Source: Intestinibacillus massiliensis
Lineage (GTDB): Bacteria > Bacillota > Clostridia > Oscillospirales > Butyricicoccaceae
Reading direction: 5' to 3'
Length of the DNA stretch: 46,625 bases
Assembly (NCBI RefSeq): GCF_900155735.1
Contig: NZ_LT707033.1
Location: 1-46,625, forward strand
Part shown: positions 1 to 46,625 of the stretch, piece after piece
How positions within the stretch are numbered: position 1 is the stretch's first letter
Layout: each line of letters opens with the position of its first letter
Program-made: the position numbers and the translations under genes
Notes under the pieces: generated by a model
What the model was told of the DNA's origin: nothing
What the model saw: the letters and a program-made list of their open reading frames with translations, nothing else
The model's database searches: none

Positions 1-2
1 GC

Positions 3-386
3 TGGAAGCTCAACATGGTGTTCGAGGACGCATGCGACTGGGACCGCGCCAAGGCGATGGACAAGATGCAGCAGTTCCTGGGCACCGGCAAAACCTATGA
101 CGTCATCATCGCCAACAACGACGACATGGCGCTCGGCGCGCTTGAAGCGCTGACCAGCGCGGGCACGTCGGACTACCCGCCCATCGTCTCCATCGACGCG
201 AACCAGGAGGCGCGCACCGCCATCAAGGACGGCCAGATGGGCGCGAGCGTGTTCCAGGATGCGGACGGCCAGGGCACCGGCTCCCTGCAGTGCGCGGTCG
301 ACCTGCTGGACGGCAAGGACGTGGGCGTCTACAACTGGATCCCCTTCCAGCTCGTCACCAAGGACAATGTCGCCGACTTTGACTAA
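3..386 (+). CDS. Sugar ABC transporter substrate-binding protein, C-terminal part (partial)
   Basis: The window begins inside this gene, so its 5' end is missing; the visible 127 codons end at TGA... read as a stop at 384-386. The protein looks like the C-terminal lobe of a ribose/galactose-type periplasmic binding protein: the segment YDVIIANNDDMALGALEAL is the characteristic sugar-contacting region of the RbsB/MglB class, followed by IVSIDANQEARTAIKDG and a closing VTKDNV tail. Such lipid-anchored or secreted proteins capture a sugar outside the membrane and deliver it to an ABC permease. The sugar cannot be told from this part. The partner permease and ATPase genes are not in the window and would lie to the left. 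Confidence 0.85.
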   Translation, partial: WKLNMVFEDACDWDRAKAMDKMQQFLGTGKTYDVIIANNDDMALGALEALTSAGTSDYPPIVSIDANQEARTAIKDGQMGASVFQDADGQGTGSLQCAVDLLDGKDVGVYNWIPFQLVTKDNVADFD

Positions 387-477
387 AACAGTTGTTGCTC
401 GCTGTTTTTCAGCCCATACCTCAGGCTCATGTAAATCTCCTCTTTTCATTTGCCGGGATCCCTCAGTCCCGGCCGAC

Positions 478-525
478 AGCGGCAAAGCGCCCGCAACCAA
501 AACTGGTTGCGGGCGCTTTGCCGCT
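478..525. terminator. Strong stem-loop terminator between convergent genes
   Basis: A perfect 22-bp inverted repeat (478-499 with 504-525) around the 4-nt loop AAAC. It lies between the rightward sugar-binding protein gene and the leftward larC, so it probably ends both transcripts. The T-tract on the plus side is weak (TATTGTGAGGTTTT). Confidence 0.75.
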
Positions 526-575
526 TATTGTGAGGTTTTCCCGGACGGGATACGCGGCAAGGCTGCCCCACCGCG

Positions 576-1784
576 TTAACTTTTGTCCCCGCCGCCTTCC
601 AGCCGACCCGGGGCAAATACCGCGCGCTGCACCTGCTGCAGCGATACGTTTTGTTCCCGTGCAATCCGGGCGAGGTCTTCATATTCCGCTTTTTCCCGCG
701 CAACGCCCCATCCGGAGGCCCGTTTGATGCGGATCTGCCCGAAAGGGCTTTCCGCGACATCCATACTGCGGGCGAGCGTATAGCGACGGCAAACCGTCTC
801 CCGCAGGCCGAGCGTGGTGGTGTGCAGGAACAGCAGGCGGATCATTTCCTCCCGCTGCCCGGCACGGCACATACATGTTAGCAGCACACCGGGGCGGTTC
901 TTTTTCATGCCGACCGGCACGGTATAAACGTCGAGCGCGCCAGCTTCCAACAGCCGTTCCATGGCAAAACCGACCGCCTCGGGCGTCATATCGTCCAAAT
1001 TGCAGCACAGCTCGATCACGCATTCCTGCCCCCCGTCCGTCTCGCCGAGCATGGCACGGACACAGTTTGCACGCTCAAAATCCTTTTTACCAAAGCCATA
1101 GCCGATTTTCTCCACGCACATGACCGGCTGCGCGCCAAACGACTGCACAAAATGCCGGAGCAGTGCCGCGCCGGTCGGGGTACAAAGCTCGCCGCGCACT
1201 TCTCCGCCATAAGTGGGGATACCGCGCAGCAGCAAGGCGGTGGCGGGCGCCGGTACCGGTAAAACCCCATGCGCACAGCGCACCTGGCCGCTGCCCACAT
1301 GGACGGGCGAGGCCAATATGCGCCCTGGCGCAAGTTCATGCATCAGCAGGCAAACCGCCGTCACGTCGGCCACGGCGTCCAGCGCCCCGACTTCATGGAA
1401 ATGGATCTCTGTAACCGGTTTGCCGTGCACCTGGCTCTCCGCTTCGGCGATCAGGCCGTAAACGGCTAGGACGTCGTCCCGCACAGGCTTTGGCAAATCC
1501 AGATGCGAGACAATGTGCGCAATGTCATGCATCCCATGGTGGCCATGCCCCCCATGGTGATGCCCCTGTGCGCGGCCTTCCTCCGCCCCATCCACGAGCA
1601 CCGCCATTTGGGTGCCGGTAATGCCGCATTTAACGGCCGGGGCTGAGCGGAATTCCACCTTTGGCAGCCCAAGCGCGTTCAGCCGCCGGACAAACCCGGC
1701 GGGGTCGGGATGAAGCTCGAGCAGCGCCGCAGTAAGCATATCGCCCGCCGCGCCCATATTACATTCCAGGTAAAGTGTTTTCAT
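576..1784 (-). CDS. larC: LarC, nickel insertion protein of nickel-pincer cofactor synthesis
   Basis: 402 aa. LarC is the CTP-dependent cyclometallase that inserts nickel into pyridinium-3,5-bisthiocarboxylic acid mononucleotide, giving the cofactor of lactate racemase (LarA) and related enzymes. The N-terminus MKTLYLECNMGAAGDML is the family hallmark. A His-rich stretch at residues 75-90 (HHHGGHGHHGMHDIAH) is the expected metal-binding segment. In Lactiplantibacillus plantarum the gene is read through a programmed frameshift (larC1/larC2); here it is one uninterrupted frame. It overlaps the end of larB by 26 nt and is last in the leftward larE-larB-larC group, which suggests one transcript with coupled translation. 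Confidence 0.92.
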   Translation of the reverse strand: MKTLYLECNMGAAGDMLTAALLELHPDPAGFVRRLNALGLPKVEFRSAPAVKCGITGTQMAVLVDGAEEGRAQGHHHGGHGHHGMHDIAHIVSHLDLPKPVRDDVLAVYGLIAEAESQVHGKPVTEIHFHEVGALDAVADVTAVCLLMHELAPGRILASPVHVGSGQVRCAHGVLPVPAPATALLLRGIPTYGGEVRGELCTPTGAALLRHFVQSFGAQPVMCVEKIGYGFGKKDFERANCVRAMLGETDGGQECVIELCCNLDDMTPEAVGFAMERLLEAGALDVYTVPVGMKKNRPGVLLTCMCRAGQREEMIRLLFLHTTTLGLRETVCRRYTLARSMDVAESPFGQIRIKRASGWGVAREKAEYEDLARIAREQNVSLQQVQRAVFAPGRLEGGGDKS

Positions 1785-2538
1785 TGCCGCCTCCCATATG
1801 GTTGATCATGCTTGCCAGGTATCCGGCGCCAAACCCGTTGTCGATATTGACCACGCTGACGCCGCTGGCGCATGAATTGAGCATAGCCAGCAGCGCGGCC
1901 AGACCGCCGAACGCCGCCCCGTAACCCACGCTCGTCGGCACGGCGATTACCGGGCAGTCCGCCAGGCCGCCGATCACGCTGGCAAGCGCGCCCTCCATCC
2001 CGGCGATCGCGATAATGACCCGCGCGGACATGATGTCCTCGCTGTGCGCAAGCAGCCGGTGCAGCCCGGACACGCCGACGTCGTACAGGCGGGTCACCCG
2101 GTTGCCGAAGGCCTCGGCCGTCTGCGCCGCTTCTTCCGCGACGGGCATATCGCTGGTGCCGCCGGTCGCGACGACGATTTTCCCCACACCGTCCGGCTCC
2201 GGGAGCGTCCCAGCCACGCCGACGCGGCTCAACGCATCATACCGGAGCGGCACGGCCGCGCCGACATAATCCGCCGCCTGCGCATCCATCCGGGTGATCA
2301 GCACCGTGCGCTGGCCGCGCGCGAGCATGGCCGTCGCAATCGTGCAAATCTGTTCCGGCGTCTTGCCCGCGCCGTAGATCACCTCTGCGATCCCCTGGCG
2401 CAGCGCCCGGTGATGGTCGGGCTTGGCAAAGCCCAAATCCTCAAACGGCGCCCCCTTGAGCCGCAGCATCGCTTCCTCTATCGGGAGGGCGCCCGCCGCG
2501 ACCTGTTCCAGCAGGCTGCGGATTTCCTTTTGTTCCAT
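1759..2538 (-). CDS. larB: LarB, pyridinium-3,5-biscarboxylic acid mononucleotide synthase
   Basis: 259 aa, the usual family length. LarB carboxylates and hydrolyses nicotinic acid adenine dinucleotide to pyridinium-3,5-biscarboxylic acid mononucleotide, the first step of nickel-pincer cofactor synthesis. The C-terminal half resembles PurE (AIR carboxylase), with the segments VVATGGTSDMPVAEEAA, IAIAGMEGALASVIGGL and VPTSVGYGAAFGG. Its ATG shares one base with the larE stop codon (TAATG), so translation is probably coupled. I know no other family with this combination of motifs. Confidence 0.93.
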   Translation of the reverse strand: MEQKEIRSLLEQVAAGALPIEEAMLRLKGAPFEDLGFAKPDHHRALRQGIAEVIYGAGKTPEQICTIATAMLARGQRTVLITRMDAQAADYVGAAVPLRYDALSRVGVAGTLPEPDGVGKIVVATGGTSDMPVAEEAAQTAEAFGNRVTRLYDVGVSGLHRLLAHSEDIMSARVIIAIAGMEGALASVIGGLADCPVIAVPTSVGYGAAFGGLAALLAMLNSCASGVSVVNIDNGFGAGYLASMINHMGGGNENTLPGM

Positions 2539-3287
2539 TAAGACGGCCTCCCTTCCAAATCCAGCAGGACGGTTTCAAAATAGGGCTTTAGCGCATCCAG
2601 CACGCCCTGCCGGCTATCCAGGGCGCGCCGCATCTGATCCTGCGGCAGTTGCAGGCGCGCCGCGCCATGAAACAGTCGGACGCGGAAATCCGTGAAGCCC
2701 AGAAGGGACAGCGCGCGTTCCGCGTGCTCGATACGCGCCAGCTCGTCCGCGGTCAGTGGCTGCCCCGCCGGGACACGGGTAGCCAGGCAGGCATAGGCGG
2801 GCTTGTCCCAGGTGAAAAGCCCCGCCTCCCGCGACAGGCGGCGGATTTCCGGCTTGGTCAGGCCGCATTCGCGCAGGGGCGAGTAAACGTCCAGTTCCCG
2901 CAGGGCGCGCATCCCGGGGCGGTCGCCCACGTCGTCCGAAGCATTGGTACCGTCCAGCAGCATGCTATAACCGTCTTGCGCCGCACGCGCTTTCAGGCAC
3001 CCGAACAGCGCCTTTTTGCAATGATAGCACCGGTCTGCCGGGTTTGCAGCGGCTTTTTCACAGGAGAGGATATCGTATTCGATCACCGCCAGCGTGACGC
3101 CAAGCTGCGCCGCCAGCCGCCGCGCGTCCGTTAGCTCGAACGCGGGCTGGAATGCCGTTTTGATAAAATACGGCTGCACATCCGCGCCGTACTGCACCGC
3201 GGCGTACAATAAATAGGCGGAGTCCACGCCGCCGGAAAAGCCCAGCGCCGCTTTCGGGTGGGCTGTGAAATACTCTTTTAAGTGCAT
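2538..3287 (-). CDS. larE: LarE, sulfur transferase of nickel-pincer cofactor synthesis
   Basis: 249 aa. LarE activates the carboxylates of the LarB product with ATP and replaces oxygen by sulfur. The PP-loop signature SGGVDS is at residues 18-23. Cys167 in the segment DKPAYACLATR lies where the sacrificial Cys176 of the L. plantarum enzyme is found. In addition there is a CxxC pair (Cys87, Cys90 in CYHCKK). Some LarE proteins use a [4Fe-4S] cluster held by three cysteines instead of a sacrificial cysteine; these three could serve, but that is inference. The start is supported by the site AGGAGG 8 nt before ATG. The 67-nt gap to the reductase gene upstream shows no separate promoter that I recognise. 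Confidence 0.93.
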   Translation of the reverse strand: MHLKEYFTAHPKAALGFSGGVDSAYLLYAAVQYGADVQPYFIKTAFQPAFELTDARRLAAQLGVTLAVIEYDILSCEKAAANPADRCYHCKKALFGCLKARAAQDGYSMLLDGTNASDDVGDRPGMRALRELDVYSPLRECGLTKPEIRRLSREAGLFTWDKPAYACLATRVPAGQPLTADELARIEHAERALSLLGFTDFRVRLFHGAARLQLPQDQMRRALDSRQGVLDALKPYFETVLLDLEGRPS

Positions 3288-3354
3288 GTACGTTTCCTCC
3301 TGTATACGCGCCGACAGTTTCCCGTGCGGCGTACCCGCGCTTCGTATCGGGATG

Positions 3355-4482
3355 TCACACGCCGAGCGCGGCCGTTACCTTTTCCAGCTCCTGGCGGATC
3401 GCAATGTGCTGCGGGCATACCTGCTCGCACTTCCCGCATTTGACGCACTGCGAGGCGCTTTTCCTGCCATGGCCGCCGACAAGCCAGTTTTCCTGCGACA
3501 AAGCAATTTCCTTGTTCCCATACAGCGTCAGGTAATTCATGGCGGTAAAAGCGCCGGAAATCCCGATGGCATTGGGGCACACTTTGGCGCAGTAATTGCA
3601 AGCCGTGCAGGGGATCAGCGGGATCCGGCTGAGCGCTTCCTGCGCCAGGCGCAACGTTTCGCGCTCCGCATCGGACAGGGATACGAAATCCTTCATATAG
3701 GACAGGTTATCCTCCATCTGCTCCAAGTTGCTCATGCCGGAAAGCACGGTGATCACGCCATCCAGGCTGGCCGCAAACCGGACGGCCCAGGATGCATTAG
3801 ACGCCTTGGGATCGGCCTGGCGGAAGATTTCGCCCACCGCTTCGGGCGGGTTTGCCAGCAGGCCGCCCTTGACCGGCTCCATAATGACGATCGGCTTGCC
3901 ATGTTTCCTTGCCACTTCATAACAGGCGCGCGACTGCACCGCCGGGTTTTCCCAGTCGGCGTAATTGATCTGCAGCTGCACGAATTCCATTTCCGGATGG
4001 CGGCTTAAAATCGCATCCAGCTCCTCCGGCGTGGAATGGAACGAAAAGCCGACATGCCGGATCAGCCCTTCCCGCTTCTTTTCCTGCACCCACGACCACA
4101 GGTCAAATTTGTCAAAAACCTCTGTGCGGCTCTCCCCCAGGTTGTGAAGCAGGTAAAAGTCAAAATAGCCCGCCCCGGTCTGCCGCAGCGAGGTATCGAA
4201 TTGCGCGATGGCCTCCTCGCGGGTCTTGCAGCCGATCCACGCGGCGTTCTTGGTTGCAATCTGGAATCGCTCACGCGGGTAACGCTCGACCAGCGCCTGG
4301 CGGATCGCATCCTCGCTGCCTGCATAAGCCCACGCCGTATCAAAGTAGGTAAACCCCGCCGCAAGGAACCGGTCGACCATGGCCTTGACCTGTTCCACGT
4401 CGATGGCCTCCCCGTCCTTAGGCAGCCGCATCAGCCCGAAGCCGAGTTTTTTAATCCCTTGTCCCAAATATGTAGTTTCCAT
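3355..4482 (-). CDS. Aldo/keto reductase with C-terminal double [4Fe-4S] domain
   Basis: 375 aa. The N-terminal TIM barrel carries the usual catalytic set: Asp48 and Tyr53 (YFDTAWAYAGSEDA), Lys78 and His113 (YLLHNLGESR). The C-terminus carries two ferredoxin-type motifs of the form CxxCxxCxxxCP at residues 292-302 and 346-356. This architecture is common in anaerobic Firmicutes and points to electron transfer between a cluster and an NAD(P)H-linked carbonyl reduction; the substrate is unknown. The start is supported by GAGGT about 8 nt upstream. It is transcribed in the same direction as larE, 67 nt ahead of it, and a MerR-type promoter lies about 190 nt upstream, so reductase and lar genes may form one regulated unit. 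Confidence 0.88.
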   Translation of the reverse strand: METTYLGQGIKKLGFGLMRLPKDGEAIDVEQVKAMVDRFLAAGFTYFDTAWAYAGSEDAIRQALVERYPRERFQIATKNAAWIGCKTREEAIAQFDTSLRQTGAGYFDFYLLHNLGESRTEVFDKFDLWSWVQEKKREGLIRHVGFSFHSTPEELDAILSRHPEMEFVQLQINYADWENPAVQSRACYEVARKHGKPIVIMEPVKGGLLANPPEAVGEIFRQADPKASNASWAVRFAASLDGVITVLSGMSNLEQMEDNLSYMKDFVSLSDAERETLRLAQEALSRIPLIPCTACNYCAKVCPNAIGISGAFTAMNYLTLYGNKEIALSQENWLVGGHGRKSASQCVKCGKCEQVCPQHIAIRQELEKVTAALGV

Positions 4483-4673
4483 TATTGTACCTCATTTTTT
4501 CCTGTTCCGATAGTGTGTGATTTGTTTTATGGCCTGGCAAGGGTTTTGTCCAGGCAGGCAAGCGCGTTCCGGGCGCATGGGAAACCGGCTTACGGAAGGC
4601 ACACCGTCAGCGCGCCCGGCAGGGTATCCTTGCCGGGCACCTGCCGCTCATGTCCCGCAACCTGTGCTATCTC

Positions 4674-4705
4674 TATCTTGCACCTTGGAGTGCGCTCCAT
4701 GTCAA
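4674..4705 (-). promoter_or_regulatory. MerR-type promoter upstream of the aldo/keto reductase
   Basis: On the minus strand a consensus -35 TTGACA (4700-4705) is followed by the dyad TGGAGCGCACTCCA (4686-4699) and a poor -10 (AAGATA or CAAGAT, 4674-4680). That gives a 19-20 bp spacer, longer than normal. A TGGAG...CTCCA dyad inside an over-long spacer is the hallmark of MerR-family activated promoters. No MerR gene is in the window. Confidence 0.7.
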
Positions 4706-4921
4706 GCATTATTTTCACCCGGCTTCCGGGCATACCGCCCCCCTTGGTACGGGTAACGTATTTGGGACAGGCTGCTGCCAATGGGATTACATGGGCAGTA
4801 CCTTATGATACGCCAGCTTAAGTATGATGTGGCGTATCACGGCGGGGCAAACGGCTACGCGCATTATGTAAACAAAGGCCGCCAGTATTGCACCGGCAGC
4901 CTTTATATCCCGGATAATAGG

Positions 4922-4959
4922 GAAGGCCGGTCAAAGCCTCATGGTTTTGACCGGCCTTC
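4922..4959. terminator. Stem-loops downstream of the recombinase gene
   Basis: A 14-bp inverted repeat (4922-4935 with 4946-4959, arms containing AAGGCCGGTCAAA). A second hairpin sits just before it (4874-4883 with 4895-4904, arms AAAGGCCGCC/GGCAGCCTTT). Neither has a long T-tract. They probably insulate the recombinase transcript from the MerR-type promoter region. The rest of 4483-4978 shows no credible gene. Confidence 0.5.
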
Positions 4960-4978
4960 TAGCAATTGCACAGCTTAA

Positions 4979-6658
4979 TTAGCCGCGCGCAGCCAGACCC
5001 TGCTCGTAGGATTCAATCATCTTCTTGAACGTGTTACCCGAACGACGTTCGAGTTTCTCCAAGTAACGCGTCGTAGTTTCACCGGAAAAAACCCTGATTT
5101 CCAGCCGCAGCGTATCTTCCTCCGGCGTTACAAAGATGCGGTCGATATACTTTTCCACAAAGGCGCGCGTGATCATACCGTTTTCCGCATCCTGGACGGC
5201 GGCGCGCATCGTCTCACGAAGCTGCTGCAGATGCGCCTGCAATTCCGCGCGGCTGAGCTGCTGCTGTTCCAGCTCATACAGTTCCTGCTCGGCTTGGCTG
5301 ATTTCCCGGTCGCACGCGGCGTTCATGGAAAGAAAATCACGGTCGCTGATCTGTCCGGAAGCATTGTAGCCGAGCAGCTTACCCTTCTTCTTTTGGGCAA
5401 GCTCTATTTTTTGGTGAAGCGCATCCAACTGCACCACGACGCCGTTATCGTCGTTTTCCAGCGAGCGGTACATCTCCAGATAGCGTTCGATCAACGCCTC
5501 CGTATCCGCCCGCGTACCCTGGAATACGCTGAACAACACCGGCTTTAATTCGTCCTCATACAGCGGGACGGAGGGGCAGGAATCCGCGCCGTTTTTGATT
5601 TTGCCGGAACAGACCCATTTACTGTTCATATTACCCTGTTTGTCTTTGGAATCGCGGCGGTAATACGCCGTGCCGCAATGGGTACAAAACAGCTTCCCCG
5701 TCAGCAGGTTGCTGTGGTTACATTGGTTCTGACGGCGTTTTACATCGGTACTGCGCCGGGAGAGGACGGCGTTTGCTTCGTCCCAAAGCTGTTCGGGCAC
5801 GATGGCGGGTACGATGTCTCCGGTTTCATCCTTAAACATCACCCACTCCTCCGGCGGGAGGAATTTTTGTTTTTTGGTGAACATATCCACAATGCGCACC
5901 TTGTTGCCGACATAATACCCCTTGTACTTCGGATTGGAGATCATACCGGACATCGTTGTATGTGCGATACGCTTGCCGTTGTGGTTGCGGTAGCCCTTTT
6001 TCCAGAACAGGTCTTCGATCTGTTTCATACTGTATTCGTCGGTCGCGTACAGCTCAAATAACTTGCGTACCATCGGCGCTTCGTCCTCATCAATCACAAG
6101 GCGCTTGTCCTGCTTGCGGTAACCGAAAATACGGCCGTTACCCAAAACCACGCTGTTCTTGATCGCCTGCTGGTGGCCAAATTTTACGCGGGAGGACAGC
6201 TTGCGCAGTTCATCCTGCGCAATACCGGACATAATCGTCAGCCGCAGCTCAGAATCTTCGTCAAAGGTATTAATGTTATCGTTCTGAAAAAAAATGCCGA
6301 CCCCTGCGGCCAGGAGGTCGCGGGTATATTGAATGCTGTCCAGCGTGTTGCGCGCGAAACGTGTGATTTCTTTTGTGATAATCAGGTCAAACAGTCCGGT
6401 TCTGCCATCCTCGATCATGCGGTGAAAATTTTCGCGTTTTTTCGTGGTCATGCCGGAAAGGCCCTCGTCGATATAGCCCTCCACGAACGTCCATGCCGCG
6501 TTGCGCGCGATCAGATCGCGGTAGTAGCCGATCTGGTTGTCCAGCGAATTGAGCTGTTCATCGCTTTCACTCGAGACGCGCGCATAAAAGGTGACGCGAA
6601 GAGGAATATCATATACCGAGCGGGTCTTGAGCTGCTGCCGGATGCTATGGATGTCCAT
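4979..6658 (-). CDS. Large serine recombinase (site-specific integrase type)
   Basis: 559 aa from the ATG at 6658, chosen because GGGAGGG lies 7 nt upstream. Domain order: resolvase catalytic domain with the nucleophile Ser29 in FYARVSSESDEQL, the helix segment ITRFARNTLDS, then the Recombinase DNA-binding domain (about residues 160-290), a zinc ribbon starting LFCTHCGTAYYRR with a second pair of cysteines further on, and a C-terminal coiled coil rich in Lys, Glu and Gln. Length and order match integrases of Clostridia prophages and Tn4451-like elements. It appears intact, unlike the three other recombinases in the window, and lies at the border between GC-rich core genes and acquired DNA, so it may mark one end of an integrated element. 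Confidence 0.92.
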   Translation of the reverse strand: MDIHSIRQQLKTRSVYDIPLRVTFYARVSSESDEQLNSLDNQIGYYRDLIARNAAWTFVEGYIDEGLSGMTTKKRENFHRMIEDGRTGLFDLIITKEITRFARNTLDSIQYTRDLLAAGVGIFFQNDNINTFDEDSELRLTIMSGIAQDELRKLSSRVKFGHQQAIKNSVVLGNGRIFGYRKQDKRLVIDEDEAPMVRKLFELYATDEYSMKQIEDLFWKKGYRNHNGKRIAHTTMSGMISNPKYKGYYVGNKVRIVDMFTKKQKFLPPEEWVMFKDETGDIVPAIVPEQLWDEANAVLSRRSTDVKRRQNQCNHSNLLTGKLFCTHCGTAYYRRDSKDKQGNMNSKWVCSGKIKNGADSCPSVPLYEDELKPVLFSVFQGTRADTEALIERYLEMYRSLENDDNGVVVQLDALHQKIELAQKKKGKLLGYNASGQISDRDFLSMNAACDREISQAEQELYELEQQQLSRAELQAHLQQLRETMRAAVQDAENGMITRAFVEKYIDRIFVTPEEDTLRLEIRVFSGETTTRYLEKLERRSGNTFKKMIESYEQGLAARG

Positions 6659-6697
6659 TTTCGTGCCCTCCCCTACAAAAGTCATTGTATCATGTTT

Positions 6698-6726
6698 ATA
6701 ATATCACAGAATGTCTTTCATGGCAA
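6698..6726 (-). promoter_or_regulatory. Sigma-A-type promoter of the serine recombinase
   Basis: TTGCCA (6721-6726), a 17-bp spacer, and TATTAT (6698-6703), reading leftwards about 40 nt before the recombinase ATG. The spacer end ATTCTGTGATAT recurs in the promoter-like site at 45159-45173. Confidence 0.6.
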
Positions 6727-6891
6727 CAGCGGTCTGTTGACAGGAAAAATGAAGAGGTGTAAAATGTACGTAAAATTACATTGTTCCGTGTTTTTTGTTC
6801 TTTGTTCTCCAGGATACAGTAAAAAATATGTTTATAGCCGCACCATATTTATAAAATTAATAAGATATCAACATAAAAAGAAAGGCACGAT

Positions 6892-8133
6892 ATGGCAAAC
6901 AAATTGGGGGAAACGACAAGGTGTTGTTTATACCACTGGCGTTATGACGATCTGACAGAGGGCTGTTTTGTCGTGGATGACGAGACAGGCAAAGTAATAA
7001 AAAAACGTGTATTTGACAATAGGCATCGGGAATCAAAAAAAGATAGGATAAAGTATCAAAAGAAAGAAAAATCCGATGCCGATAAAAACGGGCGAACTTT
7101 TAAAACAAAAAAACTAAAACTCCATGTGGGCATCAATTACATTAAGCATTACCATTGTGAAGCTACACATATTAAGAACGGCTTAGAAGAATTTACAACT
7201 ATGCTATCTATTTGCGGCAGTGATGAGGTACAAAGGGCACAAGCCATTCAGCTGGTTAGCGGCCTGCTGTCTGCTTACATTGTACGAAAGGCGGCGAATA
7301 CAGGTGCGCTTGATGATTTTTCCAAACACAAATGGCGTGGGCTGATTTTTTCGTGTCCTTACAGTACGGGTGCATTCGAAACGATTGCCCAAATTGTAGC
7401 AACCGTTTCCGTGGATACTATTTATCAAAACAAGGGGGCTGATTTCCTCGTCTCCGCATCTGTGCTTTTACCAGATAGGGCGGTCTCAAAATCCCTGGCA
7501 GGCGATGCGGTAATTTATTTTAATGGAGGCACCCAATGTCATAACAAAAAATTTGCGCTTCCCGCACAATATCGGGATACTTGTGTCTTGATAGATGGCC
7601 GAGCATATTCTACAGGGGATATCCGAAACTTTGAACGGCGTAATTTGTGGAATACAATCGTCGTATATGGCAAACCTGCATCGGTCTCACTTGTTGATAC
7701 TATTCCACTGAAAAGTGAGTCCTTTGGAGAAAATCATCTAAAATTTAATTACAAGCCTGTACGCAAGCTATGTCGAGGCTTTGCTGGTTGGATCGGAAAC
7801 ATGAAAAAAAAGAAGTTTTCTAAAACATTGCAAAATGTATGGAACGATCTGCTAACATATAATTGCGCATTCCGCACCGCGCGTATTAAACGCGGCGATT
7901 TGTACCACACTTTTTTGCAAGTGTCTGCTCTAACATTATTTTTGAATTACATTTCTATGTTCCTACCGTATTGGATACAAAGAAAAAGCCCTTCTTCGGC
8001 ACATAAAATACCGAAAAATGGCATAAACCAAGGGCTTTCGAGGTCAATCGCTGACTTCGGAAGCCCTTATTTGCTTTATGGAATTGTGGTATGCCGGCCG
8101 GCTGCACGATGCAGTGTCAACCTTGCGGTGTAG
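6892..8133 (+). CDS. Protein of unknown function whose C-terminus runs into a repeat
   Basis: 413 aa, not recognised. The start ATG has AAAGG 6 nt upstream. The N-terminal third is Lys-rich and hydrophilic (residues about 35-85); the middle contains LVSGLLSAYIVRKAANTG and a probable mixed alpha/beta region (DTCVLIDGRAYSTGDIRNF). About the last 60 codons (from 7954) are encoded by repeat copy 1, which also occurs at 8754 outside any gene, so they are unlikely to be native protein sequence. The original C-terminus may have been lost when the repeat arrived. The gene converges on the leftward defence cluster. No function can be assigned. Confidence 0.5.
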   Translation: MANKLGETTRCCLYHWRYDDLTEGCFVVDDETGKVIKKRVFDNRHRESKKDRIKYQKKEKSDADKNGRTFKTKKLKLHVGINYIKHYHCEATHIKNGLEEFTTMLSICGSDEVQRAQAIQLVSGLLSAYIVRKAANTGALDDFSKHKWRGLIFSCPYSTGAFETIAQIVATVSVDTIYQNKGADFLVSASVLLPDRAVSKSLAGDAVIYFNGGTQCHNKKFALPAQYRDTCVLIDGRAYSTGDIRNFERRNLWNTIVVYGKPASVSLVDTIPLKSESFGENHLKFNYKPVRKLCRGFAGWIGNMKKKKFSKTLQNVWNDLLTYNCAFRTARIKRGDLYHTFLQVSALTLFLNYISMFLPYWIQRKSPSSAHKIPKNGINQGLSRSIADFGSPYLLYGIVVCRPAARCSVNLAV

Positions 8134-8157
8134 TGAAAATCGAATAATTAAAAGGTG
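7954..8157. repeat. Structured 204-bp direct repeat, copy 1
   Basis: About 92% identical by eye to 8754-8956. The core is a 17-bp stem (left arm from 8031, AAGGGCTTTCGAGGTCA; loop ATCGC; right arm ending CCCTT). An upstream AAAGCCCTT can pair with the left arm instead, giving two mutually exclusive folds. On the plus strand the two imperfect pairs are G-T, which RNA tolerates; on the minus strand they would be A-C. On the minus strand it lies 27 nt after the stop of the 8185 gene, where it could act as a terminator. Confidence 0.85.
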
Positions 8158-8184
8158 AAAAGAGTGGATGTCGAAAACATTTAC

Positions 8185-8727
8185 TCACTCCTCTTTGCCC
8201 TTTCCTCCGCGAGGATACGGTGCTTTATCTCTCCATTCAACACCATTCTTGGTGTGATACCTCTGCGAATGCCATGGAACTTCATGTTCACGTGGAGACG
8301 ATCGTTCTCTGCTGTCCGAGTGAGGCGAGCTGTAGCTATCGTCGTCAACAGCATATGACTTCTTATCATCTGTTGATGAGTCGCTCCTCACATCATCAGG
8401 GTGAGGTGTTTCCTTGGAACTATTACCAGAAGATGTTGCTGCATCAATTATTGCAGGAATTGTTGTCACCAAAAACGTGATGACGCCACCAACAATCTCT
8501 CCCTTGTGGTCGCGCCACAACTGTTTGGCTGTGTTTCCAACACCAGTAAAAAAATGCTTAACCCCATCGGGCTTCATAGCATTCTTTTTAAGAGGTGGCT
8601 GATGGGCTGTACCTGTAGAATCAGAATGCTCAAACTGCCTTGGGGTGCTTTCCTTCACCGGTGGTTCTGCATATAAAGACTCAGCGGACTCAGTGGATTC
8701 GGCCGCACAGTCTGTTTCTTCATTCAC
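8185..8727 (-). CDS. Small single-pass membrane protein of unknown function
   Basis: About 180 aa from a GTG at 8727, chosen because GAGGTGG lies 5 nt upstream; an in-frame GTG at 8736 is possible. The protein is low in complexity: an acidic, Ser/Thr-rich N-terminal part, one predicted membrane helix (EIVGGVITFLVTTIPAIIDA), then a Ser/Asp/His-rich, probably disordered tail ending in PRGGKGKEE. The gene lies exactly between the two direct repeats and reads in the same direction as the defence cluster. Together with the repeat behind it, it looks like an inserted unit. I do not recognise the family. Confidence 0.5.
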   Translation of the reverse strand: MNEETDCAAESTESAESLYAEPPVKESTPRQFEHSDSTGTAHQPPLKKNAMKPDGVKHFFTGVGNTAKQLWRDHKGEIVGGVITFLVTTIPAIIDAATSSGNSSKETPHPDDVRSDSSTDDKKSYAVDDDSYSSPHSDSRERSSPREHEVPWHSQRYHTKNGVEWRDKAPYPRGGKGKEE

Positions 8728-8753
8728 CCCAACCACCTCTGCAATAGGTTGGC

Positions 8754-8956
8754 TCTATGTTCCTACCGTATTGGATACAAAGGCAAAGCCCTTATCCGGC
8801 ACAGAAATACCGAAAAAGGGCATAAAACAAGGGCTTTCGAGGTCAATCGCTGACTTCGGAAGCCCTTGTTTGCTTTATGGAATTGTGGTCTGCCGGTCGG
8901 CTGCACGGTGAAATGTCAGCCTTGCGGTGTAGTGCAAAGCGAATAATTAAAAGGTG
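8754..8956. repeat. Structured 204-bp direct repeat, copy 2
   Basis: Same element as 7954-8157, with about 17 differences by eye, most of them outside the long central stem, which is identical in both. On the minus strand it starts 10 nt after the stop codon of the 8967 gene and ends shortly before the GTG of the 8185 gene. After the stem the minus strand reads GTTTTATG, so transcription termination is plausible. Confidence 0.85.
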
Positions 8957-8966
8957 GAACAGTATC

Positions 8967-9509
8967 TCATATATACAGCCATCTATTGCCATCCCAGTAA
9001 GGTTGTTCTTGATTCCGGGACTCATGCAATTCGTCAAACAAATTAAACGCTACCACCCTTGCCGTGTCGAAGTCGGTAATCTTTCTGCCGTGATACTCCC
9101 AACGCTGAGTTCCTTTGAAAATAATACCCCAGCCTGAGCCGTATTTGCTCTTCATGATAGTAATATAGTCGCCCTTGTAGCGTAGTGTAAAGTTGCCGGT
9201 TTCGGGCTTACGATACCACTCTTGTTTCATGAAGTTTTTCCTTCGGTTTACACGGTTTTTTAGGTTACGCTCTCGTTCTTGAGGAGTCACATAATCGCAT
9301 ATCATTTTTGAAGCACAATCGCATCCTACTCTTATCTCGCCATCATAGTCGGGGTGTTTAAGCAGATGGACATATCGGATTTTTTCCTTTCCACACATTT
9401 CGCATTGCTCATACGGAATAGGTTCATCAGGGTAAACATTCTCCCCCAAATCCTCCATCCCAATATAATCCCACCCCTTATGTGGAATATCTGGTTTATT
9501 CCAACGCAA
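8967..9509 (-). CDS. Zinc-ribbon-like protein of unknown function in the defence cluster
   Basis: About 180 aa from a TTG at 9509, supported by GAGGGGTG 6 nt upstream; other TTG/GTG codons up to 9527 are possible. Near the N-terminus are two cysteine pairs, CEMCGKE and VGCDCASKMICDY, separated by about 25 residues; this spacing suggests a metal-binding ribbon. A basic stretch follows (RERNLKNRVNRRKNFMK), then a Trp/Tyr-rich beta region ending in WDGNRWLYI. It is the last tightly packed gene of the leftward cluster, about 15-30 nt after the preceding gene, and repeat copy 2 follows at once. A nucleic-acid-related role is only a guess. Confidence 0.6.
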   Translation of the reverse strand: MRWNKPDIPHKGWDYIGMEDLGENVYPDEPIPYEQCEMCGKEKIRYVHLLKHPDYDGEIRVGCDCASKMICDYVTPQERERNLKNRVNRRKNFMKQEWYRKPETGNFTLRYKGDYITIMKSKYGSGWGIIFKGTQRWEYHGRKITDFDTARVVAFNLFDELHESRNQEQPYWDGNRWLYI

Positions 9510-9541
9510 CAAAATCACCCCTCGCAATAATCATATTGGTC

Positions 9542-9823
9542 TCATTTTCCCCTTTTATCGGCTACAAAGTTCAAACTCCAGTACACTCTCTGAGGATTTT
9601 GAATGATCCCCTTTTTCTTCAAATCAGTCCTTATCCATCTCATCTGATATGCAAATTCTGTACCAGTGCAATTTGCATCTTCGATTTCCAAGACTTCTTT
9701 AGGAATCTTTAGGCGAAATGCAACTTTTGTATTGATATCGGCAGCTTTAAGCATCTCCTGTGTTTCCGAAAGAACCAAAACAGTTGCCTCTGCAAGTAAA
9801 CTCTTTGATGGTAATACGCCCAT
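9542..9823 (-). CDS. Small winged-helix protein resembling the Mrr N-terminal domain
   Basis: 93 aa; GGAGG lies 5 nt before ATG. The C-terminal part (MRWIRTDLKKKGIIQNPQ then RVYWSL) follows the pattern of the Mrr_N winged helix, in which a Trp-Ala-Arg-Thr-like helix precedes a Leu-Lys-Lys-Ala-Gly turn and a closing arginine-Trp strand. Here that domain stands alone without a nuclease domain, so the protein may bind DNA, perhaps as a partner or regulator of the Mrr-like nuclease encoded at 15997. The assignment is from memory of the family pattern. It sits 25 nt after the peptidase gene, in the same transcription unit. Confidence 0.6.
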   Translation of the reverse strand: MGVLPSKSLLAEATVLVLSETQEMLKAADINTKVAFRLKIPKEVLEIEDANCTGTEFAYQMRWIRTDLKKKGIIQNPQRVYWSLNFVADKRGK

Positions 9824-9848
9824 GATAACCTCCAGAAAAAATATATGT

Positions 9849-11441
9849 TTATTCCGTGCCGGTCATCACCGGCAGATTTTTGGATACCAACATATCGTTA
9901 CATTCGTGAATTGATCCCATGTAAAGGTGGTTAAGAAAGAAATTATACATCAAGTGAGCCTCGTTCTGTGCCAATCGCAATGTAAAGCCAGATCTACTGA
10001 TAAGTGCATTACTCAACTCTGGCGGCAGATTCATACCAATACACACAGCAACCACACAGTCAACATTTTTGGGGTATGCCGGATTGTTTCGCATACGCTG
10101 AACCAACTTTGTGGAAATAAGAGCCTTTTCTGCCAGGGTCTCTTCGGAGATTTCTACCCATTCCATAAGGTAGAGCAAGGCGGCACCAAATTGGGCTGCT
10201 AGTTCTTGAAGAACTCGTTGAATCTCCATTTCTCGTGCAAGGATGGCATCTGCTTTTCCCATAACATCAGCGCTGACCTCTTTGGCAAAAGTGGTCTGGA
10301 ACACAATGCCAGAATCCACATCTCTAAAGAGAACGCACTCTTTATAAAATTCCTCGCCGTATTTATTCGTTGCCTTTACTTTCAGTTTGAAGACCAGGCA
10401 ACATTCATCAATGTGCAAACGACCATACTCGGTCATCTTCACAGTATTATTTTCGTCCCTGGTGACATACTTCGGATCGTTCAAACACATATGCGAATCC
10501 ACATATATGTATGAGCCCTTTTGAGATTGAGCAGAAAGGCGCATATCGCTGAAGGCGATGATTTGGGCATCGTCCGCGCTGATACAGTATGTCTGGTCTT
10601 TCTGCAAACTGCCTTTTTTGAAGGCGTGTGGTTTTACATAGTGTCCGTCAATATAAGTAAACGCACCGATAGCCTCTTCGTAGCCTGCATCCACCATACG
10701 CATTTTTGCTGCATGGCGTGAGACAACAAAAAAGGTAGCGAGGGCATCAATGACAGCCTCCATCACATCCACGATATGTGCTGCATTCATTTCCCGTTGG
10801 AATATACGGACAAATTCGGCAGCTTTTGTCTTAAACGCACCTATCGGCATCTGGATGCGAGGTGCCAGCGAGTTTGCCTGCCACTCCATCCAATCAGCGG
10901 CGGTACGGTCGGAAGAACCCTTTGACCCGCCAATGACCATGCACTTTATTTGTGTTGCATCGCGGTTATAAAGCCGCTCCAGTTCAAAGGCTTTTCTGTG
11001 CTGATCCCAATGGACGCACTCATGTACGATGGTGTTGTTGACAGAACCCAGATTCCTTAAATGGAATGCTTTGGGGGCTACAACGATGGTTTTTGCCGGA
11101 AAGTGAGCAGCTTCCACTTTTCCCGTGGCAGAGTTAAATACTTCTGTGGTACAGTCTTGGAAGAAAATCTGTCCAAATACAGAAAAATCCTCCGTCAGTT
11201 CCTGGGTAACAACCGAAAGACCGAGCCTATCGGCAAAAACCATAGGGTCAATAGGCATAGGGGTTTGCAGGGCTTCTGGGTAGTATTTTCGCAAAAACTC
11301 CGTAGCTATCTTATCGAGGTCGATTTTATAACTAATCGGAACAAGGGAATCTGACAAAGGTTTGTATTGCTTGTTCTTTTGATTGTATTGATCAACTCGA
11401 AGGATACGGAGGTCATCCAGATTTTTGGATAAATCAGCCAT
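9849..11441 (-). CDS. ImmA/IrrE-like metallopeptidase with C-terminal XRE domain (second part of a split gene)
   Basis: 530 aa from ATG 11441. A zinc-peptidase motif HECVH is at residues 140-144. The C-terminal region (about residues 440-490) contains a helix-turn-helix of the XRE kind (ETLAEKALISTKLVQRM), followed by a tail similar to that of the protein at 11757. ImmA/IrrE proteins are sensors or proteases that cleave XRE repressors of mobile elements. The ATG overlaps the stop of the 11434 gene by 8 nt (ATGGCTGA). As I recall them, full-length Clostridia homologues begin with the sequence now encoded by that upstream gene, so the two probably are one protein split by a frame change. No ribosome site precedes this ATG, so translation would need coupling or frameshifting. 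Confidence 0.82.
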   Translation of the reverse strand: MADLSKNLDDLRILRVDQYNQKNKQYKPLSDSLVPISYKIDLDKIATEFLRKYYPEALQTPMPIDPMVFADRLGLSVVTQELTEDFSVFGQIFFQDCTTEVFNSATGKVEAAHFPAKTIVVAPKAFHLRNLGSVNNTIVHECVHWDQHRKAFELERLYNRDATQIKCMVIGGSKGSSDRTAADWMEWQANSLAPRIQMPIGAFKTKAAEFVRIFQREMNAAHIVDVMEAVIDALATFFVVSRHAAKMRMVDAGYEEAIGAFTYIDGHYVKPHAFKKGSLQKDQTYCISADDAQIIAFSDMRLSAQSQKGSYIYVDSHMCLNDPKYVTRDENNTVKMTEYGRLHIDECCLVFKLKVKATNKYGEEFYKECVLFRDVDSGIVFQTTFAKEVSADVMGKADAILAREMEIQRVLQELAAQFGAALLYLMEWVEISEETLAEKALISTKLVQRMRNNPAYPKNVDCVVAVCIGMNLPPELSNALISRSGFTLRLAQNEAHLMYNFFLNHLYMGSIHECNDMLVSKNLPVMTGTE

Positions 11442-11742
11442 ACAGGAAAGGAATGAACCAAGGGAAACAAGTATCCTCCTCAACATCACGGTGGCGGTGG
11501 TGTTCTTTAACATAAACCTCCGCTTCAACAATGACATCAAATGCGATTTCCATACCATCCCTGTCATCTATCCCTACGGACTTAATTGTGAAATCGGAGA
11601 GTTCTGCATAATCGGGACTGCTGACCGTGTGGGAACTCAGTTCGATATTATGGCGGTTTTGTATGACATAAGATTTTATGGCGTTGAAGAACTGGTCATA
11701 AAATCTGCTGCCGATGTATTCCTTAAACGAACGGTCAGCCAC
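11434..11742 (-). CDS. N-terminal segment of the split ImmA/IrrE-like protein
   Basis: 102 aa from a GTG with AGGAGGG 7 nt upstream. It begins MADRSFKEYIGSRFYDQFFNA and has an alpha/beta profile with the strand MEIAFDVIVEAEVYV. It ends CFPWFIPFLYG and stop. If the ribosome moved +1 near 11443, the reading would run WFIPFC-MADL straight into the 9849 product. That fits the spacing Trp-Phe-x3-Cys-x2-Asp-Leu which I remember from unsplit homologues. The sequence shows the overlap and open frames; the family comparison is recall. Confidence 0.65.
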   Translation of the reverse strand: MADRSFKEYIGSRFYDQFFNAIKSYVIQNRHNIELSSHTVSSPDYAELSDFTIKSVGIDDRDGMEIAFDVIVEAEVYVKEHHRHRDVEEDTCFPWFIPFLYG

Positions 11743-11756
11743 AAAAATCCCTCCTC

Positions 11757-12557
11757 TTATAGATTCGTTAGTGGTGACATTCCTGACTTTTTCAGGAACT
11801 CATTGCACTCATATACTGTGTTGTTGTATGCAGCATCAATAAGGTATTGATACGCTCGTTCTTTTGGGGTCTTACGCAATTGATACCCTGCCGCACCAAG
11901 CAGATTCATAATCTGGTGAGGGAACAAATGCAAAGCGATACCAATTGCAACAACATTTTCAAGTGTTGGGCGTTCACCTTCGTCATTTTTGTATCGACGA
12001 ATTGTGCGGTCAGAAATACCTGTTAATTCAGCTAGACCCTCTTCAGTAACATCTTTCAGTTCCATGAAGAAAGACAACATTCCGCCAAAATTAAAGGGAG
12101 GTTCTTGACCACCACCAGATGTGATGTTCCGAAACATTTCTTGAGAAATAGTGTCAATTGATGCGACCTTTTCAGCATGGGCTATCCGCTTACCCTTATA
12201 TTTTCTGGCAGAATGATATAATTCATTGGGTTTTGGCTTCCTCTCGACAAAGAAATACTCTTCGCACAAGCAAAAAGCCGTCAGTCCATTTTTATCTCCG
12301 AAAAGTTTTGGGGAACGAAAAAACGAGTGGACATCAATACTCTGTTCCAACAGGATAATTGCTATCGGACGAAGGACAAAAAGACCATCAATATAAATGT
12401 ACTTTCCGCTATCAACGGCTCTTCGAAAATCATGATGCCGTTTATAATACGACAGCACCTGCTCTTTCGGTAAGCGAAGGACTCGCTTTTCGGAAAAGAC
12501 ACGTCCGTCTGTATTATCATTTTTCTTTGATGGTGCAGGACGAGCACCAGGAGCCAT
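11757..12557 (-). CDS. XRE-family DNA-binding protein paired with the ImmA/IrrE-like protein
   Basis: 266 aa; AAGGAGGG lies 6 nt before ATG. The C-terminal third has a helix-turn-helix (EEGLAELTGISDRTIRRYK, about residues 173-191), then a tail (YQYLIDAAYNNTVYECNEFL) that parallels the end of the ImmA/IrrE-like protein (MYNFFLNHLYMGSIHECNDM). The N-terminal 100 residues are basic and unassigned. The shared C-terminal layout suggests that the two genes arose by duplication or belong to one regulatory pair, with this protein as the DNA-binding partner or target of the peptidase. It is 14 nt from both neighbours. Confidence 0.75.
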   Translation of the reverse strand: MAPGARPAPSKKNDNTDGRVFSEKRVLRLPKEQVLSYYKRHHDFRRAVDSGKYIYIDGLFVLRPIAIILLEQSIDVHSFFRSPKLFGDKNGLTAFCLCEEYFFVERKPKPNELYHSARKYKGKRIAHAEKVASIDTISQEMFRNITSGGGQEPPFNFGGMLSFFMELKDVTEEGLAELTGISDRTIRRYKNDEGERPTLENVVAIGIALHLFPHQIMNLLGAAGYQLRKTPKERAYQYLIDAAYNNTVYECNEFLKKSGMSPLTNL

Positions 12558-12571
12558 GTCTTTCCCTCCTT

Positions 12572-14044
12572 TTACAAGAATAAGGTTTGAATATCGATTT
12601 TCGAATTTTCAATGTAGTGCCGATACATCAGTTCTGCAGGCAGTAATCGCACTTGGATGTCCTGCAGTCCTAAATTGCTTAACATAGCAAAAGAAACAGT
12701 ACCTATTGGAACAATCTCCCTCAAAGCCGTGGGCATAAGGAAACAGTTACGCACCGTGCTAATCTGATGCGCCTCTACAAAGGGCTGATACGCCAACTTG
12801 TACAAATACTGCTTAGTTATGGATTCAATACCGGGCTGGCCACGCAGCTTCTTATTGTGTTCCAACTGGATGTTATAATACTTTGCATCGAAAATAACAA
12901 ACTGATAGTCTTCGTTGATATTGACAAGAGAAACGATGTCTGGGATAAGCGTGTCCTCTGCCAGCTTTGCAAACGGCTCACCGCTCGGTGCAGTTCCAGT
13001 CCACTGCGGTTTATCAATCAAATCAATGAGTTTCTTATGCCGCATATCGCAGTATTGCTCTGCTAACGGTACAGGCAGTCGCAGTCCGCCGATTGGCTTA
13101 TGCAACTGGTTGTCCATTACTTCTGCACAGACCTTTTCCCATACAAGATTGAAGCTATTTGTGCCGAACATACTGAAACAGTCGAGATCGTCCAGTGTAC
13201 TGCTGTTGGCTATGTAGGCATACAGCGTTTTCAGCAGAAGCTGTTTGCGGGTATTGAACTGGACATTGAGTTCTTTGACAATGCGATCTAGGACATACTC
13301 CTTGTCACCAAAGTCTTCGATATGCTCATCAGAAATATCGACACCCATAATATCGAATAAATCTAACAGATCGGCATCTCGTAATTCCTCCGTACAGCGG
13401 GTGAGTATACACTCATGCAGGCGCTTGAAGAAATCGAAATCGTCATTCACTCGCTTCATGGTCAACAATTCCGGGTAATACGGCCGGTTGTTGCTTAAAA
13501 GTGTGAATGTTTCGTTGATGGTCTTATCCCAAAGAATGTCGCCGGACCCGTTGGACTCGATGATATCCTGCGTGTTGGTATAGGCACCATACTCGAAATA
13601 ATCCTGGAGGAGGAACAGCATAACAGCCAACATATTAAATGCACTGCTGTCACTCGTATCGTTGTACATACGAATGATTTGTTCCTTGGAATTGTACTTT
13701 TCCAAAACCTTCAGCACTTGTTTCAGTTCTGCTTTAGGAGCCGTGGCATCAAGCAGATATTTCGGATAGCATTTCAACACACGACCCTCAATTGTAATAA
13801 CGCCCACAAAAGTAAACACATACAGATATTCGTTTTCGCCGACCTCAACATCGGCGATTTCTATGTCCTCATCCAACAAATCAGTGAGATCCTTCTGTGT
13901 GTCATTTGCTTTTACGGCCTTCAGAACGCCATATTCTTTCAAGCGCTTCAGAATGCGAACAGTCTTTTCCTCGGAGCAACGAAACTCTTTAACCAGGTCT
14001 TCCTGGGTATAGCGTTTTTGTTCTTGTAAAAATACTGAAATCAT
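12572..14044 (-). CDS. LlaJI/McrC-like restriction endonuclease subunit
   Basis: 490 aa. The overall sequence resembles LlaJI R2, the McrC-like nuclease partner of a McrB-type GTPase. A winged-helix N-terminus (YTQEDLVKEFRCSEEKTVRIL) is followed by a long helical region. Near the C-terminus lies a PD-(D/E)xK active site: Pro368-Asp369 in TLIPDIVSLV and Asp386-Ala-Lys388 in FVIFDAKYYNI. The start overlaps the McrB stop codon (ATGA). In LlaJI of Lactococcus two C5 methyltransferases and two restriction subunits form one operon; the same set is present here. Its recognition sequence cannot be read from the DNA. Confidence 0.85.
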   Translation of the reverse strand: MISVFLQEQKRYTQEDLVKEFRCSEEKTVRILKRLKEYGVLKAVKANDTQKDLTDLLDEDIEIADVEVGENEYLYVFTFVGVITIEGRVLKCYPKYLLDATAPKAELKQVLKVLEKYNSKEQIIRMYNDTSDSSAFNMLAVMLFLLQDYFEYGAYTNTQDIIESNGSGDILWDKTINETFTLLSNNRPYYPELLTMKRVNDDFDFFKRLHECILTRCTEELRDADLLDLFDIMGVDISDEHIEDFGDKEYVLDRIVKELNVQFNTRKQLLLKTLYAYIANSSTLDDLDCFSMFGTNSFNLVWEKVCAEVMDNQLHKPIGGLRLPVPLAEQYCDMRHKKLIDLIDKPQWTGTAPSGEPFAKLAEDTLIPDIVSLVNINEDYQFVIFDAKYYNIQLEHNKKLRGQPGIESITKQYLYKLAYQPFVEAHQISTVRNCFLMPTALREIVPIGTVSFAMLSNLGLQDIQVRLLPAELMYRHYIENSKIDIQTLFL

Positions 14045-15984
14045 TCTCCATCATCCTCTGGGAAATTATCAATAAACAGACTGCTGATTCCTTCGCAGAA
14101 AATATAAACACCCTTGGTGTCAAATTCCCTGCAAATCTTGGAATACTGGTTCTTTGCCTTCTCATCGCAGCCGCCGAACAGCGTAATGCGCTTCTGTTTT
14201 GCGGCATCATCAAACAGGTACATAATGACCTTGTTCTTAAAAATACGGGTGAAGACGGCAGGGTCAATCATTTCGCCATCTGGCAGATTCTTCTTGGAAA
14301 TGAAATACGGACCCATCAGCTTATCCTCGTTCACCTTGTAAGTGAGCAGTTCATTATTGATAGCCTTGCGGAGCGCATTCCATTCCACAATGCGGCGATA
14401 ATCACTTTGACCGAGGATGACCTTTTTGCCAACGATTCCGGCTTCACTATCATCGATGCCCAAATAGGTGAAATCCCATCTGCGCTTAAACGCCGTATCC
14501 ATCGGGAATACGCCCTGGTCAGCACTGTTCATGGTGGCCCAGATAAACATATTGTCTGGGATGCGGATTTCAGCGTAATCGTCGGGATTGCCGCCGAGTT
14601 CTCCTGCCAGATACTTTTTGATGTCCTCGGATGCCTGAATCGGATATTCGCTGACCTCGTCATCACCACGGTCAAGCAACTGGAATACATCACCGAACAC
14701 GGCAGCGACATTGGCACGATTGATTTCCTCGATTACAAGCAGGAAAGGTTTGGGGGCATCAGTTCTGCTGTTCAGGAGGGCTTTCACATAAGTACGCATG
14801 AACGGACCAGGTACATAGGAATAAGTGATGGCATCCTTGCCATCGCTGTCCTTGCAAGGCACAGGTTTATATGTACCGACAAAATTGGCGTAGGAGTAGT
14901 CCGGGTGGAATGTCACACGCTCGTATTCGCCACCATCAGTCAGCAGGATGTCTTTTTCACAGTTCAGAGTAAAACTTTTACCAGTTCCAGGTGCGCCAAA
15001 GAGAATGCGGTTACGAGCAAATTCACTCTGATAACCTGTGTTATAATGTATTTCTTGCACAACGCTTCTCTGCTCGACCAAAAAACGTTTATATAGATCC
15101 AAGCCAGCAGACAACGAGCCATTACCGCGATTGCGGTTAAATTCCTCAAAACCATCATCTGCCTTAATAGCTGCCTCTGCTCTTTCAAACACTTCAATAT
15201 CATCGATCTCAAAAATGGACGAGAAGGGGGCGATAGCATCCCCAAAAGTTGTGCTCACCGCTCTCAAGGCGCTAATGTACTGATTCCTGGTATTTTCCGA
15301 GTAGTGTTCGCCGTTATCCCTTTCTAGTTCTTCAAACCATGCCTTAAAGGCTGCTTCATTGTCAATAGAAGCGTCAGGCAATGGCTCGTTGTGATTTGCA
15401 AGTTCAGTTACGAGAGAACCATGAATCCATTCTGCATTACGAATATAAAAATACATGAACTCTTTGCGAAAAGCGCAGGCATATTCACCAGAGCCTTTAT
15501 CTTGCTGCACAAATCCCTCTTTCATTGCTTGGGCAATTGTCGCAATTTTGATTTGTTTGGAGATGGGGGTTTCTGCTCCGGCAGTTGAAGATTTCAGCTT
15601 CCATGCGCAAAAAATCGTCTGACCGTCACGCCTGTAAACGCCTAATTGAACTGCTAAATGACCGCTTTGCATTTGACCAAAAGCATAGTTGATATATTTG
15701 CTTTTTTGCTGAGTGCGCTGTTCATCGTTCAAATTAGAACGACCTCCAGGTGTTGTGCCTTTAGCACAAATGATGACTTTATCTTGTTCAGTCTCTTCAA
15801 AAGTGACTTCATATACCTCGGACAAATTATCACTGACTGATTCGCAGTGTACAATATGACCGAACTGCTCAAATGCTGACAAAAGTTCGGTTCGAACTTG
15901 TTCAGATGAAAGAGAATCTGTTGCCCGATTATAGTCAGCAGATACAATTTCGCCGTTACCAAGCGCCCATTGATATTCTGGCAT
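14041..15984 (-). CDS. McrB-like AAA+ GTPase subunit of restriction system
   Basis: 647 aa; AAGGAGGG precedes ATG. The N-terminal region (about 1-185) looks like the MrcB_N/DUF3578 domain that reads DNA. The AAA+ motor follows: Walker A GAPGTGKS at 330-337, Walker B FLLVIEEINR at about 414-423, the McrB-type GTP signature as MNSAD at 485-489 (NTxD in the classical enzyme), and arginine finger residues in AFKRRWDF. McrB proteins translocate on DNA with GTP and activate the McrC-type nuclease, here the 12572 product, with which it overlaps by 4 nt. It corresponds to LlaJI R1. Confidence 0.9.
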   Translation of the reverse strand: MPEYQWALGNGEIVSADYNRATDSLSSEQVRTELLSAFEQFGHIVHCESVSDNLSEVYEVTFEETEQDKVIICAKGTTPGGRSNLNDEQRTQQKSKYINYAFGQMQSGHLAVQLGVYRRDGQTIFCAWKLKSSTAGAETPISKQIKIATIAQAMKEGFVQQDKGSGEYACAFRKEFMYFYIRNAEWIHGSLVTELANHNEPLPDASIDNEAAFKAWFEELERDNGEHYSENTRNQYISALRAVSTTFGDAIAPFSSIFEIDDIEVFERAEAAIKADDGFEEFNRNRGNGSLSAGLDLYKRFLVEQRSVVQEIHYNTGYQSEFARNRILFGAPGTGKSFTLNCEKDILLTDGGEYERVTFHPDYSYANFVGTYKPVPCKDSDGKDAITYSYVPGPFMRTYVKALLNSRTDAPKPFLLVIEEINRANVAAVFGDVFQLLDRGDDEVSEYPIQASEDIKKYLAGELGGNPDDYAEIRIPDNMFIWATMNSADQGVFPMDTAFKRRWDFTYLGIDDSEAGIVGKKVILGQSDYRRIVEWNALRKAINNELLTYKVNEDKLMGPYFISKKNLPDGEMIDPAVFTRIFKNKVIMYLFDDAAKQKRITLFGGCDEKAKNQYSKICREFDTKGVYIFCEGISSLFIDNFPEDDGE

Positions 15985-15996
15985 AGGTATCCCTCC

Positions 15997-17349
15997 TTAT
16001 TCGAAGACTTTTATATGCTTTGCATTCAAAGACTCACGATTGAAAATATCTAATATTTTTGTGGGTTCCTCAATAATTGCATCGATATCCGAACCCTCGA
16101 CCATTATGATGCATAGGTTCATCGCTCTCATAATCTGATTGGCATACTCTCTAGCAGTTTCGGATACTGTGCCTGTTGTCATTATGACAATGGCATTTGT
16201 TCTTAAAACATGAGACAGCCCCACTTCTTTGGCAATCTGATCAAGAGACACTCTGTTTGTGTTTTTGCACTGAACCTGCCATCTGGTATATAACAACCGA
16301 CTGGAATCAAAGAGGACATCAACCTCTGCGCCTGCTGTTTCGCTTCCTTTGAGGCGTGTCTGAATAAAATCCAGGCCGATTATTCTCATGACTTTTATAG
16401 CAAAAGCCTCTAAAGCAAGTCCTTTCAAATGAGTACTGTCAGAATTCATATCCTCTCTGAGTTCAGAAAGGGGCTTTTGAAGGTGTTCTACTATTTCGCT
16501 TTCGGTTTTTCCTTCAAGTTGTTGCAGGGTAGGTAAAACAATTTCCCGCATTGTCAATTCCGTCATTTTAATTAACGGAGTTCTAGCGCCATGACCTTCG
16601 GTGGTTCTTTGTACTTCAATGAGACCTTTCTGCTGCAATGGCTGAATGACTGCCTGAGAAAAATTACTTTGACCAAAGGCAATACCATATGTAGCTGTTG
16701 CCAATCTTCGGATATCCGCCGCCTTTTGGAATTCCAATGTATGGGTGTTACATAATGCACGCAGAAAATAGTATTGCTCCGAGTTCAGCGTTTTTAATAA
16801 TCTAAACTCTGCCTCGGTTAATTCAGTAAGTTCACTTAACCTGTGTTCGTCAATTCGCCATGCCTGTAAAACCCCTGCTTTGGCTAACCACAACTTCATA
16901 ACAGGAATATTGTTGGATGTCTGGCTCAGTTCAAATCCATTTGCGTTTAATTTGGCGGCAACAGTTTCCTTGGTTATTTTCTCTCCGTTACGCTTCATAC
17001 TGCGTAATGTATCGATAAGCACCATACCATTCAAATTTTTCAATATGTGCTTAACTAGGGTTTCGCACTGCTCAGATTCATCTCTGATGCTGTGTAGCCG
17101 ACGTCCGAATTCTGTGAAATGTACGCCACCGCCAGATTCCATAATTCCGTAAGATACCAAGGAGTTTTTGCAGTTTCCTGCCATAGTACGACGCTCTCGT
17201 TCGGCCTTATTGCTAAAAAAAGCAGCTACAATTGCATCGATTAACGGAGCGGTTTCATCTCCTTCGTTTTCAGAAACCAGTTGCAACAATTGAGACAAAT
17301 CAATTTGATTGGGAGAAAATTGTGTGCCGAAAGGTAATGTATTAGGCAT
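15997..17349 (-). CDS. Mrr-like restriction endonuclease with N-terminal helical/winged-helix region
   Basis: 450 aa; the site AAGGAGGG overlaps the end of the upstream methyltransferase gene. Residues 1-300 contain several winged-helix-like segments (for example SLVSYGIMESGGGVHFTEFG). Residues about 308-430 form an Mrr-type PD-(D/E)xK fold: GLALEAFAIKVMRIIGLDF, then Asp344 in AEVDVLF and the QxK motif Gln360-x-Lys362 in WQVQCKNT. Mrr nucleases usually cut modified DNA or act as effectors of composite systems. It lies between the two methyltransferases and the McrB/McrC-like pair. As I know it, LlaJI has no such gene, so this is an addition to the standard set. Confidence 0.8.
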   Translation of the reverse strand: MPNTLPFGTQFSPNQIDLSQLLQLVSENEGDETAPLIDAIVAAFFSNKAERERRTMAGNCKNSLVSYGIMESGGGVHFTEFGRRLHSIRDESEQCETLVKHILKNLNGMVLIDTLRSMKRNGEKITKETVAAKLNANGFELSQTSNNIPVMKLWLAKAGVLQAWRIDEHRLSELTELTEAEFRLLKTLNSEQYYFLRALCNTHTLEFQKAADIRRLATATYGIAFGQSNFSQAVIQPLQQKGLIEVQRTTEGHGARTPLIKMTELTMREIVLPTLQQLEGKTESEIVEHLQKPLSELREDMNSDSTHLKGLALEAFAIKVMRIIGLDFIQTRLKGSETAGAEVDVLFDSSRLLYTRWQVQCKNTNRVSLDQIAKEVGLSHVLRTNAIVIMTTGTVSETAREYANQIMRAMNLCIIMVEGSDIDAIIEEPTKILDIFNRESLNAKHIKVFE

Positions 17350-17351
17350 AG

Positions 17352-18410
17352 TTATCCCTCCTTAAAGTACTGTTCAGCTATTGCAGTTGCGATTTGAGCA
17401 ACAAGGTGCGGAGGAACAGCGTTACCGATTTGTCGCCATTGATCCTTAAAGTCACCGCAAAATTCGTAATCATCATCAAACGTCTGAATGCGCTTGATTT
17501 CATTAATGCGAAGAAAGCGATTTTTCCAATGGAAAGGCCCCATATTGTTAGAGAAACTTGCCTGGATTGTCCACGAAGGTTTTTCAGGAGAAAGTTTCAA
17601 CAGGAACGACCAATAGCGAGATCTCCACTTGAAAATGGGTTCAGGATAGCCACGTTCTGCAGTGAAATACAGATAATTGTCGCCGGGAGGAACGAGTTTG
17701 AGAAGATCTTTATGCTTTGAACCAGCCTGCATATCCTTATCTTCAGGGAGGTCATAGTCCAAATCACCAATAGCATCACCACAGGTAACCCAAGGTTTCT
17801 TTCCTAATGCAGCATCGCCACCAGGTTTTTCAGGGTTAAAGTGTGTCTCCTCGGGAAACACGAATGGTTTGCCGATGTCTCGTCTAACGCCAATGCAAAT
17901 GAAGCGCTCTCTAATCTGAGGAACACCATAATTTGCGGTGTTGATAACCTTAAAGCTTATATCATAACCTAGGGTATCAGCGCGTTCTTTCAGAAGATCA
18001 AATGCAGCTTGGTGAGGTTTATAAACAAATCCAAACACATTCTCGAAGAAGAATACCTTGGGGCGAATTTCCTCAAGTGCTCGGAAATACTCATACAGAG
18101 TAAAGGAGTTCTCGTCTTCGAGTGCACGTTTCTTGTCAGTTCTGTAAAATCGCGATTTTGAATACGCGGGGCACGGAGGACCTCCCGCTAATACATCGAT
18201 GTCTTTTACGGTCAATCCGATCTTTGCCAACTCATCAGCATAGTTGACAGTTTGGATGTCAGCACACTTTACTAGTTGACCGACCTTGTTTCTTTCAAGC
18301 GTATCACAGGCCGGTTTCCAAAAATCAGTGGAGAAACAGATATCAAACCCAACTCGCTTAAAGCCACAGTCGATTCCACCACCGCCAGAAAAAATACTTA
18401 ATACTCTCAT
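17352..18410 (-). CDS. DNA (cytosine-5) methyltransferase, second of a pair
   Basis: 352 aa. The C5-methyltransferase motifs are in order: motif I FSGGGGIDCGFKRVGF, motif IV GGPPC with catalytic Cys80, motif VI FENV at about 122-125, motif VIII VPQIRERF and motif X QIGNAVPPHL. Motif IV reads PPCPAYSK, slightly unlike its neighbour (APCQPFSK), so the two enzymes are diverged rather than recent duplicates. The two probably methylate opposite strands of an asymmetric site, as in LlaJI. The start overlaps the stop of the first methyltransferase (ATGA). Confidence 0.92.
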   Translation of the reverse strand: MRVLSIFSGGGGIDCGFKRVGFDICFSTDFWKPACDTLERNKVGQLVKCADIQTVNYADELAKIGLTVKDIDVLAGGPPCPAYSKSRFYRTDKKRALEDENSFTLYEYFRALEEIRPKVFFFENVFGFVYKPHQAAFDLLKERADTLGYDISFKVINTANYGVPQIRERFICIGVRRDIGKPFVFPEETHFNPEKPGGDAALGKKPWVTCGDAIGDLDYDLPEDKDMQAGSKHKDLLKLVPPGDNYLYFTAERGYPEPIFKWRSRYWSFLLKLSPEKPSWTIQASFSNNMGPFHWKNRFLRINEIKRIQTFDDDYEFCGDFKDQWRQIGNAVPPHLVAQIATAIAEQYFKEG

Positions 18411-19468
18411 CCGTCTATGCTCTCTTTCAAAAATTCTATCATCGCCTTGCCCATAAGAGAAGGCACGGCATTACCTATCTGCTTTTGCACGGATCTCCTG
18501 TTGCCGTAGAACTTATAGCCTCTGGGAAAGGATTGAATAGCAGCAATTTCAGGCACACGCAGTCTACGATTATCCCAATGGAACGGTCCTACCCATGGGC
18601 CAGGTTGAGCAGTAATAGTCCAAGAGGGAACATCTGGAGACAACTTAAGGAGAAAACTCCAAAACCGTTTATCTGCAACAAACTTGGGGTTGGGGTATCC
18701 ATACCAAGCGGTCAATGCCTTATAATTCATTCCAGGAGGTACCTCACATAGGTCCGCATGGTAAGTGCCGCCCTCTGTCCTTTCTTCGGGTTCGAAGTAC
18801 TCCGGCCCATCAAAACCAGCGATTACCTCGCCAACTGGAACATATGGCAACAAGCCGGTCCGTACACATTCATCAGGAGGGCAGTGAGTCTTTCTGGGTT
18901 CCTCTGTCTTGAACTCACCAGTAGTTCCGATTATAAAAAGTCTTTTTCTTCTTTGCGAAACACCATAATCAAGTGCGTTCGCTTTTACAATTTTATACTT
19001 ATAGCCGTGCTCAGTAATGATTTCTATAAAGCAATCAACAATCACTTTGTTTGTCGGGTGAAGAAGACTTTCAACATTCTCAAAAACGAAACCGTCAGGG
19101 TGCAAGTCTGTAACTACGCGCAAATACTCATCCACAAGAGTTGCTCTGGGATCATTGATACCTCTACGTGTATTATTACCAACCCAATAGCCTGCTTTGG
19201 AAAAAGGCTGGCAAGGCGCTCCTCCAATTACGATGAATTTGTCATGAGGGGTTCGATTGACAATATCCATAAACACTTGGCTATCAATTTCATGCAAATC
19301 TCCATGGATTACTTCGCTGTCTTTATAAAGGTCATTCATTTTTAATGTTTTGATGCAATCAGCATCAAAGTCTGTGCTAGAAGCAACAGGGACTCCAGCC
19401 ATGAAACTAGCTACATCCAGTCCACCTGCTCCAGAAAAAAGGCTGATTGCAATAATTTTCTTACTCAT
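18407..19468 (-). CDS. DNA (cytosine-5) methyltransferase, first of a pair
   Basis: 353 aa. Motif I LFSGAGGLDVASFMAG, motif IV GGAPCQPFSKAGYW with catalytic Cys86, motif VI FENV (129-132), motif VIII VSQRRKRLF and motif X KQIGNAVPSL are all present. It is the first enzyme gene after the small XRE regulator, 16 nt downstream, and has only a weak ribosome site (AGGTG), so its translation may depend on the upstream gene. It should protect host DNA against the restriction subunits encoded further on. Confidence 0.92.
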   Translation of the reverse strand: MSKKIIAISLFSGAGGLDVASFMAGVPVASSTDFDADCIKTLKMNDLYKDSEVIHGDLHEIDSQVFMDIVNRTPHDKFIVIGGAPCQPFSKAGYWVGNNTRRGINDPRATLVDEYLRVVTDLHPDGFVFENVESLLHPTNKVIVDCFIEIITEHGYKYKIVKANALDYGVSQRRKRLFIIGTTGEFKTEEPRKTHCPPDECVRTGLLPYVPVGEVIAGFDGPEYFEPEERTEGGTYHADLCEVPPGMNYKALTAWYGYPNPKFVADKRFWSFLLKLSPDVPSWTITAQPGPWVGPFHWDNRRLRVPEIAAIQSFPRGYKFYGNRRSVQKQIGNAVPSLMGKAMIEFLKESIDG

Positions 19469-19484
19469 ATATATCTAACACCTG

Positions 19485-19685
19485 TTACCTTTCAATTTCT
19501 GCAATATCGCTTAATTCACAGTTAAGAACATCACATATCCGTACAAGCACTTCAAGTGAAACATATTCGTTTCGGCTCATTTTTGCAAGTGTACTCGATG
19601 CAATATCTGTTTTCTTTCTCAAATCCGTCTTTGTCATATCCTTGTCTATTAGAAGTTTCCAAAGCCGCTTATAGTTAATTCCCAT
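19485..19685 (-). CDS. Small XRE-family regulator of the defence operon
   Basis: 66 aa from the ATG at 19685, which has AAGGTG about 5 nt upstream; a longer frame to 19742 would overlap the -10 box and is unlikely. Nearly the whole protein is a Cro/CI-type helix-turn-helix (KTDLRKKTDIASSTLAKMSR), a length typical of restriction-modification control proteins and of Xre-like repressors. It is the first gene of the leftward defence operon, directly after the promoter, and may repress or time its own transcript. Confidence 0.85.
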   Translation of the reverse strand: MGINYKRLWKLLIDKDMTKTDLRKKTDIASSTLAKMSRNEYVSLEVLVRICDVLNCELSDIAEIER

Positions 19686-19733
19686 AATACACCTTACCTT
19701 TCTTGCAGTTGCTCGTAGCACATCTAATATAAT

Positions 19734-19762
19734 ATTATACACCTAAAAGAGCGAGATGTCAA
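19734..19762 (-). promoter_or_regulatory. Consensus sigma-A promoter of the defence operon, with overlapping inverted repeat
   Basis: TTGACA (19757-19762), 17-bp spacer, TATAAT (19734-19739), reading leftwards, about 50 nt before the XRE regulator start. The inverted repeat GTCAA-N6-TTGAC (19758-19773) overlaps the -35 box and is a candidate operator for that regulator. No other promoter of this strength is visible among the packed genes down to 8967. Confidence 0.85.
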
Positions 19763-19930
19763 TGATTTTTGACGAGTTCTCGAATTTAATGTTGCGACTG
19801 TCGTGTAAATAATCTGTGAACTCATTTTGGAATCTATTAACCTTTTTATTTAATAGTATCAAAAACCAAGTCCAATAAACGGGACTGATGTGCTTGAACA
19901 TTAAGCGATAAAAAAATTTTTGGGGTTGCT

Positions 19931-19945
19931 GGACATGATTTGTCC
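19931..19945. promoter_or_regulatory. Palindromic operator candidate 1 (GGACA-N5-TGTCC)
   Basis: The perfect palindrome GGACATGATTTGTCC, extended by one C/G pair on each side. The same half-sites and spacing recur at 20051. It lies in the 560-nt control region between the defence regulator and the prophage early genes. Confidence 0.6.
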
Positions 19946-20050
19946 AGTCTTGTAGCGGTTCTTTGTTCTCATATGAATAAATTCTCCCTCTCCTGTTGGT
20001 TGTAAAACTACCTGGAAAGGGCTTTTCTGTTTATTACCATCGTTTTTAAC

Positions 20051-20065
20051 GGACACGGCGTGTCC
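20051..20065. promoter_or_regulatory. Palindromic operator candidate 2, next to the prophage early promoter
   Basis: GGACACGGCGTGTCC, with the same GGACA-N5-TGTCC layout as site 1, 120 bp away. It directly abuts the likely -35 position of the rightward promoter at 20066-20094. Confidence 0.65.
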
Positions 20066-20094
20066 GGGTCAAATAGCAGTCTTTCTTCTATAAT
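20066..20094 (+). promoter_or_regulatory. Likely prophage early promoter
   Basis: A perfect -10 TATAAT (20089-20094) with a weak -35 region (GGGTCA, 17-bp spacing), so it may need an activator; the palindrome at 20051-20065 is in the right place. The leader to the first gene is about 225 nt long. The remainder of 19763-20326 shows no gene. Confidence 0.5.
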
Positions 20095-20287
20095 TAAGGC
20101 ACAGTCAGACAGAAAACTGTCGACTTCCATCATCCACAGCATCACTTGATCACTGATGGCTCAACTTTGGGCGATGGACAAGTAAATACCACGGCTGCCC
20201 ATTGAGCGGGTCAGCCGCATTCCGAAACGGAGATAATCCGTCAGGACTGCGGTTCTTTCACTGCGCCCATTTTGCAGCCGACCCGAT

Positions 20288-20320
20288 TCCTCCGTTTCGA
20301 GATTTTCGACAAACGGAGGA
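20288..20320 (+). promoter_or_regulatory. Hairpin hiding the ribosome-binding site of the first prophage gene
   Basis: A perfect 10-bp stem, TCCTCCGTTT (20288-20297) with AAACGGAGGA (20311-20320). The right arm contains the ribosome site GGAGGA that lies 6 nt before ATG 20327. When folded, the site would be closed. Confidence 0.7.
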
Positions 20321-20326
20321 ATTTTT

Positions 20327-20836
20327 ATGAAAATCAACGACAACCAGCCCTACATCTACATCCGCTCTACCCGTGAGCGCATCCCGGTCACCCAGCAGGA
20401 GTTCAACGACTACTACCGTGACATCAATACATTTCGGAAAAAGCAACAGCGCCACGGTCGCTGTGTCTGCCCGGAGCGCAAGCGCCTGGACTGTGACATG
20501 GATTGCATGACCTGCCCCTTCCATAGAGCCGGTGATGGGCTATCCCTGGATTACACCACCGTTGATGACGAGGGCAACGAGCAGGCTTGGGCTGACACTT
20601 TGGCAGACGATTCACCGCTCATGGACGAGATCATCGCTGACAGCTAGCAGTTAGAACAGCTTTTTACCCGGCTCAAGGAACTGATGCCGGAAGCTATTCA
20701 AATCGGTGAGCTTCGTCAGGAGGGTCTGTCTGAGGATGCAATCGCAGCCAAAATCGGGACAGGCCGTAAGACATACGCCTATCGGCTGAAAAAGGTCGCC
20801 GCTATCCTTGCAGCCGAGTTCCCAGAATTTTTCTAA
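20327..20836 (+). pseudogene. Phage sigma-70-like factor, interrupted by TAG
   Basis: The frame 20327-20836 encodes 169 residues with one in-frame TAG at 20645-20647. The first 106 residues include a cysteine cluster (CVCPERKRLDCDMDCMTC). After the TAG the frame continues as QLEQLFTRLKELMPEAIQIG and a helix-turn-helix region, a sigma-70 region 4-like segment, to a natural end at TAA. Members of this family that I remember from Clostridia prophages are uninterrupted and control transcription. Without the second part the product would lack its DNA-binding end. Translation may also be controlled by the upstream hairpin. Confidence 0.75.
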
Positions 20837-20933
20837 AAAAGTTTTGCGGATTTTTTCCGAAACGCCTCTCACGTGTCCAGTGGGAAGTGTAAGGAGCAAC
20901 CCGACACCGCTCCTTCCAAGGAGGTGAACGAGA

Positions 20934-21143
20934 ATGCATGAGTCCGCAAACAAGATGATGACCCCGGAAGAGGAACTGGTTGATATCCTCCTGGATTTCA
21001 TCATCGTAGCCGCAAACCTGGCGAAGAAAATCAACCAGGCAGTCAATCAGAAGCAAATCAAGGAAGGAGGCACCGTCAATGGGCAAAGTCAGCGAACTGG
21101 ACATGGCAATCAGCGACCTTCGCAAAGCTGCTGCCGCTATTAA
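20934..21143 (+). CDS. Small prophage protein of unknown function
   Basis: 69 aa; AAGGAGG lies about 9 nt before ATG. The N-terminal part is a helical, hydrophobic segment (EEELVDILLDFIIVAANLAKKI), the rest is Lys- and Gln-rich. It overlaps the next gene by 65 nt in another frame, an arrangement I recall from related prophages. No function is known to me. Confidence 0.55.
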   Translation: MHESANKMMTPEEELVDILLDFIIVAANLAKKINQAVNQKQIKEGGTVNGQSQRTGHGNQRPSQSCCRY

Positions 21144-21382
21144 CGATGTAGCGGACACCCTGGCTGGGATGTTCAGCGGTGCCGCCACCGAGGAAGCCCC
21201 GGAGCCCCCCTCTCACCCTGGAGCAGGTCAGAGCCGTTCTCGCCGAAAAGTCCCGCAACGGACACACCGCTGAGATTCGCGCTCTGCTCCAGAAGTACGG
21301 AGCTGCGAAGCTGTCCGGCATCGACCCCGCCCACTACAAGGCTCTGCTTGCAGAAGCGGAGGTGATGACAGATGCCACCTAA
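21079..21382 (+). pseudogene. Prophage protein (often labelled rrp5-like), frameshifted in a C-run
   Basis: The first frame reads MGKVSELDMAISDLRKAAAA up to EEAPEPP, then goes out of frame at a run of six C (21205-21210). The frame that would follow with one C fewer, PLTLEQVRAVLAEKSRNGHT to AEVMTDAT, is open to 21382 and clearly is the second half. The ATG is preceded by AAGGAGG about 8 nt upstream. A single-base insertion, real or from sequencing, explains it. The function is unknown; the rrp5 label often seen in databases is not supported by anything here. Confidence 0.65.
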
Positions 21383-22501
21383 AGCACACGCCACCCTCTC
21401 CGCATCCTCATCGAAACGCTGGCTTAACTGCCCACCTTCCGCAAGGCTCTGTGAGAACTTCGAGGACCGGGGCAGCGACTATGCTGCTGAAGGCACCGAT
21501 GCTCACACTCTTTGTGAGTTCCGGCTGAAGCAGGCCCTGGGGATGCCCACCGAAGACCCCATCGAAAATCTATCCTGGTATAACACCGAAATGGAAGAAT
21601 GCGCCTCCGGCTATGCCGCCTATGTGGTGGAACTGCTGGAAACGGCAAAGCAGACCTGCTCTGACCCTGTGGTCATGATTGAGCAGCGCGTTGACTTCTC
21701 CCGCTGGGTGCAGGATGGGTTCGGTACTGCCGACTGTATCGTAATCGCCGATGGCGTTATGAACATCGTGGATTACAAGCACGGCAAAGGGGTCGAGGTT
21801 TCCGCAGTGAGCAACCCCCAGATGAGGCTCTACGCTCTGGGCGCTCTGGAGATTTTCGATGGCATTTACGACATCGACCGGGTCTGCATGACTATCTTCC
21901 AGCCCCGCAAGAGCAATGTCAGCACCGACTTCATCGAAAAGGATGCTCTGCCTGAATGGGCAGACGGAGACCTTTCCGAAAGAGCAAAGCTGGCCTACGA
22001 GGGGCTTGGTGATTTCCACTGTGGTGAAGGTGTCGCTTCTGCAAGGCGAAAGCCGAGTGCAGAGAACGCGCCGCCGCCAACCTGGAACTGGCTCGTTACG
22101 AGTTTGAAGCCCCGGCACTCCTTGAGGATGATGAGATCGCTGACATCCTGGGCAAGGTCGATGCACTGACCACCTGGGCCAACGATGTCAAGGAGTACGC
22201 TCTCCAGCAGGCTGTCAGCGGCAAGGAATGGGCTGGCTGGAAGCTGGTCGAGGGTCGCTCTAACCGCAAGTACACCAGTGAAGCCGTTGTCGCCGCCACC
22301 GTTGAGAGCGCAGGCTTTGACCCCTATGAGCGAAAGGTCCTGGGCGTAACCGCCATGCAGAAACTGCTCGGCAAATCACGCTTTGAGGAACTTCTCGCTC
22401 CCTACATTGAAAAGCCGCAAGGCAAACCCACGCTTGTGCCGGACAGCGATAAACGCCCGGCAATGAACACCGCAAAAAATGATTTTATGGAGGAATTTTA
22501 A
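21372..22501 (+). pseudogene. DUF2800 Cas4/RecB-like nuclease, frameshifted
   Basis: The first part starts MPPKAHATLSASSSKRWLNC and includes a RecB-type nuclease region (GTADCIVIADGVMNIVDYKHG, with the Asp and Lys of a PD-(D/E)xK site). At 22028 one base seems lost: the current frame reads FHCGEGVASAR, whereas insertion of a T restores CGEWCRFCKAKAEC, the cysteine set of the Fe-S cluster in this family. The restored frame stays open to TAA 22501, one base before the start of the next gene. Phage members probably process DNA ends together with the neighbouring DUF2815 protein. Confidence 0.8.
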
Positions 22502-22502
22502 T

Positions 22503-23078
22503 ATGTCTAACAACACAACCAGAGTCAACAACCCTATGAAGGTCATCACCGGTCCCGACACCCGTTGGTCTTACGCCAATGTCTGGGAACCCAAGTCCAT
22601 CAACGGCGGCACTCCCAAGTTCAGTGTCAGCCTCATCATCCCCAAGTCCGACACCAAGACGGTCGCTAAGATCAAGGCGGCTATCGAAGCTGCCTACCAG
22701 GAGGGTCAGTCCAAGCTCAAGGGCAACAGCAAGTCTGTGCCGCCCCTCGCTGCCATCAAAACCCCTCTGCGCGATGGTGATGTCGAGAGACCCGATGACC
22801 CCGCATACGCCAATGCCTACTTCATCAACGCCAATTCCGCAACTGCTCCCGGCATCGTGGATGCTGACCGCAACCCTGTGCTGACCCGCTCCGAGGTTAA
22901 CTCCGGCGTGTACGGTCGCGCCAGCATCAACCTCTACGCCTTCAACAGCAACGGAAACAAGGGCATCGCCTGTGGGCTGAACAATCTTCAGCTCATCCGT
23001 GCCGGTGAGCCCCTCGGCGGCAAGGCAAGTGCCGAGTCTGACTTCGCTACCGATGCGGATAATGACTTCCTGGCTTAA
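22503..23078 (+). CDS. DUF2815 phage DNA-binding protein (ssDNA-binding/annealing type)
   Basis: 191 aa. The start is the ATG one base after the stop of the DUF2800 gene, with GGAGG inside that gene's end. The sequence is polar with beta-rich character (RWSYANVWEPKSINGGTPKF, KFSVSLIIPKSD). It matches my memory of DUF2815, a phage family next to DUF2800 and DNA polymerase A that is thought to bind single-stranded DNA. It is intact, unlike both large neighbours. Confidence 0.8.
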   Translation: MSNNTTRVNNPMKVITGPDTRWSYANVWEPKSINGGTPKFSVSLIIPKSDTKTVAKIKAAIEAAYQEGQSKLKGNSKSVPPLAAIKTPLRDGDVERPDDPAYANAYFINANSATAPGIVDADRNPVLTRSEVNSGVYGRASINLYAFNSNGNKGIACGLNNLQLIRAGEPLGGKASAESDFATDADNDFLA

Positions 23079-23092
23079 TGGAGGTGGCGAAG

Positions 23093-23311
23093 ATGGATAT
23101 TGCAACTGTTCTCTGCATCCTGCTTCTCAGCCTTTACATTCTCCTGGCGCTGTTCTGGATTGTCCGCTCCGTCATCGACACCATCGATGACCGCAAGCGT
23201 GACAAAAGGAATGCCGCCTGGGAAGCCGAAAGGCAGCAGCTTGAAAAAGACCGCGCCCTGCGTGAAGTCGAATACCACGAGGCTCGTATGAAAGACCTCG
23301 AAGGCAAGTAA
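23093..23311 (+). CDS. Small prophage membrane protein
   Basis: 72 aa from ATG 23093, chosen because GGAGGTGG lies 6 nt upstream. A hydrophobic helix follows the start (VLCILLLSLYILLALFWIV), then a charged, probably coiled-coil region (AAWEAERQQLEKDRALREV). This suggests membrane anchoring of a short cytoplasmic coil. Its role in the replication module is unknown. Confidence 0.6.
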   Translation: MDIATVLCILLLSLYILLALFWIVRSVIDTIDDRKRDKRNAAWEAERQQLEKDRALREVEYHEARMKDLEGK

Positions 23312-23376
23312 TCTCGGAATTTGGGTGGCGGGAGCATTCCTGCCACCCTTATGTCCTATGGAAAGGGCGTGAATAC

Positions 23377-25317
23377 ATGAAAACTCTGTCAATTGATATT
23401 GAGACCTACAGCGACCAGAACCTTGCGAAATGTGGGGTGTATCGCTATGTGGAGTCTCCCGTTTTTGAAATCCTGCTGTTCTCATACAGCGCAGACGGAC
23501 AGCCGGTGCAGCTTGTCGACCTTGCCTGCGGAGAGAAAATCCCGGACGAGGTTATCACCGCTTTGGAGGACGAGTCTGTCACGAAGTGGGCATTCAATGC
23601 CGGATTTGAACGCATCTGTTTGTCCCGCCACCTGGGGTATCCCACCGGGGATTACCTCGACCCGGAAAGCTGGCGTTGCTCCATGATCTGGGCGGCTACG
23701 ATGGGGCTGCCCCTCTCACTGGAAGGTGTCGGTGCCGTGCTTGGCTTAGAAAAACAGAAGCTGACCGAGGGCAAAGACCTCATCAAATACTTCTGCCAGC
23801 CTTGCGCTCCTACAAAATCCAACGGGCAACGCACCCGCAATCTGCCGTGTCATGCCCTGGACAAATGGCTGGCCTTCAAAAAGTACAACATCCGAGATGT
23901 GGAAACCGAGATGTCCATTCAGGCTCGGCTGGCAAAATACCCCGTGCCGGAATCGGTATGGGATGAATATCACATCGACCAGGAGATTAACGACCGTGGG
24001 GTGGCTCTGGATATGGAACTGGTGCGGCAGGCCATTGTGATGGATGGTCGCTCCCGCTCGGAGCTGACCCAGGCGATGAAGGAACTGACCGAACTGGAGA
24101 ACCCCAACTCCGTGCTGCAGATGAAACTGTGGCTTGCCGACAACGGTCTGGAAACAGACACCCTCGGCAAAAAGGCTGTGGCAGAGATGCTCAAAACAGC
24201 CCCTCCGCAGTTGCAAACAGTGCTGTCCCTCCGACAGCAGCTTGCCAAGTCCTCCGTGAAAAAGTACCAGGCGATGGAAACGGCGGTCTGCTCGGACGGT
24301 CGCGCCAGAGGGATGTTTCAGTTCTACGGTGCCAACCGTACAGGCAGATGGGCTGGCAGGATTATTCAAATGCAAAATCTGCCCCAGAACCACCCGGAAG
24401 ATCTGTCCGAAGCCCGCTCCCTTGTTCGCTGCGGTGATTTTGAAGCCGTGGAACTGCTCTACGAAGATGTGCCGGACACACTCTCCCAGCTCATCCGCAC
24501 TGCATTCGTTCCCCAGGGTGACCGCAAATTTATCGTTGCCGACTTCTCGGCAATTGAAGCCCGTGTTATTGCTTGGCTTGCCGGAGAGGAATGGCGGCAG
24601 AAGGTCTTTGCCGAGGGCAAGGATATCTATTGCGCCAGCGCATCACAGATGTTTGGTGTGCCGGTCGAAAAGCATGGTATCAACGGACACCTCCGGCAGA
24701 AAGGTAAAATCGCTGAATTGGCTCTGGGCTATGGTGGCTCGGTCGGCGCTTTGAAAGCAATGGGCGCTCTGGAGATGGGTCTTTCCGAAGATGAACTTCC
24801 ACCTCTGGTAGATGCTTGGCGACAGTCCACCCCCATGATTACCAGGCTGTGGTGGGCGGTTGACCGTTCCGCAATGGAGGCAGTCCGCTTTAAGTGCGAA
24901 ACCGAAACCCACGGCATCACTTTTTCCTGCAGGAGCGGAATGCTCTTTATCACGCTCCCCTCGGGCAGGCGGCTTGCCTATGTAAAGCCCAAGATCGGCA
25001 CTAACAAGTTCGGTGGCGACTGTATCACCTATGAGGGGGTCGGTGGCACAAAAAAGTGGGAGCGGCTTGACAGTTATGGTCCCAAGTTCGTGGAAAACAT
25101 CGTCCAGGCGACTGCCCGTGACATTCTCTGCTACGCCATCAAGACTCTGCGGTGCTGCTCCATCGTGATGCACATCCACGATGAGGTGGTCATTGAAGCG
25201 GATCGCCGGATGTCCTTGCAGGCAGTCTGCGACCAGATGGGTCGAACCCCACCTTGAGCCAAAGGGCTGCAGCTTCGTGCAGATGGCTACGAGACAGATT
25301 TTTATAAAAAAGATTGA
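23377..25317 (+). pseudogene. Phage DNA polymerase I-type (family A), interrupted by TGA
   Basis: The frame 23377-25317 would give 646 aa with one internal TGA at 25255-25257. The N-terminal 3'-5' exonuclease motif is LSIDIETYSD; the polymerase motifs are A (VADFSAIEARVIAWLAG), B (RQKGKIAELALGYGG) and C (MHIHDEVVIEA). The TGA comes after MGRTPP, where I expect Trp (TGG), and the frame then continues AKGLQLRADGYETDFYKKD to its natural stop. All catalytic motifs precede the TGA, so a product lacking only 20 residues could keep some activity. Confidence 0.8.
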
Positions 25318-25396
25318 TGCATTTTTCCGAAAACGGACTTTGCTGTCCAGTGGAAAGTAGAGATGGCGGCAAAGTCCATCGTGAAAGGAGTTCCAA

Positions 25397-25792
25397 ATGA
25401 GTGTAGATAAATTCAACAGCGAGGGGTATTACGACCCCACCGCATACGAGGCCATGACCACCATTGAGAAAGAGGAACGGGCGCTCCGTGCGTTTCGCCC
25501 CATCGTGTATATCTGCTCTACATATACCAGGGAGATTTACAGTGCCAATATTCTGGAGGTCGAAGCCGGAACGAATGGGTTCCAGGGCGGCGACAGCGGT
25601 CACGGCAGTCGTGCGTACATCCGAATTGAGGATATGGGCGGGACAGATATTCGCATCAATCCCCTTGGCCGTGACGGCGAGGAGGGCTTTGAACTGTTCC
25701 CGGGTGGTGACTGTGAATTGGAACCCATGACCACCGCTCTGAAGTTCATTACCAAAGCCCTGGAAGATGGCGCCAAGGAGGTGCATGATTGA
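25397..25792 (+). CDS. Prophage protein, apparent fusion of a DUF4406-like start and an unrelated C-terminal domain
   Basis: 131 aa; AAGGAG lies 7 nt before ATG. The first 50 residues (SVDKFNSEGYYDPTAYEAM, then FRPIVYICSTY) resemble the beginning of DUF4406 proteins, but the nucleotide-sugar-like core expected next is missing. From about residue 51 (YSANILEVEAGTNGFQGGD) to the end it resembles a separate small phage protein. An in-frame deletion between two neighbouring genes would explain this. The stop codon overlaps the next ATG (TGATG). The comparison rests on memory. Confidence 0.55.
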   Translation: MSVDKFNSEGYYDPTAYEAMTTIEKEERALRAFRPIVYICSTYTREIYSANILEVEAGTNGFQGGDSGHGSRAYIRIEDMGGTDIRINPLGRDGEEGFELFPGGDCELEPMTTALKFITKALEDGAKEVHD

Positions 25793-28041
25793 TGTTCACC
25801 TTATACCATGCCGACTGTATCGGCCAAGCCAACAACTGCCTGTATCCGCACCGGGTGGAAATCACCGATGAGGCTTCTCTGGCCGAAGCTGTCAGCCGTG
25901 ATTATGTCTGTGCGGAATACGAAGGCAGCTACCGCAACAACGATAACTTCCTCGGCAGCGACTGTCTGTCCGTGGAATGTGACAACGACCATTCGGATGA
26001 CCCGAAGGACTGGAAAATGCCTGCGGATATTGCAGCCGCTTTTCCCGGTGTAACCTTTGCTGTCCACTACAGCCGCAACCACATGAAGGTCAAAAACGGC
26101 AGAACGGCAAGACCCAAGTTCCATGCATTCTTCGCCATCGACCGCATTGAGGATGCCGAGGAGTACAGCAATCTGAAAAAGCTGGTCAACGCCATCTTCC
26201 CGTATTTTGACACCAAGGCCCTGGATGCTGCTCGTTTCTACTTTGGTACCCGGAATCCCAATGTGGAAGTTTTCCCCGGCGATATGACCCTCACTGAGTT
26301 CCTATCTTTCAATGACTTTGATGCAGAGCTGCCGGAAGGCACACATGGCGGCAATACCGTAATTCCCGAAGGCAGCCACAACGCCACCATGTCCCGCTTT
26401 GCCGGTCGTGTCATCAAAAAGTACGGCGACAGCGAAACCGCCTACCAGTGCTTTGCGGAAAAATGCAACCCTCCGCTGGAGCAGTTTGAACTTCAGACCA
26501 TTTGGCACAGCGCACAGAAGTTCTATGCCAAAGTTCAGCAGCAGGACGGCTATATTGCCCCGGAAGAATACAACCGCGATTATAGCCTGCGCCCCTCCGA
26601 CTTCTCCGACATCGGACAGGCCAAGGTGCTGGCAAGGGAGTATGCTGCCGAAATGGTCTACACCGATGCCACCGACTATATGCGCTATGTCGGAACCCAT
26701 TGGGCAGAGTCTAAGCAGATGGCAGTCGGTGCCTACGAGGAGTTCCTTGACCGTCAGCTTGCTGAAGCTATCCTTGCCGTAGACAAAACAAAGCAGGCAC
26801 TACTGGATACCGGGATCGGACAAGACCTCATCTCTGCCGGCGGTAAGACTCTGGAAAAAGCAATTGATGACAGCAGCGAAAAAGCCTTTGCTGCATACTG
26901 CTTCGCCCTGGCTTACAAAGCCTTCGTCATGAAACGCCGGGACATGAAATATGTGACCTCCGCTCTGCAGGCGGCAAAGCCCATGCTCCTGTGCAACATC
27001 CAGGAGTTTGACACACAGGAGTTCCTGCTTAATACCCCTGCCGCCACCTACGACCTCCGGCTCGGTATGAGCGGTGCCCACGACCATTGCGCTGATGACC
27101 TCATCACCAAAATGACCACCGTTTCTCCCTCCGATGAAGGCGTGGAACTGTGGCTGTCCTCTGTGGAGAACTTCTCCTGCGGTGACAAGGAACTCATCGA
27201 CTATGTGCAGCAGACCGTAGGTCTGGCGGCAATCGGCAAGGTGTATCAGGAGGCTCTCATCATTGCCTACGGTGAGGGCAGCAACGGCAAGTCTACCTTT
27301 TGGAATGCCATCGCAAAGGTTCTCGGTACTTACAGCGGCTCCATGTCTGCCGATGCGCTGACCGTTGGATGCAAGCGAAATGTGAAGCCGGAGATGGCCG
27401 AACTGAAGGGCAAACGCCTGGTCATCGCTGCGGAACTGGAGGAAGGTATGCGCCTGAACACCTCCATCGTCAAGCAGCTTTGCTCCACCGATGAAGTTTC
27501 GGCAGAAAAGAAATACAAGGACCCGTTCAAATATGTGCCGACCCACACGCTGGTGCTGTATACCAATCGCCTTCCCAGGGTCGGTGCCAATGATGACGGT
27601 ACCTGGCGCCGCCTGATTGTTATCCCGTTCAATGCCAAAATCCGTGGCAAATCCGACATCAAGAACTATGCCGACTACCTTGTAAAAAATGCAGGCGGTG
27701 CGATTCTGGCATGGATCATCGAAGGTGCACAGAAAGCCATCAAAAATAACTTCACACTCTCCGTTCCCCAGGTGGTACAGAATGCCATTACCCAATACCG
27801 GGACAACAACGACTGGCTCTCCATTTTCATCGAGGACTGCTGTGAGGTCGACCGCACCTTTACGCAGAAGTCCGGCGACCTGTATCAGGAGTACCGTGCA
27901 TACTGTGGGCGCAACGGCGAGTATGCCCGCAGCACTACGGACTTTTACACAGGGCTGGAAAACGCAGGCTTTATGCGAAAAAAGACCAAGGCAGGCAATG
28001 TCATTCTGGGGTTGCAGCTGAAGTCTGATTTCCTGGAATAA
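25792..28041 (+). CDS. Phage primase-helicase, D5/P4 family
   Basis: 749 aa from ATG 25792, with AAGGAGG 10 nt upstream. The N-terminal half carries a primase-like region (LYHADCIGQANNCLYPHRVE, then RPKFHAFFAI). The C-terminal half is a D5-type superfamily 3 helicase: Walker A GEGSNGKST at about 494-502, followed by VIAAELEEGMRLNTSIVKQL and the sensor-like VLYTNRLPRV, and a terminal winged-helix domain. Such proteins open the origin and prime phage replication. This is the only large replication gene here without a lesion. Confidence 0.88.
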   Translation: MFTLYHADCIGQANNCLYPHRVEITDEASLAEAVSRDYVCAEYEGSYRNNDNFLGSDCLSVECDNDHSDDPKDWKMPADIAAAFPGVTFAVHYSRNHMKVKNGRTARPKFHAFFAIDRIEDAEEYSNLKKLVNAIFPYFDTKALDAARFYFGTRNPNVEVFPGDMTLTEFLSFNDFDAELPEGTHGGNTVIPEGSHNATMSRFAGRVIKKYGDSETAYQCFAEKCNPPLEQFELQTIWHSAQKFYAKVQQQDGYIAPEEYNRDYSLRPSDFSDIGQAKVLAREYAAEMVYTDATDYMRYVGTHWAESKQMAVGAYEEFLDRQLAEAILAVDKTKQALLDTGIGQDLISAGGKTLEKAIDDSSEKAFAAYCFALAYKAFVMKRRDMKYVTSALQAAKPMLLCNIQEFDTQEFLLNTPAATYDLRLGMSGAHDHCADDLITKMTTVSPSDEGVELWLSSVENFSCGDKELIDYVQQTVGLAAIGKVYQEALIIAYGEGSNGKSTFWNAIAKVLGTYSGSMSADALTVGCKRNVKPEMAELKGKRLVIAAELEEGMRLNTSIVKQLCSTDEVSAEKKYKDPFKYVPTHTLVLYTNRLPRVGANDDGTWRRLIVIPFNAKIRGKSDIKNYADYLVKNAGGAILAWIIEGAQKAIKNNFTLSVPQVVQNAITQYRDNNDWLSIFIEDCCEVDRTFTQKSGDLYQEYRAYCGRNGEYARSTTDFYTGLENAGFMRKKTKAGNVILGLQLKSDFLE

Positions 28042-28064
28042 TCCAAAAGTCGGAGGAATCCTTG

Positions 28065-29429
28065 ATGAGATACGCACCCCATGATTACCAGACCTACGCC
28101 ATCGACTACATCGAAACTCATCCCATTGCCACAGTCTTTCTGGACATGGGTCTTGGCAAGACGAGCATCACGCTGACGGCCATTAACGACCTGCTGTTTG
28201 ACAGCTTTGAGGTTCACAAGGTGCTGGTGGTAACTCCGCTGCGAGTGGCACGGGACACCTGGACGGCTGAAGTCGATAAATGGGATCACCTCCAGAACCT
28301 CATCTGCTCTGTGGCTGTCGGCACTGAACCCCAGCGCCGTGCAGCATTCATGCGGAAGGCTGATATTTACATCATCAACCGCGAGAACATCCAGTGGCTG
28401 GTGGAGGAAATCGGCATCGCCTTCGACTTTGACATGATCGTGATTGACGAGCTGTCCTCCTTCAAGAACCACAGCACAAAGCGATTTAAGGCGATGTTGA
28501 AGGTTCGCCCCAGAGTGAACCGCATTGTGGGGCTGACCGGCACTCCGGCATCTAACGGTCTGATGGATCTCTGGGCAGAGTTCCGCATCCTGGACATGGG
28601 ACAACGCCTTGGACGGTTCATCACCAAATATCGCACTGACTATTTCCAGCCGGACAAGCGCAACGGGCAAATCATCTACAGCTACAAACCCCTGCCGTAT
28701 GCGGAGGATGCCATCTACCGACAAATCTCCGACATCACCATTTCCATGAAAGCCACCGACCACCTGCAGATGCCGGAACTGGTGTCCAGCGAATATGTAG
28801 TACAGCTTTCTGATGATGAAGCAGACGATTACGAAAAGCTGAAGCGTTAACTGGTGCTGTCACTTCCAGACGGTGAAGTCACCGCCGCCAATGTCGCATC
28901 CCTCTCCGGCAAACTGAGTCAGATGGCGAATGGAGCCATTTACGATGACTCCGGCGATGTGGTTCATATCCATGATCGCAAACTGGATGCCCTTGAGGAT
29001 TTGATTGAAGCAGCAAACGGAAAGCCTGTCCTGGTAGCATACTGGTTCAAGCATGACCTCGCCAGAATCACAGAGCGACTGAAGAAGCTGCACATCCCGT
29101 TTTCTCGCCTGGACGATTCCACCAGTATTCGCAGATGGAACAACGGCGAAATCCCCGTGGCTCTGATTCACCCCGCTTCGGCAGGACACGGTCTGAACCT
29201 CCAGTCCGGCGGCTCCACCCTCATCTGGTTTGGCCTAACTTGGAGTTTGGAACTCTACCAGCAGACCGTAGCCCGTTTGTGGCGGCAGGGTCAGATCTCC
29301 GAAACCGTGGTGGTGCAGCACATCATCACAAAGGGCACCATTGACAACCGCATCATGAAAGCCCTCTCCCAAAAGGAGCATACCCAGACGGCCCTTATCG
29401 ATGCCGTTAAAGCGGACTTGAAAATCTGA
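28065..29429 (+). pseudogene. Phage SNF2/DEAD-box helicase, interrupted by TAA
   Basis: The frame 28065-29429 would give 454 aa with one internal TAA at 28848-28850. Before it: Walker A MGLGKTSITL near residue 28, the Walker B DELSSF near 126, and the SNF2-type GLTGTPASNGLMDLWAE. After it: the second helicase lobe, with ASAGHGLNLQSGG and ARLWRQGQ (motif VI). The break separates the two lobes, so each product alone should be inactive. GGAGG lies 9 nt before ATG. The TAA follows KLKR, where I expect a Glu codon. Confidence 0.82.
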
Positions 29430-29484
29430 GACAAAATACAACAATCCGTGCCAATCCGAGGATTAAAAATTCGGAGGTACGAAT

Positions 29485-29715
29485 ATGGAACCTTATCAGG
29501 CATTAGCCAACGCCATCGTAGAACTGGCTGCAAAAGACTACAAAACGGCTCTCAAATATCACTACAAGCACCCGGACAAAAGCGAGTATGCAGCAGAGGT
29601 CGATTCTCTGGAGCGGTTCTTCCGTTCCGGCTGGTATGGAATGCTGACAGACCTGGACGGCGAGTATCTGATGAAAGGTGTGCAAGCCCTCGTCCGTAAG
29701 GAGGTGGCAGCATGA
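29485..29715 (+). CDS. Small conserved-looking prophage protein
   Basis: 76 aa; GGAGG lies 9 nt before ATG. A helical protein (ALANAIVELAAKDYKTALKY) with several Tyr and Lys residues and no cysteine. It overlaps the next start by 4 nt (ATGA), so both are probably translated together. Similar small genes occur between helicase and sigma-like genes in Clostridia prophages; the function is unknown. Confidence 0.6.
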   Translation: MEPYQALANAIVELAAKDYKTALKYHYKHPDKSEYAAEVDSLERFFRSGWYGMLTDLDGEYLMKGVQALVRKEVAA

Positions 29716-30137
29716 CTGCAAAGGAATACTTGAACCAGGTATACCGTCTGGATCAGCGTATCCAGAGTAAGCAGGAACAAATCGCTTCTCTGAATGACCT
29801 GGCTACCAGTTGTTCCGCAACCATGACCGGGATGCCGAGGAACCCCAACCGTGGCGGTTCACGCATGGCCGATGCGGTGTGTAAAATCAACGACCTGGAA
29901 AATGAGATCGCAGCGGACATGGAAAAGCTGGTGCAGTTGAAGGCTGAAATCATAGCGACCATCAAAGCCGTGGACTGCATCGAATATCAGCTTATTCTGG
30001 AAAAGCGGTATATTAGCGGAAAGTCCTGGCCCGAAATAGCGGTTGACTTAGGCTACAAGATGCGCCACCTGTATAAACTACATGATGAAGCACTCGCCGA
30101 CATAAAAATTCCTGAAAAATATTTGCCCGTGCAGTGA
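29712..30137 (+). CDS. Phage transcription regulator, DUF1492/sigma-70 region 4-like
   Basis: 141 aa. A long N-terminal coiled coil (NQVYRLDQRIQSKQEQIASL) is followed by a C-terminal helix-turn-helix (LILEKRYISGKSWPEIAVDL, then YKMRHLYKLHDEAL) of the sigma-70 region 4/ArpU kind. Proteins of this type switch on late phage genes, but none of those late genes remain in this prophage. It is intact and coupled to the gene before it. Confidence 0.78.
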   Translation: MTAKEYLNQVYRLDQRIQSKQEQIASLNDLATSCSATMTGMPRNPNRGGSRMADAVCKINDLENEIAADMEKLVQLKAEIIATIKAVDCIEYQLILEKRYISGKSWPEIAVDLGYKMRHLYKLHDEALADIKIPEKYLPVQ

Positions 30138-30255
30138 ATGGCACTATTTCACACTCCGCATTAGTGGTATCATTATAATGGCGAAAGAGAATACAGAACG
30201 GCCTCATGGGAGCGATCCCGTGGGGCTTTTCTTATGCCTGCAAGGAGGTGAAACG

Positions 30256-30615
30256 ATGCCGAAGAAACCCAAACGCCCCTGTTCTTACCCAGGCTGTCCC
30301 AAGCTGACGGACGGCAGGTTCTGCGAGGAACACGCAAAGGCCGAAGCCAAACGCTACGAAAAGTACGACAGAGACCCTGCTGTACACCGTAGGCACGGAC
30401 GGGCGTGGAAGCGTATCCGTGACAGCTATGTCCAAGCCCACCCTCTGTGTGAGCTGTGCCAGAAGGAAGGTCGGCTTGTTCCTACCGAGGAAGTCCACCA
30501 CAAGACTCCATTGTCCGAAGGCGGCACTCATGCAATGGACAATCTCATAGACCTCTGCAAGTCCTGCCACTCTCGCATCCATGCAGAGCGCGGCGACCGC
30601 TGGCATAACCACTGA
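30256..30615 (+). CDS. Phage HNH endonuclease
   Basis: 119 aa from ATG 30256, with AAGGAGG 8 nt upstream. An N-terminal cysteine motif (CSYPGCPKLTDGRFCEEH) precedes the HNH core: CELC, EEVHHKTPLSEGGTHAMDN and LCKSCHSRIH. Such nucleases sit just before the terminase genes in many phages and assist DNA packaging. Its place before the terminase small subunit fits. Confidence 0.88.
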   Translation: MPKKPKRPCSYPGCPKLTDGRFCEEHAKAEAKRYEKYDRDPAVHRRHGRAWKRIRDSYVQAHPLCELCQKEGRLVPTEEVHHKTPLSEGGTHAMDNLIDLCKSCHSRIHAERGDRWHNH

Positions 30616-30735
30616 CCCCAGGGGCGGGTCAAATCTCCGGAGCCTTGCCGCTGGGCAACGGTGCCGGGGTCACGTGCGCAAAATCGCAAAAGTTTTCAGG
30701 GGAATAGACCCCCCACCGAAGGAGGTGTATGAAAA

Positions 30736-31278
30736 ATGGGTCAAAGAGGACCTAAACCCGGCTCCGGCGGCAGACCCAAAAAGCCTATCGCCGACAAGAT
30801 TGCGGACGGAAGTGCAGGTCATAGACCGCTGACTGTCATTGACTTCAAAGACAGCGCGGCAGATCTGGAATGTCAGCCGATGCCGAAGCCTTCCGAGTTC
30901 CTTTCCGCTCCGCAGAAGGATGGCTCCACCTTGTGTGCCGCCGAAATTTATGAAACCACCTGGCAGTGGCTTGCCGACCGTGGCTGCGTGGCGATTATCT
31001 CGCCCCAGCTTATTGAACGGTTCGCTATGGCAAGCGCCAGATGGATTCAGTGCGAAAGCATCACCAGCCAACTCGGTTTTCTGGCAAAGCACCCCACCAC
31101 GGGTGCGGCGATCCAATCACCCTATGTGGCTATCGCAGACAAATACATGACCCAGGCAAACCGCCTGTGGTCGGAGATTTTCCAAATCGTCCGTGAGAAC
31201 TGCACCGGCGAATATACAGGTGCCAGCCCCCAGGATGATGTGATGGAACGATTGCTCAGAGCAAGGAAAGGAAACTGA
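30736..31278 (+). CDS. Phage terminase small subunit, P27 family
   Basis: 180 aa; AAGGAGG lies about 10 nt before ATG. The N-terminus MGQRGPKPGSGGRPKKPIAD is the typical start of this family, followed by a helical region that binds the packaging site. The large subunit, portal and capsid genes that should follow are absent; the gene is instead followed by SAM synthetase and ParB-like genes and then by recombinases. The gene is intact but has no partner here. Confidence 0.82.
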   Translation: MGQRGPKPGSGGRPKKPIADKIADGSAGHRPLTVIDFKDSAADLECQPMPKPSEFLSAPQKDGSTLCAAEIYETTWQWLADRGCVAIISPQLIERFAMASARWIQCESITSQLGFLAKHPTTGAAIQSPYVAIADKYMTQANRLWSEIFQIVRENCTGEYTGASPQDDVMERLLRARKGN

Positions 31279-31280
31279 CT

Positions 31281-32063
31281 ATGATTGAAAAAGTAAACCA
31301 CTGCCACCCGGACAAGGTGACTGACAGAATTGCCGGGGCTATCGTAGACCTGGCGTACAAAAATGAAGCAAACCCCAAAATCGCTGTGGAGGTTCTCATT
31401 GGTCATGGTGTGTGCCATGTAATCATCGAGACAACTGCCCAGCTTGACATGGTGGAGATCACCGATGCCCTCTACCGCATCGCTGGGGCGATTGTTCCCA
31501 ACATCCACATCGTTCCCCAGGATGCCCATCTGACCAGAAACCAGTCCGGCGGCATCCGCTGCGGTGACAACGGCATCTTTAAGGGTATGCCGCTGACCTC
31601 CGAGCAGAAGGCTCTGTCCGAAATTGCCCGTGCCATTTATGGCAAGCATCCCTATGACGGCAAATACATCCTGGACAGCGACCGGCTCATCATTTGCCAG
31701 AGCAATGCAGCGACCGATGGCCTTGCTGCCGATTACCCCAATGCGGAAATCAATCCGCTCGGTGACTGAACCGGTGATCCCGATGTTGATACCGGCGCGA
31801 CAAACCGCAAGCTGGGGTCTGACATGGCTGACTCTGTAATCGGCGGTGGTCTCCACGGCAAAGACCTCTCCAAAGCCGATGTATCCGTAAACATCTATAC
31901 CTGGCTCAAAGCCCAGCAGACCGGCAAGCCCGTAGAACTGTGCTGCGCCATTGGGGATGACACCATTGACGGCAAGCCCTATGCGGAAATTGTCGAAATT
32001 GCTCGAAAGTTCATCTCCGACCTGGGCGGCTTTGAGAAGTTCGCAGAATGGGGGTTGTTCTGA
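31281..32063 (+). pseudogene. metK: Phage S-adenosylmethionine synthetase, interrupted by TGA
   Basis: The frame 31281-32063 would give 260 aa, with one TGA at 31767-31769. Family motifs: HCHPDKVTDRIAGAIVDLA at the start (GHPDK in the bacterial enzyme), and after the TGA the segments DTGATNRKLGSDMADSV and GGGLHGKDLSKADVSVNIY, which bind ATP and Mg in MetK. I expect Trp (TGG) at the stop. It is shorter than host MetK (about 380-400 aa), as usual for phage copies, which supply SAM to phage methyltransferases. No phage methyltransferase remains here. Confidence 0.8.
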
Positions 32064-32653
32064 TGCTGATCGAGAAAAAGAACACCACTGACCTTCTGCC
32101 TGCGGACTATAACCCCAGAAAAGACCTCAAGCCGGGTGATGCCGAGTACGAAAAGCTGAAACGCTCCATTGAGCAGTTCGGATATGTGGAGCCTGTCATC
32201 TGGAACAAGACCACCGGCAGAGTTGTCGGAGGTCACCAGCGGCTCAAGGTTCTCATCGACATGGGAATCACCGAGGTGGAATGCGTTGTGGTGGAGATGG
32301 ACGAGGACAAGGAAAAAGCCCTCAACATCGCCCTCAACAAAATCTCCGGCGATTGGGATAAGGACAAACTGGCTCTGCTCATCGCCGACCTGCCGGGCGC
32401 GGATTTTGATGTATCCCTCACCGGCTTTGAGCCTGCGGAGATCGATGCCTTGTATAAAGACACCCTCTCTGACAAGTGCCGCACCGTCTGGTGGAACAGC
32501 CACCCTGAAGCGGTCAATCGCAAAGCCGTGTACAGCTTCACCTGTGCCCACTGCGGAAAGCCCTTCACAGCCTATGGCAATGCCGGACGGAAATACTGCT
32601 CCCACGCCTGCTACATCGCAGACCGTTATAAAGGCGGTGATGAGCATGAGTGA
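32063..32653 (+). CDS. ParB-like N-terminal domain joined to a zinc-ribbon tail (chimera)
   Basis: 196 aa; the ATG overlaps the preceding TGA. Residues about 8-105 form a ParB-type nuclease/CTPase domain (LLPADYNPRKDL, VEPVIWNKTTGRVVGGHQRL). In related prophages this domain is followed by a DNA methyltransferase. Here, from about residue 133 (TLSDKCRTVWWNSHPEAVN), the sequence changes to a short cysteine-rich end (CAHCGKPF, then KYCSHACYIADRY) of the kind that precedes recombinase genes. A deletion that removed the methyltransferase and all structural genes and fused the two ends in frame is the simplest explanation. Confidence 0.7.
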   Translation: MLIEKKNTTDLLPADYNPRKDLKPGDAEYEKLKRSIEQFGYVEPVIWNKTTGRVVGGHQRLKVLIDMGITEVECVVVEMDEDKEKALNIALNKISGDWDKDKLALLIADLPGADFDVSLTGFEPAEIDALYKDTLSDKCRTVWWNSHPEAVNRKAVYSFTCAHCGKPFTAYGNAGRKYCSHACYIADRYKGGDEHE

Positions 32654-32825
32654 GACGGCATTCCGCGCCGAACTGCAATACCAGACCGCCATATCGATAG
32701 CAAAAAACCTCCTGAGTCAAGGGCTTCTGACCGAGGAGGAATATGCCGTAATTGATACAAAACTGCGGGCTGATTTCGAGCCAACTTTGGGTACATTATT
32801 ATCCGAAAATGACTTGATAAAATAG
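32646..32825 (+). CDS. Small SHOCT-like protein preceding serine recombinases
   Basis: 59 aa. It overlaps the end of the previous gene by 8 nt. The C-terminal half (AKNLLSQGLLTEEEYAVIDT) has the LxxxGxIxxEEY pattern of SHOCT domains. Short proteins of this kind stand directly before large serine recombinase genes in many Clostridia elements and may modulate them. The 44-aa gene at 37257 has a similar pattern. Confidence 0.65.
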   Translation: MSETAFRAELQYQTAISIAKNLLSQGLLTEEEYAVIDTKLRADFEPTLGTLLSENDLIK

Positions 32826-32865
32826 GCTTTTAGAGTGATATATAGTGTCGGAAAGGAGTGATTTT

Positions 32866-34642
32866 ATGCGTAAAATCAGTAAAATCGAAAACAAAATACC
32901 GCATATTCCGAGCCGCAAAAAGGTCGCTGCCTACGCCCGTGTTTCAATGGAGTCCGAGCGTTTGCACCACTCCCTTTCGGCACAGATCAGCTACTACAGC
33001 GACCTCATCCAAAAGCACCGCGATTGGGAGTATGTTGGAGTCTACGCTGACAACGGCATCTCCGGCACCAGAGCAGAAGACCGTGCAGAGTTCAATCGGA
33101 TGCTGGCTGACTGCGAAGCCGGGAAGATAGACATTGTCCTCACAAAGTCCATTTCACGCTTTGCCAGAAACACGGTCGACCTTCTGGAGACGGTTCGCCA
33201 TCTCAAGGAGCTGGGCATCTCCGTCCGCTTTGAAAAGGAACGCATTGATTCCATGACCGAGGACGGCGAATTGATGCTGACCCTTTTGGTATCCTTCGCC
33301 CAGGAAGAAAGCCGCAGCATTTCCGACAATGTGAAATGGGGGACGAGAAAACGCTTTGAACAGGGCATCCCCAACGGACGGTTCAATATCTACGGTTATC
33401 GCTGGGAGGGCGACCACCTGGTCATTGAGCCGGAGGGAGCCGCCATTGTCCGGCTCATCTTTGATGACTTCCTGGCAGGGCTTTCGGCAGAAACCACCGA
33501 AAAGAAACTGGCCGAAATGGGAGTCAAATCCTACAAGGGTCAGCGCTTCGGGAACACATCCATTCGCCAGATTCTTGGCAACATCACCTATACGGGAAAC
33601 CTGCTTTTTCAAAAGGAATATGTGGTAGACCCCATCAGCGGCAAGAGCAAAAAGAACTACGGTGAGCTGCCGTAGTATTTCGTAGAGAACACCCACGAGC
33701 CGATTATTCCGATGGAGGTCCACCAGGCGGTGCAGGCAGAAAAAGCCCGCCGCAGAGAACTTGGGGTGTTTGCCAACTGGAGCATCAACACCTCCTGCTT
33801 CACCAGCAAAATCAAATGCGGTCACTGTGGTTCCAGCTTCGTGCGGAACACCCGCAGGAACAGAGCCAAGCACAAGGCTCCACATGACTCGGATATGTAC
33901 ACCACCTACGGCTGCGGAACGCAGAAAAAGAAAGGCGGCTCCTGTCCGGCAAAGGACATCCGAGAGGACATTCTCCGAGAGAAGTGCGCCGAGGTGCTGG
34001 GGCTTGCCGAATTTGACGAGGAAGTGTTCAGTGTCCAAGTGGAGAAAATCATCGTGCCGGAACACGGGGTTCTGGAGTTCTACATGACGGACGGGCAGAT
34101 TATCCGCACCACCTGGCAGTCCACGGCAAAGAAGGATTGCTGGACGGATGAGCACAGAGCCGCCAAGGGTCGGTATGTGCAAGAGCATCAGCTTGGCCCC
34201 AACTCCTCCTGTTTCACCAGCCGAATCCGCTGCGACCACTGTGGGGAGAATTACCGCAGGCAACGCTCCCGCCGCAAGGCTGGCGATTATGTGTCCGTCT
34301 GGCGGTGTGCATCCGCTGGCAACTGCGACAGCCCAAGTATAAAGGAGGAAACGCTCAAAGAGTTTTGTGCCGAGGCTCTGGGGACTGACGGTTTCGATGA
34401 GACCGCCTTCAGAGAGCAGATCGCCTGCATCCACATCACCGCACCCTTCCCACTCTCCATCCACTTTTTTTGACGGACACACTTTTGAGGGCGAATGGGA
34501 AAACAAGCGGCAGATGCCAAAGCACAGCGAGGAACGCAAAGAACACATGAGACAGAAAATGATTGAGAATTGGAGGAAAAGACGTGGCGAAAGTAACGAC
34601 CATTCCGGCAACGATCAGCCGGTTCACAGCGACACCGATTAA
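32866..34642 (+). pseudogene. Large serine recombinase A, broken by TAG and a T-run frameshift
   Basis: AAGGAG lies 6 nt before ATG. The catalytic domain starts KVAAYARVSMESERLHHSL (nucleophile Ser in ARVS) and includes TKSISRFARNTVDLLETV. A TAG at 33673-33675 after ELP replaces an expected Gln codon; the frame continues YFVENTHEPIIPMEVHQAV with zinc-ribbon cysteines (KCGHCGSSFVR, later RCDHCGENY). A second lesion, seven T at 34465-34471 instead of six, causes a stop; one base fewer restores the tail (DGHTFEGEWENKRQMPKHSE) to 34642. The catalytic domain may still be made as a 269-residue fragment. Confidence 0.85.
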
Positions 34643-36155
34643 CGAAAAGAAGAAACGCCGGGTGGCTTCTTACGCCCGTGTTTCCACCGACAGCGAGGAG
34701 CAGCTCACCAGCTATACTGCCCAGGTAGACTACTACACCAATTACATCAACGGCAGGGACGATTGGGAACTGGTATCGGTCTATACGGACGAGGGCATAA
34801 CCGGCACGAACACCAAGCACCGTGAGGGCTTCAAGCGCATGGTCGCCGATGCCTTGGCAGGAAAAATCGACCTCATCATCACCAAGTCGGTCAGCCGCTT
34901 TGCCAGAAACACGGTCGACAGTCTGACCACCATCCGCAAACTGAAGGAACACGGCACGGAGTGCTACTTTGAAAAAGAGAACATCTGGACATTCGACAGT
35001 AAGGGCGAACTGCTCATCACCATCATGTCCAGCCTTGCCCAGGAGGAAAGCCGCTCTATTTCAGAGAACTGCACCTGGGGTCAGAGAAAGCGGTTTGCAG
35101 ACGGCAAGGTCATCGTTCCGTTCAAGCGGTTTCTGGGCTACGACCGTGGCGAGGATAGCAACCTGGTTCTCAACAAGGACGAGGCGACCATCATTCGCCG
35201 CATCTACAGTATGTTCCTGCAGGGCATGACACCCCACGGTATCGCCGCCAGACTGACCGCCGATGGCATCAAATCACCATGTGGCAAGGACAAGTGGAAC
35301 GCCGGAGCGGTTCGGAGCATCCTCACCAACGAGAAGTACAAAGGTGATGCCCTCCTGCAGAAAAGCTACACGGTGGACTTCCTCACCAAAAAGAAAAAAG
35401 CCAACGAGGGCGAAATTCCACAGTATTATGTGGAGGGTAACCACGAAGCCATCATCAGCCCGGAGGTATTCGAGATGGTTCAGCAAGAACTGGAACGGCG
35501 CAGCAAACGTGGCAGACGAAGTGGTGTCCACCTTTTCTCCGGCAAAATTCGCTGCGGTGAGTGCGGTAGCTGGTACGGTTCCAAGACCTGGCACTCCACG
35601 GATAAGTACAAAAAGACCATCTGGCAATGCAACCACAAATTTGATGGCGACAACAAATGCACCACACCGCACCTCACGGATGAGGACATCCACCGCCACT
35701 TCATTTCGGCAGTCAACCAGCTTCTTGCCCAGAAGGATGCCATCATCGCATCCTTGACCGGGGGCTTGGCACTTGCCTTTGACCTCGCACCCCTGCAAGC
35801 CCAGGAAACCGAGCTGATCGAGGAAGTTCAGATGCTTGCCGATGCGGTCGAAAAGTGTATCTACGAAAACGCTCATGTGGCTCTCGATCAGGCAGAATAC
35901 CAGTAACGCTATGATGGACTGACCCAACGCTACGATGAAGCCAAAGCCAAACTGGACGCCATCACCAAGCTGATCGCCGACAAAAAGGCACGGAGAGCCA
36001 CCATTGAGGAGTTCCTCAAGGTTCTGGAGGAGCAGGACGGACTGGTCACTGAGTTCCAGACGAACCTCTGGTGTGGGCTGGTGGATTTTGTGACCGTCCA
36101 CTCCGCAACCGATGTTCGGGTCACCTTCCGCAACGGCATGGAAATCAAGGCATAA
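34584..36155 (+). pseudogene. Large serine recombinase B, interrupted by TAA
   Basis: Starts at GTG 34584, with GGAGG 7 nt upstream, overlapping the end of recombinase A. The catalytic region VASYARVSTDSEEQLTSY, the helix TKSVSRFARNTVDSLTTI, the DNA-binding domain (AARLTADGIKSPCGKDKW) and a zinc ribbon (IRCGECGSWYG) are intact. TAA at 35904-35906 falls in the C-terminal coiled coil, and the frame runs on (RYDGLTQRYDEAKAKLDAIT) to the natural end ...GMEIKA. The truncated protein of 440 residues keeps catalytic and zinc domains. Tandem serine recombinases of this kind are common at the ends of Clostridia prophages. Confidence 0.85.
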
Positions 36156-36165
36156 GCACATACGC

Positions 36166-36213
36166 AAAACACCTCGCAACGGGAGTCTTTTCTCCGGCTG
36201 CGAGGTGTTTTTT
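36166..36213. terminator. Bidirectional terminator after recombinase B
   Basis: A 12- to 13-bp stem (AAAACACCTCGCA at 36166-36178 with TGCGAGGTGTTT from 36199), followed by a T-run on the plus strand and matched by an A-run upstream. It serves the convergent genes on both sides. Confidence 0.85.
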
Positions 36214-36398
36214 CACTGTTCCTTTTTACAAATGGTGGGAAGCAACTCCAGAAAGTATCTGCCGATTGCTTCTGCATTGTAGTTATTTGCTTCGCAAATG
36301 AACCGCAGTCCATCTGGGGTCAATAGCCGACCATTATTTCTCTCATGGCAAAGCTGCTCATAATCAGCGATTTGCTTTTGGGTCAATGTCCTTTTCAT
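36213..36398 (-). CDS. Small protein of unknown function
   Basis: 61 aa from ATG 36398, chosen because GGAGG lies 7 nt upstream. A basic, helical sequence (KRTLTQKQIADYEQLCHERN) with the segment LRFICEANNYNAEAIGRYFL. It is convergent to recombinase B and shares its terminator. I do not recognise a family. Confidence 0.55.
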   Translation of the reverse strand: MKRTLTQKQIADYEQLCHERNNGRLLTPDGLRFICEANNYNAEAIGRYFLELLPTICKKEQ

Positions 36399-36519
36399 AT
36401 CTTTCCTCCATAAACGAAAACAGCCGGGAGGTCCCGACCACACTTTACACCCCAAGGATGTGTTTTACACCGCAAAGGCACACTTTTTAATTTTGCCTAT
36501 CCCTTGTATCCATTTCGGT

Positions 36520-37122
36520 ATGATTATTTCCGAAAAACTCCCAGAAGCAGATCCAAGCCAATACCGGGCGCAAATCTTGAATTGCCTGCTGCCAGATTAT
36601 CTCGACCTGCCCAAGGACACACGTCCAGTTGAACAACGCGACACGTTTACTACGCACGATGCACAAGATATATTTAAATTTGTACTGAAGAAAATTTTGA
36701 TACCAGATAACTTTAACCGTTATTTGCGTGTAGAGGCGCACGGGTTATTCGACCAGGAGTATCCCGATAAATCTGATTATAAATACTGGGGCTATATTAA
36801 AACATATCAAGATAAGCAAAGTAAAACTAGCTTTTGTGCACTGTTATTTCGGGAAGACGAATTTATTGATTTGATAAAAACACATTTAGAAGAATGTGAT
36901 CCAAAACAAATTATAAAAGATGTTAAGAAAGAAAAACCAGCATATCTGCATCCAACGGGCAAGGCCCGTATGCCTGTTCATAAAGCAGACCAATCCACCG
37001 TTAATGCGATAATACTAAAAATCGACAAACTGGATTTCATTGAGGAAGACATGCGGAATGCCCTGATCACCGGCGAGGCACCAGATTCCGAAATACCGAT
37101 TGATGGGTCACAGCATCAGTAA
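36520..37122 (+). CDS. Protein of unknown function
   Basis: 200 aa from ATG 36520; no convincing ribosome site precedes it, and a GTG at 36460 is possible, so the start is uncertain. The protein is hydrophilic with mixed helices and strands (DIFKFVLKKILIPDNFNRYL, KLDFIEEDMRNALITGEAPD). No motif is recognised. The base composition is AT-rich compared with the prophage genes, and it is separated from them by a terminator, which suggests another origin. Confidence 0.5.
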   Translation: MIISEKLPEADPSQYRAQILNCLLPDYLDLPKDTRPVEQRDTFTTHDAQDIFKFVLKKILIPDNFNRYLRVEAHGLFDQEYPDKSDYKYWGYIKTYQDKQSKTSFCALLFREDEFIDLIKTHLEECDPKQIIKDVKKEKPAYLHPTGKARMPVHKADQSTVNAIILKIDKLDFIEEDMRNALITGEAPDSEIPIDGSQHQ

Positions 37123-37256
37123 AATCGATAGAAAACAACACATAATTTGCTGCACATGTATAAATTTATGTCCTTATTAACAATATAGTAATGCGGAATG
37201 ATAAAGTATTCAAATATATACTATAACCGCAGACACTATAAAAGGACGTGATCTGC

Positions 37257-37391
37257 ATGAACAACAAAGAAATCTCGGACCAAAAGACGATCGAAGAGCT
37301 TTGGCTATTATACTTTAACACCGTCCTGTTTAAAGCGGGCCTTATCTCGGAGACAGAGCGTAATAGGATGACTTATAAAATTAAATCGTAA
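37257..37391 (+). CDS. Short recombinase-associated protein (SHOCT-like)
   Basis: 44 aa, beginning MNNKEISDQKTIEELWLLYF and ending RNRMTYKIKS. AAAGGA lies about 10 nt upstream. The pattern LFKAGLISETERNRM matches small proteins that I remember directly before large serine recombinases; the recombinase itself is missing here. A terminator follows. Probably a leftover of another element. Confidence 0.55.
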   Translation: MNNKEISDQKTIEELWLLYFNTVLFKAGLISETERNRMTYKIKS

Positions 37392-37470
37392 GGTATGCGA
37401 CTAAAATTCCACACGATGAAACCGACGCCTCCCTCTCATAGTGCAAAGCATCGGTTGAAAAGCGGCTACT

Positions 37471-37518
37471 AAGATGGCTATCACATTGGAAAGATTTCCG
37501 AGTGATAGCCATCTTTTT
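37471..37518 (+). terminator. Rho-independent terminator
   Basis: A 14-bp perfect stem (AAGATGGCTATCAC, 37471-37484, with 37502-37515) followed by TTTT. It ends the transcript of the 44-aa gene. The rest of 37392-37675 shows nothing further. Confidence 0.85.
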
Positions 37519-37675
37519 GAATTTATAGCCCAGGCAGATGTTCTATTATATATCCTGTCTTTTCAATCAAATTATACATTAACTATAGGCTTAACAGGCT
37601 TATAGGGTGACAAAAACAAAGATTTTTGTTAATCCACTTTTTTAGAAAAATCGCTTAATTGGAGGTATATTTTTT

Positions 37676-38083
37676 ATGAGCAATTTACACAAAGAACAGT
37701 TAGCGGCTATTTGCCAAAAACTTGGGATTGAAAAGCTAAAACCGTTTCAAAAGGCTGTTTGTAGTGAACTCATGAGTGGCAACAACGTGATTGGCCTAAC
37801 CAGAACTTCTGACGGCAAGACCCTATGCTTTATGGTGCAGGCGTGCTTACATTCGGATGCGCTTATGCTGGTGATTACACCCACGATTTCCTTAATGCGC
37901 GATCAGGTGAAGGAATGGAAGCAGCGCACCGGTTTAGCGGTCGCCTGCCTATATACTGGCAACAAGGATAATGCCATCACGTTAAAAAACTTGCGAAGTG
38001 GGACGTTACAGGTACTCTTTCAAATGACATTATTCCCGAATAAAACTGCTTCTTGCCGGTTAAAGCTTTTAAATGGGTGTTAA
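37676..38083 (+). pseudogene. RecQ/DEAD-type helicase fragment
   Basis: 135 aa; GGAGG lies about 10 nt before ATG. The beginning resembles RecQ helicases (GIEKLKPFQKAVCSELMSGN, LVITPTISLMRDQVKEW). The P-loop is altered: TRTSDGKTL instead of the usual TGxGK(S/T). After about residue 112 the similarity ends, and no DEAD/DEAH box or second lobe follows. It is a truncated remnant and unlikely to be an ATPase. Confidence 0.7.
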
Positions 38084-38941
38084 GCAGGTAGCTATTGCAC
38101 CTTGCATGTCCTGTAACAAGCATGCTTATATTGCGGTAGTTCAAGCACATTTGTCTTATTAATCTCGACGAATCCGATCACCTAAAATAATATACACTAT
38201 TTAAGAGACAAGGTTTTCTTGACAATTATAATCACAAAAAGTAAAATAATGTTATATAGATAATCAACTTTAGAAGTAAAAATTATGTGCATAATAAAAC
38301 ACTTACAGAACACTTCGCTCATTGGTGGAACAACGCTTGAAAAGGCAACTAGCGTATCTTCCACATGAAAGAGAACTTATGAAACTCTGTATTTCCTTCA
38401 AAATTTAAAATAGTAGTGGTACCTTGATGGGTTTACCACTGCCATCCTACAAAAAAGCGGCTATTGTGATGAAAAAGAAAATCTATTCTATCCTTTCCTA
38501 CATATTATTGCTGACTTTCACAGCCAAACGCACTTACTTTCTATAACAGAATATTTTAACGCATTTGTGAGCCTCACCCCCTTTCCCATTATAAAGAATG
38601 GTTTAAAATTAGTCGATATAGCAACATACTCCTCAACATTTTGCCCTTGCTACCACTAGGCGCTTTCTTCGTTATTCCCTCTGTTAATGCGTCCTCGGCA
38701 CATGTGGACTCCCCATTGTTTTCACCGTTTTGCAAGCCGTCTTGCGATGCAGTATGATTTCTACAGATCAACTACTGTTGAGAGTAGCAAGAAGTTTTAT
38801 CGGCTATTTTCTTGTTGGCAGAATTTTTTCACTCATCGGCCTCACCTCAGCTAAAAACGCCTGCAATGCCCAATGTTTAAATGGTTTGCAAGAACACCAT
38901 ATGACAAATTAACTATACCGGTAAATTTACATCTTAACGGC
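38084..38941. other. Non-coding AT-rich stretch
   Basis: About 860 nt without a credible gene on either strand. Short open frames (for example 38589-38771 minus, 38730-38912 plus) lack ribosome sites and motifs. Probably decayed DNA left after truncation of the helicase gene. Confidence 0.6.
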
Positions 38942-38979
38942 GCTGGACATTGCAACTGTTCAAGTGATTCATGTCCAGC
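38942..38979. terminator. Stem-loop before the lipoprotein gene
   Basis: A perfect 9-bp stem (GCTGGACAT with ATGTCCAGC) and a 20-nt loop, about 40 nt before the lipoprotein ribosome site, followed by CTTATCTTTT. Either a terminator or a leader structure. Confidence 0.45.
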
Positions 38980-39022
38980 ACCTTATCTTTTAAATCTTGT
39001 GAAAAGAACATGAGGTAAAGTT

Positions 39023-40165
39023 ATGCGGAAGTGTTTATTGATTGTGCTGGGACTATGCACACTGTTAGCGGGTTGCACCGTTAGCCCGCAAGAGGATCAT
39101 CCTTCATTAAGCTACGAACTTGATCACTTAGATACCAAAGGGATATTTGATAGCACAGATTCCGTAGAAGTATTGGATAGCAAATCAGATAAAGTATTGC
39201 TGTCCATATCCAAGCGTTATCAAGAAGGCGATGATTATGCAGTAGAACAAGGTTATAATAGCTATACAACCCGTGTTGTGCAGTATTCACTCAGAGATAA
39301 CGAAATAGTTAGCGAGTATACAGTATCACCAGGCACCTTTTGCGCAGATGGTGTACTGTTGGATAATGGGTTTGATTTGATCGAAGTGGATATTAGCAGC
39401 CGCAATGAGGGGGCTTATACTTATAATGTATGTCGTATACAATCGAACCGGGAAATACTGAAATCCGACTTATGCTCATCTTTTGTAGGTGCACCTACCA
39501 TGGTATCACTAGGCGATAATAATACAGCGTATAACTTTTATAATCCAATAACCAAAGAATTTGGAGTTTGTATTATTCATAGTGATGGCCGTATATCCGA
39601 TTCTATACGCTATGTCGAAAGCGCCGATCACACGCCACTTGGATCTAAGTTAGAAGGGAATGGACAATGCTACCTATACTATATGGGGCTGGATTCGAGA
39701 GGCACATTATTGGTTGGAGATAATGAAAAGGTCATCGGCCAAGCACAATTAGGGCAATCTGAGCGGATGTATAGCTATACACTGCTCCAAGATAGTATTT
39801 TAATGTCAACGATTGACCAGTCTTCCACTTCCAATAAAGATGAATTGATGGGAACAGTTAGTGTCAGGAATTTTGAGGGTAAAATATTGCAATCCACTGA
39901 GCATTTGCCCCTGTATAAATTAACATCAGATGGCATATCAACTGCCATTGGGGTAAATAGCAAACAACAAGTAGAGCACATCGCCGTGTATGAAAAAGGC
40001 ATCCGCACATATGCCGTTCCAGAATACGCAAATAATACAGAATACTTTTTATATCCTTTTTCAATTTCTGAAAATGAATTTGGCGTTTTGGAGTGGAAGG
40101 GCAGTTCAACAGGTATTGCCCAACTGAAATTCACTTCAGGCTCCGATAAGGGAGAAATAGCCTGA
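39023..40165 (+). CDS. Predicted lipoprotein of unknown function
   Basis: 380 aa; GAGG lies about 8 nt before ATG. A type II signal peptide, MRKCLLIVLGLCTLLAGCTV, has the lipobox LLAGC, so the mature protein should be attached through Cys18 to the outer face of the membrane. The rest is soluble and beta-rich, with repeating strand-turn patterns (SDSVEVLDSKSDKVLLSIS, NDNTAYNFYN-like segments), compatible with a beta-propeller. No enzymatic motif is visible. It stands alone, framed by stem-loops on both sides. Confidence 0.75.
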   Translation: MRKCLLIVLGLCTLLAGCTVSPQEDHPSLSYELDHLDTKGIFDSTDSVEVLDSKSDKVLLSISKRYQEGDDYAVEQGYNSYTTRVVQYSLRDNEIVSEYTVSPGTFCADGVLLDNGFDLIEVDISSRNEGAYTYNVCRIQSNREILKSDLCSSFVGAPTMVSLGDNNTAYNFYNPITKEFGVCIIHSDGRISDSIRYVESADHTPLGSKLEGNGQCYLYYMGLDSRGTLLVGDNEKVIGQAQLGQSERMYSYTLLQDSILMSTIDQSSTSNKDELMGTVSVRNFEGKILQSTEHLPLYKLTSDGISTAIGVNSKQQVEHIAVYEKGIRTYAVPEYANNTEYFLYPFSISENEFGVLEWKGSSTGIAQLKFTSGSDKGEIA

Positions 40166-40242
40166 ATAGTAGCTTAGTCTATTTAAACAGTCAAGTAAAA
40201 TGCAAATATAAACGGTATAGAAGATAAATCGTGCAATCTTAT

Positions 40243-40271
40243 GGCGGGTGGTCAAATTTTGACCATCCGCC
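40243..40271. terminator. Stem-loop after the lipoprotein gene
   Basis: A 13-bp stem with one G-T pair (GGCGGGTGGTCAA with TTGACCATCCGCC). It overlaps the -35 box of the promoter-like site at 40259. Confidence 0.5.
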
Positions 40272-40286
40272 GACTTGTATTATAAT
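40259..40286 (+). promoter_or_regulatory. Promoter-like site upstream of a GC-rich structured element
   Basis: TTGACC (40259-40264), 16-bp spacer, TATAAT (40281-40286), reading rightwards. No credible gene follows on this strand before the convergent res gene. Confidence 0.5.
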
Positions 40287-40349
40287 TGCTACTATATCTG
40301 TAATTTAAATGATTTTTGCCACTACTGCGCAAAATAGATATCGGTAAAA

Positions 40350-40418
40350 AGGGTCCCCGCCCAGGGGCGAGGCGCGAGTGCATCGTAAATTCGCTGCCGC
40401 CAAAGGCGGCGGAACCCT
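40350..40418 (+). other. GC-rich structured element, possible small RNA
   Basis: The outer arms AGGGT and ACCCT enclose two hairpins: CGCC-N4-GGCG-like at 40358-40369 and GCCGCC-AAA-GGCGGC at 40396-40410. Its GC content stands out from AT-rich surroundings, and a promoter-like site lies about 60 nt upstream. The rest of 40166-40602 shows no supported gene. Confidence 0.35.
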
Positions 40419-40602
40419 GCAATCATGGAATGATTGTTTGCCTCCATAGTGAGGAAAATGCCCCTCATCCCGCGTTCCCATTCTTCACGAATCAGAATCC
40501 AGCGCAACGGGCGACGCTCATCTCGAAGAAGGTCCTGCCATAATCAAGCCCTTGTCAATCATTGTATCTGCATATTTCGGAAAGGGTACTTACTTCATCC
40601 AT

Positions 40603-43284
40603 TCAGCCTTCATGGAACTGTTTTGAAAGCTGCGCAAATGTCGAATTAGGCAGTACCTGTTTAGCGGGAATAAAGAGATATCGCCACGGCTTATATCCGT
40701 TTGCTTTGCACCACCGGGTCGCCACATCGCAATATTGAATGCCCCGCTTTTTCTTGGCAATTACATCCGGGTCTTCCATGTCCTTTTCCGCCTTGACCTC
40801 GATCAGATAACAGCAATCCGCGGTTTCTACCACAAAGTCCGGTTCATAACGCTTGCCTCGGTTATAAGTAATATTGAACTCATTGGGAGCAGGGCGCAGC
40901 CACTTCAGCACGTCTTCGTCTCTTTCCAGAACACGAGCCAGCGTGAGTTCGCCCTCCTTAGAATCGAACTTCGCCTCCGCAAAGACCCCTTTTTTTATTC
41001 CTTCAAACAGGACGGAGTGGATGTCACCCTCAAAATCTTCATATAACCCCACGCGCTGCTTACAGCCCAATTTCTGTCGCAGATTACTGCATTTCAGGTC
41101 AATGACTTCCTCCTGCAAAAAACCATTCTCACAGTAGAAGTGCTTCATCATTTGCATGTAGATTTTGTTGGCAAGGTCGCGCCGGTACATCATCACGATA
41201 TTCTGCATCCCATTTTTCCCAAAAGCGGCCTCATAGTGGCCGCATGCCTGGGTAATGAGCTTGAACAGCAAAACCGAACAGCGTTCATAATCGATCTCCG
41301 GCTTTTTGCGCAGCTCCTCCAAAATGACCTTTGGGGGGTTGTAGCCCTCAAAGTCAATGGCATCTCCCTGGATTCGCTGCCGGTCGCTCATGTCCTCAAG
41401 ATTTTGGATCAACAGCTCGTTTCGGATAGGAGTATGGGTAAACACAGACAAATCAAGGTCAAAGTCAACGAACACATATTCCTCCACACCGGTATCCGTC
41501 ACACGGATACGGGGAATGGGAATATATTTTCCCATAATCATGGTATAGGTCTGTTCGCTTTCCTCCCCAATCCACGCAAGGAATGGGTTCTCGTTGTCCT
41601 TAAAGGTCTTGCCCAAATCCTGATGCTCTTCTATCTTTTGTTTTACCGCCTGTACGATCTTATGCTTCTCCGGCTCGGCTGGGACAGTGGGGGAGTTCCC
41701 GCTATGCGCGATATAGCGCTCCGTTTCCTCCCGAAGATAGTCCTTTACCGTTTTCAGGAGCGCATCGTTCTCCTCACACTCCACAAGTCCGGTCTGCGCA
41801 TAGGCCCGCTCCAATTCCCGGTCTGGTTCAATAGCCAGTGAGAGCTGGGTATAGACAACCTCCTCAGGCTCGTCCAGTTCCTCCTCTGCCTTGATGACAT
41901 TACCTGCCTTAAAAATGGAATCCCCTTTTTGCGCCTCTGCCAAAATGTCCTGAAACTTGTCGTGGGCGGTCAGCATGACGGCGTCCACATCCCTATCCCC
42001 GGTACGCTCGCCATAGGGCAGACGCAGTCCCCGTCCCACCATCTGCTCCCGCAGGATTTTGGAGGCGGCCGTACGGAGAGGTACGATGGTGTAGAGGTTG
42101 TTGACGTCCCAGCCCTCCTTCAGCATATTGACATGGATGACGATCTCAATCGGGTTGTCCGAGCTCTCTACATCCAACAGCAACCGAGTATTGGCCTCGG
42201 TCTCCGCGCCCTTCTGCTTGGAATGGACGGTGATCGTCTTACCGCGGTACGCGCCATTTCGGAACTCATCCGATTTGATAAAATCCTCCACCCATGCCGC
42301 ATGGCCAGTATCCTTGCATACCACCAGCATAAAGGGCTTCACGGTCCGCACCGGTTTCTCTGGTGTGCTGTGATTGGCTGCGTATACCTCCAGCTTCGTT
42401 TTTGTCCTTTCGTGGCAAGCGATACCGTCCAGAAGCATCATTTTATCAAGTTGCTCGTCCCCAAAGTTGTAAAAGTCGATATCGGAGCGGGTCACAGCAA
42501 AGGGCGTTCGGGTATAGCCGTCCTCAATTGCTTTCGACAGTGGGTATTCGTAGACCACATTCTTAAAGGGAACCTGCTTTGTACCACTTGATACAAGCGG
42601 CGTTGCGGTCAGTTCCAGGCCCAATAGCGGATGCAGGTCGTTCAGCGCCTGCGCGCCTTTCTCCGCCCGGTAATGGTGGGATTCGTCCATAATCAGGACC
42701 ATATCAGGCAGGTTGGAAAGATACTGATAGAACGAGTCGCCCAGCAGCTCGTTCACCTTGCGCATATTTGCGCCCTCTTTGTTGAACTTGTCAATGTTGT
42801 AGATAAAGATATGAATATCTGAATCGTACAAGGAGATTGTCTTATCTCGATAATCATCATCTGTGATAATCTGTGGCAGAACAGGGAAGCAGCCCAGGCC
42901 TTTAAAAACATATTTTTGACTGTTGCTATCGCTCAAGTCCTTTTTCAGCTTGTCATAGATGGTAGTATTGGGCGCAACTACAAAGAAATTTTTGATATTG
43001 TGCTGGGTGTACAGATAGGCTATGAATGCCCCCATCAATCTGGTTTTGCCTACGCCGGTAGCCAAGGCAAAGGTCAGGGACATGAAATCCCGCTCAAAGT
43101 CCGAGCAGGTGGGGTACATCGCGTGGACGCTTCCCAGCGCCGCCTTTAAATTCATGTCCTTGCGGAGATTGACAGAGGTGACGATCTCCTCCAAAATCTT
43201 TAGTGAAGCAGTCTGCGGCTTGCGCAAAGACATCACGCCGCTGATATAATCCGTGGTGTATAAGGGGAAACGCTCATTCATCAT
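40603..43284 (-). CDS. Type III restriction enzyme, Res subunit
   Basis: 893 aa from ATG 43284, chosen because GGAGG lies 6 nt upstream; the next codon is also ATG. Helicase superfamily 2 motifs: Walker A ATGVGKTRLM at residues 75-84, DESHH at 200-204, LELTATPLVS, and the second lobe MVGRGLRLPYGERTGD. The C-terminal nuclease has the PD-ExK site: Pro815-Asp816 in EPDFVVE and Glu-Val-Lys at 829-831 (YLIEVKAEKD). Res and Mod together cut DNA at a distance from two inversely oriented unmethylated sites. It overlaps mod by 11 nt and is read after it. No lesion is seen. Confidence 0.93.
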   Translation of the reverse strand: MMNERFPLYTTDYISGVMSLRKPQTASLKILEEIVTSVNLRKDMNLKAALGSVHAMYPTCSDFERDFMSLTFALATGVGKTRLMGAFIAYLYTQHNIKNFFVVAPNTTIYDKLKKDLSDSNSQKYVFKGLGCFPVLPQIITDDDYRDKTISLYDSDIHIFIYNIDKFNKEGANMRKVNELLGDSFYQYLSNLPDMVLIMDESHHYRAEKGAQALNDLHPLLGLELTATPLVSSGTKQVPFKNVVYEYPLSKAIEDGYTRTPFAVTRSDIDFYNFGDEQLDKMMLLDGIACHERTKTKLEVYAANHSTPEKPVRTVKPFMLVVCKDTGHAAWVEDFIKSDEFRNGAYRGKTITVHSKQKGAETEANTRLLLDVESSDNPIEIVIHVNMLKEGWDVNNLYTIVPLRTAASKILREQMVGRGLRLPYGERTGDRDVDAVMLTAHDKFQDILAEAQKGDSIFKAGNVIKAEEELDEPEEVVYTQLSLAIEPDRELERAYAQTGLVECEENDALLKTVKDYLREETERYIAHSGNSPTVPAEPEKHKIVQAVKQKIEEHQDLGKTFKDNENPFLAWIGEESEQTYTMIMGKYIPIPRIRVTDTGVEEYVFVDFDLDLSVFTHTPIRNELLIQNLEDMSDRQRIQGDAIDFEGYNPPKVILEELRKKPEIDYERCSVLLFKLITQACGHYEAAFGKNGMQNIVMMYRRDLANKIYMQMMKHFYCENGFLQEEVIDLKCSNLRQKLGCKQRVGLYEDFEGDIHSVLFEGIKKGVFAEAKFDSKEGELTLARVLERDEDVLKWLRPAPNEFNITYNRGKRYEPDFVVETADCCYLIEVKAEKDMEDPDVIAKKKRGIQYCDVATRWCKANGYKPWRYLFIPAKQVLPNSTFAQLSKQFHEG

Positions 43285-44860
43285 GTGCCACCTCCTCATC
43301 CTCATAGACCGGAGGATGTACAATGTTCAGACTATAATCGTCCCTGCCAAACTCACAGCGGTCAAGGAGCATTTGCGGTATTTTCTTCACCGCGATCGTT
43401 TCATATGCCCTATCCAGCCCCTTGTCATAGGAACGGCAGGCAATCACCAGATACTCCCCTTCCTCCATGCTGCCCTTGATAGATTCCAGATAGGCTGAGG
43501 TCAGGTGGCGGGTCGTGGTAAAGAGGAAACTGTTTTCGTTCCCGACCGCCTGCTTCCAGAATAAGTCGGCGCTCGGTTGATAGGTAAAGCCTTCGTGGAG
43601 GGCCACTGCCGCGGCCAGCGCGTCAGCGTCATAATCCGGATTAATAATCGCTTCTCCAAAGGCATCCATATTGATTAGGGTGGGGGCAAGCTCGTAAAAG
43701 CGGTAGCCACCGCCACCTTGCCAGTTTTGGCTTTTGGTAATACCGCCCTGGTCTTCCCCTGCGATCACCTTATCCAAACGCACCTTACAGTGGGTGTAAG
43801 CATGCTCGCCCATCTCTATGCCGATGTACCGGCGTCCCATCTTGTGGGCGACGGCGGCGGTGGTGCCGGAGCCAAGGAAGGAGTCGAGGACAAGATCGCC
43901 GGGGTTGGTAGCAATGTAAATGATACGCTCAATGAGGCGTTCCGGTTTGGGTGTATCAAACACATTTGCTGCACTAAACAAGGAAATAATTTCCTTTTTT
44001 GCTTCTTGGTTATGACCAACTTCTTTATTTGTCCACCATGTCCAAGGGATTACACCTTCATGTTCTGATAAAAACGTTTTTCGGCGAGGCATAGCACAAC
44101 CATCCGGACCAAACCAAATCCTATTTTCAGCTACTTGCTGAAGAAAAACTGCCTCTATATTCTTCCAACATTTACCGTCTGGTGGCGTAAATGTTGTTCC
44201 ACCAGGTGTTGTAATTTCATACATTTGATTAGGCCGATATCCTTGCGCAGTATAATCGGCAGATGTCCAGTCGCCACGAGGATCATGATCCGGATTCTTA
44301 TAAGTTGACGCCTGCTCTGCGCTTAAGGGCAACCTATTTCTGACCTTTTTGAATTTTTCTCTGTCTTTAACATAAAGCAAAATATACTCATGCCCATCAC
44401 TGATAACTGCTCGCATATCGGGGGAAGTACGTTTTTGCCATACCATTGATGACACAAAATGTTCCCTTCCGAACAGTTCGTCACAGAGGACCTTCATATA
44501 TGCTTGTTCATCATCATCGATGCTGATCCAGATACTGCCCTCCTCACGCAGAAGGTTCCACAAAATTTCCAACCGAGGCCGCATCAAATTCAGCCACTGG
44601 CTATGCTCCAGATTGTCGTCATAGTGTTCAAAGGCGGAGCCTGTATTGTATGGAGGGTCGATGTAAACACACTTCACCTGCCCGGCAAACTTCTTCTCCA
44701 GCGCCTTCAGCGCCAGCAGGTTGTCGCCGTGAATAAGCATGTTATCCGTATCTGGGGCAAGGGTGCAGTTGGACAAGGCTGGAGCTTCTATCAGCAGTCG
44801 CGGCTCCACCTTGATCGGCTCGTCCTTCCCATACCATGTCAGCTCCAGCTTGTTTGCCAT
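43274..44860 (-). CDS. Type III DNA methyltransferase, Mod subunit
   Basis: 528 aa from ATG 44860, chosen because GGAGG lies 8 nt upstream. An N6-adenine methyltransferase of the beta class, with the catalytic motif IV DPPYNTG at residues 68-74 preceding motif I, DSFLGSGTTAAVAHKMGRRY. The target recognition region lies between the two (about residues 150-290) and decides the specificity, which cannot be read from the sequence. Mod protects host DNA and guides Res. Mod genes are sometimes phase-variable through simple repeats; none is visible here. Confidence 0.94.
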   Translation of the reverse strand: MANKLELTWYGKDEPIKVEPRLLIEAPALSNCTLAPDTDNMLIHGDNLLALKALEKKFAGQVKCVYIDPPYNTGSAFEHYDDNLEHSQWLNLMRPRLEILWNLLREEGSIWISIDDDEQAYMKVLCDELFGREHFVSSMVWQKRTSPDMRAVISDGHEYILLYVKDREKFKKVRNRLPLSAEQASTYKNPDHDPRGDWTSADYTAQGYRPNQMYEITTPGGTTFTPPDGKCWKNIEAVFLQQVAENRIWFGPDGCAMPRRKTFLSEHEGVIPWTWWTNKEVGHNQEAKKEIISLFSAANVFDTPKPERLIERIIYIATNPGDLVLDSFLGSGTTAAVAHKMGRRYIGIEMGEHAYTHCKVRLDKVIAGEDQGGITKSQNWQGGGGYRFYELAPTLINMDAFGEAIINPDYDADALAAAVALHEGFTYQPSADLFWKQAVGNENSFLFTTTRHLTSAYLESIKGSMEEGEYLVIACRSYDKGLDRAYETIAVKKIPQMLLDRCEFGRDDYSLNIVHPPVYEDEEVAHDE

Positions 44861-45206
44861 TACCGTGTCCTCCATCCGTAGGATTTGCGTCAAAACACGC
44901 TCATTCCACAAAAATATATTTATTCGTGTACCATAAATACACCAAGATGGTAAAACCCCTTCACCATCTTTCGGTAGCCGCCAGGCTTTTTAAGCAAACA
45001 CCAAAGGTGCTGTTTGAATAACTCCCGATGAGTTCTTAGTTAAGCTGCTTATAAAGGCCTTAATGAAACGTGACAGTAAGACCGAGCGTATCATCCATAC
45101 ACTTAAACTTACGAAAATTGCATAGTCGCAATTCCAAAGTGATCATGACTATTTATTTATTATATCACAGAATATTCTATTTGTACCGTGCTTTTGATGT
45201 GTCCCT
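44861..45206. promoter_or_regulatory. Region upstream of mod: promoter-like box and stem-loop
   Basis: On the minus strand an extended -10 box TGATATAAT (45159-45167) occurs with no clear -35; its upstream bases match the recombinase promoter at 6698. A stem-loop (AAGATGGT, 44944-44951, with ACCATCTT, 44963-44970) lies between it and mod. Transcription of mod-res from here would give a leader of about 290 nt. No gene is seen. Confidence 0.4.
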
Positions 45207-46094
45207 TCATTTCTTGGACCTATTAAAAGTCATCTGGTCAATGATTGGTTCGTGGGCGTCTTCCACCAAGTACATTGCAAGTTGGCCTTGATTTTTCACC
45301 TGTCTGCCGGTTAGAAAATCCGGTGTGTAGGACTTCTGCATCAGCACCCGTCCGATGTATTTCATGTTGCTCAGCATCCGGTCAATGGTGGACGTGCTCC
45401 ACTCCGCTTTGCCCGTCACTGTTCTGATTCCATGTTCCTCTAAGTATCGCTTTATCTTGCGGACTCCGTTTCCTTGAAGATACAGCTCGAAAATCTTTCG
45501 CACGATTTCGGCTTCCTCTGGGACAACCTTTAACTCACCATCGCGGCCTTTGGTGTAGCCCAGAAACTGCGTGTGGTTGAGGAGTGTCCTGCCGCTCTCC
45601 ATTCGACGGCGCATACCGAACTTTACATTCTCACTGTGGGACTGGCTCTCTGCCTGGGCCAGCGTGGCATATTGATCAATAATGCTGTCACTAGTTGTTA
45701 GAGTATCGAATCTGCCGACTTCAAAGTAAACCCCTATACTCATTTTCTTTAGCCTGCTGATATCTTTGATAGTTGTTAATGTGTCCCTGCCGAATCGGCT
45801 GATGGACTTGGCCAAGATCAAATCAATTTTGCCATTCTTACGATCTTTCATCATCTGCTGATAGCCGGTTCTCTTTTTTATTCGAACGCCGGAAGCATTG
45901 TCGGAATAGATGCCCGCGAGTGTCCAGTTGATTTGTTTACGGATGTAGTCGGTATAGAACTCGATTTGATTTTCCAAACTTCCAAGCTGCTCCTTGCTAT
46001 CGGTACTGACCCGGCAGTAGGCTGCCACCCGAAGGGGCTGTTCCACGAGTGGCTTTTTTACCGTTACTGGCTGTATATCAATTCTTTTGGACAT
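45207..46094 (-). pseudogene. Large serine recombinase, C-terminally truncated
   Basis: 295 aa; GGAGG lies 7 nt before ATG. The catalytic domain is complete (AAYCRVSTDSKEQLGSLENQ with the Ser in CRVS, AKSISRFGRDTLTTIKDI), as is most of the DNA-binding domain (SNMKYIGRVLMQKSYTPDFL). The protein then ends at AHEPIIDQMTFNRSKK, where relatives continue with a zinc ribbon and coiled coil for over 200 residues. No such sequence follows in any frame. Ser recombinases without these parts are usually defective in integration. Its translation may be controlled by the hairpin at 46102-46140. Confidence 0.82.
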
Positions 46095-46101
46095 GACAAA
46101 A

Positions 46102-46140
46102 CCTCCATGATCATTACTGAAAATCAGTATATCATGGAGG
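46102..46140 (-). promoter_or_regulatory. Hairpin hiding the ribosome site of the truncated recombinase
   Basis: Arms CCTCCATGAT (46102-46111) and ATCATGGAGG (46131-46140) pair perfectly, with an inner stem TACTGA/TCAGTA. In the leftward mRNA the arm next to the gene contains GGAGG, 7 nt before ATG 46094, so the folded leader closes the site. Confidence 0.7.
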
Positions 46141-46155
46141 TTTTATTAAAAGTAA

Positions 46156-46198
46156 AAGCTACATTTCAGCCCTGTAGAGCAAGGCTAAAATGTAGCTT
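46156..46198 (-). terminator. Stem-loop terminator
   Basis: A 16-bp stem with one mismatch (arms AAGCTACATTTCAGCC, 46156-46171, and 46183-46198); on the minus strand a TTTT run follows. It would stop leftward transcripts entering from the right. From here to 46489 I see no gene. Confidence 0.7.
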
Positions 46199-46489
46199 AT
46201 GAGTTGGTCTGAGTAGTGGGACTTGAACGCACAGCCTCTTAAGCCCAAAGAAACCTGGGAAAATTTTCAGATTTCTTTATAGCCGTTCCCGATAGTTCAC
46301 GCTCAGTTTTACTTTCTCTTTGACACTCTTATGTCCGCTGTTTCCATGTATTCTGCAGCTTTTTTGAAAATAAATGTGGTAAAAAACGCTTTCCGCACCA
46401 AGCTGACGATACTTCACTGATTCTGGCTGCAGTGACCGCATTAGAGTATGTGTCCATATAAAAGACACAAACACAACCAATATCTTGAC

Positions 46490-46624
46490 CTATTCGCCGT
46501 TTATATCAGGGATGGTACAAAAGATAAACACTTCCCGGCTCATTACGTTGATCATTCTAACCTCAACGGCGGGTAAGCTGAGGGCCCCAGGCACAAAGTC
46601 AAAGCCTTGGTGGTGCATGATCTC
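46490..46624 (-). CDS. Possible C-terminal end of a gene running in from the right
   Basis: An open frame of 44 residues reaching the window edge and ending in TAG: it contains HHQGFDFVPGALSLPAVEV and ends REVFIFCTIPDINGE. The composition looks protein-like, but the length gives weak support, and no family is recognised. Confidence 0.3.
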   Translation of the reverse strand, partial: EIMHHQGFDFVPGALSLPAVEVRMINVMSREVFIFCTIPDINGE

Positions 46625-46625
46625 C

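Follow-up and report, generated by a model that had tools for sequence, protein, structure and literature searches.

A repeated structured element of Intestinibacillus massiliensis is very probably the attachment end of a 'Ca. Heliusvirales'-type prophage, from an LSR family that repeatedly enters methylase genes

Prophages integrated by large serine recombinases (LSRs) of the phiC31, A118 and SPbeta kind have attP sites of about 50 bp in which two imperfectly inverted arms flank a central dinucleotide, carry the integrase gene near one end, and have target genes that rejoin upon removal. SCC elements use one fixed chromosomal target, and integron cassettes are moved by a tyrosine recombinase at attC sites that act as single-strand hairpins. 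As far as the accessible text of the respective reports goes, streptococcal ICEs carry serine integrase triplets and disrupt hsdM, and also traG and mutT, with repeats of 2-8 bp (PMC4701971); SCC and the Enterococcus cassette chromosome encode the LSRs CcrA and CcrB (PMC6222049); in the accretion of cis-mobilizable elements, a decayed element keeps its attachment site and a later element enters beside it (PMC5704250); and a survey of LSRs reports thousands of predicted target sites and multi-targeting LSRs, and finds targets not to be enriched in or close to anti-phage defence genes (PMC10083194). The main text of the Heliusviridae paper contains no mention of an integrase or recombinase in a term search (PMC9226167).

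All the features listed for LSR prophages recur in the family of elements described here, which differs from phiC31, A118 and SPbeta in its two tandem LSR genes, its long conserved end region, its defence cargo placed away from the integrases, and a target that is often a conserved protein motif common to unrelated methylase genes. It resembles the streptococcal ICEs in its adjacent LSR genes, in the disruption of hsdM and in very short repeats, whereas those, going by the accessible text, which does not place the hsdM site at motif I, are conjugative elements with integrase triplets and the present ones are phages with an LSR pair (PMC4701971). Two LSRs, variable cargo and attachment sites of about 50 bp are likewise reported in the available part of the study on SCC and the Enterococcus cassette chromosome (PMC6222049), and the entry into several target genes via a loose DNA motif recalls the multi-targeting LSRs of the survey, as described in its accessible sections (PMC10083194).

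The window, i.e., the whole analyzed stretch of 46,625 nucleotides from I. massiliensis, contains two copies of the repeated element, RE (A and B, Table 1), in the same orientation, 91-92% identical by self-comparison (E 5.9e-79) and with starts 799/800 nt apart, each beginning sharply at a TC dinucleotide (7954-7955 in A, 8754-8755 in B). A search of the genome recovers copies A and B only, an extra self-match row being a hairpin against its own complement, and a search of 59 near relatives recovers none. The initial annotation had described two structured copies about 800 bp apart, each behind a leftward gene, and this description holds, the gene ends lying 24-27 nt (8185) and 6-10 nt (8967) from the copies according to the choice of copy end. 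Inspection and folding likewise recovered its 17-bp stem in both copies and its 9-nt competitor segment, AAAGCCCTT (7985-7993), which can pair with AAGGGCTTT (8030-8038) of copy A. The long stem is unbroken only as + strand RNA, via G-U pairs, and is interrupted in - strand folds; against 200 shuffles, folding gives z values of -3.8 (copy A, - strand), -7.75 (copy B, - strand) and -5.2 (copy B, + strand). In a terminator scan of copies A and B and of loci L021 and L009, the + strand hairpin is terminator-like (a G+C hairpin followed by a T run) in all four, and the - strand hairpin in copy A and L021 only, none being found on that strand in copy B or L009. The earlier idea that the repeats are terminators is thus partly supported for the + strand hairpin and fails for the - strand in copy B and L009. 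A small-RNA role, also proposed at first, receives no support from these comparisons: Rfam gives no match at the element, and covariation is weak, with two-sided change in 1 of 27 consensus pairs among 24 sequences. The sole Rfam match within the window is a DUF2800 RNA at 20127-20284.

Table 1. Features of the window, with coordinates, strand and basis of assignment.
Feature	Position	Strand	Basis
Interrupted host gene, 5' part	6892..7953	+	in-frame rejoining; homologues
Copy A: predicted left phage end (attL, phage side)	7954..8160	+	repeat comparison; cuts ORF 6892-8133
Terminator-like hairpin for leftward transcripts, copy A only	7992..8018	-	terminator scan
Long hairpin of copy A, terminator-like	8030..8068	+	folding, terminator scan
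ORF between the copies, 5' end cut at copy B core	8185..8736	-	ORF list, junction comparison
Copy B: putative second, internal phage end, core TC 8754-8755	8754..8960	+	91% identical to copy A
Long hairpin of copy B, terminator-like	8826..8870	+	folding, terminator scan; 20 pairs counted
Small gene ending at copy B	8967..9527	-	33% identity over 157 aa to G415 prophage ORF
Defence cargo: LlaJI-like type II restriction genes, Mrr-type nuclease, two C5 methylases	12572..19468	-	domain and PADLOC searches
First recombinase Int-a, N-terminal piece	32845..33675	+	82.5% identical to PV036426 Int-a residues 1-269; phrog_95 integrase
First recombinase Int-a, C-terminal piece	33712..34473	+	65.7% identical to PV036426 Int-a residues 283-531
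Second recombinase Int-b, 447 aa	34563..35906	+	Resolvase, Recombinase and zinc ribbon; 83% identical to PV036426 Int-b
Predicted opposite phage end LE (attR, phage side), core TC 36529-36530	36444..36530	+	match to L050 end
Interrupted host gene, 3' part	36529..37122	+	in-frame rejoining; homologues

Copy A interrupts a rightward ORF (6892-8133) that resumes at 36529: when the intervening segment is removed in silico, ORF 6892-7953 continues in frame to give a gene of 551 codons. Uninterrupted homologues of this gene, with an aligned part spanning the junction without a stop, are present in 5 of 393 other genomes (22-31% identity); the rejoined gene has no match in NCBIfam and is not a methylase. 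At the far border lies the opposite phage end, LE, which is 74% identical over 87 nt (E 3.7e-8) to an end of the same kind in locus L050, and arm pairing between the LE and the RE of the window reaches 17 of 23 positions, only slightly better than the 14-16 of mixed pairs. By sequence comparison, a cryptic prophage of 28.6 kb (7954-36530) has copy A as its left attachment end. The genes between copy A and LE include an exonuclease, a DNA polymerase A, a D5-type primase, a helicase, an HNH protein, a terminase small subunit and recombinases, with replication genes 72-92% identical to those of a prophage in genome G415, from Anaeromassilibacillus sp. An172; the terminase small subunit is the virion gene found among the subset of ORFs covered. 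From a SAM-synthetase-like ORF (31281-31769) to Int-a (32845) there is only 1.1 kb in the window versus about 25.8 kb in G415, and in the phage records PV036426 and PV036420 genes for tail, head, holin and endolysin are among those ahead of the LSR pair, which argues that the window prophage is most likely a deletion relic.

Two tandem LSR genes, Int-a (~580 aa) and Int-b (523 aa), lie ahead of LE in PV036426, PV036420 and G415, the aligned parts of the G415 pair matching the PV036426 pair at 96% and 100% identity. The Int-a gene of the window is split and its Int-b is shortened by one in-frame stop relative to the 523 aa of its relatives, and because both LSR genes are interrupted this prophage is predicted to be incapable of moving by itself. 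The distance of LE from Int-b is 0.3 kb in the window, 2.9 kb in G415, 0.1 kb in G416 and 1.1 kb in G405. A search of 17 genomes found an Int-b relative of at least 73% identity in four, all with LE 0.07-3 kb away, and no such Int-b in G409 and G412, where LE is present. Int-a and/or Int-b would most likely be the recombinase that integrates such phages.

The element was matched by BLAST in 18 of the 394 genomes of the window's order, including the window's own and with several matches partial, and in PV036420 and PV036426, both named 'Ca. Heliusvirales', among phage records; plasmid sequences gave no match. A pattern for the inner part, CTTGCGGTGTA..AATTAAAAGG, retrieved 17 stretches in genome contigs, all 17 of which align to the element, and hairpin-pattern scans of viral contigs returned the window's own prophage only, one pattern also giving contig L007. 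RE starts at TC.ATGTTCC (in some loci TCTATAAA), the sequence outside being unrelated in every listed locus, and has conserved motifs TTGCGGTGTA and AATAATTAAAAGG with counterparts in LE, which reads ..ACACCGCAA..TTTTTAATTATTCC..TTTGTATCAAACT..GATTAT.TC up to its border, with arms reversed relative to RE. Inward past AATTAAAAGG a leftward gene terminates, in many cases 17 nt away; nine loci have one common neighbour gene at the same distance inside RE (a DUF4357 protein in the two tested), and the genes differ elsewhere. The sharp outer border and the differing inner genes therefore mark RE as the terminus of a larger unit, whose cargo lies immediately inward of it; a lone copy invariably following one and the same gene, the outcome that would have indicated an ordinary duplicated terminator, is not what we find, many different genes preceding the element. 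A MITE or small 236-bp transposon was considered and rejected, as the inner side runs into lineage-specific genes and the nine loci keep their neighbour gene at the same distance. PV036420, PV036426 and the 55.7-kb prophage of G415 share both ends and the LSR pair with the window, and by these shared features the window prophage is probably of the 'Ca. Heliusvirales' type.

The initial annotation placed the copies at the end of a defence operon, and the leftward neighbours include a LlaJI-like type II restriction system and two C5 methylases. Across seven loci chosen from those at hand, PADLOC matched 8 of 10 RE-adjacent proteins, with a match in 6 of the 7 loci: type I (L010), type II (L005, L014) and type III (L016, L006) R-M systems, Hachiman HamB (L013) and methylases, the system of L005 being of the same kind as the LlaJI-like one of the window; L011:741-2954 and L006:298-2916 gave no PADLOC match. 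By these annotations the RE-adjacent genes are differing defence systems, and the loci in bacterial genomes are putative phages.

The genes entered by these phages can be read from their junctions. In G415, 55,744 bp lie between the cores, and the flanks rejoin as a continuous methylase frame ..FSEGSILEPSCGTGNFF.., cut at ILEPSCGTGNFF; in PV036420, 56,481 bp lie between the cores, and the flanks give a 984-residue open frame ..GLTFLDPACGSGNFL.., cut at FLDPACGSGNFL. Each of these two rejoined genes encodes a DNA methylase, with SAM motif I as the place of the cut. The suggestion that the repeats are recombination sites is supported by this rejoining of flanks in the window, G415 and PV036420, with the element as a phage attachment end. 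On the strand of the interrupted gene, [DE][PY]xCG stands directly at the GA core in 12 of 30 junctions, and the other 18 are without motif I. This count comprises 28 listed junctions plus the L022 full end and L035, neither of which reads motif I, and leaves out the window duplicates, L016 and L045 (border at contig end), loci with RE directly after LE (L012, two of L022, L031, L037, L038, L046, L047, L053, L065 and L069), and partial matches without an outer border, such as L036, L039-L041 and L048. Pfam searches on ten flank translations assign all eight that start with the motif to DNA methylase models, seven of them to N6_Mtase from model position 52; the other two are a methylase cut elsewhere (L024) and a transporter (L009). 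The short flanks of PV036426 (51 and ~55 nt) revealed no methylase motif. Some non-methylase junctions lean towards GANCC....TG(C/T)GG, which suggests that the LSR probably reads DNA and that the protein motif supplies that DNA. The window's own site does not fit the GANCC..TGYGG trend, and its target may be a secondary site. Repeated entry into methylase genes is unlike the no-enrichment result in the accessible text of the LSR survey (PMC10083194). Our literature search, to which most subscription papers were external, did not find motif I described as an LSR target.

Taken jointly, these comparisons indicate that the element is very probably RE of a temperate 'Ca. Heliusvirales'-type phage integrated by an LSR; copy B would be a nested second RE. 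Directly visible in the sequences compared are the core and both ends, the flanks rejoining in frame, the varied cargo and the two LSR genes beside LE. In the circular phage, both ends would meet as an attP of about 48 bp, whose imperfect inverted arms enclose a central GA/TC; this site would be split upon integration at a GA of the host, leaving RE (~207-236 bp) at one border and LE (~90 bp) at the other. RE would then consist of an attP half-site, conserved motifs and hairpins that, from their terminator-like form, may stop transcription out of or into the prophage. Defence genes would be loaded directly inside RE, for which reason the element would seem to follow a gene.

As for copy B, copy A would be RE of a first phage, and a second, related phage would have entered ORF 8185-8736, the last gene of the first; a later deletion would have taken the body of the first phage and one LE, leaving the 800-bp remnant. 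The anatomy of the locus suggests this nesting: the outer flank of copy B starts exactly at the core with the B-type sequence GA-GCCAACC, inside ORF 8185-8736. This ORF has no match in Pfam, NCBIfam or PADLOC, and no tblastn match in phages or plasmids, and no other locus among those examined has two full RE copies 800 bp apart. The arrangement resembles the accretion of cis-mobilizable elements as presented in the accessible part of that report, unlike which the second site here would lie inside a gene of the first element (PMC5704250). An unlikely alternative is that the phage end and a flanking gene were duplicated locally, without a second integration, to produce the two copies, which are indeed each other's nearest relatives (91% identity versus at most 76% to the 22 others among the 24 compared). 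However, a divergence of 9% over 207 bp speaks against a recent duplication, and the flank of copy B beginning exactly at the core with its B-type half is the expectation for an integration junction, not for a random duplication border.

LE and RE directly joined form a 48-bp site, GTATCAAA-N15-GA-N15-TTTGATAC, which with exact arms occurs nine times in 5 of the 394 genomes of the order (a reversed control pattern occurs 0 times) and is absent from all 348 genomes sampled across the phylum. The full LE-core-RE sites of other genomes lie within arrays: in G286, G341, G206 and the genome of L022, 48-bp sites stand between single genes, which encode acetyltransferases, a NUDIX protein, a HAD hydrolase, a GNAT-NUDIX fusion and a cysteine-rich protein of 124 residues that matches nothing in Pfam. 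G286 and G341, of one genus, the array of the latter being split over two contigs, differ by gained or exchanged cassettes whose borders fall exactly at GA. Behind one acetyltransferase gene the two genomes have ..TTGTATCAAAATCGCAAAGAACATAGA, past which G286 enters the next chromosomal gene at once and G341 has one more cassette, ending in the same 27 bp, before that chromosomal gene; in a second place the two are equal up to AACATAGATAT, followed by a HAD cassette in G286 versus a NUDIX cassette, running to the contig end, in G341. A shufflon inside hsdS, considered for the L022 full site in frame with an HsdS-like stretch, was rejected, the other sites flanking acetyltransferase, NUDIX and HAD genes.

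The cassette arrays evoked by the initial annotation thus exist in other genomes, with full sites flanking the cassettes, and fail to account for the window locus, where the 800-bp unit lacks a second end. For the RE-ORF-core unit of the window to be a true mobile cassette, an LSR would insert and excise one-gene circles, and A-ORF-B would be a one-cassette array inside a prophage. The order of gene, terminator-like end and core is the same here as in the arrays, whose full 48-bp sites flank single genes and whose cassettes differ exactly at GA between two congeneric genomes, but the 800-bp unit is without an LE-type half, copy B is bordered on its outer side by a B-type half-site and a truncated ORF, and ORF 8185-8736 has no relatives in phages or plasmids, which together make this reading quite improbable. 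By its sequence, the window locus is most likely the border of a relic prophage, within which another such border lies, and not a cassette array.

The arrays themselves resemble integron cassettes in their single, promoter-poor genes, the structured site behind each, and precise gain or loss (G286/G341), and differ from integrons in that their sites are double-strand and LSR-type, centred on GA, and in that the arrays examined have no integrase gene nearby. SCC and the Enterococcus cassette chromosome differ from them in turn, the accessible part of that study presenting no single-gene arrays with full attP-like sites between genes (PMC6222049). By-eye inspection found no LSR gene among the ORFs listed around the arrays, and genome-wide G286 and G341 have LSR fragments only (frames of 171 and 106 residues); LSR matches number 1 in G206, 3 in G414, 4 in G360 and 12 in G070, and no Int-b relative at E <=1e-60 is found in G286, G341, G206 or G414. 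Our guess is that a visiting phage of the same LSR family may be the cassette mover. Tentatively, and with a little less than even confidence, we propose that the order carries integron-like cassette arrays on LSR sites, that phage integrases of the same family move these cassettes in trans, and that the phages hit motif I of resident methylases and bring along a restriction or other defence system of their own, swapping defences in one event. No description of cassette arrays on LSR sites was found in the literature searched, which excluded most subscription papers.

The two remaining readings of the element fare worse. It is very improbable that it forms the right end of an RNA-guided transposon (TnpB omegaRNA, IscB or IS110-type bridge RNA), in which the structured RNA would serve as the guide scaffold: a short coding-like tail in some copies, strong folding, a sharp outer boundary and subterminal inverted arms would fit, but the tail measures 20-25 codons and, in copies A and B, is different or closed, defence genes adjoin RE, no such nuclease or transposase occurs among the proteins scanned in the loci examined, LSR genes stand at the opposite end, and the Rfam and covariation results given above also count against it. 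An omegaRNA or bridge-RNA end had been the first idea, from the ORF-tail-like 5' part, and was dropped for the defence flanks and the LSRs at the other end. It is equally improbable that the element is an ordinary terminator or regulatory RNA behind defence operons, which the + strand terminator-like hairpin of both copies, L021 and L009 would suit, since sequence conservation does not stop with the hairpin but reaches a fixed outer border, beyond which the flanks are unrelated and at which genes rejoin.

What is new about this family is its methylase-motif targeting and the linked arrays. If true, the integrase of a widespread group of gut phages reads the DNA for a SAM-binding motif common to unrelated methylases, and almost every host or competing mobile element that has a gene of this kind would therefore be a landing site, in contradiction to the no-enrichment of LSR targets in defence genes in the accessible text of the published survey (PMC10083194). 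The methylase genes entered are mainly HsdM-like and MmeI-like. In such systems the loss of the methylase also stops restriction, so that insertion would do the host no harm and the phage would bring defence genes of its own, which would make these phages a route of defence turnover. The arrays, if true, would represent a second, independent evolution of integron-like cassettes, and their clean double-strand sites are potentially useful tools.

Integron-like arrays, in which single genes are separated by 48-bp sites of the large serine recombinase (LSR) type, occur at five loci (see table), and comparison of two congeneric genomes (G286 vs G341) shows that gain or exchange of cassettes falls exactly at the central GA of the site. 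In a further array-bearing genome, G206, probable cas genes and an apparent CRISPR array with repeated FQVIPPRGGY reading frames, both recognized by eye, adjoin the cassette array (L093, about 1-6700). Genome G415, host to a related prophage, carries a tandem of three LSR genes (contig C28, 3478-8411), resembling the integrase triplets of streptococcal ICEs.

Within the window prophage, two cargo proteins (9849-11567 and 11757-12557, both on the minus strand) have a C-terminal region in common (29% over 116 aa), and the former shows a weak capP match (1.4e-5). An Rfam-annotated RNA precedes the early phage genes.

Two additional serine recombinase genes outside the prophage suggest at least one outer mobile element around the interrupted host gene, and the type III restriction and methylase genes right of the prophage are possibly cargo of such an element.

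Coordinates of cassette arrays and window features
Feature	Position	Strand	Remark
Integron-like single-gene array, 48-bp LSR-type sites between genes	L090:5958-7973		
Same	L091:7190-9349		
Same	L092:1-883		
Same	L093:9375-11514		
Same	L022:3303-6109		
Serine recombinase gene, outside prophage	window 4979-6685	-	
Serine recombinase gene, outside prophage	window 45207-46094	-	weakly similar to CcrA/B/C models
DUF2800 RNA	window 20127-20284	+	Rfam RF02960, 144.6 bits
Type III restriction gene and N6/N4 methylase	window 40603-44911	-
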